Source: Modestobacter roseus
GTDB lineage: Bacteria; Actinomycetota; Actinomycetes; Mycobacteriales; Geodermatophilaceae
Assembly: GCF_007994135.1 (NCBI RefSeq)
Contig: NZ_VLKF01000001.1
Location: 1,364,001 to 1,428,000 of the forward strand
Length of the DNA stretch: 64,000 bases
Direction: 5' to 3'
This document shows positions 1 through 64,000 of the stretch, in pieces (within the stretch, counting starts at the first letter, position 1; each line of letters opens with the position of its first letter). The notes below the pieces were generated by a model that made no database searches, was not told where the DNA came from, and saw nothing but the letters and a program-made list of their open reading frames with translations. The position numbers and the translations under genes are program-made.

Positions 1-1281
1 ACGCTCACCATCACGCTGCGCGAGGGCATCGAGTTCAGCGACGGCACCCCGATGGACGCAGCCGCGGTCATCTGGAACTTCGAGCGCGCCAGCTCCGCGA
101 CGTGCACCTGCGCGCCACGGTGGGACCTGCGCGACGACGAGCCGTTCACCTCCCCGGACCCGTTGACCGTCGAGGTGCACCTCGATCAGCCCAACGCGGC
201 CCTGCTGAACGGCTTCCCCGCCACCAACGTCAACTGGATCGCGTCGCCGTCGGCCTTCGAGGAGCTGGGGCCGGACCGGTTCATGATCGAGCCCGTGGGC
301 GCGGGCCCGTTCACCGTGGTGAGCAACCAGCCGAGCACGGAGCTGGAGCTGGTCCGCAACCCGAACTACTTCGAGGAGGGGCGGCCCTACCTGGACGAGC
401 TGACCTTCACCTCCATCGGGGGCGACCAGCCGGCCCTCCAGGCGCTCCTGGCCGGTCAGGCACACGTCTACGAGGGGATGACCTCCCCGGCCATCATCGA
501 GCAGGCGGCAGCGAACCCGCAGCTGCAGACCGTCGTGCAGCCGGGGACGTCGCCCTACCTGGTGCAGATGAACACCCGGATCGCCCCCTTCGACGACCAG
601 CGGGCGCGCGAGGCCATCTACCTCGCCACCGACTGGGAGGCCATCAACGAGGGCCTCTTCGGCGGCGAGCCGACCATCGTGCAGGGCTTCACCACACCCG
701 TCGACCTCTTCTACGAGCCGACCACCCCGGGCTACCGCACGTACGACCTCGAGGCGGCGAAGGAGCTGGTGTCGGAGCTGGGCGGTCTGACCGTGCAGCT
801 GGACACCCCGGCCATCCAGACGGCCACCCAGATCACCACCGCGCTGCAGACCCAGTGGGAGGAGGCCGGCATCGACGTCGAGCTGGTGACGTTCCCGGGC
901 AGCAGCCTGATCCAGCGGCTCACCAGCAAGGAGTGGCAGGCGGTGATCGGGACCGCCGGGGCCTGGGACCCGGCGGTCGGCACGGGCGTCGCCTTCCGCT
1001 TCGAGTCGACCTCCCCGTACTCCGGGGTCGAGGACCCGCAGCTGGACGACCTGCTCGACCAGGCGGTCGCCACCACCGAGCTCGACGAGCGCGACCAGCT
1101 GTACCAGGAGATCGCCCGGTACCTCAGCGACAACGCCTACGGGACCTTCGGGTTCGCCTTCGCGCCGACCAACGTCTCCGTGGACGGCGTGCACGGCCCC
1201 GGCCTGACGACCCAGATCCCGTCGCTGTCGATCAACACCGTCGTCCCGTGGGACGAGGTCTGGCTGGAACAGGACCGATGA
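1..1281 (+). CDS. ABC transporter substrate-binding protein, family 5 (5'-truncated by window edge)
   Basis: Extracytoplasmic solute-binding protein of the peptide/nickel/opine (SBP_bac_5) class, which delivers ligand to an ABC importer. The frame is open from base 1: the first residues read TLTITLREGIEFSDGTPMDA, the family's 'R-x-G-x-F-SDGTP' signature, so the signal peptide and lobe I start lie upstream of the window. It ends with the usual aromatic- and acid-rich C-terminus (VPWDEVWLEQDR). No permease or ATPase follows; the next gene is an amidohydrolase 52 bp downstream on the same strand, which may process the imported ligand (inference). Ligand unknown. Confidence 0.9.
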   Translation, partial: TLTITLREGIEFSDGTPMDAAAVIWNFERASSATCTCAPRWDLRDDEPFTSPDPLTVEVHLDQPNAALLNGFPATNVNWIASPSAFEELGPDRFMIEPVGAGPFTVVSNQPSTELELVRNPNYFEEGRPYLDELTFTSIGGDQPALQALLAGQAHVYEGMTSPAIIEQAAANPQLQTVVQPGTSPYLVQMNTRIAPFDDQRAREAIYLATDWEAINEGLFGGEPTIVQGFTTPVDLFYEPTTPGYRTYDLEAAKELVSELGGLTVQLDTPAIQTATQITTALQTQWEEAGIDVELVTFPGSSLIQRLTSKEWQAVIGTAGAWDPAVGTGVAFRFESTSPYSGVEDPQLDDLLDQAVATTELDERDQLYQEIARYLSDNAYGTFGFAFAPTNVSVDGVHGPGLTTQIPSLSINTVVPWDEVWLEQDR

Positions 1282-1333
1282 CCCGGCACGCGTTCCCCGC
1301 GGCCACCCCGACCCCCACCCGAGAGGACCACGC

Positions 1334-3013
1334 ATGACCGCCACCGCCCCCGCCGACCTGGTGATCCGCAACGCGCGCGTGTTCACCGCCGCGGCCGGCG
1401 ACGACCGGCTCTACGCGGGTCTCGCCGTGACCGGCGGCCGCATCACCGCCGTCGCCGCGGCCGACGCCGAGCTCGATGCGCACGTGGGCCCCGGGACGAC
1501 GGTGCACGACCTCGGCGGCGCCTCCGTCGTCCCCGGGCTGTTCGACGCGCACTGCCACTACAACCACGGCGGCATGATGGTGCTGCGCGAGCTGGTGTTC
1601 CCCTCCCACGCCAGCCTGGACGAGGTGCTGGCCGCCGTCGACACCTTCGCCCGGGACCTGCCCGAGGGGGCGTGGGTCTCCGGCGGCAGCTGGGGCAGCA
1701 CGCTGCTGCCCCAGCTCTCCAGCCTCGCGGCCCGGGCCCGGCTCGACGCCGTGTCGCACGGGCACCCGGTGCACCTCTACGACGACAGCCACCACAACGC
1801 CTGGGTCAACACCGAGGGCATGCGCGTCTCGGGCATGGTCGTCGACGGCAGCGGGGAGTACCCGGAGGGCACGCTGCAGGACCCGCGGACCGGCGAGCTG
1901 CTGGGGGTGCTGCTGGAGCGGGCCACCGACACCGTCCGCACCTACCTGGCGCAGGCCCAGGCACCCACGCCCGAGGAGCACCTGGAGTTCGCCCGCAAGG
2001 GGATCGAGGTGCTGAACAGCTTCGGGGTGACCGGCATCCAGGACGCCCTGATCCGGGAGGCCGACCTGGTCACCGGCCATGCCCTCGAGGAGGCCGGCGA
2101 GCTGACGCTGCACATCTCCTCGTGCCTGTGGAACCCCGGCCCGGGACGCCCGGGCCACGACGTCGCCGCGCTGGAGGCGCTCGCCGACGAGCTGGGGTCC
2201 GACCTGCTGCGCACCGACTTCGTCAAGCTCGCGCTGGACGGCGTGCCCCCGGCGCAGACGGCGGCGTTCGAGGAGCCGTACGTGCCGTCGCAGCAGTGGG
2301 GCGACCACCACTGCGGGCACGTGACCATGGACCCGGCGGAGCTGGTGGGGGTGCTGCGGCACAACTGCGAGAACGGCCGGTCGACCAAGATCCACTGCGC
2401 CGGTGACGCCAGCGTGCGTGCCGCGATCGACGGCTTCGAGGTCATGCGCCGGGAGGGCTTCGCCGACGTGCGCTTCCACATCGCGCACGGCCAGTTCGTC
2501 CGTCCCGAGGACCGGGTGCGGATGGCGGAGCTGGACGTGGTCGCCGAGATCTCCCCGTTCCTCTGGTACCCCAACGTGATCGTCTCGGCCATCTCCGAGG
2601 TGCTGACCGAGGAACGCACCGCGCGGATGCACCCCAACCGCGAGCTGACCGACCGCGGCGTCCTGGTGGCGGGCGGCTCGGACTGGCCCGTGGAACCCCT
2701 GCCCAACCTGTGGCTGGGCATCGCCGGGCTGGTGACCCGGGCCGATCCGGGATGTCGCTTCCCGGGGACGCTGTGGTCCGAGGAGGCGCTCACCGTGCCC
2801 GAGGCGCTGCGCGCCTTCAGCCTCAACGGGGCGGTCGCCGCGCGCCTCGACGACGAGATCGGTTCCCTCGAGGTGGGCAAGTGCGCCGACTTCGTGGTCA
2901 TCGACCGGGACCCGTTCGCGATCGAGCCCGCCGAGATCGCGGGCACCCGGGTCCTCTCCACCTGGTTCGCGGGAGAGGTCGTGTACGAGGCCGCCTCGGT
3001 CGTGCCGGCCTGA
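1334..3013 (+). CDS. Amidohydrolase family 3 protein (YtcJ-like)
   Basis: Metal-dependent amidohydrolase of 559 aa, full family length. The sequence opens with the small beta-sandwich (DLVIRNARVFTA), has the HxH metal motif in DAHCHYNH near residue 71, a long TIM-barrel, a late SDWPVEP segment, and closes with the sandwich strand GSLEVGKCADFVVIDRDPF. The ATG is preceded by GAGAGGA at about 10 nt. It follows the binding-protein gene closely, so uptake and hydrolysis of an amide or carbamate substrate could be linked; the substrate cannot be read from sequence. Confidence 0.9.
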   Translation: MTATAPADLVIRNARVFTAAAGDDRLYAGLAVTGGRITAVAAADAELDAHVGPGTTVHDLGGASVVPGLFDAHCHYNHGGMMVLRELVFPSHASLDEVLAAVDTFARDLPEGAWVSGGSWGSTLLPQLSSLAARARLDAVSHGHPVHLYDDSHHNAWVNTEGMRVSGMVVDGSGEYPEGTLQDPRTGELLGVLLERATDTVRTYLAQAQAPTPEEHLEFARKGIEVLNSFGVTGIQDALIREADLVTGHALEEAGELTLHISSCLWNPGPGRPGHDVAALEALADELGSDLLRTDFVKLALDGVPPAQTAAFEEPYVPSQQWGDHHCGHVTMDPAELVGVLRHNCENGRSTKIHCAGDASVRAAIDGFEVMRREGFADVRFHIAHGQFVRPEDRVRMAELDVVAEISPFLWYPNVIVSAISEVLTEERTARMHPNRELTDRGVLVAGGSDWPVEPLPNLWLGIAGLVTRADPGCRFPGTLWSEEALTVPEALRAFSLNGAVAARLDDEIGSLEVGKCADFVVIDRDPFAIEPAEIAGTRVLSTWFAGEVVYEAASVVPA

Positions 3014-3020
3014 GCGGGCT

Positions 3021-3054
3021 GCCCGGGCGCCGGTGGACCCGCCGGCGCCCGGGC
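3021..3054 (+). terminator. Intrinsic-type hairpin after the amidohydrolase
   Basis: A perfect 13-bp GC stem (GCCCGGGCGCCGG / CCGGCGCCCGGGC) with an 8-nt loop starts 8 nt after the stop codon. There is no U-tract, as is common in high-GC actinobacteria. Confidence 0.7.
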
Positions 3055-3125
3055 CACGCTGGACCGCGACCGTACGATGCCCCGGTGCGGGGACAGCGGC
3101 GGCAGGGCGGCTCGCGAACGGGCAG

Positions 3126-3713
3126 GTGCCCGCGGTGAGCCGGTCGGAACCGGACGCGGACCCGGACTTCGTCCAGGCGCAGCAGGCACTGGCCGAGATC
3201 GAGCGGGCGGTCGCCGACCGCATGACGGCGCTGCCGTTGGGCGGGACCGACCTGGCGGCCATGGCCGCGGTGCAGGGGATCTACCGGGCTGCGACGGCGG
3301 TCCGCTACCACCTGGAGCGCGTGGTCCTCGCGCCGCACGACCTGACCTGGACCGGCTGGGTGGTGCTGTGGGTGGTGTGGGTCTGGGACGAGCTCGAGAC
3401 CCGGCACGTGGCCGCCCACGCGGGCATCTCGAAGGCCACCCTGACCGGGGTGGTCAAGACGCTGGGGTCGCGTGGCCTGGTGCACCGGCGGGCCCACCCC
3501 GACGACGGGCGCCGGGTCCTGCTCTCCCTGACGCCGCAGGCACGGGAACTGATGGCGACCCTCTTCCCGCGGTTCAACGAGGAGGAGGCCTTCGTGGTCG
3601 GTTGGCTGGACGACGCGGAGTCCACCGCGCTGACCGGTGCGCTGCGGAAGGTCGTCGCCCGGGTGCAGGGCACGCGGCCGGCCGTCGAGATCCCCGGGCC
3701 GAGCGTGAGCTGA
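3126..3713 (+). CDS. MarR-family transcriptional regulator
   Basis: Winged-helix regulator. The core [30 protein letters not shown], spanning recognition helix and wing (cited in part: [21 protein letters not shown]), is typical of MarR proteins. The open frame extends to 3033, but the upstream part is low-complexity Pro/Arg, so GTG at 3126 (195 aa) or 3135 is preferred. It lies after the amidohydrolase terminator and before the HAD/GH65 pair, so it could control either; no palindromic operator was evident in the short gaps. Confidence 0.8.
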
Positions 3714-3734
3714 GCACGCCGCTGCTCCTGCCCG

Positions 3735-3740
3735 TAGCGT
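3735..3740 (+). promoter_or_regulatory. -10 element TAGCGT, leaderless start for the HAD gene
   Basis: TAGCGT is followed by 7 nt and then GTG at 3748, the spacing of a leaderless actinobacterial transcript. This argues for the start at 3748 rather than the in-frame GTG at 3739, which overlaps the element. Confidence 0.55.
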
Positions 3741-3747
3741 GAGATCC

Positions 3748-4479
3748 GTGCTGGGACTCCCCGACGACATCCAGGCCTGCCTCTTCGACCTCGACGGCGT
3801 GCTGACCCGGACCGCGACCGTGCACCAGGCCGCGTGGAAGCGCACCTTCGACGAGTTCCTGCGCCGGCGTGACCCGGCCGCGCGGGAGTTCAGCCCCGAC
3901 GACTACAACCGCTACGTCGACGGCAAACCGCGCGAGGACGGCGTCCGCGACTTCCTGGCCAGCCGGGACATCACGCTGCCGGAGGGCACCGCCGACGACC
4001 CGGCCGACGCCGCGACCGTCCGCGCGGTCGCCACCCGGAAGAACGTGCTGCTGCTCCGCGAGCTCGACGAGCACGGGGTGGAGGTCTACGAGGGCTCGAT
4101 GCGCTACCTGCGTGCGGTCAAGGACGCCGGCCTGGCAACCGCCGTGGTCACCGCGTCCGCCAACGGGGCGCACGTGATCGCCAGCGCCGGGTTCGCGGAC
4201 CTCGTCGATGCCCGGGTCGACGGCGTGGTGGCCACGCAGGAGGGGTTGCGTGGCAAGCCGGCGCCGGACACCTTCCTCGCCGGCGCCCGGCTGCTCGGGG
4301 TCGAGCCGGCCCGGGCGGTCGTCTTCGAGGACGCCCAGTCCGGGGTCGCTGCCGGGCGGGCGGGGGAGTTCGGCTTCGTCGTCGGTGTGGACCGGGTGGG
4401 CCAGGCGGCGGAGCTGCGCGAGCGCGGCGCCGACGTCGTCGTGACCGACCTGGCGCAGCTGCTGGAGGGCCGGCCGTGA
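3748..4479 (+). CDS. HAD-superfamily hydrolase, beta-phosphoglucomutase type
   Basis: Haloacid-dehalogenase fold phosphatase/mutase of 243 aa. Motif I is [10 protein letters not shown] near the N-terminus, motif [10 protein letters not shown], the motif III lysine lies in LRGKPAPD, and motif IV is FEDAQSG. It is coupled to the following GH65 gene by a GTGA overlap. The family precedent is a disaccharide phosphorylase releasing beta-glucose 1-phosphate, which beta-phosphoglucomutase turns into glucose 6-phosphate. DLDGV carries the Asp-x-Asp pair typical of such mutases. A phosphatase role remains possible. Confidence 0.85.
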
Positions 4480-6848
4480 CCGAGGGGCGCGCACACTTCC
4501 CGGTCGAGCCGTGGTCGCTGACCGAGGTCGGCGTCGACATGGCCTCGCTGGCGGTCAACGAGTCGGTCTTCGCCCTGGCCAACGGGCACATCGGCATGCG
4601 CGGCACGTTCGACGAGGGCGAGCCGATCGTGGTGCCCGGCACCTACCTCAACGGCTTCTTCGAGGAGCGGCCGATGCCCTACGCCGAGGCCGGGTACGGG
4701 TTCCCCGAGATGGGCCAGACCGTGGTCAACGTGACCGACGGCAAGCTGATCCGGCTGCTGGTCGGCGACTCCCCGCTGGACCTGCAGTACGGCGACGTCG
4801 TCGCCCACCGGCGCACCCTGGACCTCCGCGCCGGGGTGCTGCGCCGGGTCACCGACTGGCGTTCCCCGGCCGGCCGGGAGGTCCGGGTCACCAGCACCCG
4901 GCTGGTCTCGCTGGTCCGCCGGTCGATCGCGGCGATCGAGTTCCAGGTCGAGTGCACCGACGACCACGGCGACCTCTACATCGCCCTGCAGTCGGACCTG
5001 CTGGCCAACGACGACGTGATCACCACCTCCAGCGACGACCCGCGCTCGGCCGCCGCGCTGGACCGCCCGCTGGTCGGTGAGCTGCACGAGGGCCGGGGCC
5101 GGCACGCGGTCCTGGGGCACCGCACCCAGCACAGCCGGCTGCGGATGGCCGCCGGGATGGACCACGACGTCGACGTCCCGGACACCGCGACCGAGGACCT
5201 GCTGGTCTCCCCGGACCTGGCCCGGTACACCCTTGCCGCCCGGCTGAGCAACGGCTCCCCGGTGCGGCTGCGCAAGTACCTCGCCTACGGCTGGTCCAGC
5301 CGGCGCTCCGCAGCGGCGGTCCGCGACCAGGTGGAGGGCGCGCTGGCGACGGCGAAGCTGGCCGGCTGGGACCGGCTGGTCGCCGAGCAGCGGGAACTGC
5401 TGGACCGGCACTGGGACGAGGCCGACGTCGAGATCGAGGGCGACGACGAGCTGCAGCAGGCCGTGCGGGTCGGCATGTTCCACGTCCTGCAGGCGGGGCT
5501 GCGCGCCGAGCGGCAGCCGATCCCGGCCAAGGGCCTGACCGGTGACGGGTACGACGGGCACACGTTCTGGGACACCGAGACCTACGTCCTCCCGGTGCTG
5601 ACCTACACCGCTCCCGGCGCGGTGCGCGACGCGCTGCTGTGGCGCCACTCGATCCTGGACATGGCCCGGCAGCGGGCGCGGGTGCTGGGCCACGACGGCG
5701 CGGCGTTCGCCTGGCGCACCATCCGCGGGGAGGAGACCTCGGGCTACTGGCCCGCCGGCACCGCGGCCTTCCACATCAACGCCGACATCGCCGACGCCGT
5801 CGCCCGCTACTGGTGGGCCACGCTGGACTCCGACTTCGACCGGGACCACGGCACCGAGCTGCTGGTGGAGACGGCCCGGCTGTGGGCGTCGCTGGGGCAC
5901 GTCAACGGTGAGGGCGAGTTCCGCATCGACGGGGTGACCGGGCCGGACGAGTACACCGCGGTGGTCGACAACAACGTCTACACGAACCTGATGGCGCAGC
6001 GGAACCTGCGCGAGGCGGTGGCCGCGGTGGCGCGCCAGCCGGAGACCGCCGGCCGGCTGCAGGTGGACCCCGAGGAGGTCGACCTGTGGACCCGGGCGGC
6101 CGACAGCATGCGGGTGCCGTTCAACGAGAAGCTGGGCGTGCACGAGCAGAGCGAGGGGTTCACCCACCACGAGGAGTGGGACTTCGAGGGCACCGCGCCC
6201 GACCAGTACCCGCTGCTGCTGAACTTCCCCTACTTCGACATCTACCGGAAGCAGGTCATCAAGCAGGCCGACCTGATCATGGCGCTGCACCTGCGCGGGG
6301 ACGCCTTCACCCTCCCGGAGAAGATCGCCGACTTCGCCTACTACGAGGCGCGCACCGTGCGGGACTCCTCGCTGTCCGCCGCCCAGCAGGCGGTGGTGGC
6401 CGCGGAGACCGGGCACCTGCAGCTGGCCCACGACTACTGGGGCGAGGCCGCCCTCACCGACCTGCAGAACCTGCACGGCAACAGCGGCCACGGGCTGCAC
6501 ATCGCCTCGCTGGCCGGTGGCTGGACGGTCGCGGTGGCCGGGTTCGGCGGCATGCGCGACCACGACGGTCGGCTGACCTTCGCACCCCGGCTGCCCCCGC
6601 GCCTGCGCCGGCTCGCCTTCCGGGTGGTCTTCCAGGGCCGGTGCCTGGCCGTGTCGGTCACGCAGCAGCAGGCGACCTACCGGCTGGTCTACGGCGACGA
6701 GCCGCTGCAGATCGCGCACCACGGCGAGCCGTTCACCGTCACCGCCGAGCCGGTCACCCGGGACGTGCCGCCGGCCCCGGACGTCGAGCCGGTGCGCCAG
6801 CCCCCGCACGCCTCGCCGCGCCGCCGGCACCGCCCCACCAGCGACTGA
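4476..6848 (+). CDS. Glycoside hydrolase family 65 protein (maltose/trehalose/kojibiose phosphorylase type)
   Basis: 790-aa GH65 enzyme, full length. It has an N-terminal beta-sandwich ([18 protein letters not shown]), then the (alpha/alpha)6 barrel with GHTFWDTE near residue 363 and the general-acid region [13 protein letters not shown] near 488-500, whose Glu is the expected catalytic acid. Family members phosphorolyse alpha-glucosidic disaccharides to beta-glucose 1-phosphate; hydrolases also occur. The GTG start overlaps the HAD stop (GTGA), so the pair is translationally coupled and probably one pathway. The C-terminal tail is Arg/Pro-rich. The exact disaccharide cannot be assigned. Confidence 0.9.
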
Positions 6849-6858
6849 GGACGCCCTC

Positions 6859-7560
6859 GTGCCGACCGACGATCCCGAGCACCCGCACGTCGGGCGGCCG
6901 CAACGGGCGTTCGGGGGGCCGGGTCGCAACGGGCTGGGCATGACCCGTGGCCACCGCCGGGGCGTGGCCGACGACGTCTTCGCCAGCAGCGCCGACCGGC
7001 CGGGGGTGGCGGACTGGGCCTGGCGCGCCGGGTGGACGCGGGTCGAGGCGACCGGTCCCCGGTACGGCGTCGCCCAGGAGCTCGTCCGTTCGGCGCCTGT
7101 CCGCCGGATCGACGCCGACCACCGGCCTCGCGACGTGATCGCCGGCTCCGCGGGGGACCTCGACCTGCTGGCCTTCGACATCGCGGTCCGCGCGCGGACG
7201 GGGGCGATCCCCGAGTGGGCGGTGACGGCGGTGCCGCTGCCCGACGGTGCGCCGGCCGTCCGGGTCAGCCCAGCCCGGCTGTGGAGCCACGGTGCGCAGG
7301 AACTGACGCAGGCCGCGACCGGCGACGATGCACTCGATCGACGATGGCGCATCCTCGGCGACGACGACCGCGTCGCGCAGCTGGCCGGGGACCCCGCACT
7401 GCAGCAGGCGCTGCTCGCCACCGACGACGGCGACGACATCTGGACGGCAGCGGGCCACGTCGCCGCGCTCCGACCGGACGGCCACCGGCCGCAGCTGCTG
7501 GAGCACCACGCCCGCCTGCTCGCCGTCGTCCACCGCGCGCTCACCCGGTACGCCGGCTGA
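6859..7560 (+). CDS. Conserved hypothetical protein
   Basis: 233-aa soluble protein starting with GTG 10 nt after the GH65 stop, so probably in the same transcript. I do not recognise a domain. Visible features are a Gly/Arg-rich N-terminus, a DWAWRAGWTRVE segment, and an acidic and His-rich C-terminus (DDGDDIWTAAGHVAALRPDGH). A start at the ATG 6940 is an alternative. Codon use is like its neighbours, which supports a real gene. Confidence 0.6.
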   Translation: MPTDDPEHPHVGRPQRAFGGPGRNGLGMTRGHRRGVADDVFASSADRPGVADWAWRAGWTRVEATGPRYGVAQELVRSAPVRRIDADHRPRDVIAGSAGDLDLLAFDIAVRARTGAIPEWAVTAVPLPDGAPAVRVSPARLWSHGAQELTQAATGDDALDRRWRILGDDDRVAQLAGDPALQQALLATDDGDDIWTAAGHVAALRPDGHRPQLLEHHARLLAVVHRALTRYAG

Positions 7561-7569
7561 CGACCGGCG

Positions 7570-8307
7570 TCAGCGCAGCAGGGCGCTCTCGCCCACCAGC
7601 CACCAGGTGCCCAGGACCAGGGCACCGACGTCGACCAGCAGGAACACCCCGACCCACACCACCCCGGGCACCCGGGTCAGGCGGGCGAGCTGGTCGGCGT
7701 CGGAGTCCCGCGCGGCCCCGCGGCGCCGCTTGGCCTGCAGCTCCCACACGGTCACCGGCGCGGCGACCAGCAGGAACCACGTGACGCCGTGGGCGAAGAC
7801 GGCCTGCCACTGGGCCGGGAGCCACCAGGTCGCCGCGAAGACCAGCGTGCCGGTGACCAGCACCGACCAGAGCCCGTACCAGTTGCGGATCTGCACGAGC
7901 AGCAGCGCCAGCAGCCCGAGCAGTGCCCAGAGCAGGCCGACGGCGTACCCGGCCGCCAGCAGTGCGGCGGCCCCGAGCCCGAACAGGCCCGGCCCGGTGT
8001 ACCCGGCCGCGGCGGTGAACACCATGCCGGCGCCGGTGGGGCGGCCGGCGGACACGGTGACCCCGGAGGTGTCCGAGTGCAGCCGGATCCCGGCCAGCCG
8101 GCGTCCGGTGGCCAGCGCGGCCAGGCCGTGGGCGCCCTCGTGCGCGATCGTCACCGCGTGGCGGGTGTGCCGCCACAGTCCGGGGGCGAGCACCAGCAGC
8201 AGCGCAGCGGCGGCGCTGAGCGCCAGCAGGCCGGTCGACAGCGGGGGAGAGGTGGCGCTGACCTGCCGCCAGAACTCCTCGACCACCGTCACGCCGGGCA
8301 TCATCAC
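7570..8307 (-). CDS. M50-like (M50B) membrane metalloprotease-family protein
   Basis: 245-aa polytopic membrane protein with about six hydrophobic segments. TIAHEGAHGLAAL carries an HExxH-like zinc motif (HEGAH) in a hydrophobic helix, as in the actinobacterial peptidase_M50B-like family. A second Asp-containing zinc ligand motif typical of site-2 proteases is not obvious, so activity is uncertain. The start could be GTG 8307, ATG 8304 or ATG 8301. It is divergent from the ABM-domain gene and convergent with the hypothetical gene at 6859. Confidence 0.75.
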   Translation of the reverse strand: MMMPGVTVVEEFWRQVSATSPPLSTGLLALSAAAALLLVLAPGLWRHTRHAVTIAHEGAHGLAALATGRRLAGIRLHSDTSGVTVSAGRPTGAGMVFTAAAGYTGPGLFGLGAAALLAAGYAVGLLWALLGLLALLLVQIRNWYGLWSVLVTGTLVFAATWWLPAQWQAVFAHGVTWFLLVAAPVTVWELQAKRRRGAARDSDADQLARLTRVPGVVWVGVFLLVDVGALVLGTWWLVGESALLR

Positions 8308-8386
8308 CGTTGCGCCTGTGCAGCGCCCGTGCGCCGCGCGGGACCCTCGTCACCTGCCCGTCACAGTGGGCGGCGATCCTGGGGGC

Positions 8387-8992
8387 ATGACGAGCACGCA
8401 GCAGGCGGTGACCGCGGACGATCTCCCGGTCACCGTCTCCTTCACCCGGCGCGCCGACCCGGCGCACGCGGTGCAGATGAGCGCCTGGATCCGGGCCGGG
8501 CTGACCCTGGCCGAGGGCGCCCCCGGCTTCCTCGGCGGTGGCTGGGTCCAGCCCCGCAACGGTGCGGACGAGTGGCACATGCTGTGCCGGTTCGACTCCC
8601 CGGCCACCCTCGCCGCCTGGGAGGCCAGCCCGGAGCGCCAGTGGTGGCTCGGCTCGGCGCAGGGCCTGGCCGAGATGACCCGCACCGAGCGGCGCACCGG
8701 CATCGAGGGGTGGTTCGACGCGCCGGTCGCCGCGGCCGAGGAGGTGGCGCCGCAGCCGGCGCCGCCGCGCTGGAAGCAGGCGACGACGATCTGGCTGGTC
8801 TTCTTCCCGCTCAACCTGCTCGCCACGGTCACGCTCGGGGCCCTGCTCGCCGACGTGCACGTGGTGGCCCGGGTCGCCGCGCTGACCATCGTGCTGACGC
8901 CGCTGATGACCTACCTGCTGCTGCCCTGGATCACGCGGCAGCTGTCCTGGTGGCTGGCCGGCCGCCGCTGGCGCGACCGCCGGGTGGGCTGA
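8387..8992 (+). CDS. Antibiotic-biosynthesis-monooxygenase (ABM)-domain membrane protein
   Basis: 201-aa protein. Residues 1-115 form a dimeric alpha/beta-barrel ABM-like domain (VTVSFTRRADPAHA, then a WHMLCRFDSPATLAAWEASPER-type strand and helix, given in part). A Pro/Ala linker follows, then two transmembrane helices (TIWLVFFPLNLLATVTLGALL and a second at about 160-180). Proteins of this architecture are widespread in actinobacteria without proven function. The ATG at 8387 was chosen because sequence upstream is non-coding and the fold begins there. Confidence 0.8.
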   Translation: MTSTQQAVTADDLPVTVSFTRRADPAHAVQMSAWIRAGLTLAEGAPGFLGGGWVQPRNGADEWHMLCRFDSPATLAAWEASPERQWWLGSAQGLAEMTRTERRTGIEGWFDAPVAAAEEVAPQPAPPRWKQATTIWLVFFPLNLLATVTLGALLADVHVVARVAALTIVLTPLMTYLLLPWITRQLSWWLAGRRWRDRRVG

Positions 8993-9010
8993 CCACGGGC
9001 GCCGGCGCCG

Positions 9011-9679
9011 TCACACCAGGTCGGCGTCGTGGGTGAGCAGGGCGACCTGCACCCGGTTGGTGAGCTCGAGCTTCACCAGCAGCCGGGAGACGTGCGCCTT
9101 GACGGTGGCAACGCTGAGGTACAGCTGCGCACCGATCTCGGCGTTGGACAGCCCCTGCCCGACGGCGAGGGCCACCTCGTGCTCCCGGTCGCTGAGCAGG
9201 GCCAGCCGGGCGCGGGCGCGGGTGCGTCGGTCGTCGGTCGCCGGGGCCGCGGCGTCGGCGACGTGCGACATCAGCCGGCGGGTGACGGTGGGGGAGAGCA
9301 TCGGCTCGCCCGCGGCCACCCGGCGCACCGCGTCCACGATGGCCGCGGGCGGGGTGTCCTTGAGCAGGAAGCCGCTGGCCCCGGCCCGCAGTGCCCGCAG
9401 CACCTGGTCGTCGGCGTCGAAGGTGGTCAGCACGATCACCTCCGGACCGCCGGACTGGTGCCGCAAGCGCTCGGTGGCGGTGAGCCCGTCGACGCGGGGC
9501 ATCCGGATGTCCATCAGGACGACGTCGGGGGAGGTGGCCGCCACCGCCGCCGGCACCTCGGCGCCGTCGGCGACCTCACCGACGAGCGCCAGGCCGTCGG
9601 CACCGCCGAGCACCATGGCGAGGGCCGCGCGGACGAGCGGGTCGTCGTCGACGACGAGCACCCGGACCGGTCCCGTCAC
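9011..9679 (-). CDS. NarL/LuxR-family response regulator
   Basis: 222-aa two-component regulator. The receiver domain shows the acidic pair in VVDDDP, phospho-acceptor Asp in VVLMDIRMP near residue 56, Thr in VLTTFD and Lys in LLKD. The C-terminal LuxR helix-turn-helix is LSDREHEVALAVGQGLSNAE (then IGAQL...). It overlaps the sensor kinase gene by 4 bp. The divergent ABC exporter genes at 11173 are the likely targets (inference from layout). Confidence 0.95.
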   Translation of the reverse strand: MTGPVRVLVVDDDPLVRAALAMVLGGADGLALVGEVADGAEVPAAVAATSPDVVLMDIRMPRVDGLTATERLRHQSGGPEVIVLTTFDADDQVLRALRAGASGFLLKDTPPAAIVDAVRRVAAGEPMLSPTVTRRLMSHVADAAAPATDDRRTRARARLALLSDREHEVALAVGQGLSNAEIGAQLYLSVATVKAHVSRLLVKLELTNRVQVALLTHDADLV

Positions 9680-11034
9680 GCCGGGTGCTCCGCCGGCCAG
9701 GGCAGCTCCGCGCGCAGCCGGAACTCCCCGTCCGCCGTCCAGCCGTGCTCGAGGTTGCCACCGCCCAGGCTGACCCGTTCCAGCAGGCCCACCAGGCCGG
9801 TGCCGGCCCCGGGCAGCGCGGGTGCGGTGTCGCGCCCGGCCGGGGCCGGGTTGCGCAGCTCCACCACCAGCCCGGTGCCCGGGGCGCCCTCGACCAGCAC
9901 GGTGGTGACCGTGCCGGGAGCGTGCTTGCGCGCGTTGGTCAGCCCCTCCTGCACCACCCGGTAGGCGCTGCGGCCCAGCCCCGGGGGTGCGGCGGCCAGC
10001 TCGGGCACCCGGTACTGCACGCGCAGTCGCACCCCCGCGCGGCGGCTCTCCTCGACCAGCACCGGCACGTCGGCGAGCGTGGGCTGCGGACGGGTGCCCG
10101 GGTCGCCACCGCCCGCACCACCATCGCCCTCACCACCATCGCCGTCCCCGTTGTGCCGGAGCACCCCGATGACCTCCCGCAGGTCCTCCAGCGCCTGCCG
10201 GGCGCTGGCCCGGACCACCCCGGCGGCCTGGGCGACCTCGGCGGCCGGGGCGTCGGGGCGGAACTCCAGCGCCCCCGCGTGCATGCTCAGCAGCGACAGC
10301 CGGTGGGCCAGCACGTCGTGCATCTCGCGGGCGATCCGGGTGCGCTCGGTGTGCCGGGCCTGCTCCACCCGGAGCTGCTGCTCGTGCTCGGCGCGCAGCG
10401 CCCGGTCGTGCAGCGACAGCACCAGCTGCCGGCGGGCCCGGACGAACATGCCCCAGGCGACGACGGCGGCGGTCGCGACGAGCCCCAGCAGGGTGAGCGC
10501 CCAGGTCGGCACCTCCGGGTCCGGCCGGACCAGGAGGTACACCGAGAAGGAGGCGACGCTGATCCCGGTGACGGCCGCGACGGTGGGCCAGCGGCGGTGC
10601 ACGGCCACGGTGAAGAGGCTGAACAGGCAGGCGATCGCGACCATGTCGGAGAAGGACGCGACCAGCGCCAGGGCGACGGCCACGCCGACCGGCCAGCGCC
10701 GCCGCAGCCACAGCGCCGCGCAGCCGAGCGAGCCGAGCACCAGGTCGGCGAACAGCAGCCCGTCCGGCGGCGGCTCGGGCTGGCTGAGCGCGCTGCCCAG
10801 GAGCACCAGCCCGACCAGCACCGACACCACGAAGGCGGTGACGTCGACGGTCCAGTCGCGGAACGACCGGCGCACCCGGCGCCGGCCGGCCGTGCTGCCG
10901 CCGGTGTCCGGGCCGCGCTCCGGAGCCGCACCCGGATCGGCCAGCAGCTGGGCCGGCACCAGGAAGGGGTGCTCGACCCCCTGGTCCGCCGCCCCTCCGC
11001 CCTCTGCGGACCCCGGGTGGGTGGTCATGGTCAC
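9676..11034 (-). CDS. Sensor histidine kinase (HisKA_3 family)
   Basis: 452-aa membrane kinase of the NarX/DesK type. It has five or so hydrophobic helices (residues about 60-190), a coiled linker, the phospho-acceptor box RIAREMHDVLAHRLSLLS, N-box VVQEGLTNARKHAPG and a late G-box GTGLVGLLERV. There is no extracellular sensing domain, so it probably senses within the membrane, as in kinases paired with drug or peptide exporters. The GTG start at 11034 lies 6 nt after a TAGCCT element, so the mRNA is probably leaderless. Confidence 0.92.
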   Translation of the reverse strand: MTMTTHPGSAEGGGAADQGVEHPFLVPAQLLADPGAAPERGPDTGGSTAGRRRVRRSFRDWTVDVTAFVVSVLVGLVLLGSALSQPEPPPDGLLFADLVLGSLGCAALWLRRRWPVGVAVALALVASFSDMVAIACLFSLFTVAVHRRWPTVAAVTGISVASFSVYLLVRPDPEVPTWALTLLGLVATAAVVAWGMFVRARRQLVLSLHDRALRAEHEQQLRVEQARHTERTRIAREMHDVLAHRLSLLSMHAGALEFRPDAPAAEVAQAAGVVRASARQALEDLREVIGVLRHNGDGDGGEGDGGAGGGDPGTRPQPTLADVPVLVEESRRAGVRLRVQYRVPELAAAPPGLGRSAYRVVQEGLTNARKHAPGTVTTVLVEGAPGTGLVVELRNPAPAGRDTAPALPGAGTGLVGLLERVSLGGGNLEHGWTADGEFRLRAELPWPAEHPA

Positions 11035-11040
11035 CCCCGG

Positions 11041-11046
11041 AGGCTA
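11041..11046 (-). promoter_or_regulatory. -10 element TAGCCT for the histidine kinase operon
   Basis: On the minus strand TAGCCT is followed by 6 nt (CCGGGG) and the GTG start at 11034, the leaderless pattern seen at many genes here. The divergent ABC operon begins about 130 bp away. Confidence 0.5.
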
Positions 11047-11172
11047 CGGGCGGGGACGTGCTCCCGGAACCGACCAAGGTCTACCTCCCGGACGCCACCG
11101 GTCGGACGCCGGAGGTGATCAGCTACTTCCGGCCGATGTGCGGAGCCGATCGGGTGGAGCAGGGTCTGGCCC

Positions 11173-12090
11173 ATGATCACCATCGAGCACCTGACCAAGA
11201 GGTACGGCGCCCAGGTCGCCGTGTCCGATGTCTCCTTCACCTGCCAACCGGGCACGGTCACCGGCTTCCTCGGCCCGAACGGCGCCGGGAAGTCGACCAC
11301 CATGCGGTCCCTGGTCGGCCTGGCCACCGCGACCAGCGGCACGGCGACCATCGCCGGCCGGGCCTACCAGGACCTGCCCAACCCCGGTCGCCAGGTCGGC
11401 GTGCTGCTCGATGCCGGCGCCCAGCACGCCGGCCGCACCGGCCGCGAGGTGCTCACGCTGTCCGCGATGACCCTCGGGGTGGGGCGCCAGCGGGTGGACG
11501 ACGTCCTCGGCCAGGTGGGCCTCGCCGGCCGGCCCGCGGGCAAGCGGCTGGGCAACTACTCCCTCGGCATGCGCCAGCGCCTGGGCCTGGCGACCGCGCT
11601 GCTGGGTGACCCGCAGGTGCTGGTGCTCGACGAGCCGGCCAACGGCCTGGACCCCGAGGGGATCTTCTGGATGCGCGGCCTGCTGCGGGGCTTCGCCGAC
11701 CGCGGTGGCACGGTGCTGCTCTCCTCGCACCTGCTGCACGAGGTGGAGGCGGTCGCCGACCAGCTGGTGGTCATCTCCGGCGGGCGGATCGTCGCGCAGG
11801 GGACCAAGTCCGAGCTGCTCGCCGACACCGGCGGCACCCTGGTGCGCGGACCGGACCGTGCCCTGCTCGCCAAGGCGCTGGAGACGGCCGGCATCGGCGT
11901 CTCACCGGGCCCGGACGACGCCCTGGTGGCCGACGCCGAGGCGCTCGCCGTCGGGCAGGCGGTGGCGGCGGCGGGCGTCGTCGTCACCGAGCTGCGGCCG
12001 GCCGGGGGAGCGGGGCTGGAGGACCTCTTCCGGTCGCTCACCAGCTCCGACTCCGGCAACGGCCAGCAGGTGCAGGAGGTGCTGGCATGA
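11173..12090 (+). CDS. ABC transporter ATP-binding protein (drug/lantibiotic exporter type)
   Basis: 305-aa ATPase. Walker A GPNGAGKST at residues 34-42, signature YSLGMRQRLGLA, Walker B VLVLDEPANGLDP and switch His in LLSSHLLHEV are all intact. The C-terminal extension after residue 220 is typical of the CcmA/DrrA-like type. It overlaps the permease gene by 4 bp. Its position divergent from a NarL-type two-component system suggests an exporter induced by membrane-active compounds (inference). RBS-like GGAGCAGGG precedes the ATG. Confidence 0.95.
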   Translation: MITIEHLTKRYGAQVAVSDVSFTCQPGTVTGFLGPNGAGKSTTMRSLVGLATATSGTATIAGRAYQDLPNPGRQVGVLLDAGAQHAGRTGREVLTLSAMTLGVGRQRVDDVLGQVGLAGRPAGKRLGNYSLGMRQRLGLATALLGDPQVLVLDEPANGLDPEGIFWMRGLLRGFADRGGTVLLSSHLLHEVEAVADQLVVISGGRIVAQGTKSELLADTGGTLVRGPDRALLAKALETAGIGVSPGPDDALVADAEALAVGQAVAAAGVVVTELRPAGGAGLEDLFRSLTSSDSGNGQQVQEVLA

Positions 12091-12887
12091 CCGCCCTGTC
12101 GTCGAACACCGCGACCCTGGACGCCGATCGGCCCGGGACCGGGGCCACTCCCAGAACGCCGTCCCTGGCCACGCTGGCCCGGGTGGAGCTGCGCAAGTCC
12201 TACGACACCCGCGCCGGACGCTGGCTGCTGATCGTCATCGGTCTGGCCGTCGTCGCCGTCCTCACCCTCGCGCTGTTCGTCCCGGACATCCCGAAGAGCT
12301 TCGCCGACCACCTCGAGTTCACCCAGTTGCCGATGAGCATCCTGCTGCCGGTGCTCGGCATCCTGCTGGTCACCAGCGAGTGGTCCCAGCGCACCGCGAT
12401 GACGACGTTCACCCTGGTGCCCCGCCGGTCCCGGGTGCTCGTCGCGAAGATGCTCGCCGGTGCCGCGCTGGCCCTGCTGGGCGTGGCGGTCGCGACGCTG
12501 GCCTCCGCGCTGACGACGGTGCTCACCCCGGTGTTCACCGACGTGGCCACGGACTGGAACGTCAGCGGCGTGCTGCTCGGGCAGGTGCTCGTCGTGCAGG
12601 TGGTGTCGGTGCTGGCCGGCATCGCGTTCGGCATGCTGCTGCTGAGCTCGCCACTGGCGATCGTCACGTTCTTCGTGCTGCCGACCGTGTTCACCATCCT
12701 GGTCGGCGTGGTGCCGGCGCTGGACTGGGTGCGCGACTGGCTGGACCTCGGGACGACGTCGATGCGGCTGTTCCAGGAGGGCCTGGACGCGCAGGACTGG
12801 GCGCAGTTCGGCACCTCGGTGGCGCTCTGGGTCGCGCTGCCGATGGTGCTCGGCTGGATCCGGATCCAGCGCAGCGAGATCAGCTGA
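12087..12887 (+). CDS. ABC transporter permease (ABC-2 type)
   Basis: 266-aa integral membrane protein with six predicted helices (for example WLLIVIGLAVVAVLTLALFV near the N-terminus) and the cytoplasmic motif SEWSQRTAMTTF that recurs in ABC-2 permeases. It starts within the stop of the ATPase gene (ATGA overlap), so the two form one transporter. Confidence 0.92.
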   Translation: MTALSSNTATLDADRPGTGATPRTPSLATLARVELRKSYDTRAGRWLLIVIGLAVVAVLTLALFVPDIPKSFADHLEFTQLPMSILLPVLGILLVTSEWSQRTAMTTFTLVPRRSRVLVAKMLAGAALALLGVAVATLASALTTVLTPVFTDVATDWNVSGVLLGQVLVVQVVSVLAGIAFGMLLLSSPLAIVTFFVLPTVFTILVGVVPALDWVRDWLDLGTTSMRLFQEGLDAQDWAQFGTSVALWVALPMVLGWIRIQRSEIS

Positions 12888-12905
12888 GCGCACCGGACCT
12901 GACCC

Positions 12906-12943
12906 GCCGGCCGGCGGCGGGGACGACCCCGCCGCCGGCCGGC
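12906..12943. terminator. Bidirectional hairpin between permease and GH15 genes
   Basis: A perfect 17-bp GC stem (GCCGGCCGGCGGCGGGG and its complement) with an ACGA loop sits exactly between the convergent stop codons at 12887 and 12944. No U-tract on either strand. Confidence 0.8.
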
Positions 12944-14734
12944 TCAGGCGTGTTCGCCGGGCATGCGCCGTTCGCCGCTGAGGTGCCGGGCGGTGTTGAC
13001 CAGCCCGACGTGGCTGAACGCCTGCGGGGTGTTGCCCAGGTGCCGGCCGGTGCGCGGGTCGTACTCCTCGCTCATCAGGCCCAGGTCGTTGCCCAGGCCC
13101 AGCAGCCGCTCGAACAGCTCCCGTGCCTCGGCCGTGCGGCCGATGCCGTTCAGCGCGTCGGCGAGCCAGAAGCTGCACAGCAGGAACGGCGCCTCGTCGC
13201 CCGGCAGGCCGTCGACCCGTCCGTCGGCGTGGGTGTGGTACCTCAGCAGGAACCCGTCGTCGGTGAGCTCGCGCTGGACGGCCTCCACGGTGCCCACGAC
13301 CCGCTCGTCGTCCCAGGGCAGGAAACCGACCTGGGGGATCAGCAGCAGGGCCGCGTCGAGCCCCTCGGACCCGTAGAACTGGGTGAAGGTGCGGCGCACC
13401 GGGTCGTAGCCGCGGGCGCAGACGTCGTCGTGGATCCGCTGGCGCAGCTCCCGCCAGCGCTCGACCGGCCCGTCCAGCCCGTGCCGTTCCACCGCCTCGA
13501 CCGCGCTGTTGACGCCGGCCCAGGCCAGCACCTTGGAGTGCACGAAGTGCCGGGGCTCGCCGCGGACCTCCCACAGGCTGTTGTCCGGGGTGTCCCAGAC
13601 GCTCTCCAGGAAGGTCATCAGCTCCTTCTGCACGGCCCAGGCGTCATCGGTGGGGCAGAGGCCGGACTCGCGGGCCAGGTGCAGCCCCTCGAGCGTCTCG
13701 CCCCAGACGTCGAGCTGGAACTGCCCGGCGGCCGCGTTGCCCACCCGCACGGGAGGCGAGTCCTCGTAGCCGGGCAGCCACGGCAGCTCGTACTCCGGGA
13801 TCCGCCGGGAACCGTCCAGCGCGTACATGATCCGCAGGTCGCTCGGGTCACCGGCGACGGCGCGCAGCAGCCAGTCCCGCCAGGCCCGGGCCTCCTCCAG
13901 GTAGCCGGTGCCGAGCAGCGCCTGCAGGGTGAACGTCGCGTCGCGCAGCCAGCAGTACCGGTAGTCCCAGTTGCGGCTGCCGCCGAGCTCCTCGGGCAGG
14001 GAGGTGGTCGCGGCGGCGACGATCCCGCCGGTGGGCTCGTAGGTCAGCGCCTTGAGCGTGATCAACGAACGGCGGACCGCGGGCCCCCACTCGCCGTCAT
14101 AGCTGCAGTGGCCGATCCACTCGGCCCAGAACTCCTCCGTGCTCGCCAGCGCGCTCTCGGCCTCGATCGGCTCGGGCCGCGGCAGGTGCGAGGGGGAGTG
14201 GGTGAGCACGAACGGGACGCGCTCGCCGGCCACGACCTCGAACTCCGCCGCCGTGGTGTGGTCCTGCCCGTGCAGGTCGACCGGCGTCGCCAGGGACACC
14301 TGGTCCGGGCCGGCCACCGCGACCAGGACGCCGTCCACCGACCGCACCCAGGGCACCAGGTGGCCGTAGTCGAACCGCAGGACCAGGTCCATCCGCATCG
14401 CCACCCGGCCGGACAGGCCCTCCACGATCCGGACGACGTCGGCCCCCTCGCCCCGGGGTGGCATCAGGTCGATGACCCGGACGCTGCCGGTCGGCGTCTC
14501 CCACTCGGTCTCCAGGACCAGCGAGTCACCCCGGTACTGCCGGCGGGTGCAGGCACCGCCGGTGGCCGGCGCGAGCTGCCAGCGGCCGTTGCGCTCGTCG
14601 CCGAGGAGGGCGGCGAAGCAGGCGGCGGAGTCGAACGACGGCAGGCACAGCCAGTCGATCGAGCCGTCCTTGCCGACCAGCGCGGCGGTCTGCAGGTCGC
14701 CGATCAGGCCGTAGTCCTCGATCGGGCTGGGCAT
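12944..14734 (-). CDS. Glycoside hydrolase family 15 protein (trehalase/glucoamylase type)
   Basis: 596 aa, the usual length of actinobacterial GH15 proteins. It begins PSPIEDYGLIGDLQTAALVG and DGSIDWLCLPSFDS, has an N-terminal beta domain and the (alpha/alpha)6 barrel signature GGSRNWDYRYCWLRDATFTL, followed by EYELPWLPGYEDSPPVRVGN. Mycobacterial relatives hydrolyse trehalose; others act on alpha-glucans. No signal peptide, so cytoplasmic. A good RBS (AGGAGGA) precedes the ATG. The 18-bp repeat at 14850-14867 lies 116 bp upstream of this start. Confidence 0.92.
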   Translation of the reverse strand: MPSPIEDYGLIGDLQTAALVGKDGSIDWLCLPSFDSAACFAALLGDERNGRWQLAPATGGACTRRQYRGDSLVLETEWETPTGSVRVIDLMPPRGEGADVVRIVEGLSGRVAMRMDLVLRFDYGHLVPWVRSVDGVLVAVAGPDQVSLATPVDLHGQDHTTAAEFEVVAGERVPFVLTHSPSHLPRPEPIEAESALASTEEFWAEWIGHCSYDGEWGPAVRRSLITLKALTYEPTGGIVAAATTSLPEELGGSRNWDYRYCWLRDATFTLQALLGTGYLEEARAWRDWLLRAVAGDPSDLRIMYALDGSRRIPEYELPWLPGYEDSPPVRVGNAAAGQFQLDVWGETLEGLHLARESGLCPTDDAWAVQKELMTFLESVWDTPDNSLWEVRGEPRHFVHSKVLAWAGVNSAVEAVERHGLDGPVERWRELRQRIHDDVCARGYDPVRRTFTQFYGSEGLDAALLLIPQVGFLPWDDERVVGTVEAVQRELTDDGFLLRYHTHADGRVDGLPGDEAPFLLCSFWLADALNGIGRTAEARELFERLLGLGNDLGLMSEEYDPRTGRHLGNTPQAFSHVGLVNTARHLSGERRMPGEHA

Positions 14735-14849
14735 GGTCGTCCTCCTGGGGGTGGGTGGCCGGGGCTGGGCCGCACCGGTGGCGCACGGACGACGCCCTGG
14801 TCCACCTACCGACCAGCTCTCGTCGGCAAACCACGTCGTACGCCATCGT

Positions 14850-14867
14850 GACCGTTATCCCCAACTA
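14850..14867 (-). repeat. 18-bp intergenic repeat TAGTTGGGGATAACGGTC, copy 1
   Basis: Read on the minus strand this is identical over 18 bp to 56149-56166 (+), and its core GTTGGGGATAACGGT recurs at 36932-36946 (+). All three copies are intergenic. Function unknown. Confidence 0.75.
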
Positions 14868-14971
14868 TTTGTCCAATCAAGGCTGACAGGCCACAACCGC
14901 AGCACTGAGACACGAGGCTTGCCTGCAAGCGGCCGGCTGCACGGACCGACAGAACTGTCGGCCCCGCTCAC

Positions 14972-14977
14972 TACCGT
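14972..14977 (+). promoter_or_regulatory. -10 element TACCGT for the hypothetical gene at 14984
   Basis: TACCGT, 6 nt, then ATG: the leaderless pattern. It supports translation of the small gene that follows. Confidence 0.5.
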
Positions 14978-14983
14978 CGCCGC

Positions 14984-15289
14984 ATGGCGGCTGCAGCTGG
15001 CGACGGGGGAGAAGCGGTGTTCGGTGAGGACGCCGACGAGTTGGGCCGGGAGCTGATGACCATGCGGTTCGACCCCGGCAGCGGTTCTCGAGTGGTGGCA
15101 ACCGGGACGTTCCGACCTGACAGCCCGCTGCTGCGCGCCATCCGAAGGGCCGAGTTCGTGGAACTGTTGAAGGACACGCGGTCCCTGGCCGACGGCGCGC
15201 GCGAACTCCGGAGCCGGGACGAGCGACGGGTCGACGCGTTCGTCGCAGTCGCGCTCGCGGTGGGAGAGGCTGCTGCAGCTCGACGATGA
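14984..15289 (+). CDS. Small hypothetical protein
   Basis: 101-aa charged protein (MAAAAGDGGEAVFGEDADEL to AVGEAAAARR), no recognised domain, no signal peptide. Codon use is looser than in neighbours (more CGA, GCT, GAA), as in acquired DNA. It sits in the sparse terminus region just upstream of the VapB-like antitoxin and behind a leaderless-type -10. Could be an orphan or a non-gene; the promoter spacing is the main support. Confidence 0.45.
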   Translation: MAAAAGDGGEAVFGEDADELGRELMTMRFDPGSGSRVVATGTFRPDSPLLRAIRRAEFVELLKDTRSLADGARELRSRDERRVDAFVAVALAVGEAAAARR

Positions 15290-15299
15290 CGATTCTGCG

Positions 15300-15317
15300 T
15301 GTCTCACCGGTGAGACA
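15300..15317. promoter_or_regulatory. 18-bp perfect palindrome upstream of the antitoxin gene
   Basis: TGTCTCACCGGTGAGACA is perfectly self-complementary and ends 9 nt before the ATG of the Phd/VapB-like gene. Antitoxins of this class repress their own operon through such palindromes, so it is the likely operator. Confidence 0.65.
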
Positions 15318-15326
15318 TTGAGTGCC

Positions 15327-15566
15327 ATGGACTCGGTGAGCGTGCGCGAGCTGCGGAACCATGGGGGAGAGGTGCTGGACAAGGTCGCCCGTGGGGCGGT
15401 CCTCGCCGTCACCCGGGACGGCACGGAGGTGGCCGAACTGCGCCCGCGGCCCCGCCGGGGACCCTCGCCGACGGAGCTGGTCGCCCGGCGGCGGTCGCTG
15501 CCGCTCGTCGATCCCGACGGTGATCCTGCTGGGCCGCCTGTCGGACCCGCAGGTCCTGCCGGATGA
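15327..15566 (+). CDS. Phd/YefM-VapB type antitoxin, C-terminus altered by a deletion
   Basis: 79-aa protein. Residues 1-40 (MDSVSVRELRNHGGEVLDKV, then ARGAVLAVTRDGTEVAELRP) are the Phd/YefM DNA-binding fold. Family members normally end in a RADLD-type toxin-binding tail; here, after RRSLPLVDPDGD, the frame runs into Gly/Pro-rich nonsense (PAGPPVGPAGPAG) that overlaps the beginning of the toxin frame. The toxin-neutralising region is therefore probably lost while DNA binding may remain. The upstream TTG at 15318 is an alternative, weaker start. Confidence 0.7.
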   Translation: MDSVSVRELRNHGGEVLDKVARGAVLAVTRDGTEVAELRPRPRRGPSPTELVARRRSLPLVDPDGDPAGPPVGPAGPAG

Positions 15567-15957
15567 GTCGGTCATCAGTGCCGTGACGCTCGCCGAACTC
15601 TCCCTCGGTCCGCACGTGGCGCGATCAGAGCGGGAGCGGGTCGCGCGTCAGGCGCACCTCCAGCAGGCGGAGGCGGACTTCGATCCGATCGCCTTCGACG
15701 CCACCGCTGCCCGGGCGTTCGGGCGGGTGGCTGCCTCGCTGCGATCGGCTGGTCGGAAACCGGCGGCACGGGCGTACGACGCGCTGATCGCCGCAGCGGC
15801 CATCGCCGAGGGCCTTCCGCTCTACACCTGCGACCCGGACGACATCACCGCGATCGACGACCTCGATGTCCGTCCGGTGCCACACCCCGACCGTTCGTCG
15901 TCGATGGCCGGGCGGCCCGGCGCACAGCACGGCTCGGATGTCGGTGGTCGGGTCTAG
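15520..15957 (+). pseudogene. VapC-type PIN-domain toxin lacking its N-terminus
   Basis: From VILLGRLSDPQVLPDESVIS onward this matches PIN toxins of the form 'DTSVVI..L..LPDE.AISAVTLAEL': the second acidic site (VTLAELSLGPHV), FDATAARAFGRV, and AYDALIAAAAIAEGLPLYTCDPDD are present. The first strand with the catalytic DTS aspartate and the start codon is missing, because a deletion fuses antitoxin sequence to codon about 8 of the toxin near 15515-15525. GTG 15520 is the only near start. Without the first metal-binding Asp the RNase should be inactive. Confidence 0.75.
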
Positions 15958-15960
15958 CGT
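15955..15960 (+). promoter_or_regulatory. -10 like element TAGCGT before the isochorismatase gene
   Basis: TAGCGT lies 42 nt before the GTG; an AGGGAG ribosome-binding site sits in between, so this transcript would carry a short leader. Confidence 0.4.
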
Positions 15961-16002
15961 CGGCCCCCACCGCACCAGCCGCTGACCAGCAGGGAGACCG
16001 CC

Positions 16003-16557
16003 GTGAGCACGCTGCTGGACCGTCCGGAGTCCGCCCTCCTCGTCGTCGACGTGCAGAACGGCGTGGTGGACGGCGCACCTCGCCGCGACGAGGTGGTGGC
16101 AGCCATCGGCGGGCTCGTCGGCCGGGCCCGGCGCGCGGGCGTGCCGGTCGTCTGGGTGCAGCACTCCGACGACGAGCTGGCGCAGGGGAGTGACGCCTGG
16201 CAGCTCGTCCCAGAGCTGTCCCGCCGGGAGTCCGAGCCACTGGTGCACAAGAGCCACGGCGACTCGTTCGAAGGCACCGACCTCGAAGGTGTGCTGGCAG
16301 CCCTGGCCGTCGGGCACCTGGTGGTCACCGGCGCCGAGACCGACGCCTGCATCCGGTCGACCATTCACGGCGCGTTCACCCGCGGCTACGACGTCACGCT
16401 GGTCGCCGACGCGCACACCGCCGGTGACAAGACCGCGTGGGGAGCGCCGCCGGTCGACCAGGTCATCGCGCACACCAACCTGTACTGGGGCTTCCAGTCG
16501 GCGCCAGGACGCACCGCGGACGTCGTGCCCGGCGCGGAGGTGTCGTTCAGCTCCTGA
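16003..16557 (+). CDS. Isochorismatase-family cysteine hydrolase
   Basis: 184-aa hydrolase. Visible catalytic triad: Asp in LLVVDVQNGVV, Lys in HKSHGDSF and Cys in VTGAETDACIRSTIHGAF. The family includes nicotinamidases, N-carbamoylsarcosine amidases and isochorismatases; the substrate cannot be assigned. GTG start with AGGGAG at a suitable distance. No adjacent pathway genes. Confidence 0.9.
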   Translation: MSTLLDRPESALLVVDVQNGVVDGAPRRDEVVAAIGGLVGRARRAGVPVVWVQHSDDELAQGSDAWQLVPELSRRESEPLVHKSHGDSFEGTDLEGVLAALAVGHLVVTGAETDACIRSTIHGAFTRGYDVTLVADAHTAGDKTAWGAPPVDQVIAHTNLYWGFQSAPGRTADVVPGAEVSFSS

Positions 16558-16577
16558 GAGCGGGTCCGCCGTCCACT

Positions 16578-16605
16578 ACTTGACATAATGTCGATTATCG
16601 GCGCG
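16578..16605 (-). other. dif: dif chromosome-dimer resolution site (XerCD target), actinobacterial type
   Basis: On the minus strand the core CCGATAATCGACATTATGTC is followed by AAGT. From memory the actinobacterial dif consensus is TTSRCCGATAATVN followed by ACATTATGTCAAGT; 26 of 28 positions agree, the two differing being the outermost T's (here CG). The two XerC/XerD arms flank a 6-bp centre, and the ATAAT/ATTAT inner repeats are intact. The site is intergenic, and gene orientation changes around it as expected at a terminus. Confidence 0.85.
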
Positions 16606-16921
16606 ACGTTGACCTGGGCGGAGAGGGGTTGCCGACCCGTCGAGACCTGGCACGTCCGCCGACGTCGATCGAGTCGTCCACCCGGCGCCGACCCGTCTCG
16701 TCGGGTCGACCGGCCTGGCCGGTCCTCGCGGTCCGACGCCACCCGGCGGCCTGGCGTGTCGGTCCAGCCGTGCCGGTCCAGCTGTGGTGCCGTCCGGCGG
16801 ACCGGCTGTCGTCATCCGTCGCGAGCCGATCACGATCGCCGGAGTCTCGACCGCTCGGTGATGATCGACATGGGCTCCTCGGCGTCCAACGGCCCCCTGG
16901 GGCCACTCCCCTCTGGTCCAG

Positions 16922-16968
16922 GGCACCACCCGTCATTACGTCAGAGTGACGTAATGACGGGTGGTGCC
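16922..16968. repeat. 47-nt perfect inverted repeat (22-bp arms, GAG loop)
   Basis: Left arm GGCACCACCCGTCATTACGT+CA and right arm TGACGTAATGACGGGTGGTG+CC are exact complements. The centre is CGTCA-GAG-TGACG. It lies 47 bp upstream of the lipoprotein start and 317 bp from dif. A second CGTCA-N3-TGACG with the same ATTA flank occurs at 17294-17310. It could be an operator, a terminator or a recombination remnant. Confidence 0.8.
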
Positions 16969-17002
16969 TCCCGTTCGACGGGCGGTGTGCCGGGTGCGTC
17001 CT

Positions 17003-17008
17003 TAGGCT
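17003..17008 (+). promoter_or_regulatory. -10 element TAGGCT for the small lipoprotein
   Basis: TAGGCT, 6 nt, ATG at 17015: leaderless spacing. Confidence 0.5.
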
Positions 17009-17014
17009 CGCGTC

Positions 17015-17245
17015 ATGAAGACCCCACGTCCGGTGACCGCACTGTTCCTCGCGTTGACCCTCGCGGCCGGGCCGGCGGTACTGACCGCCTGTGGCAGCAG
17101 CGAGGAAGGCGTCCTGGAGACCGGCACGATCGACGACAGCGAGGTGCAGAACACCTCGGGCGCGGACGAGGGCGACGTCGAGCGGGGCGGCGTGCCCGAC
17201 GTGGACGACTCGGGGACAGGCGAGGGCGACGACTCCGACGACTGA
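17015..17245 (+). CDS. Small acidic lipoprotein, function unknown
   Basis: 76-aa secreted lipoprotein. A basic start (MKTPRP), hydrophobic core (ALFLALTLAAGPAVL) and lipobox LTAC at residues 23-26 predict acylated Cys26. The mature part is about 50 residues, extremely acidic (Asp/Glu/Gly/Ser) and ends GEGDDSDD, so probably disordered. It could bind cations or simply be a surface tail. It lies between two CGTCA-N3-TGACG palindromes. Confidence 0.75.
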   Translation: MKTPRPVTALFLALTLAAGPAVLTACGSSEEGVLETGTIDDSEVQNTSGADEGDVERGGVPDVDDSGTGEGDDSDD

Positions 17246-17250
17246 TCCTG

Positions 17251-17271
17251 CGGGGGTGTACCGCTCCCCCG
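17251..17271 (+). terminator. Weak hairpin after the lipoprotein gene
   Basis: CGGGGG and CCCCCG arms with a 9-nt loop, 5 nt after the stop codon. Confidence 0.4.
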
Positions 17272-17293
17272 GCGGTGCACTCGGGCGCAGTGA

Positions 17294-17310
17294 ATTACGT
17301 CACGGTGACG
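17294..17310. promoter_or_regulatory. Palindrome ATTACGTCACGGTGACG, second copy of the CGTCA-N3-TGACG motif
   Basis: Matches the centre and the left flank of the hairpin at 16922-16968. It lies between the convergent lipoprotein and zinc-finger genes. Confidence 0.5.
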
Positions 17311-17341
17311 CTTTCTGACGTGCTGCCGGGGTCGGCCTGGC

Positions 17342-17737
17342 TCAACCAGCGTTGCGCCCGTTGAGCCAGAGCCGGTCCAGCCGGCCGGTCGAACGGACCA
17401 GCTCGGCGAAGGAGCGCTCCATCTCCGCCTTGGTGGGCTTCTCCGTCAGCATCGTCTGCACGTCCTCGATCGCGCAGCGCAGCTGGTACAGCCGATCCTG
17501 GAGGGCGTCGAGCTCGGCGCGGGTCACCAGGACCACGTCGTCGGACAGGCCGGCCTTGGCGCTGGCGGAGCGCTGCTCGTAGGCGCGCTGTCGACACGCC
17601 TGGCCGCAGTACAACCGGGGCCGCCCGACGGACTCCTGGGTGGGCAGCGGAGTGCGGCACCACCCACAGCGGCGCTCCTCGCCCTCGCGCTGCCGCCGGC
17701 GCACCGGACGGCTGCCGACCTGCTGCTCGACCTCCAC
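17342..17737 (-). CDS. Zinc-finger-like protein with C-terminal coiled coil
   Basis: 131-aa protein. A CxxC...CxxxC cluster (RRCGWCRTPL then RPRLYCGQACRQRAYEQRSA) is the zinc ribbon found in small actinobacterial proteins of unknown role. Residues 60-125 are Leu/Glu-rich and helical (RAELDALQDRLYQLRCAIED), probably dimerising. GTG 17737 (EVEQQVGS...) was chosen; the frame is open further upstream without good start signals. Possibly DNA- or RNA-binding; convergent with the lipoprotein gene. Confidence 0.65.
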   Translation of the reverse strand: MEVEQQVGSRPVRRRQREGEERRCGWCRTPLPTQESVGRPRLYCGQACRQRAYEQRSASAKAGLSDDVVLVTRAELDALQDRLYQLRCAIEDVQTMLTEKPTKAEMERSFAELVRSTGRLDRLWLNGRNAG

Positions 17738-17872
17738 GACGGCGACGGTAGACGGACGGTCCGACAGCTCCGGGCGGACACGCCCGCCGCCGTGCACCAG
17801 TTGGTCGTCCACGAACCGGTCGACCAGCACGCCTCGTCGGGCACCCTGCGCGGAGCCGGCGGGCGACGCCGC

Positions 17873-17878
17873 TAGCGT
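17873..17878 (+). promoter_or_regulatory. -10 element TAGCGT for the GDPD gene
   Basis: TAGCGT, 6 nt, GTG at 17885: leaderless spacing. Confidence 0.5.
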
Positions 17879-17884
17879 GTTGGG

Positions 17885-18661
17885 GTGCCCGGCCCGCGCT
17901 TCGCCTTCCTCGACGGGCCCACTCCCCTCGCGATGGCCCACCGCGGGGGCGCCATCGAGCACGTGGAGAACACCGCCGGGGCCTTCGAGGCCTGCGTGGC
18001 GCTGGGTTACCGGTACCTGGAGACCGACGTCCGCGTCACCTCCGACGGCGTCCCCGTCGTCTTCCACGACGCCACCCTGGACCGGGTCACCGACCGCACC
18101 GGCCGGGTGGACGCCCTGCGCTGGAGCGAGCTGCGCACGGCGCTGATCGGCGGCCGGGAACCGATCATGGCGCTGGAGGACCTGCTGGGCGCCTGGCCGG
18201 ACGTCCGCTTCAACCTCGACGTCAAGGCTGCCGGGGTCCTCGCCCCGCTGGTGCGCACCGTGCGCCGGCTGGCCATCGAGGACCGGATCTGCCTCGGCTC
18301 CTTCTCCGACGCGCGGATCGCGGCCGCCCGCAGGATGTTCGGGCCCGAGGTGTGCACCTCCCTGGGGCCCAAGGGGGTGGCCGCGCTGCGGCTGTCCTCC
18401 TACTCACCGCGCGCCGCGGGGCTCGTGCGCATCGAGGCCGGCTGCGCCCAGGTGCCACTGGCACTGGGTGGGCGGCCGCTGGTCGACGAGCGGTTCATCG
18501 AGGCGGCGCACGCCCGGAGCCTCCAGGTGCACGTGTGGACCGTCGACGACGAGGGCGACGCGGCGAAGATGCTCGACCTCGGGGTCGACGGGGTGATGAC
18601 CGACCGGCCGGCGATGCTCCGGGACGTGCTGGTGAACCGCGGTCAGTGGACCGGCGCGTGA
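17885..18661 (+). CDS. Glycerophosphodiester phosphodiesterase
   Basis: 258-aa TIM-barrel GDPD enzyme that hydrolyses glycerophosphodiesters to glycerol 3-phosphate and an alcohol. MAHRGGAIEHVENTAGAFE gives the catalytic His-Arg and the Glu-Asn pair; ETDVRVTSDGVPVVFHDATL supplies Glu, Asp and the second His. There is no signal peptide, so cytosolic. The following acyltransferase starts inside its stop codon (GTGA), suggesting coupled phospholipid turnover and re-acylation. Confidence 0.93.
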   Translation: MPGPRFAFLDGPTPLAMAHRGGAIEHVENTAGAFEACVALGYRYLETDVRVTSDGVPVVFHDATLDRVTDRTGRVDALRWSELRTALIGGREPIMALEDLLGAWPDVRFNLDVKAAGVLAPLVRTVRRLAIEDRICLGSFSDARIAAARRMFGPEVCTSLGPKGVAALRLSSYSPRAAGLVRIEAGCAQVPLALGGRPLVDERFIEAAHARSLQVHVWTVDDEGDAAKMLDLGVDGVMTDRPAMLRDVLVNRGQWTGA

Positions 18662-19557
18662 TCGGCCGGCTGGGCGCCCGCATCCGTGACTGGCGTCCTG
18701 CCCCACCACCGCTGCCGCCGGAGCTCGCCGGGCTGGCCGGCCCGGACGACCCGGACTGGTTCGCCCGGGAGCTGGCCATCGCCGCCGCGCCGCCGTGGTG
18801 GTTCTGGTGCGGGCTGCTGCGCACCCTGCACCGGGTCCCGGGCCTGTTCGGCCGTCTGGAGGTCACCGGGGGCATCCCCGAGGAGTGGCTGGACGGTCCG
18901 CTGCTGCTGGCGGTCAACCACATCGGCGACTTCGACACCTTCGTCGTCGCCGCCGCGCTGCACCGGGCCGGGGTGACCCCGCGCTTCATGGCGACCCGCG
19001 GCATCATGACCGCGCCGGTCGCCGGCGCGCTGCTGGAGCGATCCGGCGGCATCCGGGTCGACCGCGGTACCGACGTCGCCGCGCACGCGCTGCGGGTCAC
19101 CCGGGTGGCGCTGGCCGCCGGCGGGCACGTCGTCGCCTACCCCGAGGGGCGGGTCGGGCTGACCGCCGACGGCTGGCCGGAGCGCGGGCGCACCGGGCTG
19201 GCCCGGATGGCGCTGGCCGCCGACGTGCCGGTGATCCCGGTCAGCCAGTGGGGCGCCCACGAGGTGCTGCAGTACGCCAACGACTGGGGCAAGCTGCGCA
19301 CCGCGCTACGGGCGCTCTGGCGGCAGCCGGCGCTCCGGGTGCACATCGGTGCCCCGGTGTACTTCGAGGACCTGGCGCCGGGCCGGGTGGGTGACGCCAA
19401 CCGGGCCCGGGTGCGGATCGCCGCGGCGCTGACCCGGGGTCTGGCCCCGCTCCGGGCCGGGGAGCCGGCCGACCGGATCGCGTTCGCCGACCCCACCCGA
19501 CCCACCAGCGCGGTGGCCGCCTTCCCGGGCGGCGTCGTGCCGGAGGACATCCCGTGA
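18658..19557 (+). CDS. 1-acyl-glycerol-3-phosphate acyltransferase family (PlsC)
   Basis: 299-aa acyltransferase. Motif I is NHIGDFD (HX4D), motif III is VAYPEGRVGLTADGW, and the substrate pocket strand is VPVIPVSQWG. It is translationally coupled to the GDPD gene; GTG 18658 overlaps the upstream TGA. The C-terminal 40 residues (GEPADRIAFADPTRPTSAVA) are a non-conserved tail. It probably acylates a lysophospholipid or related acceptor. Confidence 0.88.
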   Translation: MIGRLGARIRDWRPAPPPLPPELAGLAGPDDPDWFARELAIAAAPPWWFWCGLLRTLHRVPGLFGRLEVTGGIPEEWLDGPLLLAVNHIGDFDTFVVAAALHRAGVTPRFMATRGIMTAPVAGALLERSGGIRVDRGTDVAAHALRVTRVALAAGGHVVAYPEGRVGLTADGWPERGRTGLARMALAADVPVIPVSQWGAHEVLQYANDWGKLRTALRALWRQPALRVHIGAPVYFEDLAPGRVGDANRARVRIAAALTRGLAPLRAGEPADRIAFADPTRPTSAVAAFPGGVVPEDIP

Positions 19558-19575
19558 CCGGACATCCCGTGACCG
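19546..19575 (+). repeat. 15-bp tandem duplication at the end of the acyltransferase gene
   Basis: GACATCCCGTGACCG occurs twice in tandem. The first unit contains the stop codon, so the duplicate lies in the untranslated gap. A recent slippage event is the simplest explanation. Confidence 0.8.
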
Positions 19576-19618
19576 GTCGGTGCTGGACCCGCCCCCCGGC
19601 GGCTGACACCCTGCGCCC

Positions 19619-20992
19619 GTGACCGACGCACCCCCGGCCCCCACCGGGTCCGCCGTCCCCCGTGCCGACCGTGCGCTGCGCCGGGAGCGGGGCGGCTGGT
19701 ACTCCTACGACTGGGCGATGTCGGTCTTCAACACCTCGGTGACGACCGTCTTCCTCGCCCCGTACTTGACCTCCATCGCCGAGGCGGCCGCCGACGCCGA
19801 TGGGCGGATCCACCCGCTGGGCATCAGCGTCCCGCCGGGGAGCTGGTTCGGCTACGTGCTGTCGCTGTCGGTGGTGCTGCAGGTGCTGGTGCTGCCGATC
19901 ACCGGCGCGATCGCCGACCGCAGCGGGCACAAGCGCCAGCTGTTGGCCGGGTTCGCCACCGTCGGGTCGGTGGCCACGATGGCGATGTTCTTCGTCGCTG
20001 GTGAGCGCTACCTGCTGGGGGCGGCGCTGTTCGTCGTCGCCAACCTCTGCTTCGGGGCGGCGACCGTCGTCTACTACTCCTGGCTGCCCGACCTGGCCGG
20101 CCCCGACGAGCGGGACGCCGTCTCCAGCCGGGGCTGGGCCTTCGGCTACCTCGGCGGGGCGCTGCTGCTGGCGGCGAACCTGGCGCTGTTCACCCAGTAC
20201 GAGTCCCTGGGGCTCACCGAGGGCGAGGCGGTGCGGATCTGCCTGGCCTCGGCCGGGATCTGGTGGGCCGGGTTCACCGTCGTCAGCGTCTCCTTGCTGC
20301 GGAACCGGCCACCGCGGGAGTCCGCCGTCGTCCCGGGCGGCGGGGCGCTGTCGGGGGGCTTCCGGCAGCTGGCCGCCACGCTGCGGGACATGCGCCGCTA
20401 CCGGCTGACGCTGTGGTTCCTCGGCGCCTACCTGCTCTTCAACGACGGCGTGCAGACCATCATCGGCGTCTCGGCCCAGTACGGCGCGGAGGAGCTGGAG
20501 CTCTCCCAGACGACGCTGGTCTCCACCATCCTGCTGGTCCAGGTGGTCGCCTTCTTCGGGGCGATGGGGATGGGCCGCATCGCCGCGGTGATCGGCGCCA
20601 AGCGCACCGTGCTCGGCGGCCTGGTCGTCTGGACCGGGGTGCTGGTGGCCGCCTACTTCGTCCAGGCCGGCGCGGCCGTGCAGTTCTACCTGCTCGCCGT
20701 CGTCATCGGGTTCGTGCTCGGGGGCACCCAGGCGCTGTCCCGGTCGCTGTTCAGCCAGCTGATCCCGCCGGGCAAGGAGGCGGAGTACTTCGGCTTCTAC
20801 GAGCTCAGCGACCGCGGTACGAGCTGGCTGGGTCCCTTCCTGTTCGCCCTGACCTACCAGCTGACCGACTCCTACCGGTACGCGATCTTCAGCCTCGTCC
20901 TCTTCTTCGTCCTCGGCGGGTTCCTGCTGGCCCGGCTGGACATGCGCCGCGCCATCGTCGAGGCCGGCAACACACCACCGGAGCGCCTGTGA
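19619..20992 (+). CDS. MFS transporter, Atg22/UMF1-like family
   Basis: 457-aa, 12-helix membrane protein. The signature WYSYDWAMSVFNTSVTTVFL near residue 23 and LGGTQALSRSLFSQLIP plus KEAEYFGFYELSDRGTSWLG in the C-terminal half define the Atg22-like (UMF1) transporters. Substrate unknown in bacteria. The thymidine kinase gene starts inside its stop codon (GTGA overlap). Confidence 0.9.
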   Translation: MTDAPPAPTGSAVPRADRALRRERGGWYSYDWAMSVFNTSVTTVFLAPYLTSIAEAAADADGRIHPLGISVPPGSWFGYVLSLSVVLQVLVLPITGAIADRSGHKRQLLAGFATVGSVATMAMFFVAGERYLLGAALFVVANLCFGAATVVYYSWLPDLAGPDERDAVSSRGWAFGYLGGALLLAANLALFTQYESLGLTEGEAVRICLASAGIWWAGFTVVSVSLLRNRPPRESAVVPGGGALSGGFRQLAATLRDMRRYRLTLWFLGAYLLFNDGVQTIIGVSAQYGAEELELSQTTLVSTILLVQVVAFFGAMGMGRIAAVIGAKRTVLGGLVVWTGVLVAAYFVQAGAAVQFYLLAVVIGFVLGGTQALSRSLFSQLIPPGKEAEYFGFYELSDRGTSWLGPFLFALTYQLTDSYRYAIFSLVLFFVLGGFLLARLDMRRAIVEAGNTPPERL

Positions 20993-21726
20993 CACCCGCC
21001 CCCCTGGCCGGCCCCACCGACCTGCTGGAGGTGGTGCCCGTCGCCGGTGACCGGCGTCGGCACCCGGCTCCGGCGCACCTGACGTTCTTCCACGGCCCGA
21101 TGGACTGCGGGAAGTCGACCCTGGCGCTGCAGGTCGACCACAACCAGAGCCGGCAGGGCCGCCACGGGCTGCTGCTCACCCAGGGCGACCGCTCGGGTGC
21201 CGCGCAGATCAGCTCCCGGGTCGGGCTGCGCCAGGCCGCGGTGGAGGTCGACGCCGGCACCGACGTCCGGCTGCTCGTCCGCGACCGGTGGGCGGCCGGT
21301 CAGCGGGTCGACTACCTGATCGTGGACGAGGCGCAGTTCCTCACCGGCGAGCAGGTCGAGCAGCTGGCCGAGCTGGTCGACGAGTCGCACGTCGACGTCT
21401 TCGCCTTCGGGCTGACCACCGACTTCCGGGCGCGCCTCTTCCCGGGCACGCAGCGGTTGTTCGAGCTCGCCGACGACGTCCAGCGGGTGCAGGTCATGGT
21501 GCTGTGCTGGTGCGGGCTGCCGGGGCTGCTCAACGCCCGGGTGGTCGACGGCGAGATGGTCCGCGAGGGCGCCACCGTCGTGGTCGCCGACACCGAGCCC
21601 GCCCTCCCGCCGGATGGCGCCGGGAGTGAGCCGGCCGTGCGGTACCAGGTGCTGTGCCGCCGGCACCACGCCAACGGCCAGCTCGGCCCGACGCCGACCG
21701 GGCCGGGGCAGCTGGCCCTCCGCTGA
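20989..21726 (+). CDS. tdk: Thymidine kinase
   Basis: 245-aa type II thymidine kinase of the pyrimidine salvage pathway. Walker A GPMDCGKST follows strand HLTFFH near residue 30; Walker B with catalytic Glu is YLIVDEAQFL; the lasso zinc ligands are in VLCWCGLPG and YQVLCRRHH. The N-terminal 28 residues (VTPAPLAGPTDLLEVVPVAG) extend beyond typical Tdk. Coupled to the upstream transporter gene by a 4-bp overlap. Confidence 0.9.
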   Translation: MTPAPLAGPTDLLEVVPVAGDRRRHPAPAHLTFFHGPMDCGKSTLALQVDHNQSRQGRHGLLLTQGDRSGAAQISSRVGLRQAAVEVDAGTDVRLLVRDRWAAGQRVDYLIVDEAQFLTGEQVEQLAELVDESHVDVFAFGLTTDFRARLFPGTQRLFELADDVQRVQVMVLCWCGLPGLLNARVVDGEMVREGATVVVADTEPALPPDGAGSEPAVRYQVLCRRHHANGQLGPTPTGPGQLALR

Positions 21727-21732
21727 CCGGCG

Positions 21733-21753
21733 CCACTCCCCCCGTGGGGGTGG
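21733..21753 (+). terminator. Possible weak hairpin after tdk
   Basis: CCACTCCCCC and GGGGGTGG can pair with one bulged T and a short loop, 6 nt after the stop. Confidence 0.35.
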
Positions 21754-21802
21754 TTGATCGCTGGTTCATCACCCCATGCGATGATGAGCAGTCGAACGAC
21801 AC

Positions 21803-21828
21803 GGAATCTCTTTCCGTCATCTGTCGTT
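21803..21828 (+). promoter_or_regulatory. SigR/SigH-type thiol-stress promoter of rbpA
   Basis: GGAAT at 21803-21807, an 18-nt spacer and GTT at 21826-21828 reproduce the SigR (Streptomyces)/SigH (mycobacterial) consensus GGAAT-N18-GTT exactly. Streptomyces rbpA is a known SigR target. The leader to the ATG is about 85 nt. Confidence 0.8.
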
Positions 21829-21921
21829 GACCTCTGCGACACCCCGAGCCGGATGCGTGAGCAGTCGGCCGTCCGGGCAGTCTCAGACCAGACCGAGATC
21901 AGCACGAGAGGACGGTGTGCC

Positions 21922-22266
21922 ATGGGCGAGCGTTCCCTGCGCGGAAGCCGACTGGGCAGCGTGAGCTACGAGACCGAGCGCAACACCGCGCCCATCGAGC
22001 GGCAGTACGCCGAGTACAAGTGCGCCCAGGGTCACCTGGTCACTGTGCCCTTCGCCGACGACGCGGAGCTCCCCGACACGTGGGAGTGCAAGTACGACGG
22101 CTCGGCCGCCAAGCTGGTCGGTGGCTCCGAGCCCGCCCCCAAGAAGGTCAAGCCCCCGCGCACGCACTGGGACATGCTCCTGGAGCGTCGTTCGGTGGAC
22201 GACCTCGAGGAGGTGCTCGCCGAGCGCCTCGAGGTGCTCCGCGGGCGGCGCACCCGCGCCAGCTGA
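21922..22266 (+). CDS. rbpA: RNA polymerase-binding protein RbpA
   Basis: 114-aa essential transcription activator of actinobacteria that binds RNA polymerase and the group I/II sigma factor and stabilises the open complex. The conserved start GERSLRGSRLGSVSYETE, the core domain CAQGHLVTVPFADDAELPDTWEC (cited in part), the basic linker KKVKPPRTHWDML and the sigma-interacting helix RRSVDDLEEVLAERLEVLR are all present. RBS GAGAGGAC precedes the ATG. Confidence 0.97.
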   Translation: MGERSLRGSRLGSVSYETERNTAPIERQYAEYKCAQGHLVTVPFADDAELPDTWECKYDGSAAKLVGGSEPAPKKVKPPRTHWDMLLERRSVDDLEEVLAERLEVLRGRRTRAS

Positions 22267-22282
22267 CGCAGCAGCACGACAG

Positions 22283-22322
22283 CGAACGGCCCCGGTGGGA
22301 GATCTCCCACCGGGGCCGTTCG
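22283..22322. terminator. Bidirectional terminator between rbpA and fxsA
   Basis: A perfect 40-bp palindrome centred on AGATCT (arms CGAACGGCCCCGGTGGGAGA and complement) lies between the convergent stops at 22266 and 22337. Confidence 0.85.
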
Positions 22323-22336
22323 GCGTCCGGGCCCGG

Positions 22337-22933
22337 TCAGCGCCCGGACGGGCCGTCCTCGACCTCACCCTCGACCACGCGTCCTTCGACCACGCGCCCC
22401 TCGATCACCCGGTGCGCCGGGCCCGCGCGGTACACGTCGGTCCCCCGCACGTCGGACGGGGCGTCGGCCACGGTGCCGTCGACGGTGCGGGTGGCCTGCA
22501 CGCGCACCGGGCCGAGCCAGCGGGCGGGCAGCCGGTGGGCGATCCCCCGGGCGATGAGCGCGCGCGGCAGCGCCCGGGTGCCCGGCAGCAGGCACATCAG
22601 GCCCAGGACGTCGCCGATGAAGCCGGGCAGCACCATCAGCAGCCCGCCGAGGGCGACCAGTCCGGCGTCCCCCAGGGCGCGGCCCGGCGCCCGGTGCTCC
22701 TCGGCCCGCAGCCGCAGCTCGGTGAGCGCCCGGGTGCCCTGGCGGGCCAGCAGCAGCCCGCCCAGCGCGCTGGTCGCCAGCGCCAGCAGCAGCGTCCAGC
22801 CGACGCCGATCCAGCTGGCGACGAGCACGAAGACGACGACCTCGGCCAGTGCGCCCAGTCCCACCGCCGTCCGCCAGCGCGAGGACGCCCGCCGCCGCGG
22901 GGTGTGCCCGCCGATCGCGGAGCCCATGGCCAT
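22337..22933 (-). CDS. fxsA: FxsA-family membrane protein
   Basis: 198-aa membrane protein. AEVVVFVLVASWIGVGWTLL and the loop-helix GLLMVLPGFIGDVLGLMCLL are the FxsA signature; E. coli FxsA relieves F exclusion of phage T7, and its general role is unknown. The C-terminus has repeats (VIEGRVVEGRVVEGEVEDG) encoded by short direct repeats. ATG 22933 (MAMGSA) has GGAGAGGAG just upstream. It is downstream of ppm1 on the same strand, as in mycobacteria. Confidence 0.9.
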   Translation of the reverse strand: MAMGSAIGGHTPRRRASSRWRTAVGLGALAEVVVFVLVASWIGVGWTLLLALATSALGGLLLARQGTRALTELRLRAEEHRAPGRALGDAGLVALGGLLMVLPGFIGDVLGLMCLLPGTRALPRALIARGIAHRLPARWLGPVRVQATRTVDGTVADAPSDVRGTDVYRAGPAHRVIEGRVVEGRVVEGEVEDGPSGR

Positions 22934-22974
22934 GTGTCTCTCCTCTCCGGCCGCGGAACGGGTGGCCGGCGCTC

Positions 22975-23778
22975 CTACTGGAGCGCCTGTGTCCGCCCGT
23001 CGCGGCTGCGCGCGGGCACCGGACGGGGCACCCGCCCGGGCAGCCGGTCGGCCAGCCGGTCGAGCACGCCCCACCAGGTGACCCGTGCCAACGCCTCTCC
23101 AACGATCGAACCGCTCATCTTGCTCCGGCCGACCGTGCGTTCGGTGAACGTGATCGGCACCTCCACCACCCGGGCGCCGGACCGTACCGCCCGCCAGGCC
23201 CAGTCGACCTGGAAGCAGTAGCCCTGGCTGGCGACCTGGTCGAAGGGCAGCCGGGCCAGCAGGTCGGCGCGGGCGGCCCGGAAGCCGCCGGTGGCATCGG
23301 CCAGCGGCAGCCGCAGGGCCCAGCGGGTGTAGACGTTGCCGATCCGGGAGATGGCCTGCCGCCGGCGGGGCCAGTCGCGCACCTGGCCGCCCGGCACCCA
23401 CCGCGACCCGAGCGCCAGGTCGGCGTCGGCCAGCGCGGCCAGCAGGGCGGGCAGCCGCTCGGGTGGGTGCGACCCGTCGGCGTCCATCTCCACCACCACG
23501 GCGCAGCCGTGCTCGGCGGCCCAGCGGAATCCGGCGACGTAGGCCGGCCCCAGCCCCTGCTTGCCGGCCCGGTGCAGCACGTGCACCCGGTGGTCGGCGG
23601 CGGCCCGGGCGTCGGCCAGCTCGCCGGTGCCGTCGGGTGAGGCGTCGTCGACGACCAGCACGTGGGCCGCGGGCACCGCGGCGTGCAGCCGGTCGAGCAC
23701 CGCGCCGAGGCTCCCCACCTCCTCGTAGGTGGGGATGACCACCAGCACGGAGCCCTCCGGCCCGGCTCCGTCGGTCAC
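22975..23778 (-). CDS. ppm1: Polyprenol-phosphate mannosyltransferase (Ppm1-like, GT2)
   Basis: 267-aa family 2 glycosyltransferase that makes polyprenyl-phosphomannose, the lipid donor for lipoprotein and lipoglycan mannosylation. VVIPTYEE, VVDDASPDGTG, EMDADGSHPPERLPALL (the DAD metal site) and ATGGFRA are typical of dolichol-phosphate mannose synthases. There are no membrane segments. It overlaps the lnt stop (GTGA). In M. tuberculosis these two activities are one bifunctional protein; here they are separate, coupled genes. Confidence 0.92.
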   Translation of the reverse strand: MTDGAGPEGSVLVVIPTYEEVGSLGAVLDRLHAAVPAAHVLVVDDASPDGTGELADARAAADHRVHVLHRAGKQGLGPAYVAGFRWAAEHGCAVVVEMDADGSHPPERLPALLAALADADLALGSRWVPGGQVRDWPRRRQAISRIGNVYTRWALRLPLADATGGFRAARADLLARLPFDQVASQGYCFQVDWAWRAVRSGARVVEVPITFTERTVGRSKMSGSIVGEALARVTWWGVLDRLADRLPGRVPRPVPARSRDGRTQALQ

Positions 23779-25385
23779 CGGGCCCTCCGGCGGGCCCGGC
23801 CCGTCGTCAGGGCGGCGAGCACCGCACCGACGCCGATCGCGGTCAGCAGCCACTCGGGCGCGGCGCCGAGCCGCTCGGCCACGGTGCGCTGGTCGCGCTG
23901 GGCGATCGGCTCCACGAAGGAGTCGGCGGTGAACAGCTCCGAGCGGTGCACCAGCGTGCCGTCGGGGGCGACGATCGCGCTCACCCCGCTGGTCGCGGCG
24001 ACCACGACCGTCCGGCCGAACTCGACCGCCCGCAGCCGGCTCATCGCCAGCTGCTGCTCGGTCTCGTCGGTGTAGCCGAACGTGGCGTTGTTGGTCTGCA
24101 CGACGATCATCCCCGCGCCGTCGTCGACGACGTCGGACACCAGTCCGTCGTAGGCGATCTCGAAGCAGATGACGTCGCCGACCCGCGCTCCCCCGATGTC
24201 CAGCGTGCCGACCTCGGTGCCGTGGGCGAAGTCGGTGACCCGGTCGACCAGCGGGCTGAAGAACCGGAAGAACGGCCGCGCCGGCACGTACTCGGCGAGC
24301 GGGACCGGGTGCCGCTTGACGTAGGTCTCCCCCGGCCCGGTGACCGGGTCCCACACGATGCCGGTGTTGGAGATGAGCTCGCCGGGCCCCTGGACGACGG
24401 CGCCGACCAGGATCGGCGCGTCGATGGCCGCGGCCGCGCGGCTGATCACCCGGGCGGCGTCGGCGTTGGTGTACGGGTCGATGTCGGAGCTGTTCTCCGG
24501 CCAGATCACCAGGTCCGGCTGCGCGGCGTCCCCGGCGGCGACGGCGTCGGCCAGCCGGATCGTCTCCGCGGCGTGGTTGTCCAGCACCGCCCGGCGCTGG
24601 GCGTTGAAGTCCAGGCCGGCCCGCGGCACGTTGCCCTGGATGACGGCGACGGTCCGGGTCGGGCCGCCCTCGGTGAGCGAGGAGCCGGCCAGTGGCAGCC
24701 AGGCCAGCCCACCGACGGCCGGGACGGCGAGGGCGGCGACGAGCGGTACGGCGGCGGCGCGCAGCACGGGCCGGGCGCCCCTCCCCTCCCCCACTGCCCG
24801 GGCGCGGACGACGGCCGCGGCCAGCAGCGTCCCGGTCAGCGCCACGGCGAAGCCGACCAGCGGCACGCCGCCGTAGGCGGCGAACGCGGTGAAGGGCCCC
24901 TCGGCCTGGCTGAAGCCGAGCCGGCCCCAGGGGAAGCCGCCCAGGGGCCAGCGGCCGCGGAGCGCCTCCTGGGCCACCCACAGCGCGGCGGCCCACACCG
25001 GCCACCCCGGCAGCCGGGAGGTGAGCGCCGTCGCGCCGCCGAGGAGGGCGAAGTAGAGCGCCTCGGTCACCGCGAGCGCCAGCCACGGGAAGGACCCGAC
25101 GTACACCCCGCTCCACGACAGCAGCGGCACCATGGTGACCAGCCCGAGCACCAGGCCCAGCCACAGACCGGCGCGCACCCGCTGACCGCGGACGGCGAGC
25201 GCCAAGGCGGCCGGGCCGGCCACCGCGAGGGCGGACAGGTCGTGGGCCGGGAACGCCAGGTAGACCGCCAGTCCGCCGAGGGCGGCGAGCGCGGTGCGCC
25301 AGGGCCACCGGACCTGCCGCGCGGGCGTCGGGCGTCCGACCGGGAGCCGGGCCGGGTCGGCCGTTGCCGTGCCGCTCACCGTCAC
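23775..25385 (-). CDS. lnt: Apolipoprotein N-acyltransferase
   Basis: 536-aa integral membrane enzyme for the third lipoprotein-maturation step. Six to seven N-terminal helices (residues about 25-210) precede a nitrilase-like domain with the triad Glu in IWPENSSDID, Lys in YVKRHPVPLAEYVPAR and Cys in VICFEIAYDG. A final helix (WLLTAIGVGAVLAALTTG) closes it. GTG 25385 is chosen because the longer frame upstream is a low-complexity Arg/Pro stretch. It forms an operon with ppm1 and fxsA. Confidence 0.93.
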   Translation of the reverse strand: MTVSGTATADPARLPVGRPTPARQVRWPWRTALAALGGLAVYLAFPAHDLSALAVAGPAALALAVRGQRVRAGLWLGLVLGLVTMVPLLSWSGVYVGSFPWLALAVTEALYFALLGGATALTSRLPGWPVWAAALWVAQEALRGRWPLGGFPWGRLGFSQAEGPFTAFAAYGGVPLVGFAVALTGTLLAAAVVRARAVGEGRGARPVLRAAAVPLVAALAVPAVGGLAWLPLAGSSLTEGGPTRTVAVIQGNVPRAGLDFNAQRRAVLDNHAAETIRLADAVAAGDAAQPDLVIWPENSSDIDPYTNADAARVISRAAAAIDAPILVGAVVQGPGELISNTGIVWDPVTGPGETYVKRHPVPLAEYVPARPFFRFFSPLVDRVTDFAHGTEVGTLDIGGARVGDVICFEIAYDGLVSDVVDDGAGMIVVQTNNATFGYTDETEQQLAMSRLRAVEFGRTVVVAATSGVSAIVAPDGTLVHRSELFTADSFVEPIAQRDQRTVAERLGAAPEWLLTAIGVGAVLAALTTGRARRRAR

Positions 25386-25831
25386 TGCCGGCACCGCCGC
25401 CCTCCGCGCAGCCCGGGACGGGAGCCCGGGAGGTCGCCGACCGCGTGGGAACCGGGCCGGGGCCGCCGCACGGGGTGCGGCGGCCGCCCACCAGCATCCC
25501 ATCCCGGGACGCCGGCTGGTCCGACCCGGCTGGGTCGACCCGGCCGGTCCCCCTGGGGGCTCCGCGCCTTCGGGCCGGTGCAGCGGCGGCTGGGTGCGGC
25601 CGTTGCGCCGTTGTCTGGTGACGCGGAGCCCCGGAGGGCGGGACCGGAGTGAGAGCCGGTCTGCCCAGATGGACCGCGCCGAGACTAGGGACCGGCGACG
25701 GGCGAGGGAACCACCGGGGGCCCTCCGGTGACGAACGGGTCAGACCGTTACCCGACCGTTACCCGGCTGCGGGCGTGCCGGGTCGACATGGCGACCCGGC
25801 GGCGTCGACGAGGCGACATGTCGACACGGGA
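25386..25831. other. 446-bp gene-free region between lnt and the lysine-degradation operon
   Basis: No supported gene. It holds a tandem 11-bp repeat (25744-25765) and an inverted pair GTCGACATG (25782-25790) / CATGTCGAC (25817-25825) directly downstream of the kal stop, plus GC-rich sequence upstream of lnt. Confidence 0.6.
25744..25765 (+). repeat. Tandem 11-bp direct repeat, (ACCGTTACCCG)x2
   Basis: Two exact adjacent copies, one helical turn apart. The geometry and GTTACCC core resemble PhoP-type direct-repeat units (GTTCACC, 11-nt spacing) but the match is partial. Confidence 0.6.
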
Positions 25832-26242
25832 TCAGCTGTCCGCACCCGGCACCACCAGCGTCGCGACCGCTTCGACGACCCGCAGCGGCGGGTCGAGCAC
25901 CCGCGCCGCCGAGGCGCCGCGGGACGGCTCCGCGCGGGCCACGACATCGGCCCAGCAGCGCAGCTCACGGCTGCGCCGGCCCACCCGCACCACCTCGCAG
26001 GAGGCCTCCAGCACGTCCCCGGCCTGCACCGCAGCGAGGAACCGGACCTCCGAGTAGCCGGCCAGCAGGCCCTCGTCGCCGTCGGCCCGGATCGCCACCT
26101 CGGTGGCGACGTCGCCGAACAGACCGAGGGTGTACGCGCCGTCGACGAGGTCACCGCCGTAGTGCGCGTGCGCGTGCGGCACGTACCGGCGGTGGGTCAC
26201 GGTCAGGCCCAGACGTGGGTCGGTCGAGCGTGGGTCGGTCAC
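25832..26242 (-). CDS. kal: 3-aminobutyryl-CoA ammonia-lyase (hotdog fold)
   Basis: 136-aa hotdog-fold protein. LTVTHRRYVPHAHAHYGGDLVDG and GDVATEVAIRADGDEGL (partial) match the Kal family, which removes ammonia from L-3-aminobutyryl-CoA to give crotonyl-CoA in lysine fermentation. The last gene of a minus-strand operon kdd - amidohydrolase - kamD - kamE - kal; it overlaps kamE by 4 bp (GTGA). Assignment rests on the hotdog pattern and the gene context. Confidence 0.85.
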   Translation of the reverse strand: MTDPRSTDPRLGLTVTHRRYVPHAHAHYGGDLVDGAYTLGLFGDVATEVAIRADGDEGLLAGYSEVRFLAAVQAGDVLEASCEVVRVGRRSRELRCWADVVARAEPSRGASAARVLDPPLRVVEAVATLVVPGADS

Positions 26243-27009
26243 GACGTCTCCTCCGGGGGTACGAGTGCGTGCACGAGGTAGCTGGCGACCTCGCCGGGCG
26301 TCGTCCCCCGGCCGAAGACCTTGTCCACGCCCAGCTCGGCGGCCATCGCCGGGTCGAAGCGCGGGCCGCCCACCACCAGCAGCGGACTGGACTCCCCCAT
26401 CGCCTCCCGGAACGCCCCGGCGAGCTCGCGGGTGTTGCGCAGGTGGGCGTCCTTCTGGGTGACCACCTGGGAGACCAGGACGGCGTCGGCCTTGCGGGCG
26501 CGGGCCGCGCGGACCAGCTCCGGGACGCTGACCTGGGCGCCGAGGTTGGCCACCTGCAGCTCCCGGTAGTACTCCAGCCCCTTCTCCCCCGCGAAGCCCT
26601 TGAGGTTGAGGATCGCGTCGATGCCGACGGTGTGCGCGTCGGTGCCGATGCACGCCCCCAGGACGACGAGGCTGCGCCGCAGCCGGGTCTTCACCGCCGC
26701 GTTGACCTCGCTGGGCGACAGCAGCGGGTAGGCCCGCTCCTCGACCTCGACGGCGTCGAGGTCGACCAGGTGACGCACGCTGCCGTAGACCACGAAGAAG
26801 GTGAAGGCGGCGTCCGCACCTCCCGCCCCGCCCCCGCCACCGATCCCGGTGCTGTGCACCACCATGGCCGGCTCGATGCCCATCTTGGCCGCCAGCTGCA
26901 GCGCCGCCCCGTCGGCCCGCGGCCCGGGCGGCACGGGCAGGGTGAACGACGTCTGCACCATCCCGTCGCCGGTGGTGTCCCCGTAGGGCCGGACGATGCC
27001 CTCAGGCAT
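26239..27009 (-). CDS. kamE: Beta-lysine/D-lysine 5,6-aminomutase, beta subunit
   Basis: 256-aa small subunit of the adenosylcobalamin- and PLP-dependent 5,6-aminomutase, which moves the terminal amino group of beta-lysine to C5. The base-off cobalamin motif DxHxxG is GTDAHTVGID (residues 122-131, His126), in a Rossmann-like domain. The segment LKGFAGEKGLEYYRE (137-151) is the likely PLP-lysine loop. GIGGGGGAGGADAAFTFFVVYG is the linker. It overlaps kamD by 8 bp. Confidence 0.93.
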   Translation of the reverse strand: MPEGIVRPYGDTTGDGMVQTSFTLPVPPGPRADGAALQLAAKMGIEPAMVVHSTGIGGGGGAGGADAAFTFFVVYGSVRHLVDLDAVEVEERAYPLLSPSEVNAAVKTRLRRSLVVLGACIGTDAHTVGIDAILNLKGFAGEKGLEYYRELQVANLGAQVSVPELVRAARARKADAVLVSQVVTQKDAHLRNTRELAGAFREAMGESSPLLVVGGPRFDPAMAAELGVDKVFGRGTTPGEVASYLVHALVPPEETS

Positions 27010-28594
27010 GGACGCGCTCCAGCAGCTCGGTGGCCGGGTCGTAGTGGTCGGCGGCCTTGACGACGACGCCGTCCAGGCCCTTGCCGCCGTCCGGGGACCG
27101 CCGGGTGATCCCGAACGTGCCGTCGGCGATCGCCTGGATCAGCCCCTGCGGGTGGTCGGCGATCCGCTCCAGCAGGTCGACGGCCTCGGTGAGCACCGTG
27201 TGCGCGCGGCGGTCGATGAACCCGCCGGGCTGGGGGTGGAAGTCCTCGTGCAGGTTGCCGGCGGCCTCGAGCACGTAGCGCACGTTGCGCAGCGCGAGGT
27301 CGCGGTCGGACAACCAGGGGGTGACCACCGCCTCGGTCATCATCCCGACCAGCAGGATCCCCTGGCCGGTGAGCGCCCCGGCCAGGTTGAAGAAGCCGTC
27401 GAGCAGGTAGCCGCGGAAGACGTCGCCGGTCATGTGCTTCGTCGGCGGCATCCACTTCAGCGGCGCGTCGGGGAACAGCTCCCGGGCCAGCAGCGCGTGC
27501 GCCAGCTCCAGCCGGAAGGACTCCGGGACCGCCGGGTCGATCTCGAACGCGTGGCCGAGACCCAGCTGCCAGTCGGCGAGCCCGGCCTCCTTCGCCAGCG
27601 TCTCGTTGAGCAGCTGGCTGACGGTGACGGTGTGCGCCTCGTCGACGGCGTCGGCGGTGGTGAGGTAGTTGTCCTCGCCGGTGTTGATGACGATCCCGGC
27701 GCGGGCGTGCACCATCCGGCTGAACCGCTGGTCGACGAAGGTGCGGCGGGGGTTGATGTCGCGGAAGAGGATCCCGTACATCGCGTCGTTGAGCATCATG
27801 TCCAGCCGCTCCAGCCCGGCCAGCACGGCGATCTCCGGCATGCACAGCCCGGACGCGTAGTTGGTCAGCCGGACGTAGCGACCCAGCTCCGCGCTGACGT
27901 CGTCCAGCGCGGCGCGCATCAGCCGGAAGTTCTCCTGGGTGGCGTACGTGCCGGCGTAGCCGGTGCGGGTGGCGCCCTCGGGCACGTAGTCCAGCAGCGA
28001 CTGCCCGGTGGAGCGGATGACGGCGATGACGTCGGCGCCCGCCCGGGCGGCAGCCTGCGCCTGCGGGATGTCCTCGTGGATGTCGCCGGTGGCCACGATC
28101 AGGTAGATCCACGGGCGGCGCGGCGGGTCGCCGTGGGTGCCCACCAGCTCGTCGCGGCGGGCCCGGTTGGCGTCGATCCGGGCGATCCCGGCGCCGACGG
28201 CCGCGCGGGCGGCCTCGCGGGCACGCTCGGCGGCCGCCCCCTCGGGCACGGTGAACCGGGCGGTCCCGGCGCCCACCTGCTCGGCGAGGGCCTGCAGGTC
28301 GCCGTCCCCGGTGGCCAGCGCGTGCCAGACCGGCAGCGCGACGCCGTGCTCGAGGCCCACCTGGTCGCGGACGGCGTCCACCACGCGGTTCACCCACGGC
28401 ACCCGGTCCTGCTGCTCGGTCCCACCCCCGGTCACCGGGTCGGTCCCGGTCAGCCCGGCAAGCCGCAGCACCGCCCGCTCCACCGAGACCGTGGTGTGCG
28501 CCGTGGCCAGGTCGACCACCGGGGCGGCGGCCCGCGCGGCCAGCTCCCGGGCCCGGACGACCAGCGCCGGGTCCAGCGTGAGCTTCCCGCTCAT
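27002..28594 (-). CDS. kamD: Beta-lysine/D-lysine 5,6-aminomutase, alpha subunit
   Basis: 530-aa TIM-barrel subunit that holds PLP and the adenosyl group against KamE's cobalamin. Full family length. Recognisable segments are HTTVSVERAVLRLAGLTG, RSTGQSLLDYVPEGATRTG, TQENFRLMRAALDD, DMMLNDAMYGILFRDINPRR and MPPTKHMTGD. It precedes kamE and follows the amidohydrolase gene by 34 bp, in one transcription unit. The activity needs coenzyme B12; no B12 riboswitch was seen in the window. Confidence 0.95.
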   Translation of the reverse strand: MSGKLTLDPALVVRARELAARAAAPVVDLATAHTTVSVERAVLRLAGLTGTDPVTGGGTEQQDRVPWVNRVVDAVRDQVGLEHGVALPVWHALATGDGDLQALAEQVGAGTARFTVPEGAAAERAREAARAAVGAGIARIDANRARRDELVGTHGDPPRRPWIYLIVATGDIHEDIPQAQAAARAGADVIAVIRSTGQSLLDYVPEGATRTGYAGTYATQENFRLMRAALDDVSAELGRYVRLTNYASGLCMPEIAVLAGLERLDMMLNDAMYGILFRDINPRRTFVDQRFSRMVHARAGIVINTGEDNYLTTADAVDEAHTVTVSQLLNETLAKEAGLADWQLGLGHAFEIDPAVPESFRLELAHALLARELFPDAPLKWMPPTKHMTGDVFRGYLLDGFFNLAGALTGQGILLVGMMTEAVVTPWLSDRDLALRNVRYVLEAAGNLHEDFHPQPGGFIDRRAHTVLTEAVDLLERIADHPQGLIQAIADGTFGITRRSPDGGKGLDGVVVKAADHYDPATELLERVHA

Positions 28595-28628
28595 CGGACG
28601 ATCCGGCTCTCGGCGCCGGGGTGGTGGG

Positions 28629-30143
28629 TCACGGGGCAGCTCCGATCGGGTGGCCGGCGACGACCAGCTGCCGGCAGGCGGGACGGACGCGGCCGGCGAG
28701 CACCGCGGACAGGGTCAGCTCGGTCGCCCACAGCGCCAGGTCCGCCGGCGCGCCCACCGCCAGCGGGCCCTCCGGGTGCTCGGCGCGCGCGGCCACCCAG
28801 CCCCCGTGGGTGGCGGCGTCGAAGGCGTCGAAGGGGCGCATCCCCGAGCCCGGGGTGGTGTGGTCGACCGCGGCGTACACCCCACCCCACGGGTCCATCG
28901 GGGTCACCGGGGCGTCGCTGCCCAGCGCGACCGGGACGTCGGCGTCGACGAGGTCGGCCAGCGGGTTGGTGGCCACCGCCCGGGCGACCCCGAGCCGCTC
29001 GGCGTACATCCCCTCCGCGCCACCCCACAGCGCGTCGAACGCCGACTGCACGCTGGCGACCATGCCCCAGCGGCGCAGCTGGTCGATCGCCTCGGCGTCG
29101 ACCATCTCCACGTGCTCCAGCCGGTGCCGGCAGGCCCGGACGGCGTCGCGGCCGAGCTCGTCGACGACGGCGCCCACGGCGGTGAGCACCTGGGCCACCG
29201 CGGCGTCGCCGATGACGTGGAAACCGGCCTGGACGCCGGCGAGGGTGCAGGCGCGCAGGTGTTCCACGAGCTGACCGGTCTCGAACCGCAGCGCGCCGGT
29301 GGTCTCCGGCCGGTCGGTGTACGGGCTGCTCAGCGCGGCGGTGTGCGAGCCGAACGCGCCGTCGCAGAACAGGTCGCCGCCGGCGCCGGCCAGGCCCAGC
29401 TCGGTGACGACGTCGAGTCCGCCCCGCTCGAACAGCTCGCCCCAGTACCCGAGCACCCGCAGCCCGGGCTGCTCGGCCGCCAGCTCCAGCAGCCCGGCCA
29501 GGTCGTCGGCGCCGGAGACCTCCGGGCCGGCCATCTCGTGCACCGTGCCGATGCCGAGCGCCGCGGCGGCGTCGAGGGTGGCGCGCTGGGCGGTGCGCCG
29601 CTGCACCGGGTCGACCGAACCGTAGGCGAGCACCCGGGCGGCGTGGTGGGCGTCCAGACGCAGCCGGCCGTCGGCGGAGAAGCCGGGCAGCTCGGTGACG
29701 TCGCGGAGGCGGTCGAGCAGGGCGGTGGAGACGGTGGCCGAGTGCACGTCGATCCGGGCCAGGTACGCCGGCCGGTCCCCCACCGCGGCGTCCAGGTCGT
29801 GCCGGGTCAGCCCGCGCCCCTCCGGCCAGGCGGTCTCGTCCCACCCGGTGCCCAGCAGCACGCCGGTCGGCGTCGCCGTGGCGTGCCCGGCGACGCGGGC
29901 CAGCGCCGAGCGCAAGCTGTCGGCACCGGCCAGGTCCAGCCCGGTCAGCGCCAGCCCGGTCGCCGTGGCGTGCACGTGGGCGTCGACGAACGCCGGGGTG
30001 AGCAGCGCTCCCCCACCGTCCACGACCAGGTCGGCCCGCGGTGCGTCGGCGGCGTCGCCCAGCCAGGCGATCCGGCCGTCGACGACGTGCACCGCCCGGC
30101 CGGGGCGGTCGCCCACCGTGACGCCGGTGACCAGCAGGCTCAC
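28629..30143 (-). CDS. Amidohydrolase family 3 protein in the lysine cluster
   Basis: 504-aa YtcJ-like amidohydrolase. HxH metal motif in FVDAHVHATATG near residue 57, central VIGDAAVAQVL with the His ligand, HRLEHVEMVD, and SDAPVTPMDPWGGVYAAVDH late. It starts inside the kdd stop (GTGA) and is followed by kamD, so it is firmly in the operon although no amidohydrolase step exists in the classical pathway. It may open an N-acyl or lactam derivative of a lysine-derived intermediate (inference). Confidence 0.9.
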   Translation of the reverse strand: MSLLVTGVTVGDRPGRAVHVVDGRIAWLGDAADAPRADLVVDGGGALLTPAFVDAHVHATATGLALTGLDLAGADSLRSALARVAGHATATPTGVLLGTGWDETAWPEGRGLTRHDLDAAVGDRPAYLARIDVHSATVSTALLDRLRDVTELPGFSADGRLRLDAHHAARVLAYGSVDPVQRRTAQRATLDAAAALGIGTVHEMAGPEVSGADDLAGLLELAAEQPGLRVLGYWGELFERGGLDVVTELGLAGAGGDLFCDGAFGSHTAALSSPYTDRPETTGALRFETGQLVEHLRACTLAGVQAGFHVIGDAAVAQVLTAVGAVVDELGRDAVRACRHRLEHVEMVDAEAIDQLRRWGMVASVQSAFDALWGGAEGMYAERLGVARAVATNPLADLVDADVPVALGSDAPVTPMDPWGGVYAAVDHTTPGSGMRPFDAFDAATHGGWVAARAEHPEGPLAVGAPADLALWATELTLSAVLAGRVRPACRQLVVAGHPIGAAP

Positions 30144-31174
30144 CGGGCCACCCGCGGGTCGATCAGTGCCCGGACCCCCGGCGTCCGCCGGTACAGGTCC
30201 AGTGCCAGGGCTGCGTGCCCCGGCGTGTAGCCGTTGCCGACCAGCATCGTCACGTCCGCCGCCATCCCCTCAGCTCCCAGGGCCGCCGCCGAGAAGGACG
30301 TGGCCATGGAGAAGAAGACCACGGTGCCGCCCTCGGCCGTCGCGAGGACCGCCCCGTGCTCGGCGCCGGGCACGTCGACGCAGACCACCGTGACGTCGAC
30401 CGGCTCCCCGACCGCGGCCGCCACGGCCAGCGGGTCGGTGGCGTCGGCGACGACCACGTCGTCGGCCAGCCCGGCCGCGCGCAGCGCCGTCGCCTCGGTG
30501 GCGTCCCGGACGACGCCCACCAGCCGGCCGGCCCGGGCGTCGCGGGCCGCGGCCAGGCTCAGGCAGCCGGACTTGCCCGCCGCGCCCAGGACGGCGACCG
30601 ACGGGCGGTGCCCGGCCCGGTGCACCACCCGTTCGGTGGCCGCCGGCGCCCCGCAGACGTCGAGGACCGCGAGCGCCACCTGCTGGGGCACGTCATCGGG
30701 CAGGACGGCGGCGATGGAGCGGGCGAACAGGATCGCGGTGCCGGAGGTCGGCACCTGCTCACCGCGCCCGTCCCAGCGGGCCAGCCCGTCGGTGATCCGC
30801 AGCGGGGTCAGGGTGAGCGACACCAGGGTGGCCACCGGGTCGCCGGGCACCAGGCCCAGCGGCGAGCGGGGGCCGACCTCCTCGACGACGCCGACCAGCA
30901 TGCCGCCGGAGCCGGTGACCGGGTTGTGCATCTTCCCGCGGCTCTCGACGATGCCGAGCACGGCGGCCCGGACGGCGTCCCCGTCGCCGCCGTGGGCCTC
31001 GGACAGCTGGCGGAAGGACGCGGCGTCGAGGTTCAGCCGGGAGACCGCGATGCGGACCTCGTCCGGGCCGATCCGCGGGTCCGGGTCGAGCCGGGTGGCC
31101 GCCTGGGGCAGCACGCCGGGCGGTTCGAGCACCCGGTGCACCCCCAGGGTTCGGTGCAGCGCGTCGATCGCCAC
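30140..31174 (-). CDS. kdd: L-erythro-3,5-diaminohexanoate dehydrogenase
   Basis: 344-aa NAD(P)-dependent enzyme that deaminates 3,5-diaminohexanoate to 5-amino-3-oxohexanoate. HRVLEPPGVLPQAATRLDPD at the start, GKMHNPVTGSGGMLVG and the Rossmann loop VAVLGAAGKSGCL are family marks. GTG 31174 is chosen over longer frames because GGAGGG lies 10 nt upstream. First gene of the minus-strand operon; divergent from kamA with 143 bp between. Confidence 0.93.
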   Translation of the reverse strand: MAIDALHRTLGVHRVLEPPGVLPQAATRLDPDPRIGPDEVRIAVSRLNLDAASFRQLSEAHGGDGDAVRAAVLGIVESRGKMHNPVTGSGGMLVGVVEEVGPRSPLGLVPGDPVATLVSLTLTPLRITDGLARWDGRGEQVPTSGTAILFARSIAAVLPDDVPQQVALAVLDVCGAPAATERVVHRAGHRPSVAVLGAAGKSGCLSLAAARDARAGRLVGVVRDATEATALRAAGLADDVVVADATDPLAVAAAVGEPVDVTVVCVDVPGAEHGAVLATAEGGTVVFFSMATSFSAAALGAEGMAADVTMLVGNGYTPGHAALALDLYRRTPGVRALIDPRVAR

Positions 31175-31317
31175 GGACGCTCGTCCCTCCACTGGTCGGC
31201 GCTGACAGGCGGAGAACCTATCGGCAATGTCATCAAAACCCGAAGAACTTCCCGTATGGTCGCCGCACGGTGTCGCCCGGCCGCCCGCCACGGGTGGCCA
31301 CGGAGGACGGAGCAGCG
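31175..31317. promoter_or_regulatory. Divergent promoter region kdd / kamA
   Basis: This 143-bp gap contains an AT-richer patch (31225-31255) and TATGGT at 31255-31260, a possible -10 for kamA with the RBS GGAGGACGGAG at 31302-31312. The kdd side carries GGAGGG (about 31185-31190, minus). No clear palindromic operator. Confidence 0.5.
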
Positions 31318-32685
31318 GTGCTGGAACAGCCCTACGAGTACCTCGCCCGGGAGCTCGTCGAACCGGACTGGCGCCGGCTGCCGGGGTTCGCCGACGTGAC
31401 CGAGGCCGAGTGGCGCAGCGCCCAGTGGCAGCGCGCGCACTGCGTGAAGAACCTGCGGCAGCTGCGCGGCGTGTACGGGGACCGGCTCGCGGAGTCCTTC
31501 TACGCCGACGTCGAGGCCGACCAGGCCGGGCGGGCGACCATGTCGCTGCTGCTGCCGCCGCAGATGCTCAACACCATGGTGCCGGCGGCGGTGCCCACCA
31601 CCGCCGCGATGCTCGCCGACCCGGTGCGGCGCTACATGCTCCCCGTCGCCTCCGACCGGCTGCCCGGTGACCTGGCCAGCCACCCGCACGCCGCGCGCGA
31701 CTCGCTGCACGAGCACGAGATGTGGGCGGTCGAGGGGCTGACCCACCGCTACCCCACCAAGGTGCTCGCCGAGCTGCTGTCGACCTGCCCGCAGTACTGC
31801 GGCCACTGCACCCGGATGGACCTGGTCGGCAATTCCACCCCCGCCGTCCCCAAGCTCAAGTTCGAGCTCAAGCCGGTCGACCGGCAGGCAGAGATGCTGG
31901 CCTACCTGCGCCGCACCCCCGGCGTGCGCGACGTCGTCGTCTCCGGCGGTGACGTGGCGAACCTGCCGTTCAAGAACCTGGAGGCGTTCGTCGCCGGGCT
32001 GCTGGAGATCGACTCGGTGCGCGACGTCCGGCTGGCGTCCAAGGCGCTGATGGGGCTGCCGCAGCACTGGCTGGCCGATGACGTCCTCGCCGGCATGACC
32101 CGGCTGGCCACCACCGCCCGCGAGCGCGGGGTGGCGCTGGCGGTGCACACGCACGTGAACGCGGCGCAGTCGGTGACCCCGCTGGTCGCCGAGGCGTCCC
32201 GGGCACTGCTGGCCGCCGGGGTGCGCGACGTGCGCAACCAGGGCGTGCTGCTCGCCGGGGTCAACGACACCGCGGGGCAGCTGCTGGACCTGTGCTTCGC
32301 CCTGCTCGACGGCGCCGGCATCACGCCCTACTACTTCTACATGTGCGACATGATCCCCAGCGCCGAGCACTGGCGGGTCTCCCTCGCGCACGCCCAGACG
32401 CTGCAGCACGACCTGATGGGCTACCTGCCCGGCTTCGCCACCCCGCGGATCGTCTGCGACGTGCCCTACGTCGGGAAGCGCTGGGTGCACCAGTTCGCCG
32501 AGTACGACCGCGAGCGCGGCGTCAGCTGGTGGACGAAGAACTACCGCACCGGCATCGAGCGCACCGACGCCGGGGCGCTGGACCGGCGGCACGTCTACTA
32601 CGACCCGGTGCACACCCTGCCGGCGTCCGGGCAGGCGTGGTGGTCCGAGCAGCGCGCCGGGGCCCTGACCCCCGTCGGCTGCTGA
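31318..32685 (+). CDS. kamA: Lysine 2,3-aminomutase
   Basis: 455-aa radical SAM/PLP enzyme that converts L-lysine to L-beta-lysine, the first step. The cluster motif CPQYCGHC (CX3CX2C) lies in LLSTCPQYCGHCTRMDLVGN; the glycine-rich SAM loop is VVSGGDVANLPF, and the later PYYFYMCDMIPSAEHWR matches KamA. GTG 31318 is preferred for its RBS; an in-frame GTG at 31270 is possible. Divergent from the kdd-kal operon. Confidence 0.94.
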   Translation: MLEQPYEYLARELVEPDWRRLPGFADVTEAEWRSAQWQRAHCVKNLRQLRGVYGDRLAESFYADVEADQAGRATMSLLLPPQMLNTMVPAAVPTTAAMLADPVRRYMLPVASDRLPGDLASHPHAARDSLHEHEMWAVEGLTHRYPTKVLAELLSTCPQYCGHCTRMDLVGNSTPAVPKLKFELKPVDRQAEMLAYLRRTPGVRDVVVSGGDVANLPFKNLEAFVAGLLEIDSVRDVRLASKALMGLPQHWLADDVLAGMTRLATTARERGVALAVHTHVNAAQSVTPLVAEASRALLAAGVRDVRNQGVLLAGVNDTAGQLLDLCFALLDGAGITPYYFYMCDMIPSAEHWRVSLAHAQTLQHDLMGYLPGFATPRIVCDVPYVGKRWVHQFAEYDRERGVSWWTKNYRTGIERTDAGALDRRHVYYDPVHTLPASGQAWWSEQRAGALTPVGC

Positions 32686-32787
32686 AGGACCCCACTGCCC
32701 CCCACCACTCGCGGGCTCGCGGCGGGCCCCTGCTGCGGGGCCGGAGGCTGGCGTTTCCGCGGTGGCGGACAGCGGTAGCCAGGACCG

Positions 32788-33300
32788 GTGGAACTGCTGT
32801 GCACCGACCGGCTGCGGCTGCGCGCCTGGACGACGGACGCCGTCGACCTGGCCCGGCTGGCCGACCTGTACAGCCGCGAGGAGGTGACCTGCTGGCTCGG
32901 CGGCCCGCCCACGGTGCCACCGGCGGAGCTGGTCGCCCGCTGGGAACTCGTCCACCGGCTGGACGCCCGGCACGGGTGCTGGGCGATCGAGCCCCGGGAC
33001 GGCGGACCGGTGGCCGGCACCCTGCTGCTCAAGCCGCTGCCCAACGGCGTCGGCGAGGTGGAGGTCGGCTGGCACCTGCACCCGGACAGCTGGGGCGCCG
33101 GGTACGCCACCGAGGCCGCCCACGCCGTCGTCGACCGCGCGTTCACCGAGGGGCTGGCCGAGGTGTACGCCGTGGTGCGGCCGGACAACACCCGCTCGCT
33201 GGCCGTCTGCGCCCGGCTGGGCATGGCGCCGCTGGGCCGCACCCGCCGCTGGTACGGCACCGAGGTGGAGGCGTTCCGGCTCAGCGCGCCGGAGGAGTGA
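32788..33300 (+). CDS. GNAT-family N-acetyltransferase (RimJ/RimL type)
   Basis: 170-aa acetyltransferase. TDRLRLRAWTTDAVDLARLA is the usual RimJ/L start; the acetyl-CoA loop region is WHLHPDSWGAGYATEAAHAV, and VRPDNTRSLAVCARLGM closes the fold. Substrate unknown, either a protein N-terminus or a small amine. GTG start with AGGA 7 nt upstream. Confidence 0.9.
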   Translation: MELLCTDRLRLRAWTTDAVDLARLADLYSREEVTCWLGGPPTVPPAELVARWELVHRLDARHGCWAIEPRDGGPVAGTLLLKPLPNGVGEVEVGWHLHPDSWGAGYATEAAHAVVDRAFTEGLAEVYAVVRPDNTRSLAVCARLGMAPLGRTRRWYGTEVEAFRLSAPEE

Positions 33301-33307
33301 GCGACGG

Positions 33308-34741
33308 GTGGACTGGTTCAGCGACCCCGGCGCCTGGCTCAGCCGGCTGGTGCTCACCCGGGGCGTGGCGGTGGTCTACCTGCTCGCCTTCGTCGCGGCG
33401 CTCCGGCAGGGGCCGGCGTTGCTGGGCTCCGCCGGGCTGACCCCGGTCCCCCGCTTCCTGCGGCACAGCTCGTTCCGCCGGGCGCCCAGCCTGTTCCACT
33501 GGCGCTGGTCGGACCGGCTGTTCGCCGGGGTCTGCTGGACGGGCACCGCGCTCTCGCTCGCCACGCTGGCCGGGCTGGCCGACCGGCTGCCGGTGGCCGG
33601 CTGGATGGTGCTGTGGCTCGGCCTCTGGGCGCTGTACCTGTCGATCGTCAACGTCGGCCAGATCTGGTACGGCTTCGGCTGGGAGACGCTGCTGCTGGAA
33701 GCGGGCTTCCTGATGGTCTTCCTCGGCCCCGCGCACGTCGCACCCCCGACGCTGGTGCTGTGGCTGGTGGCCTGGCTGCTGTTCCGGCTGGAGTTCGGCG
33801 CCGGGCTGATCAAGCTGCGCGGTGACCGGTGCTGGCGGGACCTGACCTGCCTGGACTTCCACCACGAGACCCAGCCGATGCCCGGCCCGCTGAGCTGGTG
33901 GTTCCACCGGCTGCCGCGCCGGCTGCACCGGGTGGAGACGGTGGCCAACCACGTCACCCAGCTGGTCGTCGTGTTCGGCCTGCTCGCCCCGCAGCCGGTC
34001 GCCGGCGTCGCCGCACTGGTCGTCGTCGTCACCCAGGGCTACCTGGTGGTCAGCGGCAACTTCGCCTGGCTCAACTGGCTGACCCTGGTGCTCGCGCTCG
34101 GCGTCGTCGACGGTGGCTGGTACGCCGCCGTGCTACCGGTCGACCCGCCGGCGCAGCTCGACTCCCCCGCCTGGTTCACCGCCGTCTCCATCGGCCTGGC
34201 GGTGCTGGTCGCGGTGCTCAGCGTGGCGCCGGTGCGCAACCTGCTCTCCCGGCAGCAGCGGATGAACACCAGCTTCGACCCGCTGCGGCTGGTCAACAGC
34301 TACGGCGCCTTCGGCTCGGTCACCCGGGTGCGCCGGGAGCTGGTGGTCGAGGCGACCGACCGGCCCGACCCGGACGCGGTCTGGCGGGAGTACGAGTTCC
34401 GCGGCAAGCCCGGCGACGTGCGCCGCCGTCCGCCGCAGTGGGCGCCCTACCACCTGCGGCTGGACTGGCTCATGTGGTTCGTCGCGCTCTCCCCCGCCTA
34501 CGGCCGCACCTGGCTCAGCGCGTTCCTGGGCAGGCTGCTGGACGCCGACCCGGCCACGCTGCGGCTGCTCCGGTCGGCCCCGTTCGGGGACCGGCCGCCG
34601 GCCGCCGTCCGCGTGCTGCTCTACCGGTACCGGTTCACCACCCGCGCGGAGCGGCGGGCGTCCGGTGCCTTCTGGCACCGGACGTTCGAGCGGGAGCTCG
34701 TGCCACCGGTCACCCGGGAGGAGCTGGGGTCGATCCGCTGA
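33308..34741 (+). CDS. Lipase maturation factor (LMF1)-family membrane protein
   Basis: 477-aa polytopic membrane protein with 8-10 helices. NVGQIWYGFGWETLLLEAGFL and FRLEFGAGLIKLRGDRCWRD are the LMF signature, followed by LTCLDFHHETQPMPGPLSWW and a C-terminal soluble part (YEFRGKPGDVRRRPPQWAPY). Vertebrate LMF1 helps lipases fold in the ER; the bacterial role is unknown. GTG start, GGAGGAG 10 nt upstream, 7 bp after the GNAT gene. Confidence 0.9.
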   Translation: MDWFSDPGAWLSRLVLTRGVAVVYLLAFVAALRQGPALLGSAGLTPVPRFLRHSSFRRAPSLFHWRWSDRLFAGVCWTGTALSLATLAGLADRLPVAGWMVLWLGLWALYLSIVNVGQIWYGFGWETLLLEAGFLMVFLGPAHVAPPTLVLWLVAWLLFRLEFGAGLIKLRGDRCWRDLTCLDFHHETQPMPGPLSWWFHRLPRRLHRVETVANHVTQLVVVFGLLAPQPVAGVAALVVVVTQGYLVVSGNFAWLNWLTLVLALGVVDGGWYAAVLPVDPPAQLDSPAWFTAVSIGLAVLVAVLSVAPVRNLLSRQQRMNTSFDPLRLVNSYGAFGSVTRVRRELVVEATDRPDPDAVWREYEFRGKPGDVRRRPPQWAPYHLRLDWLMWFVALSPAYGRTWLSAFLGRLLDADPATLRLLRSAPFGDRPPAAVRVLLYRYRFTTRAERRASGAFWHRTFERELVPPVTREELGSIR

Positions 34742-34742
34742 G

Positions 34743-35609
34743 TCAGCGGCCGCGGCGGGCGAACCGCCGGCGCAGGCGGGCCACCGGGTGCGGCGTCTCC
34801 GGCTCGCCCTTGTGGCCCGTGGCGTGCCCGGTGTCCAGCGCCGTGGCCTGCTCCGGCGTGGGGGCCGTGCCGCCGAGGTGGGCCGGCAGCCACCAGCGGT
34901 CGTCGTCGCCGGCGGGCTGGTCGGGGTAGGTGCGCTGCGCCTCGGCCAGCAGCTCCTCCATCGCGGCCCGCGTGCGCCGCAACAGCGCCTGCGCCTTCTC
35001 CCCCGGCTCGGGGACGATGGGTTCGCCGACGACCACCGTCACCGCCACCCCGCGCTTGAGCACCACCGGGTGCCCCTTGGTGGCGATCCGCTGCCCGCCC
35101 CACACGGCGGCCGGGAGGATCGGCACCCCGGCGTCCAGGGCCATCCGCGCCGCGCCGGCCTTCAGGTCCTTGACGGTGAACGAGCTGCTGATGGTCGCCT
35201 CGGGGAAGACGCCGACGACCTGGCCGTCCTTGAGCGAGCGGACCGCGGCGTCGAAGGCGGCAGCGCCGGCCTTGCGGTCGACCGGGATGTGCTGCATGGC
35301 CCGCATGAACGGCCCGGCGAACCAGTGGTCGAAGACCGACGCCTTCGCCATGAAGCGGACCAGGCGGTGCTGCGGCAGCGCCGCGAGGCCCAGGAAGGTG
35401 AAGTCGAAGTAGCTGACGTGGTTGCTGCACACGATCGCGCCGCCGGAGGTGGGCACGTGCTCGCCCCCGCGGACGTCGAATCGGAAGCCGAAGAGCCGGA
35501 ACACGACCAGCGCCATCCGGATGACGAACCGGTAGGGCCGGTCACGCTTGTCCGGGCGGGGCCCGAAGAGGTCGCGACGGACGATGTCGCCCCAGCTGGC
35601 GGTGTACAT
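34743..35609 (-). CDS. Lysophospholipid acyltransferase (PlsC family)
   Basis: 288-aa acyltransferase. Motif I CSNHVSYFDFTFLG (NHX3YFD variant of HX4D), motif II-like KASVFDHWFAGPFM, motif III VVGVFPEATIS. An Arg-rich N-terminal amphipathic part (RPYRFVIRMALVVFRLFGF) may dip into the membrane. ATG 35609 has the leaderless -10 TAGGGT 6 nt upstream. Convergent with the LMF gene (stops 1 bp apart). Confidence 0.9.
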   Translation of the reverse strand: MYTASWGDIVRRDLFGPRPDKRDRPYRFVIRMALVVFRLFGFRFDVRGGEHVPTSGGAIVCSNHVSYFDFTFLGLAALPQHRLVRFMAKASVFDHWFAGPFMRAMQHIPVDRKAGAAAFDAAVRSLKDGQVVGVFPEATISSSFTVKDLKAGAARMALDAGVPILPAAVWGGQRIATKGHPVVLKRGVAVTVVVGEPIVPEPGEKAQALLRRTRAAMEELLAEAQRTYPDQPAGDDDRWWLPAHLGGTAPTPEQATALDTGHATGHKGEPETPHPVARLRRRFARRGR

Positions 35610-35615
35610 GAGCGG

Positions 35616-35621
35616 ACCCTA
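35616..35621 (-). promoter_or_regulatory. -10 element TAGGGT for the PlsC gene
   Basis: TAGGGT (minus), 6 nt, ATG 35609. Confidence 0.5.
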
Positions 35622-35647
35622 ACCAACGGTTCCGGACGTCGACCCGC

Positions 35648-36859
35648 TCACCCGACGTGGGACGCGGCGACCGCCTCCCGGACGACGGCGCCGAGGTCCC
35701 CGGACCGGGCGAACGCGGCCCGCTGCAACCGGGCCCCGGTGCCACGCCGCCGGATCTCGGCGAGGCCGTCCTCGACCCGCTCGAGGTCGCCGGCGTCGGC
35801 CAGCGCCGGCCGGACGTGTCCGAGCAGGGCGTCCAGCACCTCACCGGCCGGCGCGGATCGGCCCGACCGCGGGTCCACGAGGACGTCGTCCAGGCCGGAG
35901 CGGCCGGCCCGCCAGGCGGCGACGCGGACCAGTTCGGTCGGCACGTCGGGGGCGGGCACCCCGGCGCGCCAGTCACGGGCGGCGGTCTCGACCAGTGCCC
36001 GGACGAGCCCAGCGTGCACGACGGCGTCGCTCACCCGCAGCACGACGTCGGCGACCCGCACCTCGACCGTGGGCCAGGAGGCCGACAGGCGGGCGTCGAA
36101 GTAGACCATCCCCTCGTCGAGCACCGTGCCGGTGGCGGTGAAGTCGGAGATCAGCCGGTGGTAGGCCTCGGGTGTGCCGAACCGGCCGGTGGGGCCGGCC
36201 GAGGGCCAGCGGTTCCACACCTGGGAGCGGAAGCTGGCATAGCCGGAGTCCCGGCCACCCCAGAACGGGGAGTTGCTGGTCAGCGCGGTCAGCACGGGCA
36301 GCCAGACCCGGATGCGGTCGAGGACGGCCACGCCCTCCTCGTCGTCGGCGACCGAGACGTGCACGTGGCAGCCGCAGGTCAGCACTTCCTCGGCCGTGAG
36401 GCCGAACGCCTCCGCCATCCGGGCGTACCGGCGCCCCGGGGTGGCGACCGGCTGCACCGGCACCGGTGAGGTGGCGAGGGCCGCCACGCGAGCGCCCACC
36501 GATGCGGCGGCGGCATCGGCCCGGGAGCGCCACCAGATCAGCTCCGCGGTCACCTCGTCGAGGTCGCGGCAGACCCGGGTGCCGAGCTCGATCTGCTGCT
36601 CCTTCAGCTCCGGCACCAGGTGGGCTCCCGGATCGGGGTCGTCCTCCCCCTCCTCGATGCGGTCGTGCTCCTCGACCGTCTCCCCCTCCCCGCGGCGTGC
36701 GGCGGCCTCCAGTGCCTCGGGCCCCAGCGGTACCGGGGTGCCCGACTCGGCCACGACCAGCAGTTCTTCCTCGACTCCCACGGTGCGCACCCCGCCATGA
36801 TCACCGGTGCGGTCGCCGTTCTGGCGGGTGCGCGGCGGCTGTTCACCGGGTGGGGTCAC
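35648..36859 (-). CDS. Carboxylate-amine ligase, GCS2 (YbdK) family
   Basis: 403-aa glutamate-cysteine ligase type 2-like protein. RTVGVEEELLVVAESG is the ATP/Mg-binding start, QQIELGTRVCRDLDE follows, CGCHVHVSVADDEEG and SNSPFWGGRDSGYASFRSQV are family signatures. Members make gamma-glutamylcysteine or other amide bonds. The start may be GTG 36859 or GTG 36790, the latter placing the conserved RTVGVEEE at the N-terminus. Acidic insertion at residues 55-75. Confidence 0.9.
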   Translation of the reverse strand: MTPPGEQPPRTRQNGDRTGDHGGVRTVGVEEELLVVAESGTPVPLGPEALEAAARRGEGETVEEHDRIEEGEDDPDPGAHLVPELKEQQIELGTRVCRDLDEVTAELIWWRSRADAAAASVGARVAALATSPVPVQPVATPGRRYARMAEAFGLTAEEVLTCGCHVHVSVADDEEGVAVLDRIRVWLPVLTALTSNSPFWGGRDSGYASFRSQVWNRWPSAGPTGRFGTPEAYHRLISDFTATGTVLDEGMVYFDARLSASWPTVEVRVADVVLRVSDAVVHAGLVRALVETAARDWRAGVPAPDVPTELVRVAAWRAGRSGLDDVLVDPRSGRSAPAGEVLDALLGHVRPALADAGDLERVEDGLAEIRRRGTGARLQRAAFARSGDLGAVVREAVAASHVG

Positions 36860-36931
36860 TGCGCCTGCGGCGCCCGGAGGGTGGCGCGTCGCCTTGTCTG
36901 GCAGGTGACCACGAAATGTGTCCGGACTTTT

Positions 36932-36946
36932 GTTGGGGATAACGGT
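36932..36946 (+). repeat. Intergenic repeat core GTTGGGGATAACGGT, copy 2
   Basis: Shares 15 bp with the copies at 14850-14867 and 56149-56166. It abuts the -10 TAGTGT of the recombinase-like gene, sharing one base with it. Confidence 0.7.
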
Positions 36947-36951
36947 AGTGT
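36946..36951 (+). promoter_or_regulatory. -10 element TAGTGT for the recombinase-like gene
   Basis: TAGTGT, 6 nt, ATG at 36958. The repeat core lies immediately upstream, where an operator or activator site would be. Confidence 0.5.
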
Positions 36952-36957
36952 CCGGTC

Positions 36958-37803
36958 ATGTCCGGTCGGTGGCAGCCTCCGCTGCCGCACATGCCTGCCC
37001 CACCACCCGAGCGCGCCTGGCAACGGCTGGCGGTGCCCCGGGGGTACGAGGTGCAGTGGCGCCGCCTGGTCGATGCGGCGCTGGAGCTCGACCTGGGGCC
37101 CGACGACCTCGCGGCCGGGGGGTTCGCGGAGCTGGCCGCGGCGCGGGAGTGGAAGCCGGCGACCGTGACGCTCTACAGCAAGGTTGGCCGGTACGGCGGG
37201 CTGGACCTGCCCCTGCCGCACACGCCCGAGCCGGATCCGCCGGTGCTGGACCTGCGGCCACTCACCGAGATCCGCAGCGACGACCCCGAGCACCTGCGCA
37301 CGGTGGCGTGGTGCTCACTGGCGCTGCAGTGGCCGGCGACGGTCGGGCAGTTCCGGTCGCTGCGCCGGGACCAGGTCGACGTCTCCGGGGACGCGTTGCG
37401 GATCAGCACCGAGGACGGCGCGTGGACGGTTCGCGGCGCCACCGCGGCGTGGAGTGCCTGGGAGGCGACCCGGGACCGGTTCCCGGCGCTGGCCGCCAGC
37501 TCCTGGGTGCTGCCGGCGTTGCGCCGGGGTCCGGGCGTGGACAGCCGGATCGGTGGGCGGCTGTCGACCCAGGCGCTGCAGACCACGTTCGCGAAGCACG
37601 CGGCCAACACGGGGCGCCACCTGCAGGCGACGGCGCTCCCCCGCCACCGGGAGGCCGCCGACGCCCTGGCCGCGGTGTACCTGACCCTGTCCTACGACTC
37701 CTACCGCCGCCTGGCGCTGGCCACCGGCGCTCCGCCGGTCGCCGTCCGGGGCACCGTGCGGGCGCTGCGCAGCGTGCACCGGACGTCCCGGCTGGCCGGC
37801 TGA
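36958..37803 (+). CDS. Tyrosine-recombinase-like protein, probably non-canonical
   Basis: 281 aa. I read a weak phage-integrase layout: an N-terminal helical part with a Pro/His-rich start (PPLPHMPAPPPERAWQRLAV), VGQFRSLRRDQVDVSGDALRI in the position of box I (Arg plus following strand), STQALQTTFAKHAANTG in the HxxR region and PRHREAADALAAVYLTLSYD with a late Tyr. The exact RKHRHY catalytic set is not all visible, so it may be a regulator or a degenerate recombinase. ATG 36958 has leaderless spacing. Alternatively an unrelated hypothetical. Confidence 0.5.
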   Translation: MSGRWQPPLPHMPAPPPERAWQRLAVPRGYEVQWRRLVDAALELDLGPDDLAAGGFAELAAAREWKPATVTLYSKVGRYGGLDLPLPHTPEPDPPVLDLRPLTEIRSDDPEHLRTVAWCSLALQWPATVGQFRSLRRDQVDVSGDALRISTEDGAWTVRGATAAWSAWEATRDRFPALAASSWVLPALRRGPGVDSRIGGRLSTQALQTTFAKHAANTGRHLQATALPRHREAADALAAVYLTLSYDSYRRLALATGAPPVAVRGTVRALRSVHRTSRLAG

Positions 37804-37829
37804 CCCGGGGCGGCCCGGCCCGGGTCAGC
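37799..37829. terminator. Bidirectional hairpin overlapping two convergent stops
   Basis: An 11-bp perfect stem (GCTGACCCGGG / CCCGGGTCAGC) with a 9-nt loop contains the stop of the recombinase-like gene and touches the stop of the radical SAM gene. Confidence 0.65.
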
Positions 37830-39969
37830 AGAGCGCCAGCTGTTCGGGCTCCTCGGCCGGCGCCCGAACAGCTGGCGCGCGCACCGGCAGGCTGCCGGCG
37901 GGGAAACCGGCCGACTCGTCACCGGGCAGGCCGGTGTCGGAAGCGCCGTCGACGCCGCGGGCGAGGCCGCCGCTCTGCCGGTCCAGGCCGTGGCGGGCGA
38001 GCAGCGGGGCGACCCGCTTGGTGAGCCAGGTGCGGTAGTCGGCGGGCACGTAGGCACCCCGGCCGTAGAGGTTGCGGTAGCGCGGCACCAGGGTCGGGTG
38101 CTCGCGGGCGAGCCAGGCGGTGAACCACTCCCGCGCGCCGGGGCGCAGGTGCAGCGGCAGGACGGTGACCCCGGTGGCACCCGCGTCGGCGATCGCCCCG
38201 ATCGCGGCGTCGAGGTGGTCGAGCTGGTCGGTGAGCCCGGGGAGCACCGGGGCGAGGAACACCCCGCACGGCAGCCCGGCATCGGTGATCGCCCGCACCA
38301 GGTCCAGCCGCGCCCGCGGGGTGGGGACGCCGGGCTCGAGCGCCTGGTGCAGCTCGTCGTCCCAGATCGCCATCGACACGCCCATCCCGATCGGCACGTC
38401 CCGCGCGGCGGCGGCGAGCAGCGGGACGTCGCGGCGGGCCAGTGTGCCCTTGGTGAGCACCGAGAACGGGGTGCCCGAGGTCGCCAGCGCGCTGATGATC
38501 CCTGGCATCAGCCGGTAGCGGCCTTCGGCCCGCTGGTAGGGATCCGTGTTGGTGCCCAGCGCGACGTGTTCTCGCCGCCAGGAGGGCCGGGCCAGCTCCC
38601 GGCGTAGCACCTCGGCGATGTTGGTCTTGACCACGATCTGCTGGTCGAAGTCGTCGCCGCTGTCCAGCTCCAGCCACTCGTGCGTGCCCCGGGCGAAGCA
38701 GTTGTGGCTGACCACGCCGTTGGCGATGAAGTCCCCGGTGCCCGTGGTGATGTCGTACATCGGCATCTCGAGACCGAGGTCCTCGATCCCGGTGACCTGC
38801 AGGTCGGCGTTGCTCTTGATGGCGATGCCCTGGACCGAGCACTTGCGGCGGATCGCCGGGTCGACGAGATGGATGAACCGCAGGTGTTCCGACAGCCCAC
38901 CCCGCAGCCGCACCGTGCGGACGTGGTTCGCCAGGCCGGGGTCTTCGAGCACGCTGTCGAAACCGAGGGCGGTGAATGCCTCCGACGTGCGCGTCAACAT
39001 CCCGTCGTCCGCGTTGCTGATCCGCAGGACGTGCTGGCTGCGTCCGCCCTCCGCGTCGAAGATCCCTGCGAGGAAACCCCGCCGCCAGGGGTCTGACGGC
39101 GTCTCCGGCCACTCGACCAGCTCCATGATCCGGGCGACCGCCGCTGCCGCCGAGGTGCGTATCGCGCTGATCGCCCGCCGCTGCGGTGTGGCCTCGGAGA
39201 ACTCGAACCAATCCGTCCGGACGCCGGCCAGGGCGAGGTACTGCTGTGTCCGCTGGAGCCCTTCGGCGTCCGCCAGCGCCAACCGGAACCGGTGGAGGTC
39301 ACCGTGGGCCCGGCCGACCCGTGAGTAGCGGTACGTCTTGAGGTGGCCGTCACCGCGGACCATGCCGGTGAGGTAGCCCCGCCGGTAGTCACCGCACGCC
39401 ACGGTCGACGGGGCCGTCCGTCCGAAGCCGAGCAGGGAATCGTTCAAGGTGAGATGCGGGCGCTGCTCCCCGCGGCAGCCGGACTCCCGGACGTGCTTCC
39501 AGCCGCGGCCGGTCAGGAAGCGGTGGTCGGCACTGGCGACGATCGACGTCCCGTCGGCCAGGGTCACCCGGTGTGCCGGTTTGACGGTCGACCAGTGCGC
39601 TCGCACCTCGGTCTGGATGTAGAAGCGGTAGCTGCCGCGCTTCTCCGTGCCGACCACCCGGTCACCGACCTGCACGTCCGCGATGCGCTTCTGCCGCCCG
39701 TCGGCCATGAGAACGAGGGTGTTCGGTCCTACGCAGTACACACACGCATGGGAGCAGCCGCGGTAGGGGTTGATGGTGTGGCCGAACGGCATGGCCGACC
39801 CCGCCGGGACGGCGTTCAGCGCGCTCTTCGCCCGCACCTCGTGGAAGGTGAGCCCGGGGAACTCCGGCACCTGCACCCGGCGGAGCAGCCCACGCACGGT
39901 CGGCAGCCCGGGCAGTGTCGTCGGCTCGTCGAGGTCGAGCTTCTGGGCGTCCCACCGCATGCCGCCCAT
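37825..39969 (-). CDS. Rv2578c-family radical SAM protein interrupted by an intein
   Basis: Radical SAM protein related to the SplB/Rv2578c group. The precursor is 714 aa from ATG 39969 (MGGMRWDAQKLDLDEP) or 711 aa from ATG 39960. The FeS motif CSHACVYC (CX3CX2C) is split: the intein replaces nothing but separates CSHACVY from CFARGTHEWLELDSGDDFD. After splicing the mature protein is about 366-369 aa, the family length. The C-extein has IVVKTNIAEVLRRELARPSW, VALGTNTDPYQRAEG, SVLTKGTLARRD. A LexA-type box abuts the start, suggesting DNA-damage induction. Activity and substrate unknown. Confidence 0.92.
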   Translation of the reverse strand: MGGMRWDAQKLDLDEPTTLPGLPTVRGLLRRVQVPEFPGLTFHEVRAKSALNAVPAGSAMPFGHTINPYRGCSHACVYCVGPNTLVLMADGRQKRIADVQVGDRVVGTEKRGSYRFYIQTEVRAHWSTVKPAHRVTLADGTSIVASADHRFLTGRGWKHVRESGCRGEQRPHLTLNDSLLGFGRTAPSTVACGDYRRGYLTGMVRGDGHLKTYRYSRVGRAHGDLHRFRLALADAEGLQRTQQYLALAGVRTDWFEFSEATPQRRAISAIRTSAAAAVARIMELVEWPETPSDPWRRGFLAGIFDAEGGRSQHVLRISNADDGMLTRTSEAFTALGFDSVLEDPGLANHVRTVRLRGGLSEHLRFIHLVDPAIRRKCSVQGIAIKSNADLQVTGIEDLGLEMPMYDITTGTGDFIANGVVSHNCFARGTHEWLELDSGDDFDQQIVVKTNIAEVLRRELARPSWRREHVALGTNTDPYQRAEGRYRLMPGIISALATSGTPFSVLTKGTLARRDVPLLAAAARDVPIGMGVSMAIWDDELHQALEPGVPTPRARLDLVRAITDAGLPCGVFLAPVLPGLTDQLDHLDAAIGAIADAGATGVTVLPLHLRPGAREWFTAWLAREHPTLVPRYRNLYGRGAYVPADYRTWLTKRVAPLLARHGLDRQSGGLARGVDGASDTGLPGDESAGFPAGSLPVRAPAVRAPAEEPEQLALC
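37833..37878. repeat. 46-nt inverted repeat inside the 3' end of the radical SAM gene
   Basis: 17-bp arms GCGCCAGCTGTTCGGGC and complement with a 12-nt loop. It is within coding sequence (C-terminal residues) and next to the terminator hairpin. Confidence 0.75.
38701..39735 (-). mobile_element. LAGLIDADG homing-endonuclease intein (345 aa)
   Basis: In-frame insertion from Cys1 (block A CVGPNTLVLMADGRQKR) to C-terminal His-Asn (block F/G MYDITTGTGDFIANGVVSHN), with Cys as the +1 extein residue. Block B is SADHRFLT (residues 68-75, His71). The homing endonuclease core has both motifs, GYLTGMVRGDG (120-130) and GFLAGIFDAEG (220-230), each with its acidic active-site residue, so nuclease and splicing look intact. 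Codon use is less GC-extreme than the exteins. The insertion point is directly before the third FeS cysteine. Confidence 0.93.
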
Positions 39970-39985
39970 CCGAACACACGTTCGA
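39970..39985. promoter_or_regulatory. LexA (SOS) box at the radical SAM gene
   Basis: CCGAACACACGTTCGA matches the actinobacterial SOS box TCGAAC-N4-GTTCGA with one mismatch at the first base. It directly abuts the start codon at 39969, where it would block a leaderless or short-leader transcript. From memory, Rv2578c of M. tuberculosis belongs to the LexA regulon, which fits. Confidence 0.75.
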
Positions 39986-40010
39986 AGGACTGTCCAGCGG
40001 CGCCCCGGTG

Positions 40011-40478
40011 TCAGATGGGCGGGCGCTTCTCGTAGGCGGTGGAGAGCACGACCGTCGTCCGGGTGGTCACGTTGGCCACCGCGCGGATCTGCTGCAGCAG
40101 CGCCTCCAGCGCGTCGGGTGAGGCCACCCGCACCTTGAGGATGTAGCTCTCCACCCCGGCGACCGAGTGGCACTCCTCGATCGCGTCGAGGTGCGCCAGC
40201 CGGGCCGGGGCGTCGTCGGGCTGCGCCGCCTCGATCGGGGTGATCGACACGAACGCGGTCAGCGGCAACCCGAGCAGCTTGGCGTCCAGGTGCGCGCCGT
40301 AGCCGGTGATCAGCCCGCGCTGCTCCAGCCGCCGCACCCGCTGATGCACCGCGGAGACCGACAACCCCACCCGCTCGGCCAGGTCGGTGTAGCTGGCCCG
40401 CCCGTCCCGGGCCAGCGCCGACAGCAGCGCCCGGTCGACGTCGGGCGCGGGGTCAGCCGGGGAGTTCGACGAGCTCAC
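40011..40478 (-). CDS. Lrp/AsnC-family transcriptional regulator
   Basis: 155-aa regulator. N-terminal HTH LLSALARDGRASYTDLAERVGLSVSAVHQRV (in part), then the RAM ligand domain (LPLTAFVSITPIE, HSVAGVESYILKVRV). It lies downstream of the M24 peptidase gene, overlapping its 3' end by 26 bp, so the two are probably co-transcribed; Lrp-type proteins often respond to amino acids, which a dipeptidase would release. Confidence 0.92.
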   Translation of the reverse strand: MSSSNSPADPAPDVDRALLSALARDGRASYTDLAERVGLSVSAVHQRVRRLEQRGLITGYGAHLDAKLLGLPLTAFVSITPIEAAQPDDAPARLAHLDAIEECHSVAGVESYILKVRVASPDALEALLQQIRAVANVTTRTTVVLSTAYEKRPPI

Positions 40479-41598
40479 GGGGGCCCTCGTTCAGCGTGCG
40501 GACGCCGTCGTCGGTGCAGACCACGATGTCCTCGATCCGGGCGCCGCAGCGCCCGGCCAGGTAGATGCCGGGCTCGACGGAGAAGGCCATCCCCGGCTCC
40601 AGCGGCAGGTCGTTGCCGGCGACGACGTAGGGCGCCTCGTGGGTGTCCAGCCCGATGCCGTGCCCGGTGCGGTGGATGAACTGCTCGCCCCAGCCGGCCT
40701 CGGTGATCACCTCGCGCGCCACGGCGTCGATCTGCTCGCAGGTGACACCGGGCCGCACCGCCGCCGTCGCGGCCTCCTGCGCCCGCTGCAGCACGGCGTA
40801 CCACTCGGCGGTCTCGGCGTCGGCCGAGCCGCCCACGACGTAGGTGCGGGTGCAGTCGGACCGGTAGCCGGTCGCGGTCTCCCCGCCGATGTCGACGACC
40901 ACCAGGTCACCGGCGGCCACCACCCGGTCGGAGAGCTCGTGGTGGGGGCTGGCGCCGTTCGGGCCCGACCCGACGATCGTGAAGTCGACCCCCACGTGCC
41001 CCTCGGCCAGGATCGCCGCGGCGATGTCGGCGCCCACCTCGGCCTCGGTGCGCCCGACCCGCAGCCACTCCCCCATGCGGGCGTGCACCCGGTCGATCGC
41101 GGCGCCGGCCAGCGCCAGCTCCTCGACCTCCGCCGGGGTCTTGACCATCCGCAGCCGGTCGACGACCGGGGCGGCGAGCTCCAGCGTCGAACCCGGCAGC
41201 GCCCGCTGGATGCCCAGTGCGTGCTCGGCCCAGGTGCGGTTGCCCACCGCCACTCGCTGCGGCGCCGACCCCAGCCGGGCGGTGAGGGCGTCGGCCAGCC
41301 GGGCGAACGGGTCGTCGGTCTCGTCCCAGGCCAGCACCTCCAGACCGAGCGCGCCGGCCGGGGACGCCTCGACCATCGGCGCCTCCAGCCGCGGCACGAC
41401 GAGCAGCGGCTCACCCCGGCGGGGCACGGCCAGCGCGGTCAGCCGCTCCATGGCGTGCGCGTCGTAGCCGCAGAGGTAGCGCAGGTCCGACCCCGGGGTG
41501 ACCACGACGACGTCGACCCCGACCTCGTCGGCGACCGCGCGGGCGGCGCGCACCCGGTCGATGGACACCAGCGGGGACGAGGGAGCTGCTCCGGACAC
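40453..41598 (-). CDS. pepE: M24-family Xaa-Pro dipeptidase/aminopeptidase
   Basis: 381-aa metallopeptidase in the position of M. tuberculosis pepE (Rv2089c). Metal ligands: two Asp in VVVDIGGETATGYRSDCTRT, His in HRTGHGIGLDTHEAPYV, Glu in FSVEPGIYLAG and Glu in ARIEDIVV. The N-terminal creatinase-like domain precedes it (TPGSDLRYLCGYDAHAMERL). Two tandem GTG codons start the frame; 41598 is favoured because it lies 6 nt after TAGGCT. Confidence 0.93.
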   Translation of the reverse strand: MSGAAPSSPLVSIDRVRAARAVADEVGVDVVVVTPGSDLRYLCGYDAHAMERLTALAVPRRGEPLLVVPRLEAPMVEASPAGALGLEVLAWDETDDPFARLADALTARLGSAPQRVAVGNRTWAEHALGIQRALPGSTLELAAPVVDRLRMVKTPAEVEELALAGAAIDRVHARMGEWLRVGRTEAEVGADIAAAILAEGHVGVDFTIVGSGPNGASPHHELSDRVVAAGDLVVVDIGGETATGYRSDCTRTYVVGGSADAETAEWYAVLQRAQEAATAAVRPGVTCEQIDAVAREVITEAGWGEQFIHRTGHGIGLDTHEAPYVVAGNDLPLEPGMAFSVEPGIYLAGRCGARIEDIVVCTDDGVRTLNEGPRELVELPG

Positions 41599-41604
41599 CA
41601 CGGC

Positions 41605-41610
41605 AGCCTA
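41605..41610 (-). promoter_or_regulatory. -10 element TAGGCT for the M24 peptidase
   Basis: TAGGCT (minus), 6 nt, GTG 41598. The exonuclease promoter lies about 45 bp away on the other strand. Confidence 0.5.
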
Positions 41611-41651
41611 ACCACGGGTTCCGACGTGGCCCCCCGTCGTCACCAGGCCGT

Positions 41652-41657
41652 TACCGT
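41652..41657 (+). promoter_or_regulatory. -10 element TACCGT for the 5'-3' exonuclease
   Basis: TACCGT, 7 nt, GTG 41665. Confidence 0.5.
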
Positions 41658-41664
41658 CGCGCCC

Positions 41665-42591
41665 GTGACGACCATGCTGCTGGACGCCGCCAGCCTCTAC
41701 TTCCGCGCGTTCTACGGCGTCCCCACGTCGGTGACCTCCCCCGACGGGCGCCCGGTGAACGCGGTGCGCGGGTTCCTGGACATGACCGCGCGGCTGGTGG
41801 TGGCCCACCGGCCCCAGCGCCTGGTCGCCTGCTGGGACGACGACTGGCGGCCGGCGTTCCGGGTGGCCGCCGTCCCGTCGTACAAGGCGCACCGGGTGGC
41901 CCCCGAGGGCGGGGAGGAGACCCCGGACGAGCTGGCCCCGCAGGTGCCGGTGCTGGTCGAGGTGCTCGCGGCCACCGGCCTGGCCCGGGTGGGCGCGCCC
42001 GGCTACGAGGCCGACGACGTCATCGGCACGCTGGCCACCCGCGCCCGCGGCCCGGTCGACGTGGTCACCGGCGACCGGGACCTCTTCCAGCTGGTCGACG
42101 ACGCCCGCGGGGTGCGGGTGCTATACACCAACCGCGGGATCACCGACCTGGAGTTCGTCGACGAGGCGGCCGTGGCGGCGAGGTACGGCATCCCGGGCCG
42201 TGCCTACGCGGACTTCGCGGTGCTCCGCGGCGACCCCAGCGACGGGCTCCCCGGCGTCGTCGGCGTGGGTGAGAAGACCGCCGCCGCGCTGATCAACGAG
42301 TTCGGGTCGCTCGCCGGCATCCGGGCGGCCGCCGCCCGCACGGCCGTGCCGAAGGCGCCGCTGACCAAGGGGGTGCTGGCGAAGCTGGCCGCGTCCGCGG
42401 ACTACCTGGACGCCGCGCCCGAGGTCGTCGCCGTCGTCACCTCGATCGACCTGCCCCCGGTCGACGGCGACCTGCCGGCCCGCCCGGCCGACCCCGAGGC
42501 ACTGGCGCTGCTCGCCGAACGGCACGGGCTGGAGTCCTCGGTCCGCCGGCTGGGCGCCGCGCTGGGCTGGCCGGACGACGCGCTGGGCTGA
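41665..42591 (+). CDS. 5'-3' exonuclease (PolA N-domain-like, FEN family)
   Basis: 308-aa stand-alone flap endonuclease/5'-3' exonuclease, the orthologue of Rv2090. MLLDAASLYFRAFYGVP holds the first Asp, GYEADDVIGTLA and VVTGDRDLFQLV the acidic metal ligands, and the helix-hairpin-helix is PGVVGVGEKTAAALINEFGS. It would process RNA primers or flaps. Start chosen at the leaderless GTG; MLL at ATG 41674 is an alternative. Confidence 0.93.
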   Translation: MTTMLLDAASLYFRAFYGVPTSVTSPDGRPVNAVRGFLDMTARLVVAHRPQRLVACWDDDWRPAFRVAAVPSYKAHRVAPEGGEETPDELAPQVPVLVEVLAATGLARVGAPGYEADDVIGTLATRARGPVDVVTGDRDLFQLVDDARGVRVLYTNRGITDLEFVDEAAVAARYGIPGRAYADFAVLRGDPSDGLPGVVGVGEKTAAALINEFGSLAGIRAAAARTAVPKAPLTKGVLAKLAASADYLDAAPEVVAVVTSIDLPPVDGDLPARPADPEALALLAERHGLESSVRRLGAALGWPDDALG

Positions 42592-42604
42592 TCCGCGGTC
42601 GGGC

Positions 42605-43156
42605 TCACTCGTCGGACCAGGTGTAGGCGCCGTCGGCGCTGGTGACCTCGATGGTGACCGTGACCGGGCCCCCGTCGCCGGTGGTGCCCTCGCAGCGGTA
42701 GCTGCCGCCCGCCTCGACCGGCATCGGCTCCGCGCAGCGCAGCTCCAGCGGCACGCCACGCAGGTCCTGGTACTGCGCGGCGACGTCCCGCTCGACGGCG
42801 TCGGGGTCCAGCCGGGTCGGGCCGAACCCGGGGGTCAGCAGCACCACCAGCGCGAGCAGGACGACGGCCAGGAGCATCAGGCCCACGGCCGGTCCCCGCC
42901 GACGGCGGCGGGGAGGCTGGGGCGGGGCCGCCCAGCCGGGCGGGCCGTTCCAGCCGGGACCGGGACGCCACCCGGGCGGTGGCAGCGGCAGGGGTGCCGG
43001 CTGCCCCGACGGCGGCCCCCAGCCACCCTGCCCATTCCACGGCTGCCCATCCCACGGCTGCCCACCCCACGGCTGCCCACCCCACGGCTGACCGCCCCAG
43101 CCGGGTGCCGGTGGGCGCGGCTGCGGCCCGGACGGGCCCTGCGGGGGGTTGGTCAT
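42605..43156 (-). CDS. DUF4333-domain membrane protein with Pro/Gly-rich repeat tail
   Basis: 183-aa protein like Rv2091c. Residues 1-95 are a cytosolic Pro/Gly/Trp-rich region with QPWGGQPWGGQPWDGQPWNG, made by four 15-bp tandem repeats (about 43028-43090). One TM helix follows (GLMLLAVVLLALVVLLTPGF), then an extracytoplasmic DUF4333 domain with two cysteines (LRCAEPMPVEAGGSYRCEG) probably disulphide-linked. RBS GAGGAG before ATG 43156. Function unknown; conserved next to helY. Confidence 0.85.
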   Translation of the reverse strand: MTNPPQGPSGPQPRPPAPGWGGQPWGGQPWGGQPWDGQPWNGQGGWGPPSGQPAPLPLPPPGWRPGPGWNGPPGWAAPPQPPRRRRRGPAVGLMLLAVVLLALVVLLTPGFGPTRLDPDAVERDVAAQYQDLRGVPLELRCAEPMPVEAGGSYRCEGTTGDGGPVTVTIEVTSADGAYTWSDE

Positions 43157-43208
43157 CGGGCTCCTCGTGGGGACGGCGGGCGGTGCCATTCTGTCCCAGG
43201 CCCAGGGC

Positions 43209-46046
43209 TCAGCCGGTGACGGCGACCGCCACCACGCCCCGCCGCACCCGGCCGACGGCGGAGCGGGCCACCCCGGCCAGCGGCTCGTCGGCGACCTTGG
43301 CCAGCTGGTCGAGCAGGTCGACCAGCTGGCGGGCCCAGCGGACGAAGTCCCCGCCGGAGAGCTCGGTGCCGGCCTGCTCGGCGCCGGCGAGCACCCGGTC
43401 CAGGGACTGCCCGTCGGCCCACCGGTAGGCGGCCCAGACGAAGCCCAGGTCCAGGTCACGGGTGGTGGGCACGCCGTGCTCGGTCTCCACGTCGAACAGC
43501 CGGGTGCGCACCCGGCGCATCTCGGCCAGCGCCCCGGCGACCTTGCCGGCCGGCACCGACGGCGTCGCCGGGCTCTCCCGCCGGGCCTCGAACACCAGCG
43601 CCGAGACGCAGGCGGCGAGCTCGGCGGGGGTCAGCCCGCGGAACGCCCCGGCCCGCAGGCACTCGGCGGTGAGCAGGTCGGTCTCGGTCCACAGCCGGGC
43701 CAGCTGCCGGCCGGCGTCGGTCACCCGCTCCGCGGCGACGGCGCCTTCCCCTGGGGCCCCGCTGTCCTCGGGCACCAGGTACCCCTGCTCGGTGAGGACG
43801 TCGCAGGTCCGGTCGAACTGCCGGATCAGCGAGCCGGTGCGCTCGGCCATCTGCCGGCGCAGCCGCTCGGCGTCGCGCAGCTCGCGCAGCCACCGGTCCG
43901 CGGCGCGCACCCGCTCCTCCCGGTCGGGCAGGCCGTGCACGGGGTGCGCGCGCAGCGCGTGCCGCAGGTCGGCGAGCACCGGGTCGTCGTCGGCGGCCGA
44001 CCGGCCCTTGGTGCGCCGCGCGCCCAGCCCGTTCTCCGCGCGAGCGTTGCGCAGGGTGGAGGCGAGGTCGCGGCGGGCGTGCGGGCTGCGGTGGTTGAAG
44101 TTCTTCGGCACCTTGACCCGGGCCAGCGCGCTGACCGGGCTGGGGAAGTCGACCGCGGCGAGCCGGCCGGCCCAGCGGTCCTCGGTGAGCACCAGCGGCC
44201 GCGGGTCGGCGAGCTCGGTGATGCCCGGGTCGAGCACCACGGCCAGGCCCTGGCGGCGCCCCGACGGCACCCGGATGACGTCGCCGGTCCGCAGCGCCTC
44301 CAGCGACTCTGCGGCTGCCAGCCTGCGGCGCGCCTGGGTGTCGCGGGACAGCGCCTTCTCCCGCTCGGAGATCTCCAGCCGCAGCTTCGCGTAGCCGGCG
44401 ACGTCGAGGGCGGCGTCGGTGAGCCCGCCGGTCATCTCCTTGCGCAGCCGCGCGGCGTCCTCCTCGTGCCGGGCGGCGGAGCGCGCCAGCCCGACCACCG
44501 ACCGGTCGGCCTGGAACTGGGCGAAGGAGGAGCCGAGCAGCTCCCGGGCCCGCTCCCGGCCGAGCGTGCCGACCAGGTTGACCGCCATGTTGTAGCTGGG
44601 CCGGAACGACGACTTCAGCGGGTAGGTGCGGGTGCTGGCCAGGCCGGCCACCGCCGCCGGGTCGACCCCGGGGGCCCAGACGACGACGGCGTGACCCTCG
44701 ATGTCGATGCCGCGCCGACCGGCCCGGCCGGTGAGCTGGGTGTACTCCCCCGGCGTGACGTCGACGTGCGCCTCACCGTTCCACTTGACCAACCGCTCGA
44801 GGACGACGGTGCGAGCCGGCATGTTGATGCCCAGCGCCAGGGTCTCGGTGGCGAACACCGCCTTCACCAGGCCACGGACGAAGCACTCCTCGATGGTCTC
44901 CTTGAACACCGGCACCAGTCCGGCGTGGTGCGCGGCGAAGCCGGCCAGCAGCCCCTCGCGCCACTCCCAGAAGCCGAGGACGTGCAGGTCCTCCTCGGGC
45001 AGCGACCCGGTGCGCCGGTCGATGACCTCGGCGATCGCGGCCCGCTCGGTCTCGTCGGTCAGCCGCATCCCCGACGCCAGGCACTGGTGCACGGCGGCGT
45101 CGCAGCCGTTGCGACTGAACACGAAGGTGATCGCCGGCAGCAGGCCGGCCCGGTCGAGGCGAGCGACGACGTCGGGCCGCGACGGCGGGCGGAACCGCGG
45201 CTTGTGGCTGAACCCGCCCCGGGAGCCGCCGCCACCGCCGGACCAGCTGTCGAAGCGGCGTTCCTGCTCGTGCACGAACCGCACCAGCTCCGGGTCGACG
45301 ACGGCCCGGCCCCGCTCCCGGGTCGACCGCCCGCGCGGGGTCTGCTCCCACTCCCCCGCGTGCGCGGCGGGGCGCAGCGCGAACAGGTCGAAGACCCGGC
45401 CACCGACGAGCATGTGCTGCCACAGCGGGATCGGCCGCACCTCGCTGACCACCACCGCGGTGTCACCCCGGACGCTGACCAGCCAGTCGGCGAACTCCTC
45501 CGCGTTGCTCACCGTCGCAGACAGCGACACCAGCCGGACGTGCTCGGGGAGGTGGATGATCACCTCTTCCCACACCGCACCGCGGAACCGGTCGGCGAGG
45601 TAGTGCACCTCGTCCATGACCACGTAACCGAGGTCGGTGAGCGCCGGGGAGTCGACGTAGAGCATGTTGCGCAGCACCTCGGTGGTCATCACCACGATCG
45701 GTGCATCGCCGTTGACGGCGTTGTCGCCGGTCAGCAGGCCGACCCTGGCGGCGCCGTAGCGGTCGCAGAGGTCGTGGTACTTCTGGTTGGACAGCGCCTT
45801 GATCGGCGTCGTGTAGAAGGCCTTGCGGCCCTCCTGCAGCGCCTTGTGGACGGCGAACTCCCCCACCACCGTCTTGCCGGCGCCGGTGGGCGCGCAGACC
45901 AGCACGCCGGAGCCGCGCTCGAGGGCCTCGCAGGCCTCCACCTGGAACGGGTCGAGGCTGAAGCCGAGCTCGGCGGTGAAGTCGGCGAGGGTGGGGTGCG
46001 CGTTACGCCGGCGCGCAGCCGCGTACCGCTCAGCCGGGCTGGACAT
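43209..46046 (-). CDS. helY: Ski2/Mtr4-like DEAD-box RNA helicase HelY
   Basis: 945-aa helicase, orthologue of Rv2092c. Walker A CAPTGAGKT at residues 51-59, Walker B DEVHYLADRFRG, motif III SLSATVSNAEEFADW, motif VI LTGRAGRRGIDIEG. The C-terminal third (from about 560) is the rRNA-processing arm and DSHCT domain. Linker GGGGGSRGGFSHKPRFRPPS is Gly-rich. Eukaryotic relatives feed RNA to the exosome; the bacterial role is little known. ATG 46046 lies 6 nt after TACTGT. Confidence 0.95.
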   Translation of the reverse strand: MSSPAERYAAARRRNAHPTLADFTAELGFSLDPFQVEACEALERGSGVLVCAPTGAGKTVVGEFAVHKALQEGRKAFYTTPIKALSNQKYHDLCDRYGAARVGLLTGDNAVNGDAPIVVMTTEVLRNMLYVDSPALTDLGYVVMDEVHYLADRFRGAVWEEVIIHLPEHVRLVSLSATVSNAEEFADWLVSVRGDTAVVVSEVRPIPLWQHMLVGGRVFDLFALRPAAHAGEWEQTPRGRSTRERGRAVVDPELVRFVHEQERRFDSWSGGGGGSRGGFSHKPRFRPPSRPDVVARLDRAGLLPAITFVFSRNGCDAAVHQCLASGMRLTDETERAAIAEVIDRRTGSLPEEDLHVLGFWEWREGLLAGFAAHHAGLVPVFKETIEECFVRGLVKAVFATETLALGINMPARTVVLERLVKWNGEAHVDVTPGEYTQLTGRAGRRGIDIEGHAVVVWAPGVDPAAVAGLASTRTYPLKSSFRPSYNMAVNLVGTLGRERARELLGSSFAQFQADRSVVGLARSAARHEEDAARLRKEMTGGLTDAALDVAGYAKLRLEISEREKALSRDTQARRRLAAAESLEALRTGDVIRVPSGRRQGLAVVLDPGITELADPRPLVLTEDRWAGRLAAVDFPSPVSALARVKVPKNFNHRSPHARRDLASTLRNARAENGLGARRTKGRSAADDDPVLADLRHALRAHPVHGLPDREERVRAADRWLRELRDAERLRRQMAERTGSLIRQFDRTCDVLTEQGYLVPEDSGAPGEGAVAAERVTDAGRQLARLWTETDLLTAECLRAGAFRGLTPAELAACVSALVFEARRESPATPSVPAGKVAGALAEMRRVRTRLFDVETEHGVPTTRDLDLGFVWAAYRWADGQSLDRVLAGAEQAGTELSGGDFVRWARQLVDLLDQLAKVADEPLAGVARSAVGRVRRGVVAVAVTG

Positions 46047-46052
46047 GTCCCC

Positions 46053-46058
46053 ACAGTA
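46053..46058 (-). promoter_or_regulatory. -10 element TACTGT for helY
   Basis: TACTGT (minus), 6 nt, ATG 46046. Confidence 0.5.
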
Positions 46059-46121
46059 AGGACCTGCTCGCCCCCCGCCACTCGCACGCGCGCGTCGGGT
46101 CCCTGCGGGCAGTCCGCCGGG

Positions 46122-47132
46122 TCAGCGGCGGTCGAGCGGGTCCGGGTCGTCGAGGCGGCTGGGCTTGGTGTCCAGCGGGTTCGGTGTGGTGTCCAGCGGG
46201 TCCGATGCGGTGTCCAGACCGGTGGCCGTGCTGCCCAGGCGACTGGGCGCGGTGTCCAGCGACGACGGGCCGCCGACGAACGGGGACGCCTCGTCGTCGT
46301 CCAGCCCGGCCAGTCCGGCCGCGGCCGCCTTCTTCGCCCGGCGCCGGTCGACGAAGCGGGCGATCTGGATGGCGATCTCGAACAGCACGATCATCGGCCC
46401 GGCCATCAGCAGCATGGTGAACGGGTCCTGCGTGGGCGTGATGAACGCGGCGAAGACGATCGTCAGGAAGAAGATCCACCGCCGGCCCTTGGACAGCGTC
46501 TCGTGGCTCAGGACGCCGACCAGGTTCAGCGCCACGGCCAGCAGCGGCACCTCGAAGCTGACCCCGAAGGCGATGAGCAGCGAGAGCACGAACCCGATGT
46601 AGTCCTGCGCGGTCAGCGCGACCACCGTGCCGTCACCGGCCAGGCTGAGCAGCAGCTCGAGTCCCGCGGACAGCGAGATGTAGGCCAGCACGGCACCGAG
46701 GGCGAAGAGCGTGGAGGACACGGCCACGAAGCCGACGCCGTAGCGCTTCTCGTTGCGCTTGAGACCGGGGGTGACGAACGCCCACAGCTGGTACAGCCAG
46801 ACCGGGGCGGCGAGTACGGCTCCGCAGAGGAAGCTGACCTTCAGGCGGATGAAGACGCCGCCGAAGACGTCGGTGATCAGCAGGCCGCACTCACCGGGGC
46901 CGTCGCCGAAGCGGAGCTCGGGGTCGAGGCCGCAGTACGGCGCCCGGATGAAGTCGCCGAGCCCGTGGTCGTACCACCAGAACGCCACGGCGGTGCCGAT
47001 CAGCAGCGCCAGCAGCGCCTTGGCGACCCGGTTGCGGAACTCACGGAGGTGGCCGATCAGGGACATCGTCGCCGCGGCGTCCCGAGGGGGACGCCGCGGG
47101 CGGCGGTCACGCGTTCGCCCTGCCAGGGTCAC
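46122..47132 (-). CDS. tatC: Sec-independent protein translocase TatC
   Basis: 336-aa Tat receptor subunit with six helices. The signal-peptide binding Glu is in MSLIGHLREFRNR; FVTPGLKRNEKRYG, FGVSFEVPLLAVALNLVG and AFITPTQDPFTMLLMAGPM are conserved loops. The C-terminal 60 residues are an unusual hydrophilic tail with repeating LDT-P/LD units (SSLDTAPSRLG, TPNPLDTKPSRLDD). GTG 47132 has GGAG 9 nt upstream; ATG 47066 (MSLIGHL) is the alternative. 27 bp after tatA. Confidence 0.95.
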   Translation of the reverse strand: MTLAGRTRDRRPRRPPRDAAATMSLIGHLREFRNRVAKALLALLIGTAVAFWWYDHGLGDFIRAPYCGLDPELRFGDGPGECGLLITDVFGGVFIRLKVSFLCGAVLAAPVWLYQLWAFVTPGLKRNEKRYGVGFVAVSSTLFALGAVLAYISLSAGLELLLSLAGDGTVVALTAQDYIGFVLSLLIAFGVSFEVPLLAVALNLVGVLSHETLSKGRRWIFFLTIVFAAFITPTQDPFTMLLMAGPMIVLFEIAIQIARFVDRRRAKKAAAAGLAGLDDDEASPFVGGPSSLDTAPSRLGSTATGLDTASDPLDTTPNPLDTKPSRLDDPDPLDRR

Positions 47133-47159
47133 GGGCGGCTGCTCCGGACGTGCGGTGGA

Positions 47160-47507
47160 TCAGCGACCGTCGGCGGCAGCCGACGCGCCGGCCTGCTGGG
47201 CGCGGGCCTGCTCGGCGCGGGCGCGCGCCTCGGCGGCGCGGGCGTCGGCGGCGCGGAGCTCGGCCTCGTAGTCGACGGGGGCAGGAGAGGGGGTGACCGG
47301 CGCCGGGGGGACGATCTCGCCGCGCACCGGGGTGGTCTTCGCCTCGTCCTTGGTGCGGACGTCGTCGTCCTTCATGCCCTTCATCTCGCTCTTGAAGATG
47401 CGCATCGAGCGCCCCATCGAGCGGGAGGCCTCCGGCAGCTTCTTGTAGCCGAAGAGCAGCAGGACGGCCAGGATGATCAGGCCGATCTCCATCGGGCCGA
47501 GGTTCAT
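47160..47507 (-). CDS. tatA: Sec-independent protein translocase TatA
   Basis: 115-aa pore subunit. TM helix LGPMEIGLIILAVLLLFGYK with the hinge KKLPEASRSMGRSMRIFKSE is classic TatA/E; the amphipathic helix is followed by a Pro/Ala-rich tail (AELRAADARAAEARARAEQA). GGAGGA precedes the ATG, TAGAGT upstream may be the -10. It precedes tatC as in mycobacteria; the tatB-like gene is not in the window. Confidence 0.95.
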   Translation of the reverse strand: MNLGPMEIGLIILAVLLLFGYKKLPEASRSMGRSMRIFKSEMKGMKDDDVRTKDEAKTTPVRGEIVPPAPVTPSPAPVDYEAELRAADARAAEARARAEQARAQQAGASAAADGR

Positions 47508-47605
47508 CGGGTCCTCCGAGTCGTCGTGGGTGGGCCGAACTCTACGCCCGGTACTCCGCCGCGTGGACCTTCGCCGAGGGTGTGCAGCCGCCGTCCACCT
47601 GTTGT

Positions 47606-47824
47606 TCAGCGAGCCGTCGGGGCCGGCTCCGGCGTGCCCGCGGCGCGCTGCGCGGCCGCCCGGTCGAGGGTGGCCTGCACCTCGGCGAGGACCGGCCGGA
47701 CCTCGCCGTCGAGCCGGCGCAGCTCGCCGGTCAGCCGGCCCAGCGCCCCGACCAGGGTGTAGGTGATGCTGCCGAGCACCACGACGGCCAGCACGGCGAC
47801 GACGATCCAGACGACGAGCAGCAC
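47606..47824 (-). CDS. Small membrane protein with C-terminal coiled coil
   Basis: 72 aa: one TM helix (VVWIVVAVLAVVVLGSITYT), then an amphipathic helix (GRLTGELRRLDGEVRPVLAE). It sits between pafC and tatA. GTG 47824 lies 6 nt after TAGGGT. Reminiscent of DUF948-like envelope proteins; function unknown. Confidence 0.75.
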   Translation of the reverse strand: MLLVVWIVVAVLAVVVLGSITYTLVGALGRLTGELRRLDGEVRPVLAEVQATLDRAAAQRAAGTPEPAPTAR

Positions 47825-47830
47825 GCGACG

Positions 47831-47836
47831 ACCCTA
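47831..47836 (-). promoter_or_regulatory. -10 element TAGGGT for the small membrane protein
   Basis: TAGGGT (minus), 6 nt, GTG 47824. Confidence 0.5.
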
Positions 47837-47856
47837 ACGTCCCCGGGGTCGACCGG

Positions 47857-48837
47857 TCAGTCCGCCGTCGGCCGGTGGTCGTACCGGGCCAGCGCGGCCC
47901 GGGCCTCGGCGGCCACCTGGGCGGCCAGCCCGGCCGGTGCGTCGACGACGGCGGCGCCGCCCAGGGAGGCCACCAGGCGCCGGGCCCAGCCCAGGTCCGC
48001 CGTCCGCACCGCGATCGCCAGCCCGCCGGGCGGGTCGTCGACCTCGGCCTGCTCCTCCACCGGGTAGTAGTCGGCCACCCAGCGCGCGGCGCGGGCCAGG
48101 CGCAGGCGCACCAGCGGCTCGTCGCTGCTGGGCTGGTAGAGACCGGACTCGAGGTCACGCGCCTGCGCCTGCGGCGGCGGGGCGGCCGGGGAGTCGAGCA
48201 CGGTGACGTCGTCGATGCGGTCCAGCCGGAACAGCCGCACCCCTTCGACGTTGCGGCACCAGGCCTCCAGGTACCAGTGGCCGTCGACCAGCAGCAGGCG
48301 CATCGGGTCGACCACCCGGTCGGTGCGCTCGTCGCGGCTGGGCACGTAGTAGCGCAGGTGAAGGGCGCGCCGGCGCTCCAGGCCCTCCCGGACGACGGGC
48401 AGTGACTCCTCCCCCGCCCCGACGCTGACCGCGACCGGTGCGGCGACCTCCGCGGGCTGCCCGGCGGCGGTGGCGACCTTGGCCAACGCGCGGCTGACCG
48501 CCTCCCCCTCGGCCAGGCCGGGCAGCTCCAGCAGGGTCCGCAGCGCCACGATCAGCGCGACCGCCTCGTCGGTGGTCAGCCGCAGCGGGCGGACCATGCC
48601 TGCGGTGAAGGTGACCCGCACCCGGTCGCCCTCGAACGCCAGGTCGATCAGGTCGCCGGGGCCGTGGCCGGGCAGCCCGCAGACCCAGAGCAGGTCCAGG
48701 TCCCGGCGCAGCTGGGCCTCCGGGACCCCGAAGTCGGCGGCGGCGTCGGCCAGCCGGACGCCGTCCGGGCGCGACTGCAGGTAGGGCACCAGGGCCAGCA
48801 GGCGGGTCATCCGCTCCGCGGTGCTCGGCGCGGTCAT
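47857..48837 (-). CDS. pafC: WYL-domain transcriptional regulator PafC
   Basis: 326-aa partner of PafB. An N-terminal winged HTH (AERMTRLLALVPYLQSRPDG, then LADAAADFGVPEAQLRRDLD) precedes the WYL domain (HLRYYVPSRDERTDRVVDPM and LLVDGHWYLEAWCRNVEG). PafBC activates a LexA-independent DNA-damage response in mycobacteria. The ATG overlaps the pafB stop (ATGA). Confidence 0.95.
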   Translation of the reverse strand: MTAPSTAERMTRLLALVPYLQSRPDGVRLADAAADFGVPEAQLRRDLDLLWVCGLPGHGPGDLIDLAFEGDRVRVTFTAGMVRPLRLTTDEAVALIVALRTLLELPGLAEGEAVSRALAKVATAAGQPAEVAAPVAVSVGAGEESLPVVREGLERRRALHLRYYVPSRDERTDRVVDPMRLLLVDGHWYLEAWCRNVEGVRLFRLDRIDDVTVLDSPAAPPPQAQARDLESGLYQPSSDEPLVRLRLARAARWVADYYPVEEQAEVDDPPGGLAIAVRTADLGWARRLVASLGGAAVVDAPAGLAAQVAAEARAALARYDHRPTAD

Positions 48838-49811
48838 GCCCCCTCCGCCAGGCCGGCGAGCCGGGTGAGGCGTTCGACCACCGCGTCGCGCATCCGGGGC
48901 GGGGACTCGACGAGCACGTCGGCACCGTAGGCGGCGAGCTCGTCGGCCAGCGCCCACGGCGAGGTCGTGCGCAGCTCCAGCCGGTCGTCCCCGTCGTCGC
49001 TCCTACCCAGGACGGTGGCGTGCCGGCGCAGGCCGATCGCCGTCCCCGGGCGGGCCCGGACGACGACGACCTGCTCCTCGCGCTGCTCGGAACGGGCCAC
49101 CACCGACGCCAGGTCGAGGTCGGCCGGCGGCGCGAAGGCACCGGCCGGGCCGCTGGCCTTCGGGGCGCCGACCACGCGGGAGAGCCGGAAGACCCGCGGG
49201 GCCGCCCGGTCCAGGTCGTGGCCCACCAGGTACCAGCGGCCGTGCCAGGCGACCACGCCCCACGGCTGCACCCGGCGGCGGGCGGGCCGCTGCTCGTCGG
49301 GCCGGCGGTAGTCGAAGGTCAGCACCCGGCGGTCGCGGGCGGCGGCGTAGCAGGCCTCGAACGCGGGCTCCCCGGCGTCCAGGCGGGGCTGGATCGGCAG
49401 CACCCGGCCCGGATCGACGTCCACCCCGGCCGCGCGCAGCTTGACCAGGGCGCTCTGGGCGGCGCCGGCCAGCTGGGCGGACTGCCACAGCCGCAGCGCC
49501 AGCCCCAGCGCGGCGGCCTCCTCACCGGTGAGGGTGATGTCGGGCAGCTCGTAGTCGGCGCGGGCGATCCGGTAGCCGTCCTCGGTGTCGAAGACGCTGG
49601 TGCGGCCGGTCTCCAGCGGCACGCCGATCTCGCGGAGCTCCGCCTTGTCCCGCTCGAACATCCGCTTGAAGGCCTCGTCGGCGCGATCCGTGCCGTCGTC
49701 GGGCTCGTAGCCGGGCACCGTGGCGCGGATCTTGGCCGCCGAGACGTACTGCCGGGTGCCCAGCAGGGCGATGACCAGGTTCACCAGTCGTTCCGCCCGC
49801 TTGGCTGCCAC
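48834..49811 (-). CDS. pafB: WYL-domain transcriptional regulator PafB
   Basis: 325-aa paralogue of PafC. HTH RAERLVNLVIALLGTRQYVS, WYL core VLTFDYRRPDEQRPARRRVQ and GVVAWHGRWYLVGHDLDR. Works with PafC as an activator of DNA repair genes. GTG 49811 lies 7 nt after TAACCT. In mycobacteria pafA-pafB-pafC are adjacent; here a divergent DUF3866 gene and a short-chain dehydrogenase separate pafA from pafB. Confidence 0.95.
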   Translation of the reverse strand: MAAKRAERLVNLVIALLGTRQYVSAAKIRATVPGYEPDDGTDRADEAFKRMFERDKAELREIGVPLETGRTSVFDTEDGYRIARADYELPDITLTGEEAAALGLALRLWQSAQLAGAAQSALVKLRAAGVDVDPGRVLPIQPRLDAGEPAFEACYAAARDRRVLTFDYRRPDEQRPARRRVQPWGVVAWHGRWYLVGHDLDRAAPRVFRLSRVVGAPKASGPAGAFAPPADLDLASVVARSEQREEQVVVVRARPGTAIGLRRHATVLGRSDDGDDRLELRTTSPWALADELAAYGADVLVESPPRMRDAVVERLTRLAGLAEGA

Positions 49812-49818
49812 GCCGCAC

Positions 49819-49824
49819 AGGTTA
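49819..49824 (-). promoter_or_regulatory. -10 element TAACCT for pafBC
   Basis: TAACCT (minus), 7 nt, GTG 49811; divergent from the DUF3866 promoter. Confidence 0.5.
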
Positions 49825-49856
49825 CGGCTCCGGCTGCCCGCCGCCCGCCCGCTGGT

Positions 49857-49862
49857 TAGCCT
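49857..49862 (+). promoter_or_regulatory. -10 element TAGCCT for the DUF3866 gene
   Basis: TAGCCT, 6 nt, GTG 49869. Confidence 0.5.
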
Positions 49863-49868
49863 GCGACG

Positions 49869-51002
49869 GTGACTTCCTCCCCCTCCTCCCCCGCCCCGGC
49901 CTCGCGGATCCGCTGGCGTCGTGGGCGGGTCACCGAGCTGGGCCGGTCGTGGCGCGACGCGCAGGAGATGACCGTCAAGGTCTTCGACGACGAGATCCGC
50001 GCGCTCGCGCACCCGTCCCTCGTCGGCACGCCCGAGATCGGTGACGAGGTCCTGCTCAACACCACCGCGTGGGCGCAGAAGCTGGGCACCGGCGGGTACG
50101 CCCTCGTCGTCGCCGTCCCCGACCGGCTGCCGGCCGACCCGGAAGGGCTGGGCACACCAGGAGCGGGTCACCTGGTCAAGGGGCGGTACACGCCGCTGCA
50201 GGTGACGGTGCAGGGCGTCGACGAGCAGGACACCGAGCACCACGAGGCCATCGCCGCCGCCGAGGACCTCGGCGGCATGCCGGTCGTGGTGGCCGACCTG
50301 CACTCGGCGCTGCCGGCGGTGCTCGCCGGCGTGCACGTCACCGACCCGGCGCTGCGGGTGGCCTACGTGATGACCGACGGCGGGGCGCTGCCCGCCGCGT
50401 TCTCCCGGACGCTGGACGCACTGGACGGGTCGCTGGCCGGGGTGGTCACCGTGGGGCAGGCGTTCGGCGGCGACCTGGAGGCGGTCACCGTGCACACCGG
50501 GCTGCTCGCCGCCCGGCACGTGCTGCGCGCCGACGTGACGATCGTGACCCAGGGGCCGGGCAACCTGGGCACCGGGACGCCGTGGGGCTTCTCCGGGGTC
50601 GCCGCCGGGGAGGCGTGCAACGCGGTGCACGTGCTCGGCGGGCAGACCATCGGGGCGCTGCGCATCTCCGACGCCGACCCGCGGCCCCGGCACCGCGGCG
50701 TCTCGCACCACTCGCTGACCGCGTTCGGGCGGGTGGCGATGGGCGGGGTGACCCTGGTGGCGCCGCGCGGCATCGGGTCGGAGCTGGGCAAGCAGGTCGA
50801 GGAGGACCTCGCCGGGCAGCCCGAGCGGAACCTGATCGAGTGGGTGGACACCGAGGGGCTCGACGACGCGCTGGCCGGCTCACCGGTCACGATGTCCACG
50901 ATGGGCCGGAGCGTCGCCGAGGACCGCGCCTACTTCCTGGCCGCGGCCGCCGCCGGCCGGTTCGCCGCGCAGCTGGCCCTGTTCGGCGCCCTGCCGGCCT
51001 GA
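49869..51002 (+). CDS. DUF3866-family protein
   Basis: 377 aa. EIGDEVLLNTTAWAQKLGTG, LVKGRYTPLQVTVQGVDEQD, VADLHSALPAVLAGVH and QGPGNLGTGTPWGFSGVAAG are the DUF3866 family's conserved blocks. Function unknown; members occur beside pafBC-type genes in many actinobacteria and also in Firmicutes. Cytosolic. Divergent from pafB with a shared short promoter region. Confidence 0.88.
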   Translation: MTSSPSSPAPASRIRWRRGRVTELGRSWRDAQEMTVKVFDDEIRALAHPSLVGTPEIGDEVLLNTTAWAQKLGTGGYALVVAVPDRLPADPEGLGTPGAGHLVKGRYTPLQVTVQGVDEQDTEHHEAIAAAEDLGGMPVVVADLHSALPAVLAGVHVTDPALRVAYVMTDGGALPAAFSRTLDALDGSLAGVVTVGQAFGGDLEAVTVHTGLLAARHVLRADVTIVTQGPGNLGTGTPWGFSGVAAGEACNAVHVLGGQTIGALRISDADPRPRHRGVSHHSLTAFGRVAMGGVTLVAPRGIGSELGKQVEEDLAGQPERNLIEWVDTEGLDDALAGSPVTMSTMGRSVAEDRAYFLAAAAAGRFAAQLALFGALPA

Positions 51003-51021
51003 CGGGGCCCCTCCCCCGAGG

Positions 51022-51771
51022 TCAGCGCCAGCGTCGGAAGCCGCCCTCGGCGTCGATGGTCTGCCCGGTCACCGAGGTGGCGTCCGGGCCGGTGAGCCAG
51101 GAGACGACGGCGGCCGCCTCCTCCGGGGTGTTCCAGCGGCCGCGGGGCATGGCCCGGGCGACCGCGTCGGCCAGCTCGGGACCGGCCCACCCGGTGTCGG
51201 TGGGCCCGGGGTTCACGCAGGTGACGGTGATCCCGGCGTCGGCGAGCTCGTCGGCCAGCGACAGCGTCATCTGCTGGACCGCCCCCTTGCTCACCGCGTA
51301 GGGCAGTTCGTCGGCCATCGGGCCGCGGTGCTGGCCGGAGGTGAACAGCACCACCGAGCCGGGCCCGGCCACGGGCTCGTACTGCGCGGCGAACGCCTGG
51401 ACCAGCAGCAGGGTGGCGCGGGTGTTCACCGCGAAGGAGAGGTCGAGCTCGGCGGCGGTGACGTCGGCCAGCCGGCCCCGGGCGCTGCGGGCGTGGTTGG
51501 CCACGAGGGTGGTGAGCGGCCCGACCGCCTCGCGGGCCGCGGCGACCAGCCGGGCCGGCGCCGCCGGGTCGGCGAGGTCCGCGGGGACGTGCGGCGGGTC
51601 GCCCAGCTCGGCCAGGACGGCAGCCAGGTCGTCGGCGCCCCACGGCTGCCCGGCGTCGTGCGGTGCCCACGAGGAGACGACGACCCGGTCGCCCCGGTCG
51701 AGGAACCGCCGGGCGAGGGCGAAGCCGATGCCGGCGCGACGGCTGACCCCGGTGACGAGTGCGGTGGACAT
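51022..51771 (-). CDS. Short-chain dehydrogenase/reductase
   Basis: 249-aa classical SDR. Cofactor loop VTGVSRRAGIGFALARR (an enlarged TGxxxGIG), NHA in ANHARSARG, catalytic Ser in VLFTSGQHRG and YAVSK. VNPGPTDTGW follows. Substrate unknown. ATG 51771 chosen at the start of the fold; the frame upstream overlaps the pafA 3' end and is not domain-like. Confidence 0.9.
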   Translation of the reverse strand: MSTALVTGVSRRAGIGFALARRFLDRGDRVVVSSWAPHDAGQPWGADDLAAVLAELGDPPHVPADLADPAAPARLVAAAREAVGPLTTLVANHARSARGRLADVTAAELDLSFAVNTRATLLLVQAFAAQYEPVAGPGSVVLFTSGQHRGPMADELPYAVSKGAVQQMTLSLADELADAGITVTCVNPGPTDTGWAGPELADAVARAMPRGRWNTPEEAAAVVSWLTGPDATSVTGQTIDAEGGFRRWR

Positions 51772-51821
51772 CCGCGCAGTCTGCGGTCCGGTCGGCCCGC
51801 CGTCGACGGGTTTCCCGGATC

Positions 51822-53180
51822 TCACATGCTGGAGATGAGCTTCTCCACGCGTTCGTCGACGGACTTGAACGGGTCCTTGCACAGCACGGTGCGCTGCGCC
51901 TGGTCGTTGAGCTTGAGGTGCACCCAGTCGACGGTGAAGTCGCGGCGCTTCTCCTGCGCCCGCCGGATGAACTCACCGCGCAGCTTGGCGCGGGTGGTCT
52001 GCGGCGGCACGTTCTTGGCCTCGAAGATCAGCGGGTCGTGCGCCACCCGCTCGACCTGGCCGGCCCTCTCCAGCAGGTAGTACAGACCGCGGCCGCGCCG
52101 GATGTCGTGGTAGGCGAGGTCGAGCTGGGACACCCGCGGGCTGGACAGCGGCAGGTCGTGCTTGGCCCGGTAGCGCTCGATGAGCCGGTACTTGCTGGCC
52201 CAGTCGATCTCCCGGTCGATGAGGCCGAGGTCGCCGGTGTCGACCGCCTTGAGGGTGCGCCCCCACAGCTCCAGCATCTGCCGGTGCACGGGGCCGAGGC
52301 CCTCCCGGTCGACGAACTCCGCGGCCCGGTCGTGGTACTCGGTCTGGATCTCCAGCGCCGACATCTCGCGGCCGTTGGCCAGCCGGACCTTGCGCCGTCC
52401 GGTCATGTCGTGGCTGATCTCGCGGATGGCCCGGATCGGGTTCTCCAGGGTCATGTCCCGAACGACGACGCCCTGCTCGATCATCTTCAGCACCAGGTCG
52501 GTGATGGCGACCTTGAGCAGCGTCGTGGTCTCGTTCATGTTCGAGTCGCCGACGATGACGTGCAGCCGGCGGTACTTCTCGGCGTCGGCGTGCGGCTCGT
52601 CGCGGGTGTTGATGATCGGCCGGGAGCGGGTGGTGGCGCTGGAGACGCCTTCCCAGATGTGCTCGGCGCGCTGGCTCACGCAGTAGACGGCGCCGCGCGG
52701 GGTGTGCAGCACCTTGCCCGCACCGACCACCATCTGCCGGCTGACCAGGAACGGGATGAGGACGTCGGCGAGCCGGCCGAACTCGCCCTGCCGGCCGACC
52801 AGGTAGTTCTCGTGGCAGCCGTAGCTGTTGCCCGCGGAGTCGGTGTTGTTCTTGAACAGGTAGATGTCGCCGGTGACGCCCTCTTCCTTGAGGCGCTGCT
52901 CGGCGTCGACCATCAGCCCTTCGAGGATCCGCTCGCCGGCCTTGTCGTGGACGACGAGCTCGGTGAGGTCGTCGCACTCGGCGGTGGCGTACTCGGGGTG
53001 GCTGCCCACGTCCAGGTAGAGCCGGGACCCGTTGCGCAGGAAGACGTTGGAGCTGCGCCCCCAGGAGACCACCCGGCGGAACAGGTACCGGGCGACCTCG
53101 TCCGGGGAGAGGCGGCGCTGCCCCCGGAAGGTGCAGGTGACGCCGTACTCGGTCTCGATGCCGAAGATCCGTCGTTCCAC
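51822..53180 (-). CDS. pafA: Pup-protein ligase PafA
   Basis: 452-aa glutamine-synthetase-fold ligase that joins the C-terminal Glu of Pup to substrate lysines. [14 protein letters not shown] supplies the first metal/ATP Glu, [20 protein letters not shown] the catalytic Asp region, [20 protein letters not shown] and [20 protein letters not shown] the family blocks. Full length. GTG 53180 lies 7 nt after TAGGCT, so it has its own leaderless promoter, separate from prcBA. Confidence 0.97.
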
Positions 53181-53187
53181 CTCACCG

Positions 53188-53193
53188 AGCCTA
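53188..53193 (-). promoter_or_regulatory. -10 element TAGGCT for pafA
   Basis: TAGGCT (minus), 7 nt, GTG 53180. Confidence 0.5.
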
Positions 53194-53239
53194 TGCCGCC
53201 GCGGCGCGCTCGGCTCGTGTGCCGAGCGCGCCGCGCCGC

Positions 53240-54172
53240 TCACTGCCCGGTCGTGTCGCCGGAGGCCTCGTCCGGCGCGGGCCCGTCGGTGCCGCCGCCG
53301 ACACCGTCGGTGGTCGCCGGCTGGGCCGACGCCTGCTCGGTGCCGCCGGCCGTGTCGACCGCCGCCGGGTCGCCGAGGCCCGCCGGGGTGCCCGGCGCCG
53401 GGGCGCTGGGCGCGTGCACGTGGCCGGCTGCCTCCGCAGGCGCGGCCGGCTCGGGTGCCGGCTCGTTGCTCAGCAGCGCCCGCAGCGCGGCGCCGGTCAC
53501 CCGGCGGAACGTCCGCTTGGGGCGGCGGCGGTCGAGCACGGCCACCTCCAGCTGCTCGGCGGGCAGCTGGTCGTGGCCCCCGCCGTTGGCGCTGGTGGCC
53601 GGGCTGACCGCGGACAGCGCCTGGACGCCGACCCGCAGGGCCTCGGCCAGCCCCAGGCCGGCGGTGAAGTGCTGGCGGAGGTTGGCGGTGACCGCCTCGG
53701 CCTGGCCGCCCATCACCACGAAGTCGGGTTCGTCGACGACCGAGCCGTCGAAGGTGAGCCGGTACAGCTGGTCGCTGTCGGCGGTGTCGCCGACCTCGGC
53801 GACGCAGAGCTCCACCTCGTAGGGCTTCATCTGCTCGGTGAAGATCGCCCCGAGGGTCTGCGCGTACGCGTTGGCGACGATCCGGCCGGTGACGTCGCGC
53901 CGGTTGTAGGAGTAGCCGCGCACGTCGGCCAGCCGGACGCCGGCGACCCGCAGGCTCTCGAACTCCGAGTACCGGCCGACCGCGGCGAACCCGATCCGGT
54001 CGTAGATCTCGCCCACCTTGTGCAGCGTGGAGCTGGGGTTCTCGGCGATGAACAGCACGCCGTCGTCGTAGGTGAGGACGGCGACGCTGCGGCCGCGGGA
54101 GATGCCCTTGCGGGCGTACTCCGAGCGGTCGCGCATGACCTGCTCGGCGGAGGCGTAGTACGGCATCGTCAT
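53240..54172 (-). CDS. prcA: 20S proteasome alpha subunit
   Basis: 310-aa structural subunit of the 20S gate ring. [28 protein letters not shown] is the alpha-specific N-terminal helix (cited in two parts), then [19 protein letters not shown]. Residues after about 230 form a long Ala/Pro/Gly/Thr-rich tail (ending [15 protein letters not shown]), some 70 residues beyond the core and probably disordered. Starts 3 bp after prcB. Confidence 0.97.
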
Positions 54173-54175
54173 GGG

Positions 54176-55018
54176 TCAGCCCTGCCCGTCCGTGGCCGAG
54201 CGCTCCGCGACGAGAGCGGAGGCGACGCTGGAGACCTCGTCGTCGGTGAGCCGGACCGCACCCTCGGCGTCGACCCGGTAGACGATCGGGAACAGCTTGC
54301 GGACCATGTCCGGGCCGCCGGTTGCGGAGTCGTCGTCGGCGGCGTCGTAGAGCGCCTCGACGACGGTGCGGGTGGCGGCCTCGGCCGACAGGCCTGGGCG
54401 CCAGGTCTTCTTCAGGGAGCTGCGGGCGAACAGCGAGCCGGAGCCCACGGCCGTGTAGCCGTTCTCCTCGTAGTTGCCGCCGGTGACGTCGTAGCTGAAG
54501 ATCCGGCCCGGGCTCGCGCCCTCGGCGGCGTCGAGGTCGTAGCCGGCGAACAGCGGGACGACGGCGAGGCCCTGGAGCGCGGCGCCGAGGTTGCCGCGGA
54601 TCATCGCGGCCAGCCGGTTCGCCTTGCCGTCGAGGGACATCGTGACGCCCTCGATCTTCTCGTAGTGCTCCAGCTCCACCTGGTAGAGCCGGACCATCTC
54701 GATCGCGATCCCGGCGGCGCCGGCGATGCCGATCACCGACCAGGAGTCGGCCGGGTAGACCTTCTCGATGTCGCGGCTGGAGATGAGGTTGCCCATGGTG
54801 GCCCGGCGGTCGCCGCCCATCAGCACGCCGCCGTCGAAGGTGGCCGCCACGATGGTCGTGCCGTGCGGTGCGAGGTCACCCACCGGCGTGCTGGGGAGCG
54901 TGCGCCGGCCGGGCAGCAGGTCGGGCGCGGTGCTGCCGAGGAAGTCGGTGAAGGAGGACCCGACCCGGTCCAGGTACGCGGGTGGGAACCCGCTCCGACC
55001 GGTTGCGAACTCGCTCAC
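54176..55018 (-). CDS. prcB: 20S proteasome beta subunit (peptidase)
   Basis: 280-aa precursor. A 53-residue propeptide ends ...GDLAPHG, exposing catalytic Thr54 ([20 protein letters not shown]), with Asp and Arg in GGDRRAT and Lys in [26 protein letters not shown] is the usual later motif. The GTG start overlaps the upstream endonuclease stop (GTGA) and has AGGAGAGG 8 nt upstream. Confidence 0.97.
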
Positions 55019-55755
55019 CCATCCGCCTCTCCTGCCGCCGTCCGGCGGCCGTCCGTGCTGGTCCGGCGCGTCTGCCGACCGGCGGTCGAGCCGCGCGGTG
55101 GACGCTGCGACGACCCTACCGGCGGGCTCTCGGGGCGGCTGAGCGCTCCGAGGGCACGTCCGTCCGCCGCCTGACCGGCCCGGTGGGCCTCGACGTACCG
55201 GGCGGCGGCGCGCAGCAGGGCCGGGTCGTCCCGGAACTGCCCCAGGCCGCCGTTGCAGTTGAAGCAGAGCAGGTCGCGGACGGCGCCGGTCGCGTGGTCG
55301 TGATCGACGTGCGCCGCCGGTGCCATCCGGCAGAGCCCGCACAGGCCGCCCTGGTCGGCCAGCATCACGTCAGCCACCTCGGCCGTGATCCCGTACCGCC
55401 TCTTCAAATGATAAGTCCGCGAACCGCCAACCCTCTCCTTCGAAGGCTTGCCGCGGATGTTGTGGCACGGTTTGCAGTAGGTGTAGCGCGCCTGGCCCCG
55501 GCGCGTGAGTGGAAACTCCTCCACCGGCTTCACGGTGCTGCAGTCAGGACACCACTTGTGACCATCGGGAACGAACACTTGCCTCGGATGTCGGCGCTGT
55601 GGGGCACCCCTGCGTGCGTCCTTGGACGCGAGCAAGCGACGGCGCGCGTGGAGCTTGCAGTAGAAGCTGAGGCCATCCACGCGGCGGCGGTCGGAACTGA
55701 ACTCCGTGACCGGCCTCAACTCACCACAGTCTCTGCAGTACTTGTGAGAATTCAT
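55015..55755 (-). CDS. Endonuclease VII/HNH-type zinc nuclease in the proteasome operon
   Basis: 246 aa. Three zinc pairs in the N-terminal half ([29 protein letters not shown]) precede the T4 endonuclease VII-like core: [28 protein letters not shown] with DHDH catalytic His/Asp and final CxxC and Asn. The C-terminal 60 residues are Arg/Ser-rich and unstructured. Between pup and prcB, coupled to prcB by GTGA. Base composition of residues 1-120 is lower in GC than neighbours. Function in Pup biology unknown. Confidence 0.88.
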
Positions 55756-55778
55756 CTACGCCATTCCTCAGAATGGCC

Positions 55779-55988
55779 CTATTGGCCCCCTTTTTGTACA
55801 TATGCCCTAACGAATTCCTCTGCATTTTCTTCCAGCACGCCGTCGATCTCGTCGAGAAGAGAATCGACGTCGTCGGTCACTTCCTTGGTGCGCTCGCTCG
55901 CCTCGGTGTCGACCGAGGCCTCGACCTCGTCGGTCTCCTCACGCGAACGCGTGGACCGCTGCTGCCCGCCGGTGTCCCTGGTGGCCAT
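55779..55988 (-). CDS. pup: Prokaryotic ubiquitin-like protein Pup
   Basis: 69-aa intrinsically disordered tag. The C-terminal half (EVTDDVDSLLDEIDGVLEEN, AEEFVRAYVQKGGQ) is the Arc-binding helix; it ends Gly-Gly-Gln, so Dop must deamidate Gln to Glu before ligation by PafA. GGAGGG precedes the ATG. The last 15 codons use AT-ending codons (GAA, TTC, GCA, TAT, GTA, CAA, AAA) unlike surrounding genes. 23 bp upstream of the endonuclease start. Confidence 0.98.
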   Translation of the reverse strand: MATRDTGGQQRSTRSREETDEVEASVDTEASERTKEVTDDVDSLLDEIDGVLEENAEEFVRAYVQKGGQ

Positions 55989-56148
55989 GTCACCCTCCCT
56001 GAGCTGGTGTGGTGCGCTGCCGCAGAAGCTACCCGCGGCGTGTGACAGTTCGCCGCCGTCGCTACGCCGGACCGAGCGCGTCCGGGTCGGTGCTCGTCCG
56101 TGAACGTGGCGGTCTTGCGCGGCTGACCCACCTGACCGTGTGGTCGAG

Positions 56149-56166
56149 TAGTTGGGGATAACGGTC
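56149..56166 (+). repeat. 18-bp intergenic repeat TAGTTGGGGATAACGGTC, copy 3
   Basis: Identical to the minus-strand copy at 14850-14867. It lies in the 227-bp gap between dop and pup, on the strand opposite to both genes. Confidence 0.75.
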
Positions 56167-56186
56167 GTAACGGTGCGAGGGGTCAG

Positions 56187-56204
56187 GGCTCGGCGGGCCG
56201 AGCC
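56187..56204. terminator. Possible terminator hairpin after dop
   Basis: GGCTCGGC / GCCGAGCC 8-bp stem with a 2-nt loop, starting 12 nt past the dop stop on the minus strand. Confidence 0.5.
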
Positions 56205-56215
56205 GGTCGGCGGGG

Positions 56216-57739
56216 TCAGCCGCCGGTGATGGTGTCCACGAGCTCCGCGGCGGTCGAGGTCGACTCGAACAGCGCGCCCACGTGCTCGCGGGTGCCCCGC
56301 AGCGGCTCCATGGTGGGGATCCGCACGAGGTTGTCCCGGCCCACGTCGAAGACGACCGAGTCCCAGGACGCGGCCGACACCTGGCCCGGGTAGCGGCGCA
56401 GGCACTCGCCGCGGAAGTACGCCCGGGTGTCCTCCGGCGGGGTCGTCATCGCCCGGGTGACCTCCTCGTCGGTCACCAGCCGCTGCATCGAGCCCCGGGC
56501 CACCAGCCGGTGGTACAGCCCCTTGTCCGGCCGCACGTCGGAGTACTGCAGGTCGACCAGCTTCAGCCGCGCGTCACCCCAGGCCAGGCCGTCGCGCTGG
56601 CGGTACCCCTCCAGCAGCCGCAGCTTGGCCGGCCAGTCCAGCTGGTCGGCCAGCCGCATCGGGTCCGCCTCCAGGTCGTCGAGCACCGCCGCCCAGCGGC
56701 GCAGCACGTCGGCGGTCTGGGCGTCGTCCGCGCCCTGCGCCCCTCCACCGCCCTGCGCGGCCACGTAGCGCTCCGCCATCGCCAGGTACTCGCGCTGCAC
56801 CTCGATCGCGGTGAGCCGCCGGCCGTCGCGCATCCGCACCCGGTGGGTCAGCGACGGGTCGTGGCTGATCGCCTGCAGCGCCTCGACCGGCTCGTCGATG
56901 GTCAGGTCACGGTCCAGGGCGCGCGCCTCGATCATCGCGAGCACCAGCGCCGCCGTCCCGACCTTGAGGTAGGTGGACAGCTCGGCGAGGTTGGCATCGC
57001 CGATGATCACGTGCAGCCGGCGGTACTCGTCGGGGTTGGCGTGCGGCTCGTCGCGGGTGTTGATGATCGGCCGCTTGAGCGTGGTCTCCAGGCCGACCTC
57101 GACCTCGAAGAAGTCCGCCCGCTGGGACAGCTGGAAGCCGTCGGTGCGCCCCTCGGTGCCGATGCCGACCCGGCCGGCGCCGGCGAACACCTGGCGGGTG
57201 ACGAAGAACGGGATGAGGCCCTTGATGATGTCGATGAACGGCGTCCGGCGGTCCATCAGGTAGTTCTCGTGCGCGCCGTAGGAGGCGCCCTTGCCGTCGG
57301 TGTTGTTCTTGTACAGCTGGATGGGCTGGGTGCCGGGCACCCGCGCGGCCCGGCGGGCCGCCTCGGCCATGATCCGCTCCCCCGCCTTGTCCCAGAGGAC
57401 GACGTCACGCGGGTTGGTCACCTCGGGCGTGGAGTACTCGGGGTGGGCGTGGTCGACGTAGAGCCGGGCTCCGTTGGTGAGGATGACGTTGGCCATCCCG
57501 GAGTCCTCGTCGGGGTCGTTGTGGTCCAGTGCGGTCGCCGGCGAGAGGTCGAACCCGCGGGCGTCGCGCAGCGGCGACTCCTCCTCGAAGTCCCAGCGCG
57601 GCCGCCTCGGCGTCGGGGCCTCGGCGACCGCCCACGCGTTGACCACCTGGCTGGACAGCGTGGTCGGGTTCGCCCCCGGCTGCCCGGGCACCGAGATGCC
57701 GTACTCCAGCTCGGTCCCCATGACCCGTCGCACGCTCAT
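56216..57739 (-). CDS. dop: Pup deamidase/depupylase Dop
   Basis: 507-aa paralogue of PafA that converts Pup-Gln to Pup-Glu and removes Pup from proteins. [20 protein letters not shown] has the catalytic region, [37 protein letters not shown] and [20 protein letters not shown] are shared blocks; the Dop-loop follows residue 40 ([20 protein letters not shown]). ATG 57739 lies 7 nt after TAACCT. Confidence 0.97.
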
Positions 57740-57746
57740 GCGACTC

Positions 57747-57752
57747 AGGTTA
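57747..57752 (-). promoter_or_regulatory. -10 element TAACCT for dop
   Basis: TAACCT (minus), 7 nt, ATG 57739. Confidence 0.5.
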
Positions 57753-57762
57753 GGCGGGCCCT

Positions 57763-57800
57763 GCCGTCCTCCCGCACCGACGCCGGTGCAGGAGGACGGC
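57763..57800. terminator. Terminator after the proteasome ATPase gene
   Basis: A 10-bp stem GCCGTCCTCC/GGAGGACGGC continues, past one C-A mismatch, into GCACCG/CGGTGC with loop ACGC. It lies between the arc stop (57808) and the dop promoter. Confidence 0.75.
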
Positions 57801-57807
57801 GGCCTGG

Positions 57808-59586
57808 TCAGAGGTACTGGCCGGTGTTGGTCGCGGTGTCGATCGCGCGGCCGCTCTCGGCGCCCTTGCCGGAGATCAGCGTGCGGATGTAGACGATCCG
57901 CTCGCCCTTCTTGCCCGAGATCCGTGCCCAGTCGTCGGGGTTGGTCGTGTTCGGGAGGTCCTCGTTCTCCTTGAACTCGTCGACGCAGGCGGCCATCAGG
58001 TGACCGACCCGCAGGCCCCCGGTGCCGGTCTCCAGGCGGTCCTTGATCGCCATCTTCTTCGCCCGGTCGACGATGTTCTGCAGCATCGCCCCGGAGTTGA
58101 AGTCCTTGAAGTACAGGACCTCCTTGTCACCGTTGGCGTAGGTGACCTCCAGGAAGCGGTTGTCCTCGGTCTCGGAGTACATCCGCTCGACGGTGGACTG
58201 GATCATCCCGGCGATGGTCGCCTCGCGGCTGCCGCCGTGCTCGGCCAGGTCGTCGGTGTGGATCGGCAGCGTCGTCGTCAGGTACTTGCTGAAGATGTCC
58301 CGGGCGGCCTCGGCGTCCGGCCGCTCGATCTTGATCTTCACGTCGAGCCGGCCGGGTCGCAGGATCGCCGGGTCGATCATGTCCTCGCGGTTGGAGGCAC
58401 CGATGACGATGACGTTCTCCAGGCCCTCGACGCCGTCGATCTCGCTGAGCAGCTGCGGCACGATCGTCGACTCGACGTCGGAGGAGACGCCCGACCCGCG
58501 GGTGCGGAAGATCGAGTCCATCTCGTCGAAGAACACGATCACCGGCGTGCCCTCGCTGGCCTTCTCCCGGGCGCGCTGGAACACCAGCCGGATGTGCCGC
58601 TCGGTCTCCCCGACGTACTTGTTCAGCAGCTCGGGGCCCTTGATGTTCAGGAAGAAGGACCGGCCCTGGCTGCGGTCGGCGTCGCCCCGCACCTCGGCGA
58701 CCTTCTTGGCCAGGGAGTTGGCCACCGCCTTGGCGATCAGCGTCTTCCCGCAGCCGGGCGGGCCGTACAGCAGGATGCCCTTGGGCGGGCGCAGCTCGTA
58801 CTCGCGGAACAGGTCGGCGTGCAGGAACGGCAGCTCGACGGCGTCCCGGATCTGCTCGATCTGCCGGCTCAGCCCACCGATGTCGGTGTAGTCGATGTCG
58901 GGGACCTCTTCGAGGATGAGCTCCTCGACCTCGCTCTTGGGGATCCGCTCGTAGACGTAGCCGGAGCGGTTCTCCAGCAGCAGCGAGTCGCCGCTGCGCA
59001 GCGGCTGACCCTCCAGCGAGTCGGCCAGGCGCACCACCCGCTCGTCGTCGGTGTGCCCGATGACCAGCGCCCGCCGCGGCTCGCCGGCCACCGGCTCGAG
59101 CAGCTCCTTGAGCGTCACGACGTCACCGGCGCGCTCGAACCCGCGTGCGGCGACGACGTTCATCGCCTCGTTGAGCATGACCTCCTGGCCGTGCAGCAGC
59201 TCGCCGACGACGACGTCCGGGGAGACCGACACCCGCAGCTTCCGGCCGCCGGTGAACACGTCGACCGTACCGTCGTCGAACCGCTCCAGGAACACGCCGT
59301 ACCCCGACGGCGGCTGCCCGAGGCGCTCGATCTCCTCCTTGAGCGTGACCAGCTGCTCGCGCGCCTCGCGCAGCGTGCCGGCCAGCTTGTCGTTGCGCTC
59401 GGAGAGGAAGGCCGCGCGGCCCTCCGCCTCGGCGAGCCGCTCCTCCAGCGCACGCACCTGGCGTGGGCTGTCGGTCACCTTCCGGCGCAGGAGGGAGATC
59501 TCCTCCTCGAGGTAGGAGATCTGGTTCACCAGGGAGGCGACGTCACGCTCACGCCGCGCTCGGAACTCGTCAGGACCAACGCCCAT
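57808..59586 (-). CDS. arc: Proteasome-associated AAA+ ATPase Arc (Mpa)
   Basis: 592-aa hexameric unfoldase. Residues 15-90 are the Pup-binding coiled coil ([19 protein letters not shown]), 95-205 the OB domains, Walker A GPPGCGKT at 275-282, Walker [11 protein letters not shown], second region [15 protein letters not shown]. The C-terminus GQYL has the penultimate Tyr that opens the 20S gate. GGAGGTG precedes the ATG. It carries Pup-tagged proteins into PrcAB. Confidence 0.98.
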
Positions 59587-59626
59587 CGCGCACCTCCGCA
59601 CACATCTGGGGGAGCCAGGACGCCAA

Positions 59627-59632
59627 TCTATA
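59627..59632 (-). promoter_or_regulatory. Possible -10 TATAGA upstream of arc
   Basis: On the minus strand TATAGATTGG lies about 40 nt before ATG 59586, giving a short leader with the RBS GGAGGTG. No good -35 identified. Confidence 0.4.
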
Positions 59633-59728
59633 CACGCGGGAGGTGACGGCGCCGCAGCCTCGCGACGGGCGCGCACGGTGGGCCGGGACGTCATCCTCCC
59701 GACACGGTCCGCGCCCGCGCCGGCGCCG

Positions 59729-61730
<2,002 letters not shown>

Positions 61731-61781
61731 GCCACCCGGCGACATCGCAGCGGCGACGCCTCGGCACCTCGGGCGCCTGCG

Positions 61782-62117
61782 TCACGTCCCGTCGGTCTGC
61801 GCCAGCAGTCGGCCCACAGCGGCCCGGAGCACCGGGAGGTCGTTCGTCACCGTGCTCGCCACGATCGCGTGGGTGGTGTCGAAGTAGCGGTGTGCCAGGT
61901 GATCGCGCATCCGGGCGATCTCGGACCAGGGCAGGTCCGGCTCGGTGGCCAGCAACCGTGGTGGCAGCGCCTTCACCGCCTCGCCGACCTCGATCAGCCG
62001 GACCCGGACGGCGTCGAAGACCAGCCCGTCGGCCAGGTCGCCCCGGCTCATGTGCCCCGAGATGGCATCGAGCGCCGCCAGGACGTCCAGCAGCCGCTGA
62101 CGGTCGTGCCGGCTCAC
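61782..62117 (-). CDS. hepT: HEPN-domain toxin (HepT-like, DUF86)
   Basis: 111-aa HEPN RNase. The catalytic RX4-6H motif with following Tyr is RDHLAHRYFD (residues about 70-79). It is coupled to the upstream MNT gene by an ATGA-type overlap. In type VII toxin-antitoxin systems the MNT partner adenylylates the Tyr next to this motif and silences the RNase. Confidence 0.88.
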   Translation of the reverse strand: MSRHDRQRLLDVLAALDAISGHMSRGDLADGLVFDAVRVRLIEVGEAVKALPPRLLATEPDLPWSEIARMRDHLAHRYFDTTHAIVASTVTNDLPVLRAAVGRLLAQTDGT

Positions 62118-62653
62118 AGCTCGACCAGGTCGGCGGCGATCGCTGACCGCACGCCGGCCTTCAACCCGCTGGCCGGGACGAGGTCGACCGGGACGCCAAG
62201 AAGCTCCTCCACGTCCGCACGCACCCGTCCGAGTTCGAAGAGACCAGCAGTAGGCGGGAGGTCGACGAGCAGGTCCACGTCACTGTCCGGGCCGTCCGTG
62301 CCCCGGGCGACGCTCCCGAAGACGCCGATCAGCCGGACCCCGCGGGCGGCGAGGGTCGCATGCACCTGCTCCCGGTGCTGCGAGACGCGACGGCCGAGCG
62401 GCCCGGCCAAGGGCTGCGGGGACGCAGGGCCGGTGACCTCGCGCGCAGCCGAGACCAGTGTCACGTCGATCAGGTGGCCACTGGCCGCGATCAGGTCGAC
62501 GAGCACGGGCAGGGAAGGCTGGCGCCGCCCGGACTCGTAGACGCTGATCACGCTCTGCGTCACCCCGGCTCGCTCGGCGATCTCGGCCTGGGTCAGGCCC
62601 GCCCGACGCCGGGCGTCCTTGAGCAGGTCACCGGCAGACGCGAGCAGGGGCAT
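62114..62653 (-). CDS. mntA: MNT-domain nucleotidyltransferase antitoxin fused to an XRE HTH
   Basis: 179 aa from ATG 62653. Residues 5-60 are a Cro/C1 HTH (LLKDARRRAGLTQAEIAERA, GVTQSVISVYESGRRQPSLP). The C-terminal half is a minimal nucleotidyltransferase with GSVARGTDGPDSDVDLLVDL (GSx10DxD). Antitoxin and DNA-binding autoregulator would thus be one polypeptide; stand-alone MntA normally lacks the HTH. A frame with TTG at 62662 exists but is unlikely. Confidence 0.88.
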   Translation of the reverse strand: MPLLASAGDLLKDARRRAGLTQAEIAERAGVTQSVISVYESGRRQPSLPVLVDLIAASGHLIDVTLVSAAREVTGPASPQPLAGPLGRRVSQHREQVHATLAARGVRLIGVFGSVARGTDGPDSDVDLLVDLPPTAGLFELGRVRADVEELLGVPVDLVPASGLKAGVRSAIAADLVEL

Positions 62654-62660
62654 GGTCGGC

Positions 62661-62680
62661 AATATAGCGGATCGTCAATA
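62661..62680 (-). promoter_or_regulatory. AT-rich promoter region of mntA-hepT
   Basis: On the minus strand TATTGACGATCCGCTATATT lies 7 nt before ATG 62653; TATATT is a plausible -10 for a leaderless mRNA, and the TTGACG may belong to an operator. It is much more AT-rich than its surroundings. Confidence 0.5.
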
Positions 62681-62733
62681 CCGCGGCGACGCACGGGAGG
62701 ACCACTCACTCGATCGCCTCGCACCGGCCCAGC

Positions 62734-63429
62734 TCAGACCCGGGCGAGGACCAGCTCGGTCAGGTCCGCGACGGTCAGCCCGGCCAGCGTCTCCCGGACC
62801 ACCAGCCCGTCCTGTGGTTCCAGTGGCTGCAACGTGGGGACGCCGAGCACGGTGGCGCCCGCGGCCAGGCCGGCGGCGGCACCCGTCCGGGAGTCCTCCA
62901 CGACGAGGCAGCGCGTCGGGCGGACGCCCAGCGCGGCGGCCGCCTGGAGGTAGGGGGCGGGGTCGGGCTTGGTGGCCGGCACCTCGTCGCCGCACACGGT
63001 GACGTCGAACAGGTGGGCCCCGACGTGCCCCAGCACCACATCGGTCAACGACCGCTCGGTGGAGGTGACCAGTGCCGTGGCCAGGCCGGCGGCGCGCGCC
63101 GCGGTGAGCAGCTCCCGGGCGCCGGGCCGGTACCGCACGCCGGCCTCGACCTGCGCCCGGGTGGTGGCCACCAGGTACCGCTCGTCGGCCACGTTCTCGG
63201 AGTCCGTCCGGGAGACGCCGAGGTCGGCGTACAGCAGCTGCAGCGACGCGGCGACCGAGACGCCGACCATGGCCGGGCGGACGTCGTCGGACATCCGGCC
63301 CCCCAGCTGCTCGGCGAGCAGCTCGAGCGAGCGGTCCCACAGGTGCTCGGTCTCCACCAGCGTGCCGTCCATGTCGAACAGCACTGCTTCCAGCGGCTGT
63401 AACGAACCGTTCCCCGAGGTCATCAGCAC
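62734..63429 (-). CDS. HAD-superfamily phosphatase (phosphoglycolate/sugar-phosphatase type)
   Basis: 231 aa. Motif I VLFDMDGTLVETEHLW, motif II ALVTSTERSL, motif III Lys in VPATKPDPAPYL, motif IV VVEDSRTGAAAG. The helical cap follows motif I. GTG 63429 is 7 nt after TAGGCT. No operon partner; the sortase gene lies 36 bp upstream, also on the minus strand. Confidence 0.92.
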   Translation of the reverse strand: MLMTSGNGSLQPLEAVLFDMDGTLVETEHLWDRSLELLAEQLGGRMSDDVRPAMVGVSVAASLQLLYADLGVSRTDSENVADERYLVATTRAQVEAGVRYRPGARELLTAARAAGLATALVTSTERSLTDVVLGHVGAHLFDVTVCGDEVPATKPDPAPYLQAAAALGVRPTRCLVVEDSRTGAAAGLAAGATVLGVPTLQPLEPQDGLVVRETLAGLTVADLTELVLARV

Positions 63430-63436
63430 GCCGAAC

Positions 63437-63442
63437 AGCCTA
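63437..63442 (-). promoter_or_regulatory. -10 element TAGGCT for the HAD gene
   Basis: TAGGCT (minus), 7 nt, GTG 63429. Confidence 0.5.
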
Positions 63443-63465
63443 GTGAGCGGCGCGGACGGTCCCGG

Positions 63466-64000
63466 TCAGGCCGGTTCGGTGCGCACCAGGCTGGCGAAGG
63501 CGATGACGTTGTCCTCGTAGCTGCGGGCGGACGAGTCGAAGTCGCCACCGCAGGTGATCAGCCGCAGCTGCGCGTCGTCGGTGTTGCCGTAGACCTCGAT
63601 GGTCGGGAAGTCGTCCTTGGGGTGGCGCTCGACCCGGTCCACGGCGAACACCGCCACCGATCCGTCGGCGCGGGCCACCTCGACCTCGTCGCCGGGCTGC
63701 AGCGCGCCGAGCTCGAAGAAGACCCCGGGGCCGTGCGCGGCCGAGTCCACGTGCCCGAGCAACGCAGCCGGGCCCACGGCGCCGGGAGCCGGTCCCCGCT
63801 CGTACCAGCCGGCCTGGTCGTCGGGGCCGAGCGGTGGCACCTCCACGGTGCCGTCGTCGTTGAGCCCCAGCCGCATCAGCTCACTGGTCACGCCGATGGC
63901 CGGGATGCTGAGCGAGACCGGCTCGGCCACCGGAGCCGCGGACGGCTCGGGTGCCGGAGAACTCGCCCCCGACGGCGGGGCCGGGACGGCCGGCGAACTG
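63466..64000 (-). CDS. Class F sortase (5' end outside the window)
   Basis: C-terminal 177 codons of an actinobacterial class F sortase, a transpeptidase that anchors surface proteins. SIPAIGVTSELMRLGL and DDQAGWYERGPAPGAVGPAA lead to His in LLGHVDSAA, catalytic Cys in LRLITCGGDFD and Arg in DSSARSYEDN. Upstream, the Ser/Pro/Ala linker is open to the window edge; the signal anchor must lie beyond 64000. Confidence 0.88.
   Translation of the reverse strand, partial: SSPAVPAPPSGASSPAPEPSAAPVAEPVSLSIPAIGVTSELMRLGLNDDGTVEVPPLGPDDQAGWYERGPAPGAVGPAALLGHVDSAAHGPGVFFELGALQPGDEVEVARADGSVAVFAVDRVERHPKDDFPTIEVYGNTDDAQLRLITCGGDFDSSARSYEDNVIAFASLVRTEPA

Follow-up and report, generated by a model that had tools for sequence, protein, structure and literature searches.

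The window, by which we mean the whole 64-kb stretch of the Modestobacter roseus genome analyzed here (contig C1 positions 1364001-1428000), carries the chromosomal dimer resolution site dif between an isochorismatase-domain ORF and a small lipoprotein-like gene, with two copies of a companion palindrome beside it and short G-rich words on either side. The features on which the argument draws are these:

4362..15369, plus strand: eight KOPS-like GGGGGAG words left of dif (8:0), all pointing to dif
16003-16557: isochorismatase-domain ORF, ending just before dif
16578..16605, minus strand: dif, 28 bp, unique in the genome, with matches in the family, at a switch in the polarity of the KOPS-like words
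16578-16588: XerD arm of dif
16589-16594: central hexamer of dif, TCGACA
16595-16605: XerC arm of dif
16922..16968, no strand: companion palindrome found by a repeat search on the XerC side; its two 22-bp arms are perfect and enclose a centre of 3 nt
17015..17245, plus strand: small acidic lipoprotein-like gene, 76 aa, no Pfam match, its start at a near-fixed distance from the palindrome core
17294..17314, no strand: second companion copy, ATTACGTCACGGTGACGCTTT, its core exact; it separates the lipoprotein ORF from its next neighbour
17264..61663, minus strand: 26 KOPS-like GGGGGAG words right of dif (1:26), pointing to dif
59608, plus strand: the lone right-side GGGGGAG on the opposite strand

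On the minus strand, positions 16578-16605 spell CGCGCCGATAATCGACATTATGTCAAGT, a sequence with two differences from TTCRCCGATAATNNACATTATGTCAAGT, which we take to be the actinobacterial dif consensus (26/28 agreement if both N are scored as agreement). The arms were assigned by their presumed similarity to those of E. coli dif. None of 100 dinucleotide shuffles of the window held a match at ≤3 mismatches, and at the same threshold the site is the only one in the M. roseus genome (4,516,512 bases in two contigs). At ≤2 mismatches, 104 of the 112 family genomes have a match; each has just one, apart from a genome that carries two, on separate contigs. In the order, a match at ≤3 mismatches is present in 279 of 298 genomes, and in the class one at ≤2 in 194 of 295. 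Alignment to the family sites showed a conserved XerC arm, XerD arm and 6-bp centre. Among the actinobacterial dif sites predicted in the part of PMC3025954 available to us, that of Frankia alni is identical to ours at 25 of 28 positions, counted by hand. The site is thus dif, located at the replication terminus, and the matches across family, order and class make it, as such, a known kind of site. A sequence-only reading of this DNA had already proposed an intergenic actinobacterial dif here and had named an equal or better match elsewhere on the chromosome as a refutation; the site is unique, and it is intergenic, the flanking ORFs ending at 16557 and starting at 17015.

The same reading had placed a probable replication terminus at dif, and the position of the site agrees with it. 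dif lies at ~1,380,591 (1.3806 Mb) and the single DnaA match at 3,647,171 of the 4,511,824 bases of contig C1, 2,266,580 bases away, which is 10.7 kb (~11 kb) off antipodal if the contig is circular, as we infer. In 811,825 bases (0.81 Mb) sampled from both chromosome arms, the most strand-biased octamer, CGGGGGAG, pointed toward dif 195:8 with both arms read in the dnaA-to-dif direction. The shorter form of this octamer, GGGGGAG, changes strand across dif, at some point between 15363 and 17264, so that the words converge on it. The KOPS of E. coli, GGGNAGGG, is likewise a G-rich 7-8-mer with a strand bias toward dif, although the word differs, and CGGGGGAG is a candidate KOPS of the M. roseus family. 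A search of the open-access literature returned no text that combines FtsK-orienting with GGGGGAG. The genome encodes one FtsK gamma domain (87.8 bits) and two XerCD-type recombinases, of which one passes the curated cut-off of the XerD model (342.8 bits) and the other falls short of it (255.7 bits).

Other signs of a terminus that had been claimed or expected were less sharp. The GC skew of the genome is mostly positive up to ~1.34-1.36 Mb, about zero up to ~1.46 Mb and mostly negative beyond; a sign change is therefore present, spread over ~40 kb on the left of dif and ~80 kb on its right, but it is weak and broad, and no clear turn occurs inside the 64-kb window. The polarity of the KOPS-like words is stronger evidence for the terminus than the skew. 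The change in gene orientation at dif follows the trend described earlier, but a rough GC3-based gene caller gave 9+/3- left of dif and 12+/26- right of it rather than the claimed 13+/4- and 13+/34-. As to the sparse, decayed surroundings, a Phd/YefM-like antitoxin ORF in 15327-15957 scores below the cut-off and the PIN-domain ORF that follows it there covers only profile positions 29-114 of 120 and is possibly decayed; both are consistent with the description but do not go further.

A dif at this place was to be expected; what is new is its companion on the XerC side, which the sequence-only reading did not mention. The palindrome at 16922-16968 lies 317 bp from dif, its core, CGTCAGAGTGACG, has one mismatch to CGTCACNGTGACG, and as single-stranded DNA it is predicted to form a hairpin of -29.4 kcal/mol (z -9.0). 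Across the whole genome, its centre, ATTACGTCANNNTGACGTAAT, occurs at ≤3 mismatches in two places, 16935-16955 and 17294-17314, both beside dif, and second XerC-side copies are frequent within the M. roseus genus. We rejected the short core alone as a dif-specific mark because, stripped of its shoulders, it occurs at 9 places in this genome compared to 2-3 for a reversed control.

The motif was derived from 51 dif loci of four genera (that of M. roseus and further ones) and 20 loci of further genera. All 51 loci hold a site with 0-6 mismatches to ATTACGTCACNGTGACGTAAT within 1.45 kb of dif, compared to 7-10 mismatches in one shuffle of each, and so do 18 of the 20 (the exceptions being L105 and L106); since the motif came from these loci, they are not an independent test of it. 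We therefore turn to a survey by family, in which the core CGTCACNGTGACG was scored at ≤1 mismatch within 520 bp of dif, separately on the XerC and XerD sides. Of the 73 loci sampled in the family of M. roseus, 67 had the core on the XerC side and 3 on the XerD side. The corresponding counts were 9/12 and 0/12 in f7, the family that includes Mycobacterium, 4/10 and 1/10 in f13, 4/5 and 0/5 in f3, and 3/4 and 0/4 in f4, with 2/2 and 0/2 for extra dif-like places in one f4 genome. Identical plasmid contigs assign two of the f7 genomes to Mycolicibacterium crocinum and Mycobacterium gordonae. Nine families had no XerC-side core in 26 loci (f2 0/7, f14 0/5, f12 0/4, f9 0/4, f10 0/2, and 0/1 each in f5, f6, f8 and f11), nor was one seen in 30 loci of the class that belong to other orders, whose single core, at +751, is on the other side. 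Of all core sites within 1.4 kb of dif, the XerC side had 124 and the XerD side 19. As a control, we examined 324 stretches, each 1040 bp long and at least 2 kb from dif, and two of them contained the core.

The spacing between palindrome and dif is loose, about 50-650 bp, with no helical phasing of the distance (n=94, R ≤0.20; n=109, R ≤0.08 for 10-11 bp). Palindrome sites away from dif exist in some genomes (5/7 at ≤1 mismatch in G315). One 15-mer variant of the palindrome recurs at four places in another genome (G174:C1 604183, 1086692, 1566014 and 2565348) and is perhaps part of a mobile element.

We also scanned contigs widely with a pattern made of the core, 255-285 bases and TTATGTCA, in which only 8 bases of dif are specified. 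This returned at least 119 loci, and 109 of the 119 among the matches listed have a full dif with ≤4 mismatches at the expected place. Among the matches listed, these 109 comprise 69 mycobacteria sensu lato, 15 Nocardia, 9 Rhodococcus/Rhodococcoides, 4 Gordonia, 2 Williamsia, 3 Acidimicrobiaceae MAGs, 3 other actinobacteria, and one each of Blastococcus, Corynebacterium glucuronolyticum, Actinosynnema and Saccharopolyspora. The 10 listed matches without such a dif carry the labels of other phyla (7), "bacterium" (1), Nocardia carnea (1) and Mycobacterium (1). The N. carnea locus (L288) combines a 7-base centre in its dif-like site with a palindrome on the XerC side. Among the listed named loci, bases beyond the searched core are conserved as well (CAATT...TATTG), giving the consensus CAATTCGTCACAGTGACGTATTG, while in 20-base bins around dif, the site itself excluded, mean pairwise identity in the listed loci is 0.26-0.29, equal to chance. 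Two assemblies, those of Mycobacterium sp. BK086 (L260, L279) and Mycolicibacterium vinylchloridicum (L204, L254), contain in addition to a dif of chromosomal type a second one whose central hexamer differs, and a palindrome accompanies each of the two sites. In phages, the core followed by 235-265 bases and TTATGTCA gave no match; the core followed by 42-72 bases and TTATGTC gave 9, none of them beside dif (best dif-like sequences at 7-9 mismatches).

Plasmids offered a sample chosen blind to the palindrome. PLSDB was queried with three short dif-like sequences, which matched 64, 22 and 25 records, and from the 87 matches listed we took 26 plasmids by organism. All six Mycobacterium/Mycolicibacterium plasmids have an XerC-side palindrome at ≤1 mismatch, at -182 to -645; since L348, L350 and L354 share flanks and spacing, these are not six independent cases. 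By contrast, 1 of 20 non-mycobacterial plasmids has a palindrome at its dif-like site (Rhodococcus 1/6), and no XerC-side palindrome was present in Gordonia (0/6), Dietzia (0/1) or other orders (0/7). Letter shuffles of the plasmid stretches held the palindrome in 2 of 760 cases. Two further plasmids, from M. gordonae (NZ_CP070974.1) and M. crocinum (NZ_CP092363.2), were not counted as tests because they were found via the palindrome and 6 mismatches were counted in their dif-like site. The M. crocinum plasmid also carries a third core (L148), near which there is no dif-like site.

Other observations on the plasmids concern the dif-like sites themselves. In all 26 plasmid stretches (L347-L372) the site coincides with no listed feature, the PLSDB gene table being incomplete, and the central hexamers are mostly unlike chromosomal ones. 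In four plasmids (L352, L355, L359 and L360), a Phd/YefM-RelE toxin-antitoxin pair stands directly on the XerC side of the site.

That the palindrome is without function and accompanies dif by chance, or through the shared ancestry of a drifting terminus, is suggested by the relatedness of the loci in the M. roseus family, among which the motif was first spotted. We regard this explanation as extremely improbable: the core and dif are kept in the listed loci where the flanks of dif have fallen to chance identity, separate families and plasmids picked in ignorance of the palindrome carry the core, and the controls from chromosomes and shuffled plasmids were nearly empty.

Within the family of M. 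roseus, the palindrome is also tied to a gene. The lipoprotein-like gene was recognized beside dif in 40 of 73 loci, and in 37 of these 40 the core lies 62-67 bases from its start codon (sd 1.0), whereas the distance from core to dif varies (sd 77). A fixed distance to the start codon together with a variable one to dif looks like an operator in this family. The outer arms co-vary, with pairing at position 16 of 0.55 compared to 0.26 expected from shuffles (z 5.8; 73 sites, up to 3 of them from other families). Because of the fixed start-codon distance and the arm co-variation, the palindrome of this family probably has a second task at the lipoprotein promoter or forms a hairpin; in other families this gene does not stand beside the site. 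The distance and the co-variation also favor the idea that the palindrome is just a standard operator, or a 5' hairpin, of the lipoprotein gene and sits near dif through conserved terminus synteny only, an explanation that we consider unlikely. In L107, L108 and L110 the lipoprotein gene lies ~880 bp from dif without a core, but the core has stayed at -321 to -331; on the M. gordonae plasmid, two convergent ORFs end on either side of the palindrome; and no protein family within 3 kb of dif is common to many of the listed loci, the largest occurring in 9 of 110 (8-kb slices, some with cut flanks). That the palindrome accompanies dif in many mycobacterial relatives and on mycobacterial plasmids though the neighbouring genes differ suggests that it is a partner of dif itself. 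A search for a shared gene near dif that might encode its binder gave none, either in these listed loci or in the M. roseus family, where conserved genes do lie near dif but the clusters mix reading frames.

The presence of two copies flanking the gene beside dif, and of a long perfect hairpin in the window, could also mean that the palindrome protects dif by blocking replication forks or terminating transcription. However, no T-tract terminator-like site was found in 16500-17400, and in the named loci outside the M. roseus family the arms pair no better than expected by chance past about position 13, so that no long hairpin is kept there. Known fork barriers such as Tus-Ter and RTP are polar, whereas the palindrome is symmetric and mostly one-sided. 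A barrier or terminator role is accordingly very unlikely.

We favor instead the reading that the palindrome is a conserved second part of the dif module, to which we assign a probability of about 0.5: a dimeric protein would bind it and act on the Xer complex, with an additional promoter role in the family of M. roseus. By analogy with the known system, XerC and XerD would recombine two dif copies and so turn a chromosome dimer into monomers, and FtsK would be led to dif by the G-rich polar words that point in from both arms. The predicted dimer would sit on CGTCAC-N-GTGACG with its A+T-rich shoulders, ~50-650 bp from dif, and from there may act on the Xer complex, most likely in the manner of the cer and psi accessory proteins, either by favoring synapsis of sites on the same molecule or by loading or holding the recombinases. 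In the M. roseus family, the palindrome would also have been recruited to the promoter of the neighbouring lipoprotein gene.

Much of this resembles the dif/XerCD/FtsK system of the E. coli chromosome, in which a single 28-bp site with an XerC arm, a 6-bp centre and an XerD arm lies opposite the origin and polar words point toward it; the genes for FtsK gamma and the Xer recombinases are encoded here as well. The conserved XerC-side palindrome is the difference, and it is absent from the account of dif in the part of PMC3025954 at hand. Plasmid Xer sites provide the closer parallel. The cer site of ColE1 and the psi site of pSC101 have accessory sequences that work with ArgR or ArcA, and with PepA. 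The motif of the palindrome is unlike what we take to be the ArgR box. The available part of PMC11724359 places the accessory sequences of cer and psi next to the XerC arm and states that chromosomal dif and large replicons depend on FtsK, without accessory sequences. Like them, the palindrome is a predicted protein-type binding site beside the XerC arm, as the bias of 124 to 19 attests, and it is found at plasmid Xer sites too; this match in side makes action on the Xer complex our first choice. It differs in motif, in a longer and looser spacing without the defined positions of ArgR and ArcA relative to the Xer site, and in occurring at chromosomal dif and on plasmids of 200-470 kb, where FtsK would be expected to suffice. 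With spacing so loose and unphased, a rigid loop is less plausible than wrapping, sliding synapsis or tethering.

The main rival to action on the Xer complex is a dedicated terminus-marking protein that, as MatP does on matS, would position, condense or tether the region around dif for cell division and leave recombination untouched. matS, GTGACRNYGTCAC, is a 13-bp palindrome that marks the terminus, and the core, itself a perfect palindrome, shares this length and location; moreover, in 13 genomes the 12 exact places of the A/T-shouldered site comprise 8 within ~600 bp of dif, 2 at 6 or 19 kb and 2 on plasmids. The sequences differ, however (CGTCACNGTGACG compared to GTGACRNYGTCAC), the half-sites being in the opposite order, and where matS sites are many and scattered over a domain, one to three copies of the palindrome hug dif, with the two sites of M. 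roseus at ≤3 mismatches both there. The bias to the XerC side would play no part in such a model. Taken together, these points leave a terminus mark rather unlikely, albeit worth serious consideration.

The literature searched gave no precedent for the palindrome. Searches of open-access papers did not return GTCACNGTGAC; of four spellings of the core, one occurs in a single paper, listed as an unrelated endothelial study; and a search by title gave no description of a dif-adjacent palindrome within a scope that leaves many subscription papers and preprints outside. The parts of PMC3025954, PMC13277299 and PMC11724359 available to us contain no description of it either.

We put at even odds the broader proposal that dif of the Mycobacteriales is a two-part module, on chromosomes and large plasmids alike, consisting of the 28-bp site and a palindrome whose putative dedicated binder controls Xer recombination or the handling of dif. 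If so, mycobacteria and their kin, which according to PMC13277299 lack known homologues of Min or nucleoid-occlusion proteins, would use one more DNA-binding protein in resolving dimers or handling the terminus, and a two-part module would mean a layer of control beyond that of the E. coli chromosome. The 23-bp site is a ready bait for the binder, and plasmids with and without the palindrome are natural comparisons. In addition, the palindrome flags Xer sites on actinobacterial plasmids in stretches where no feature is listed.
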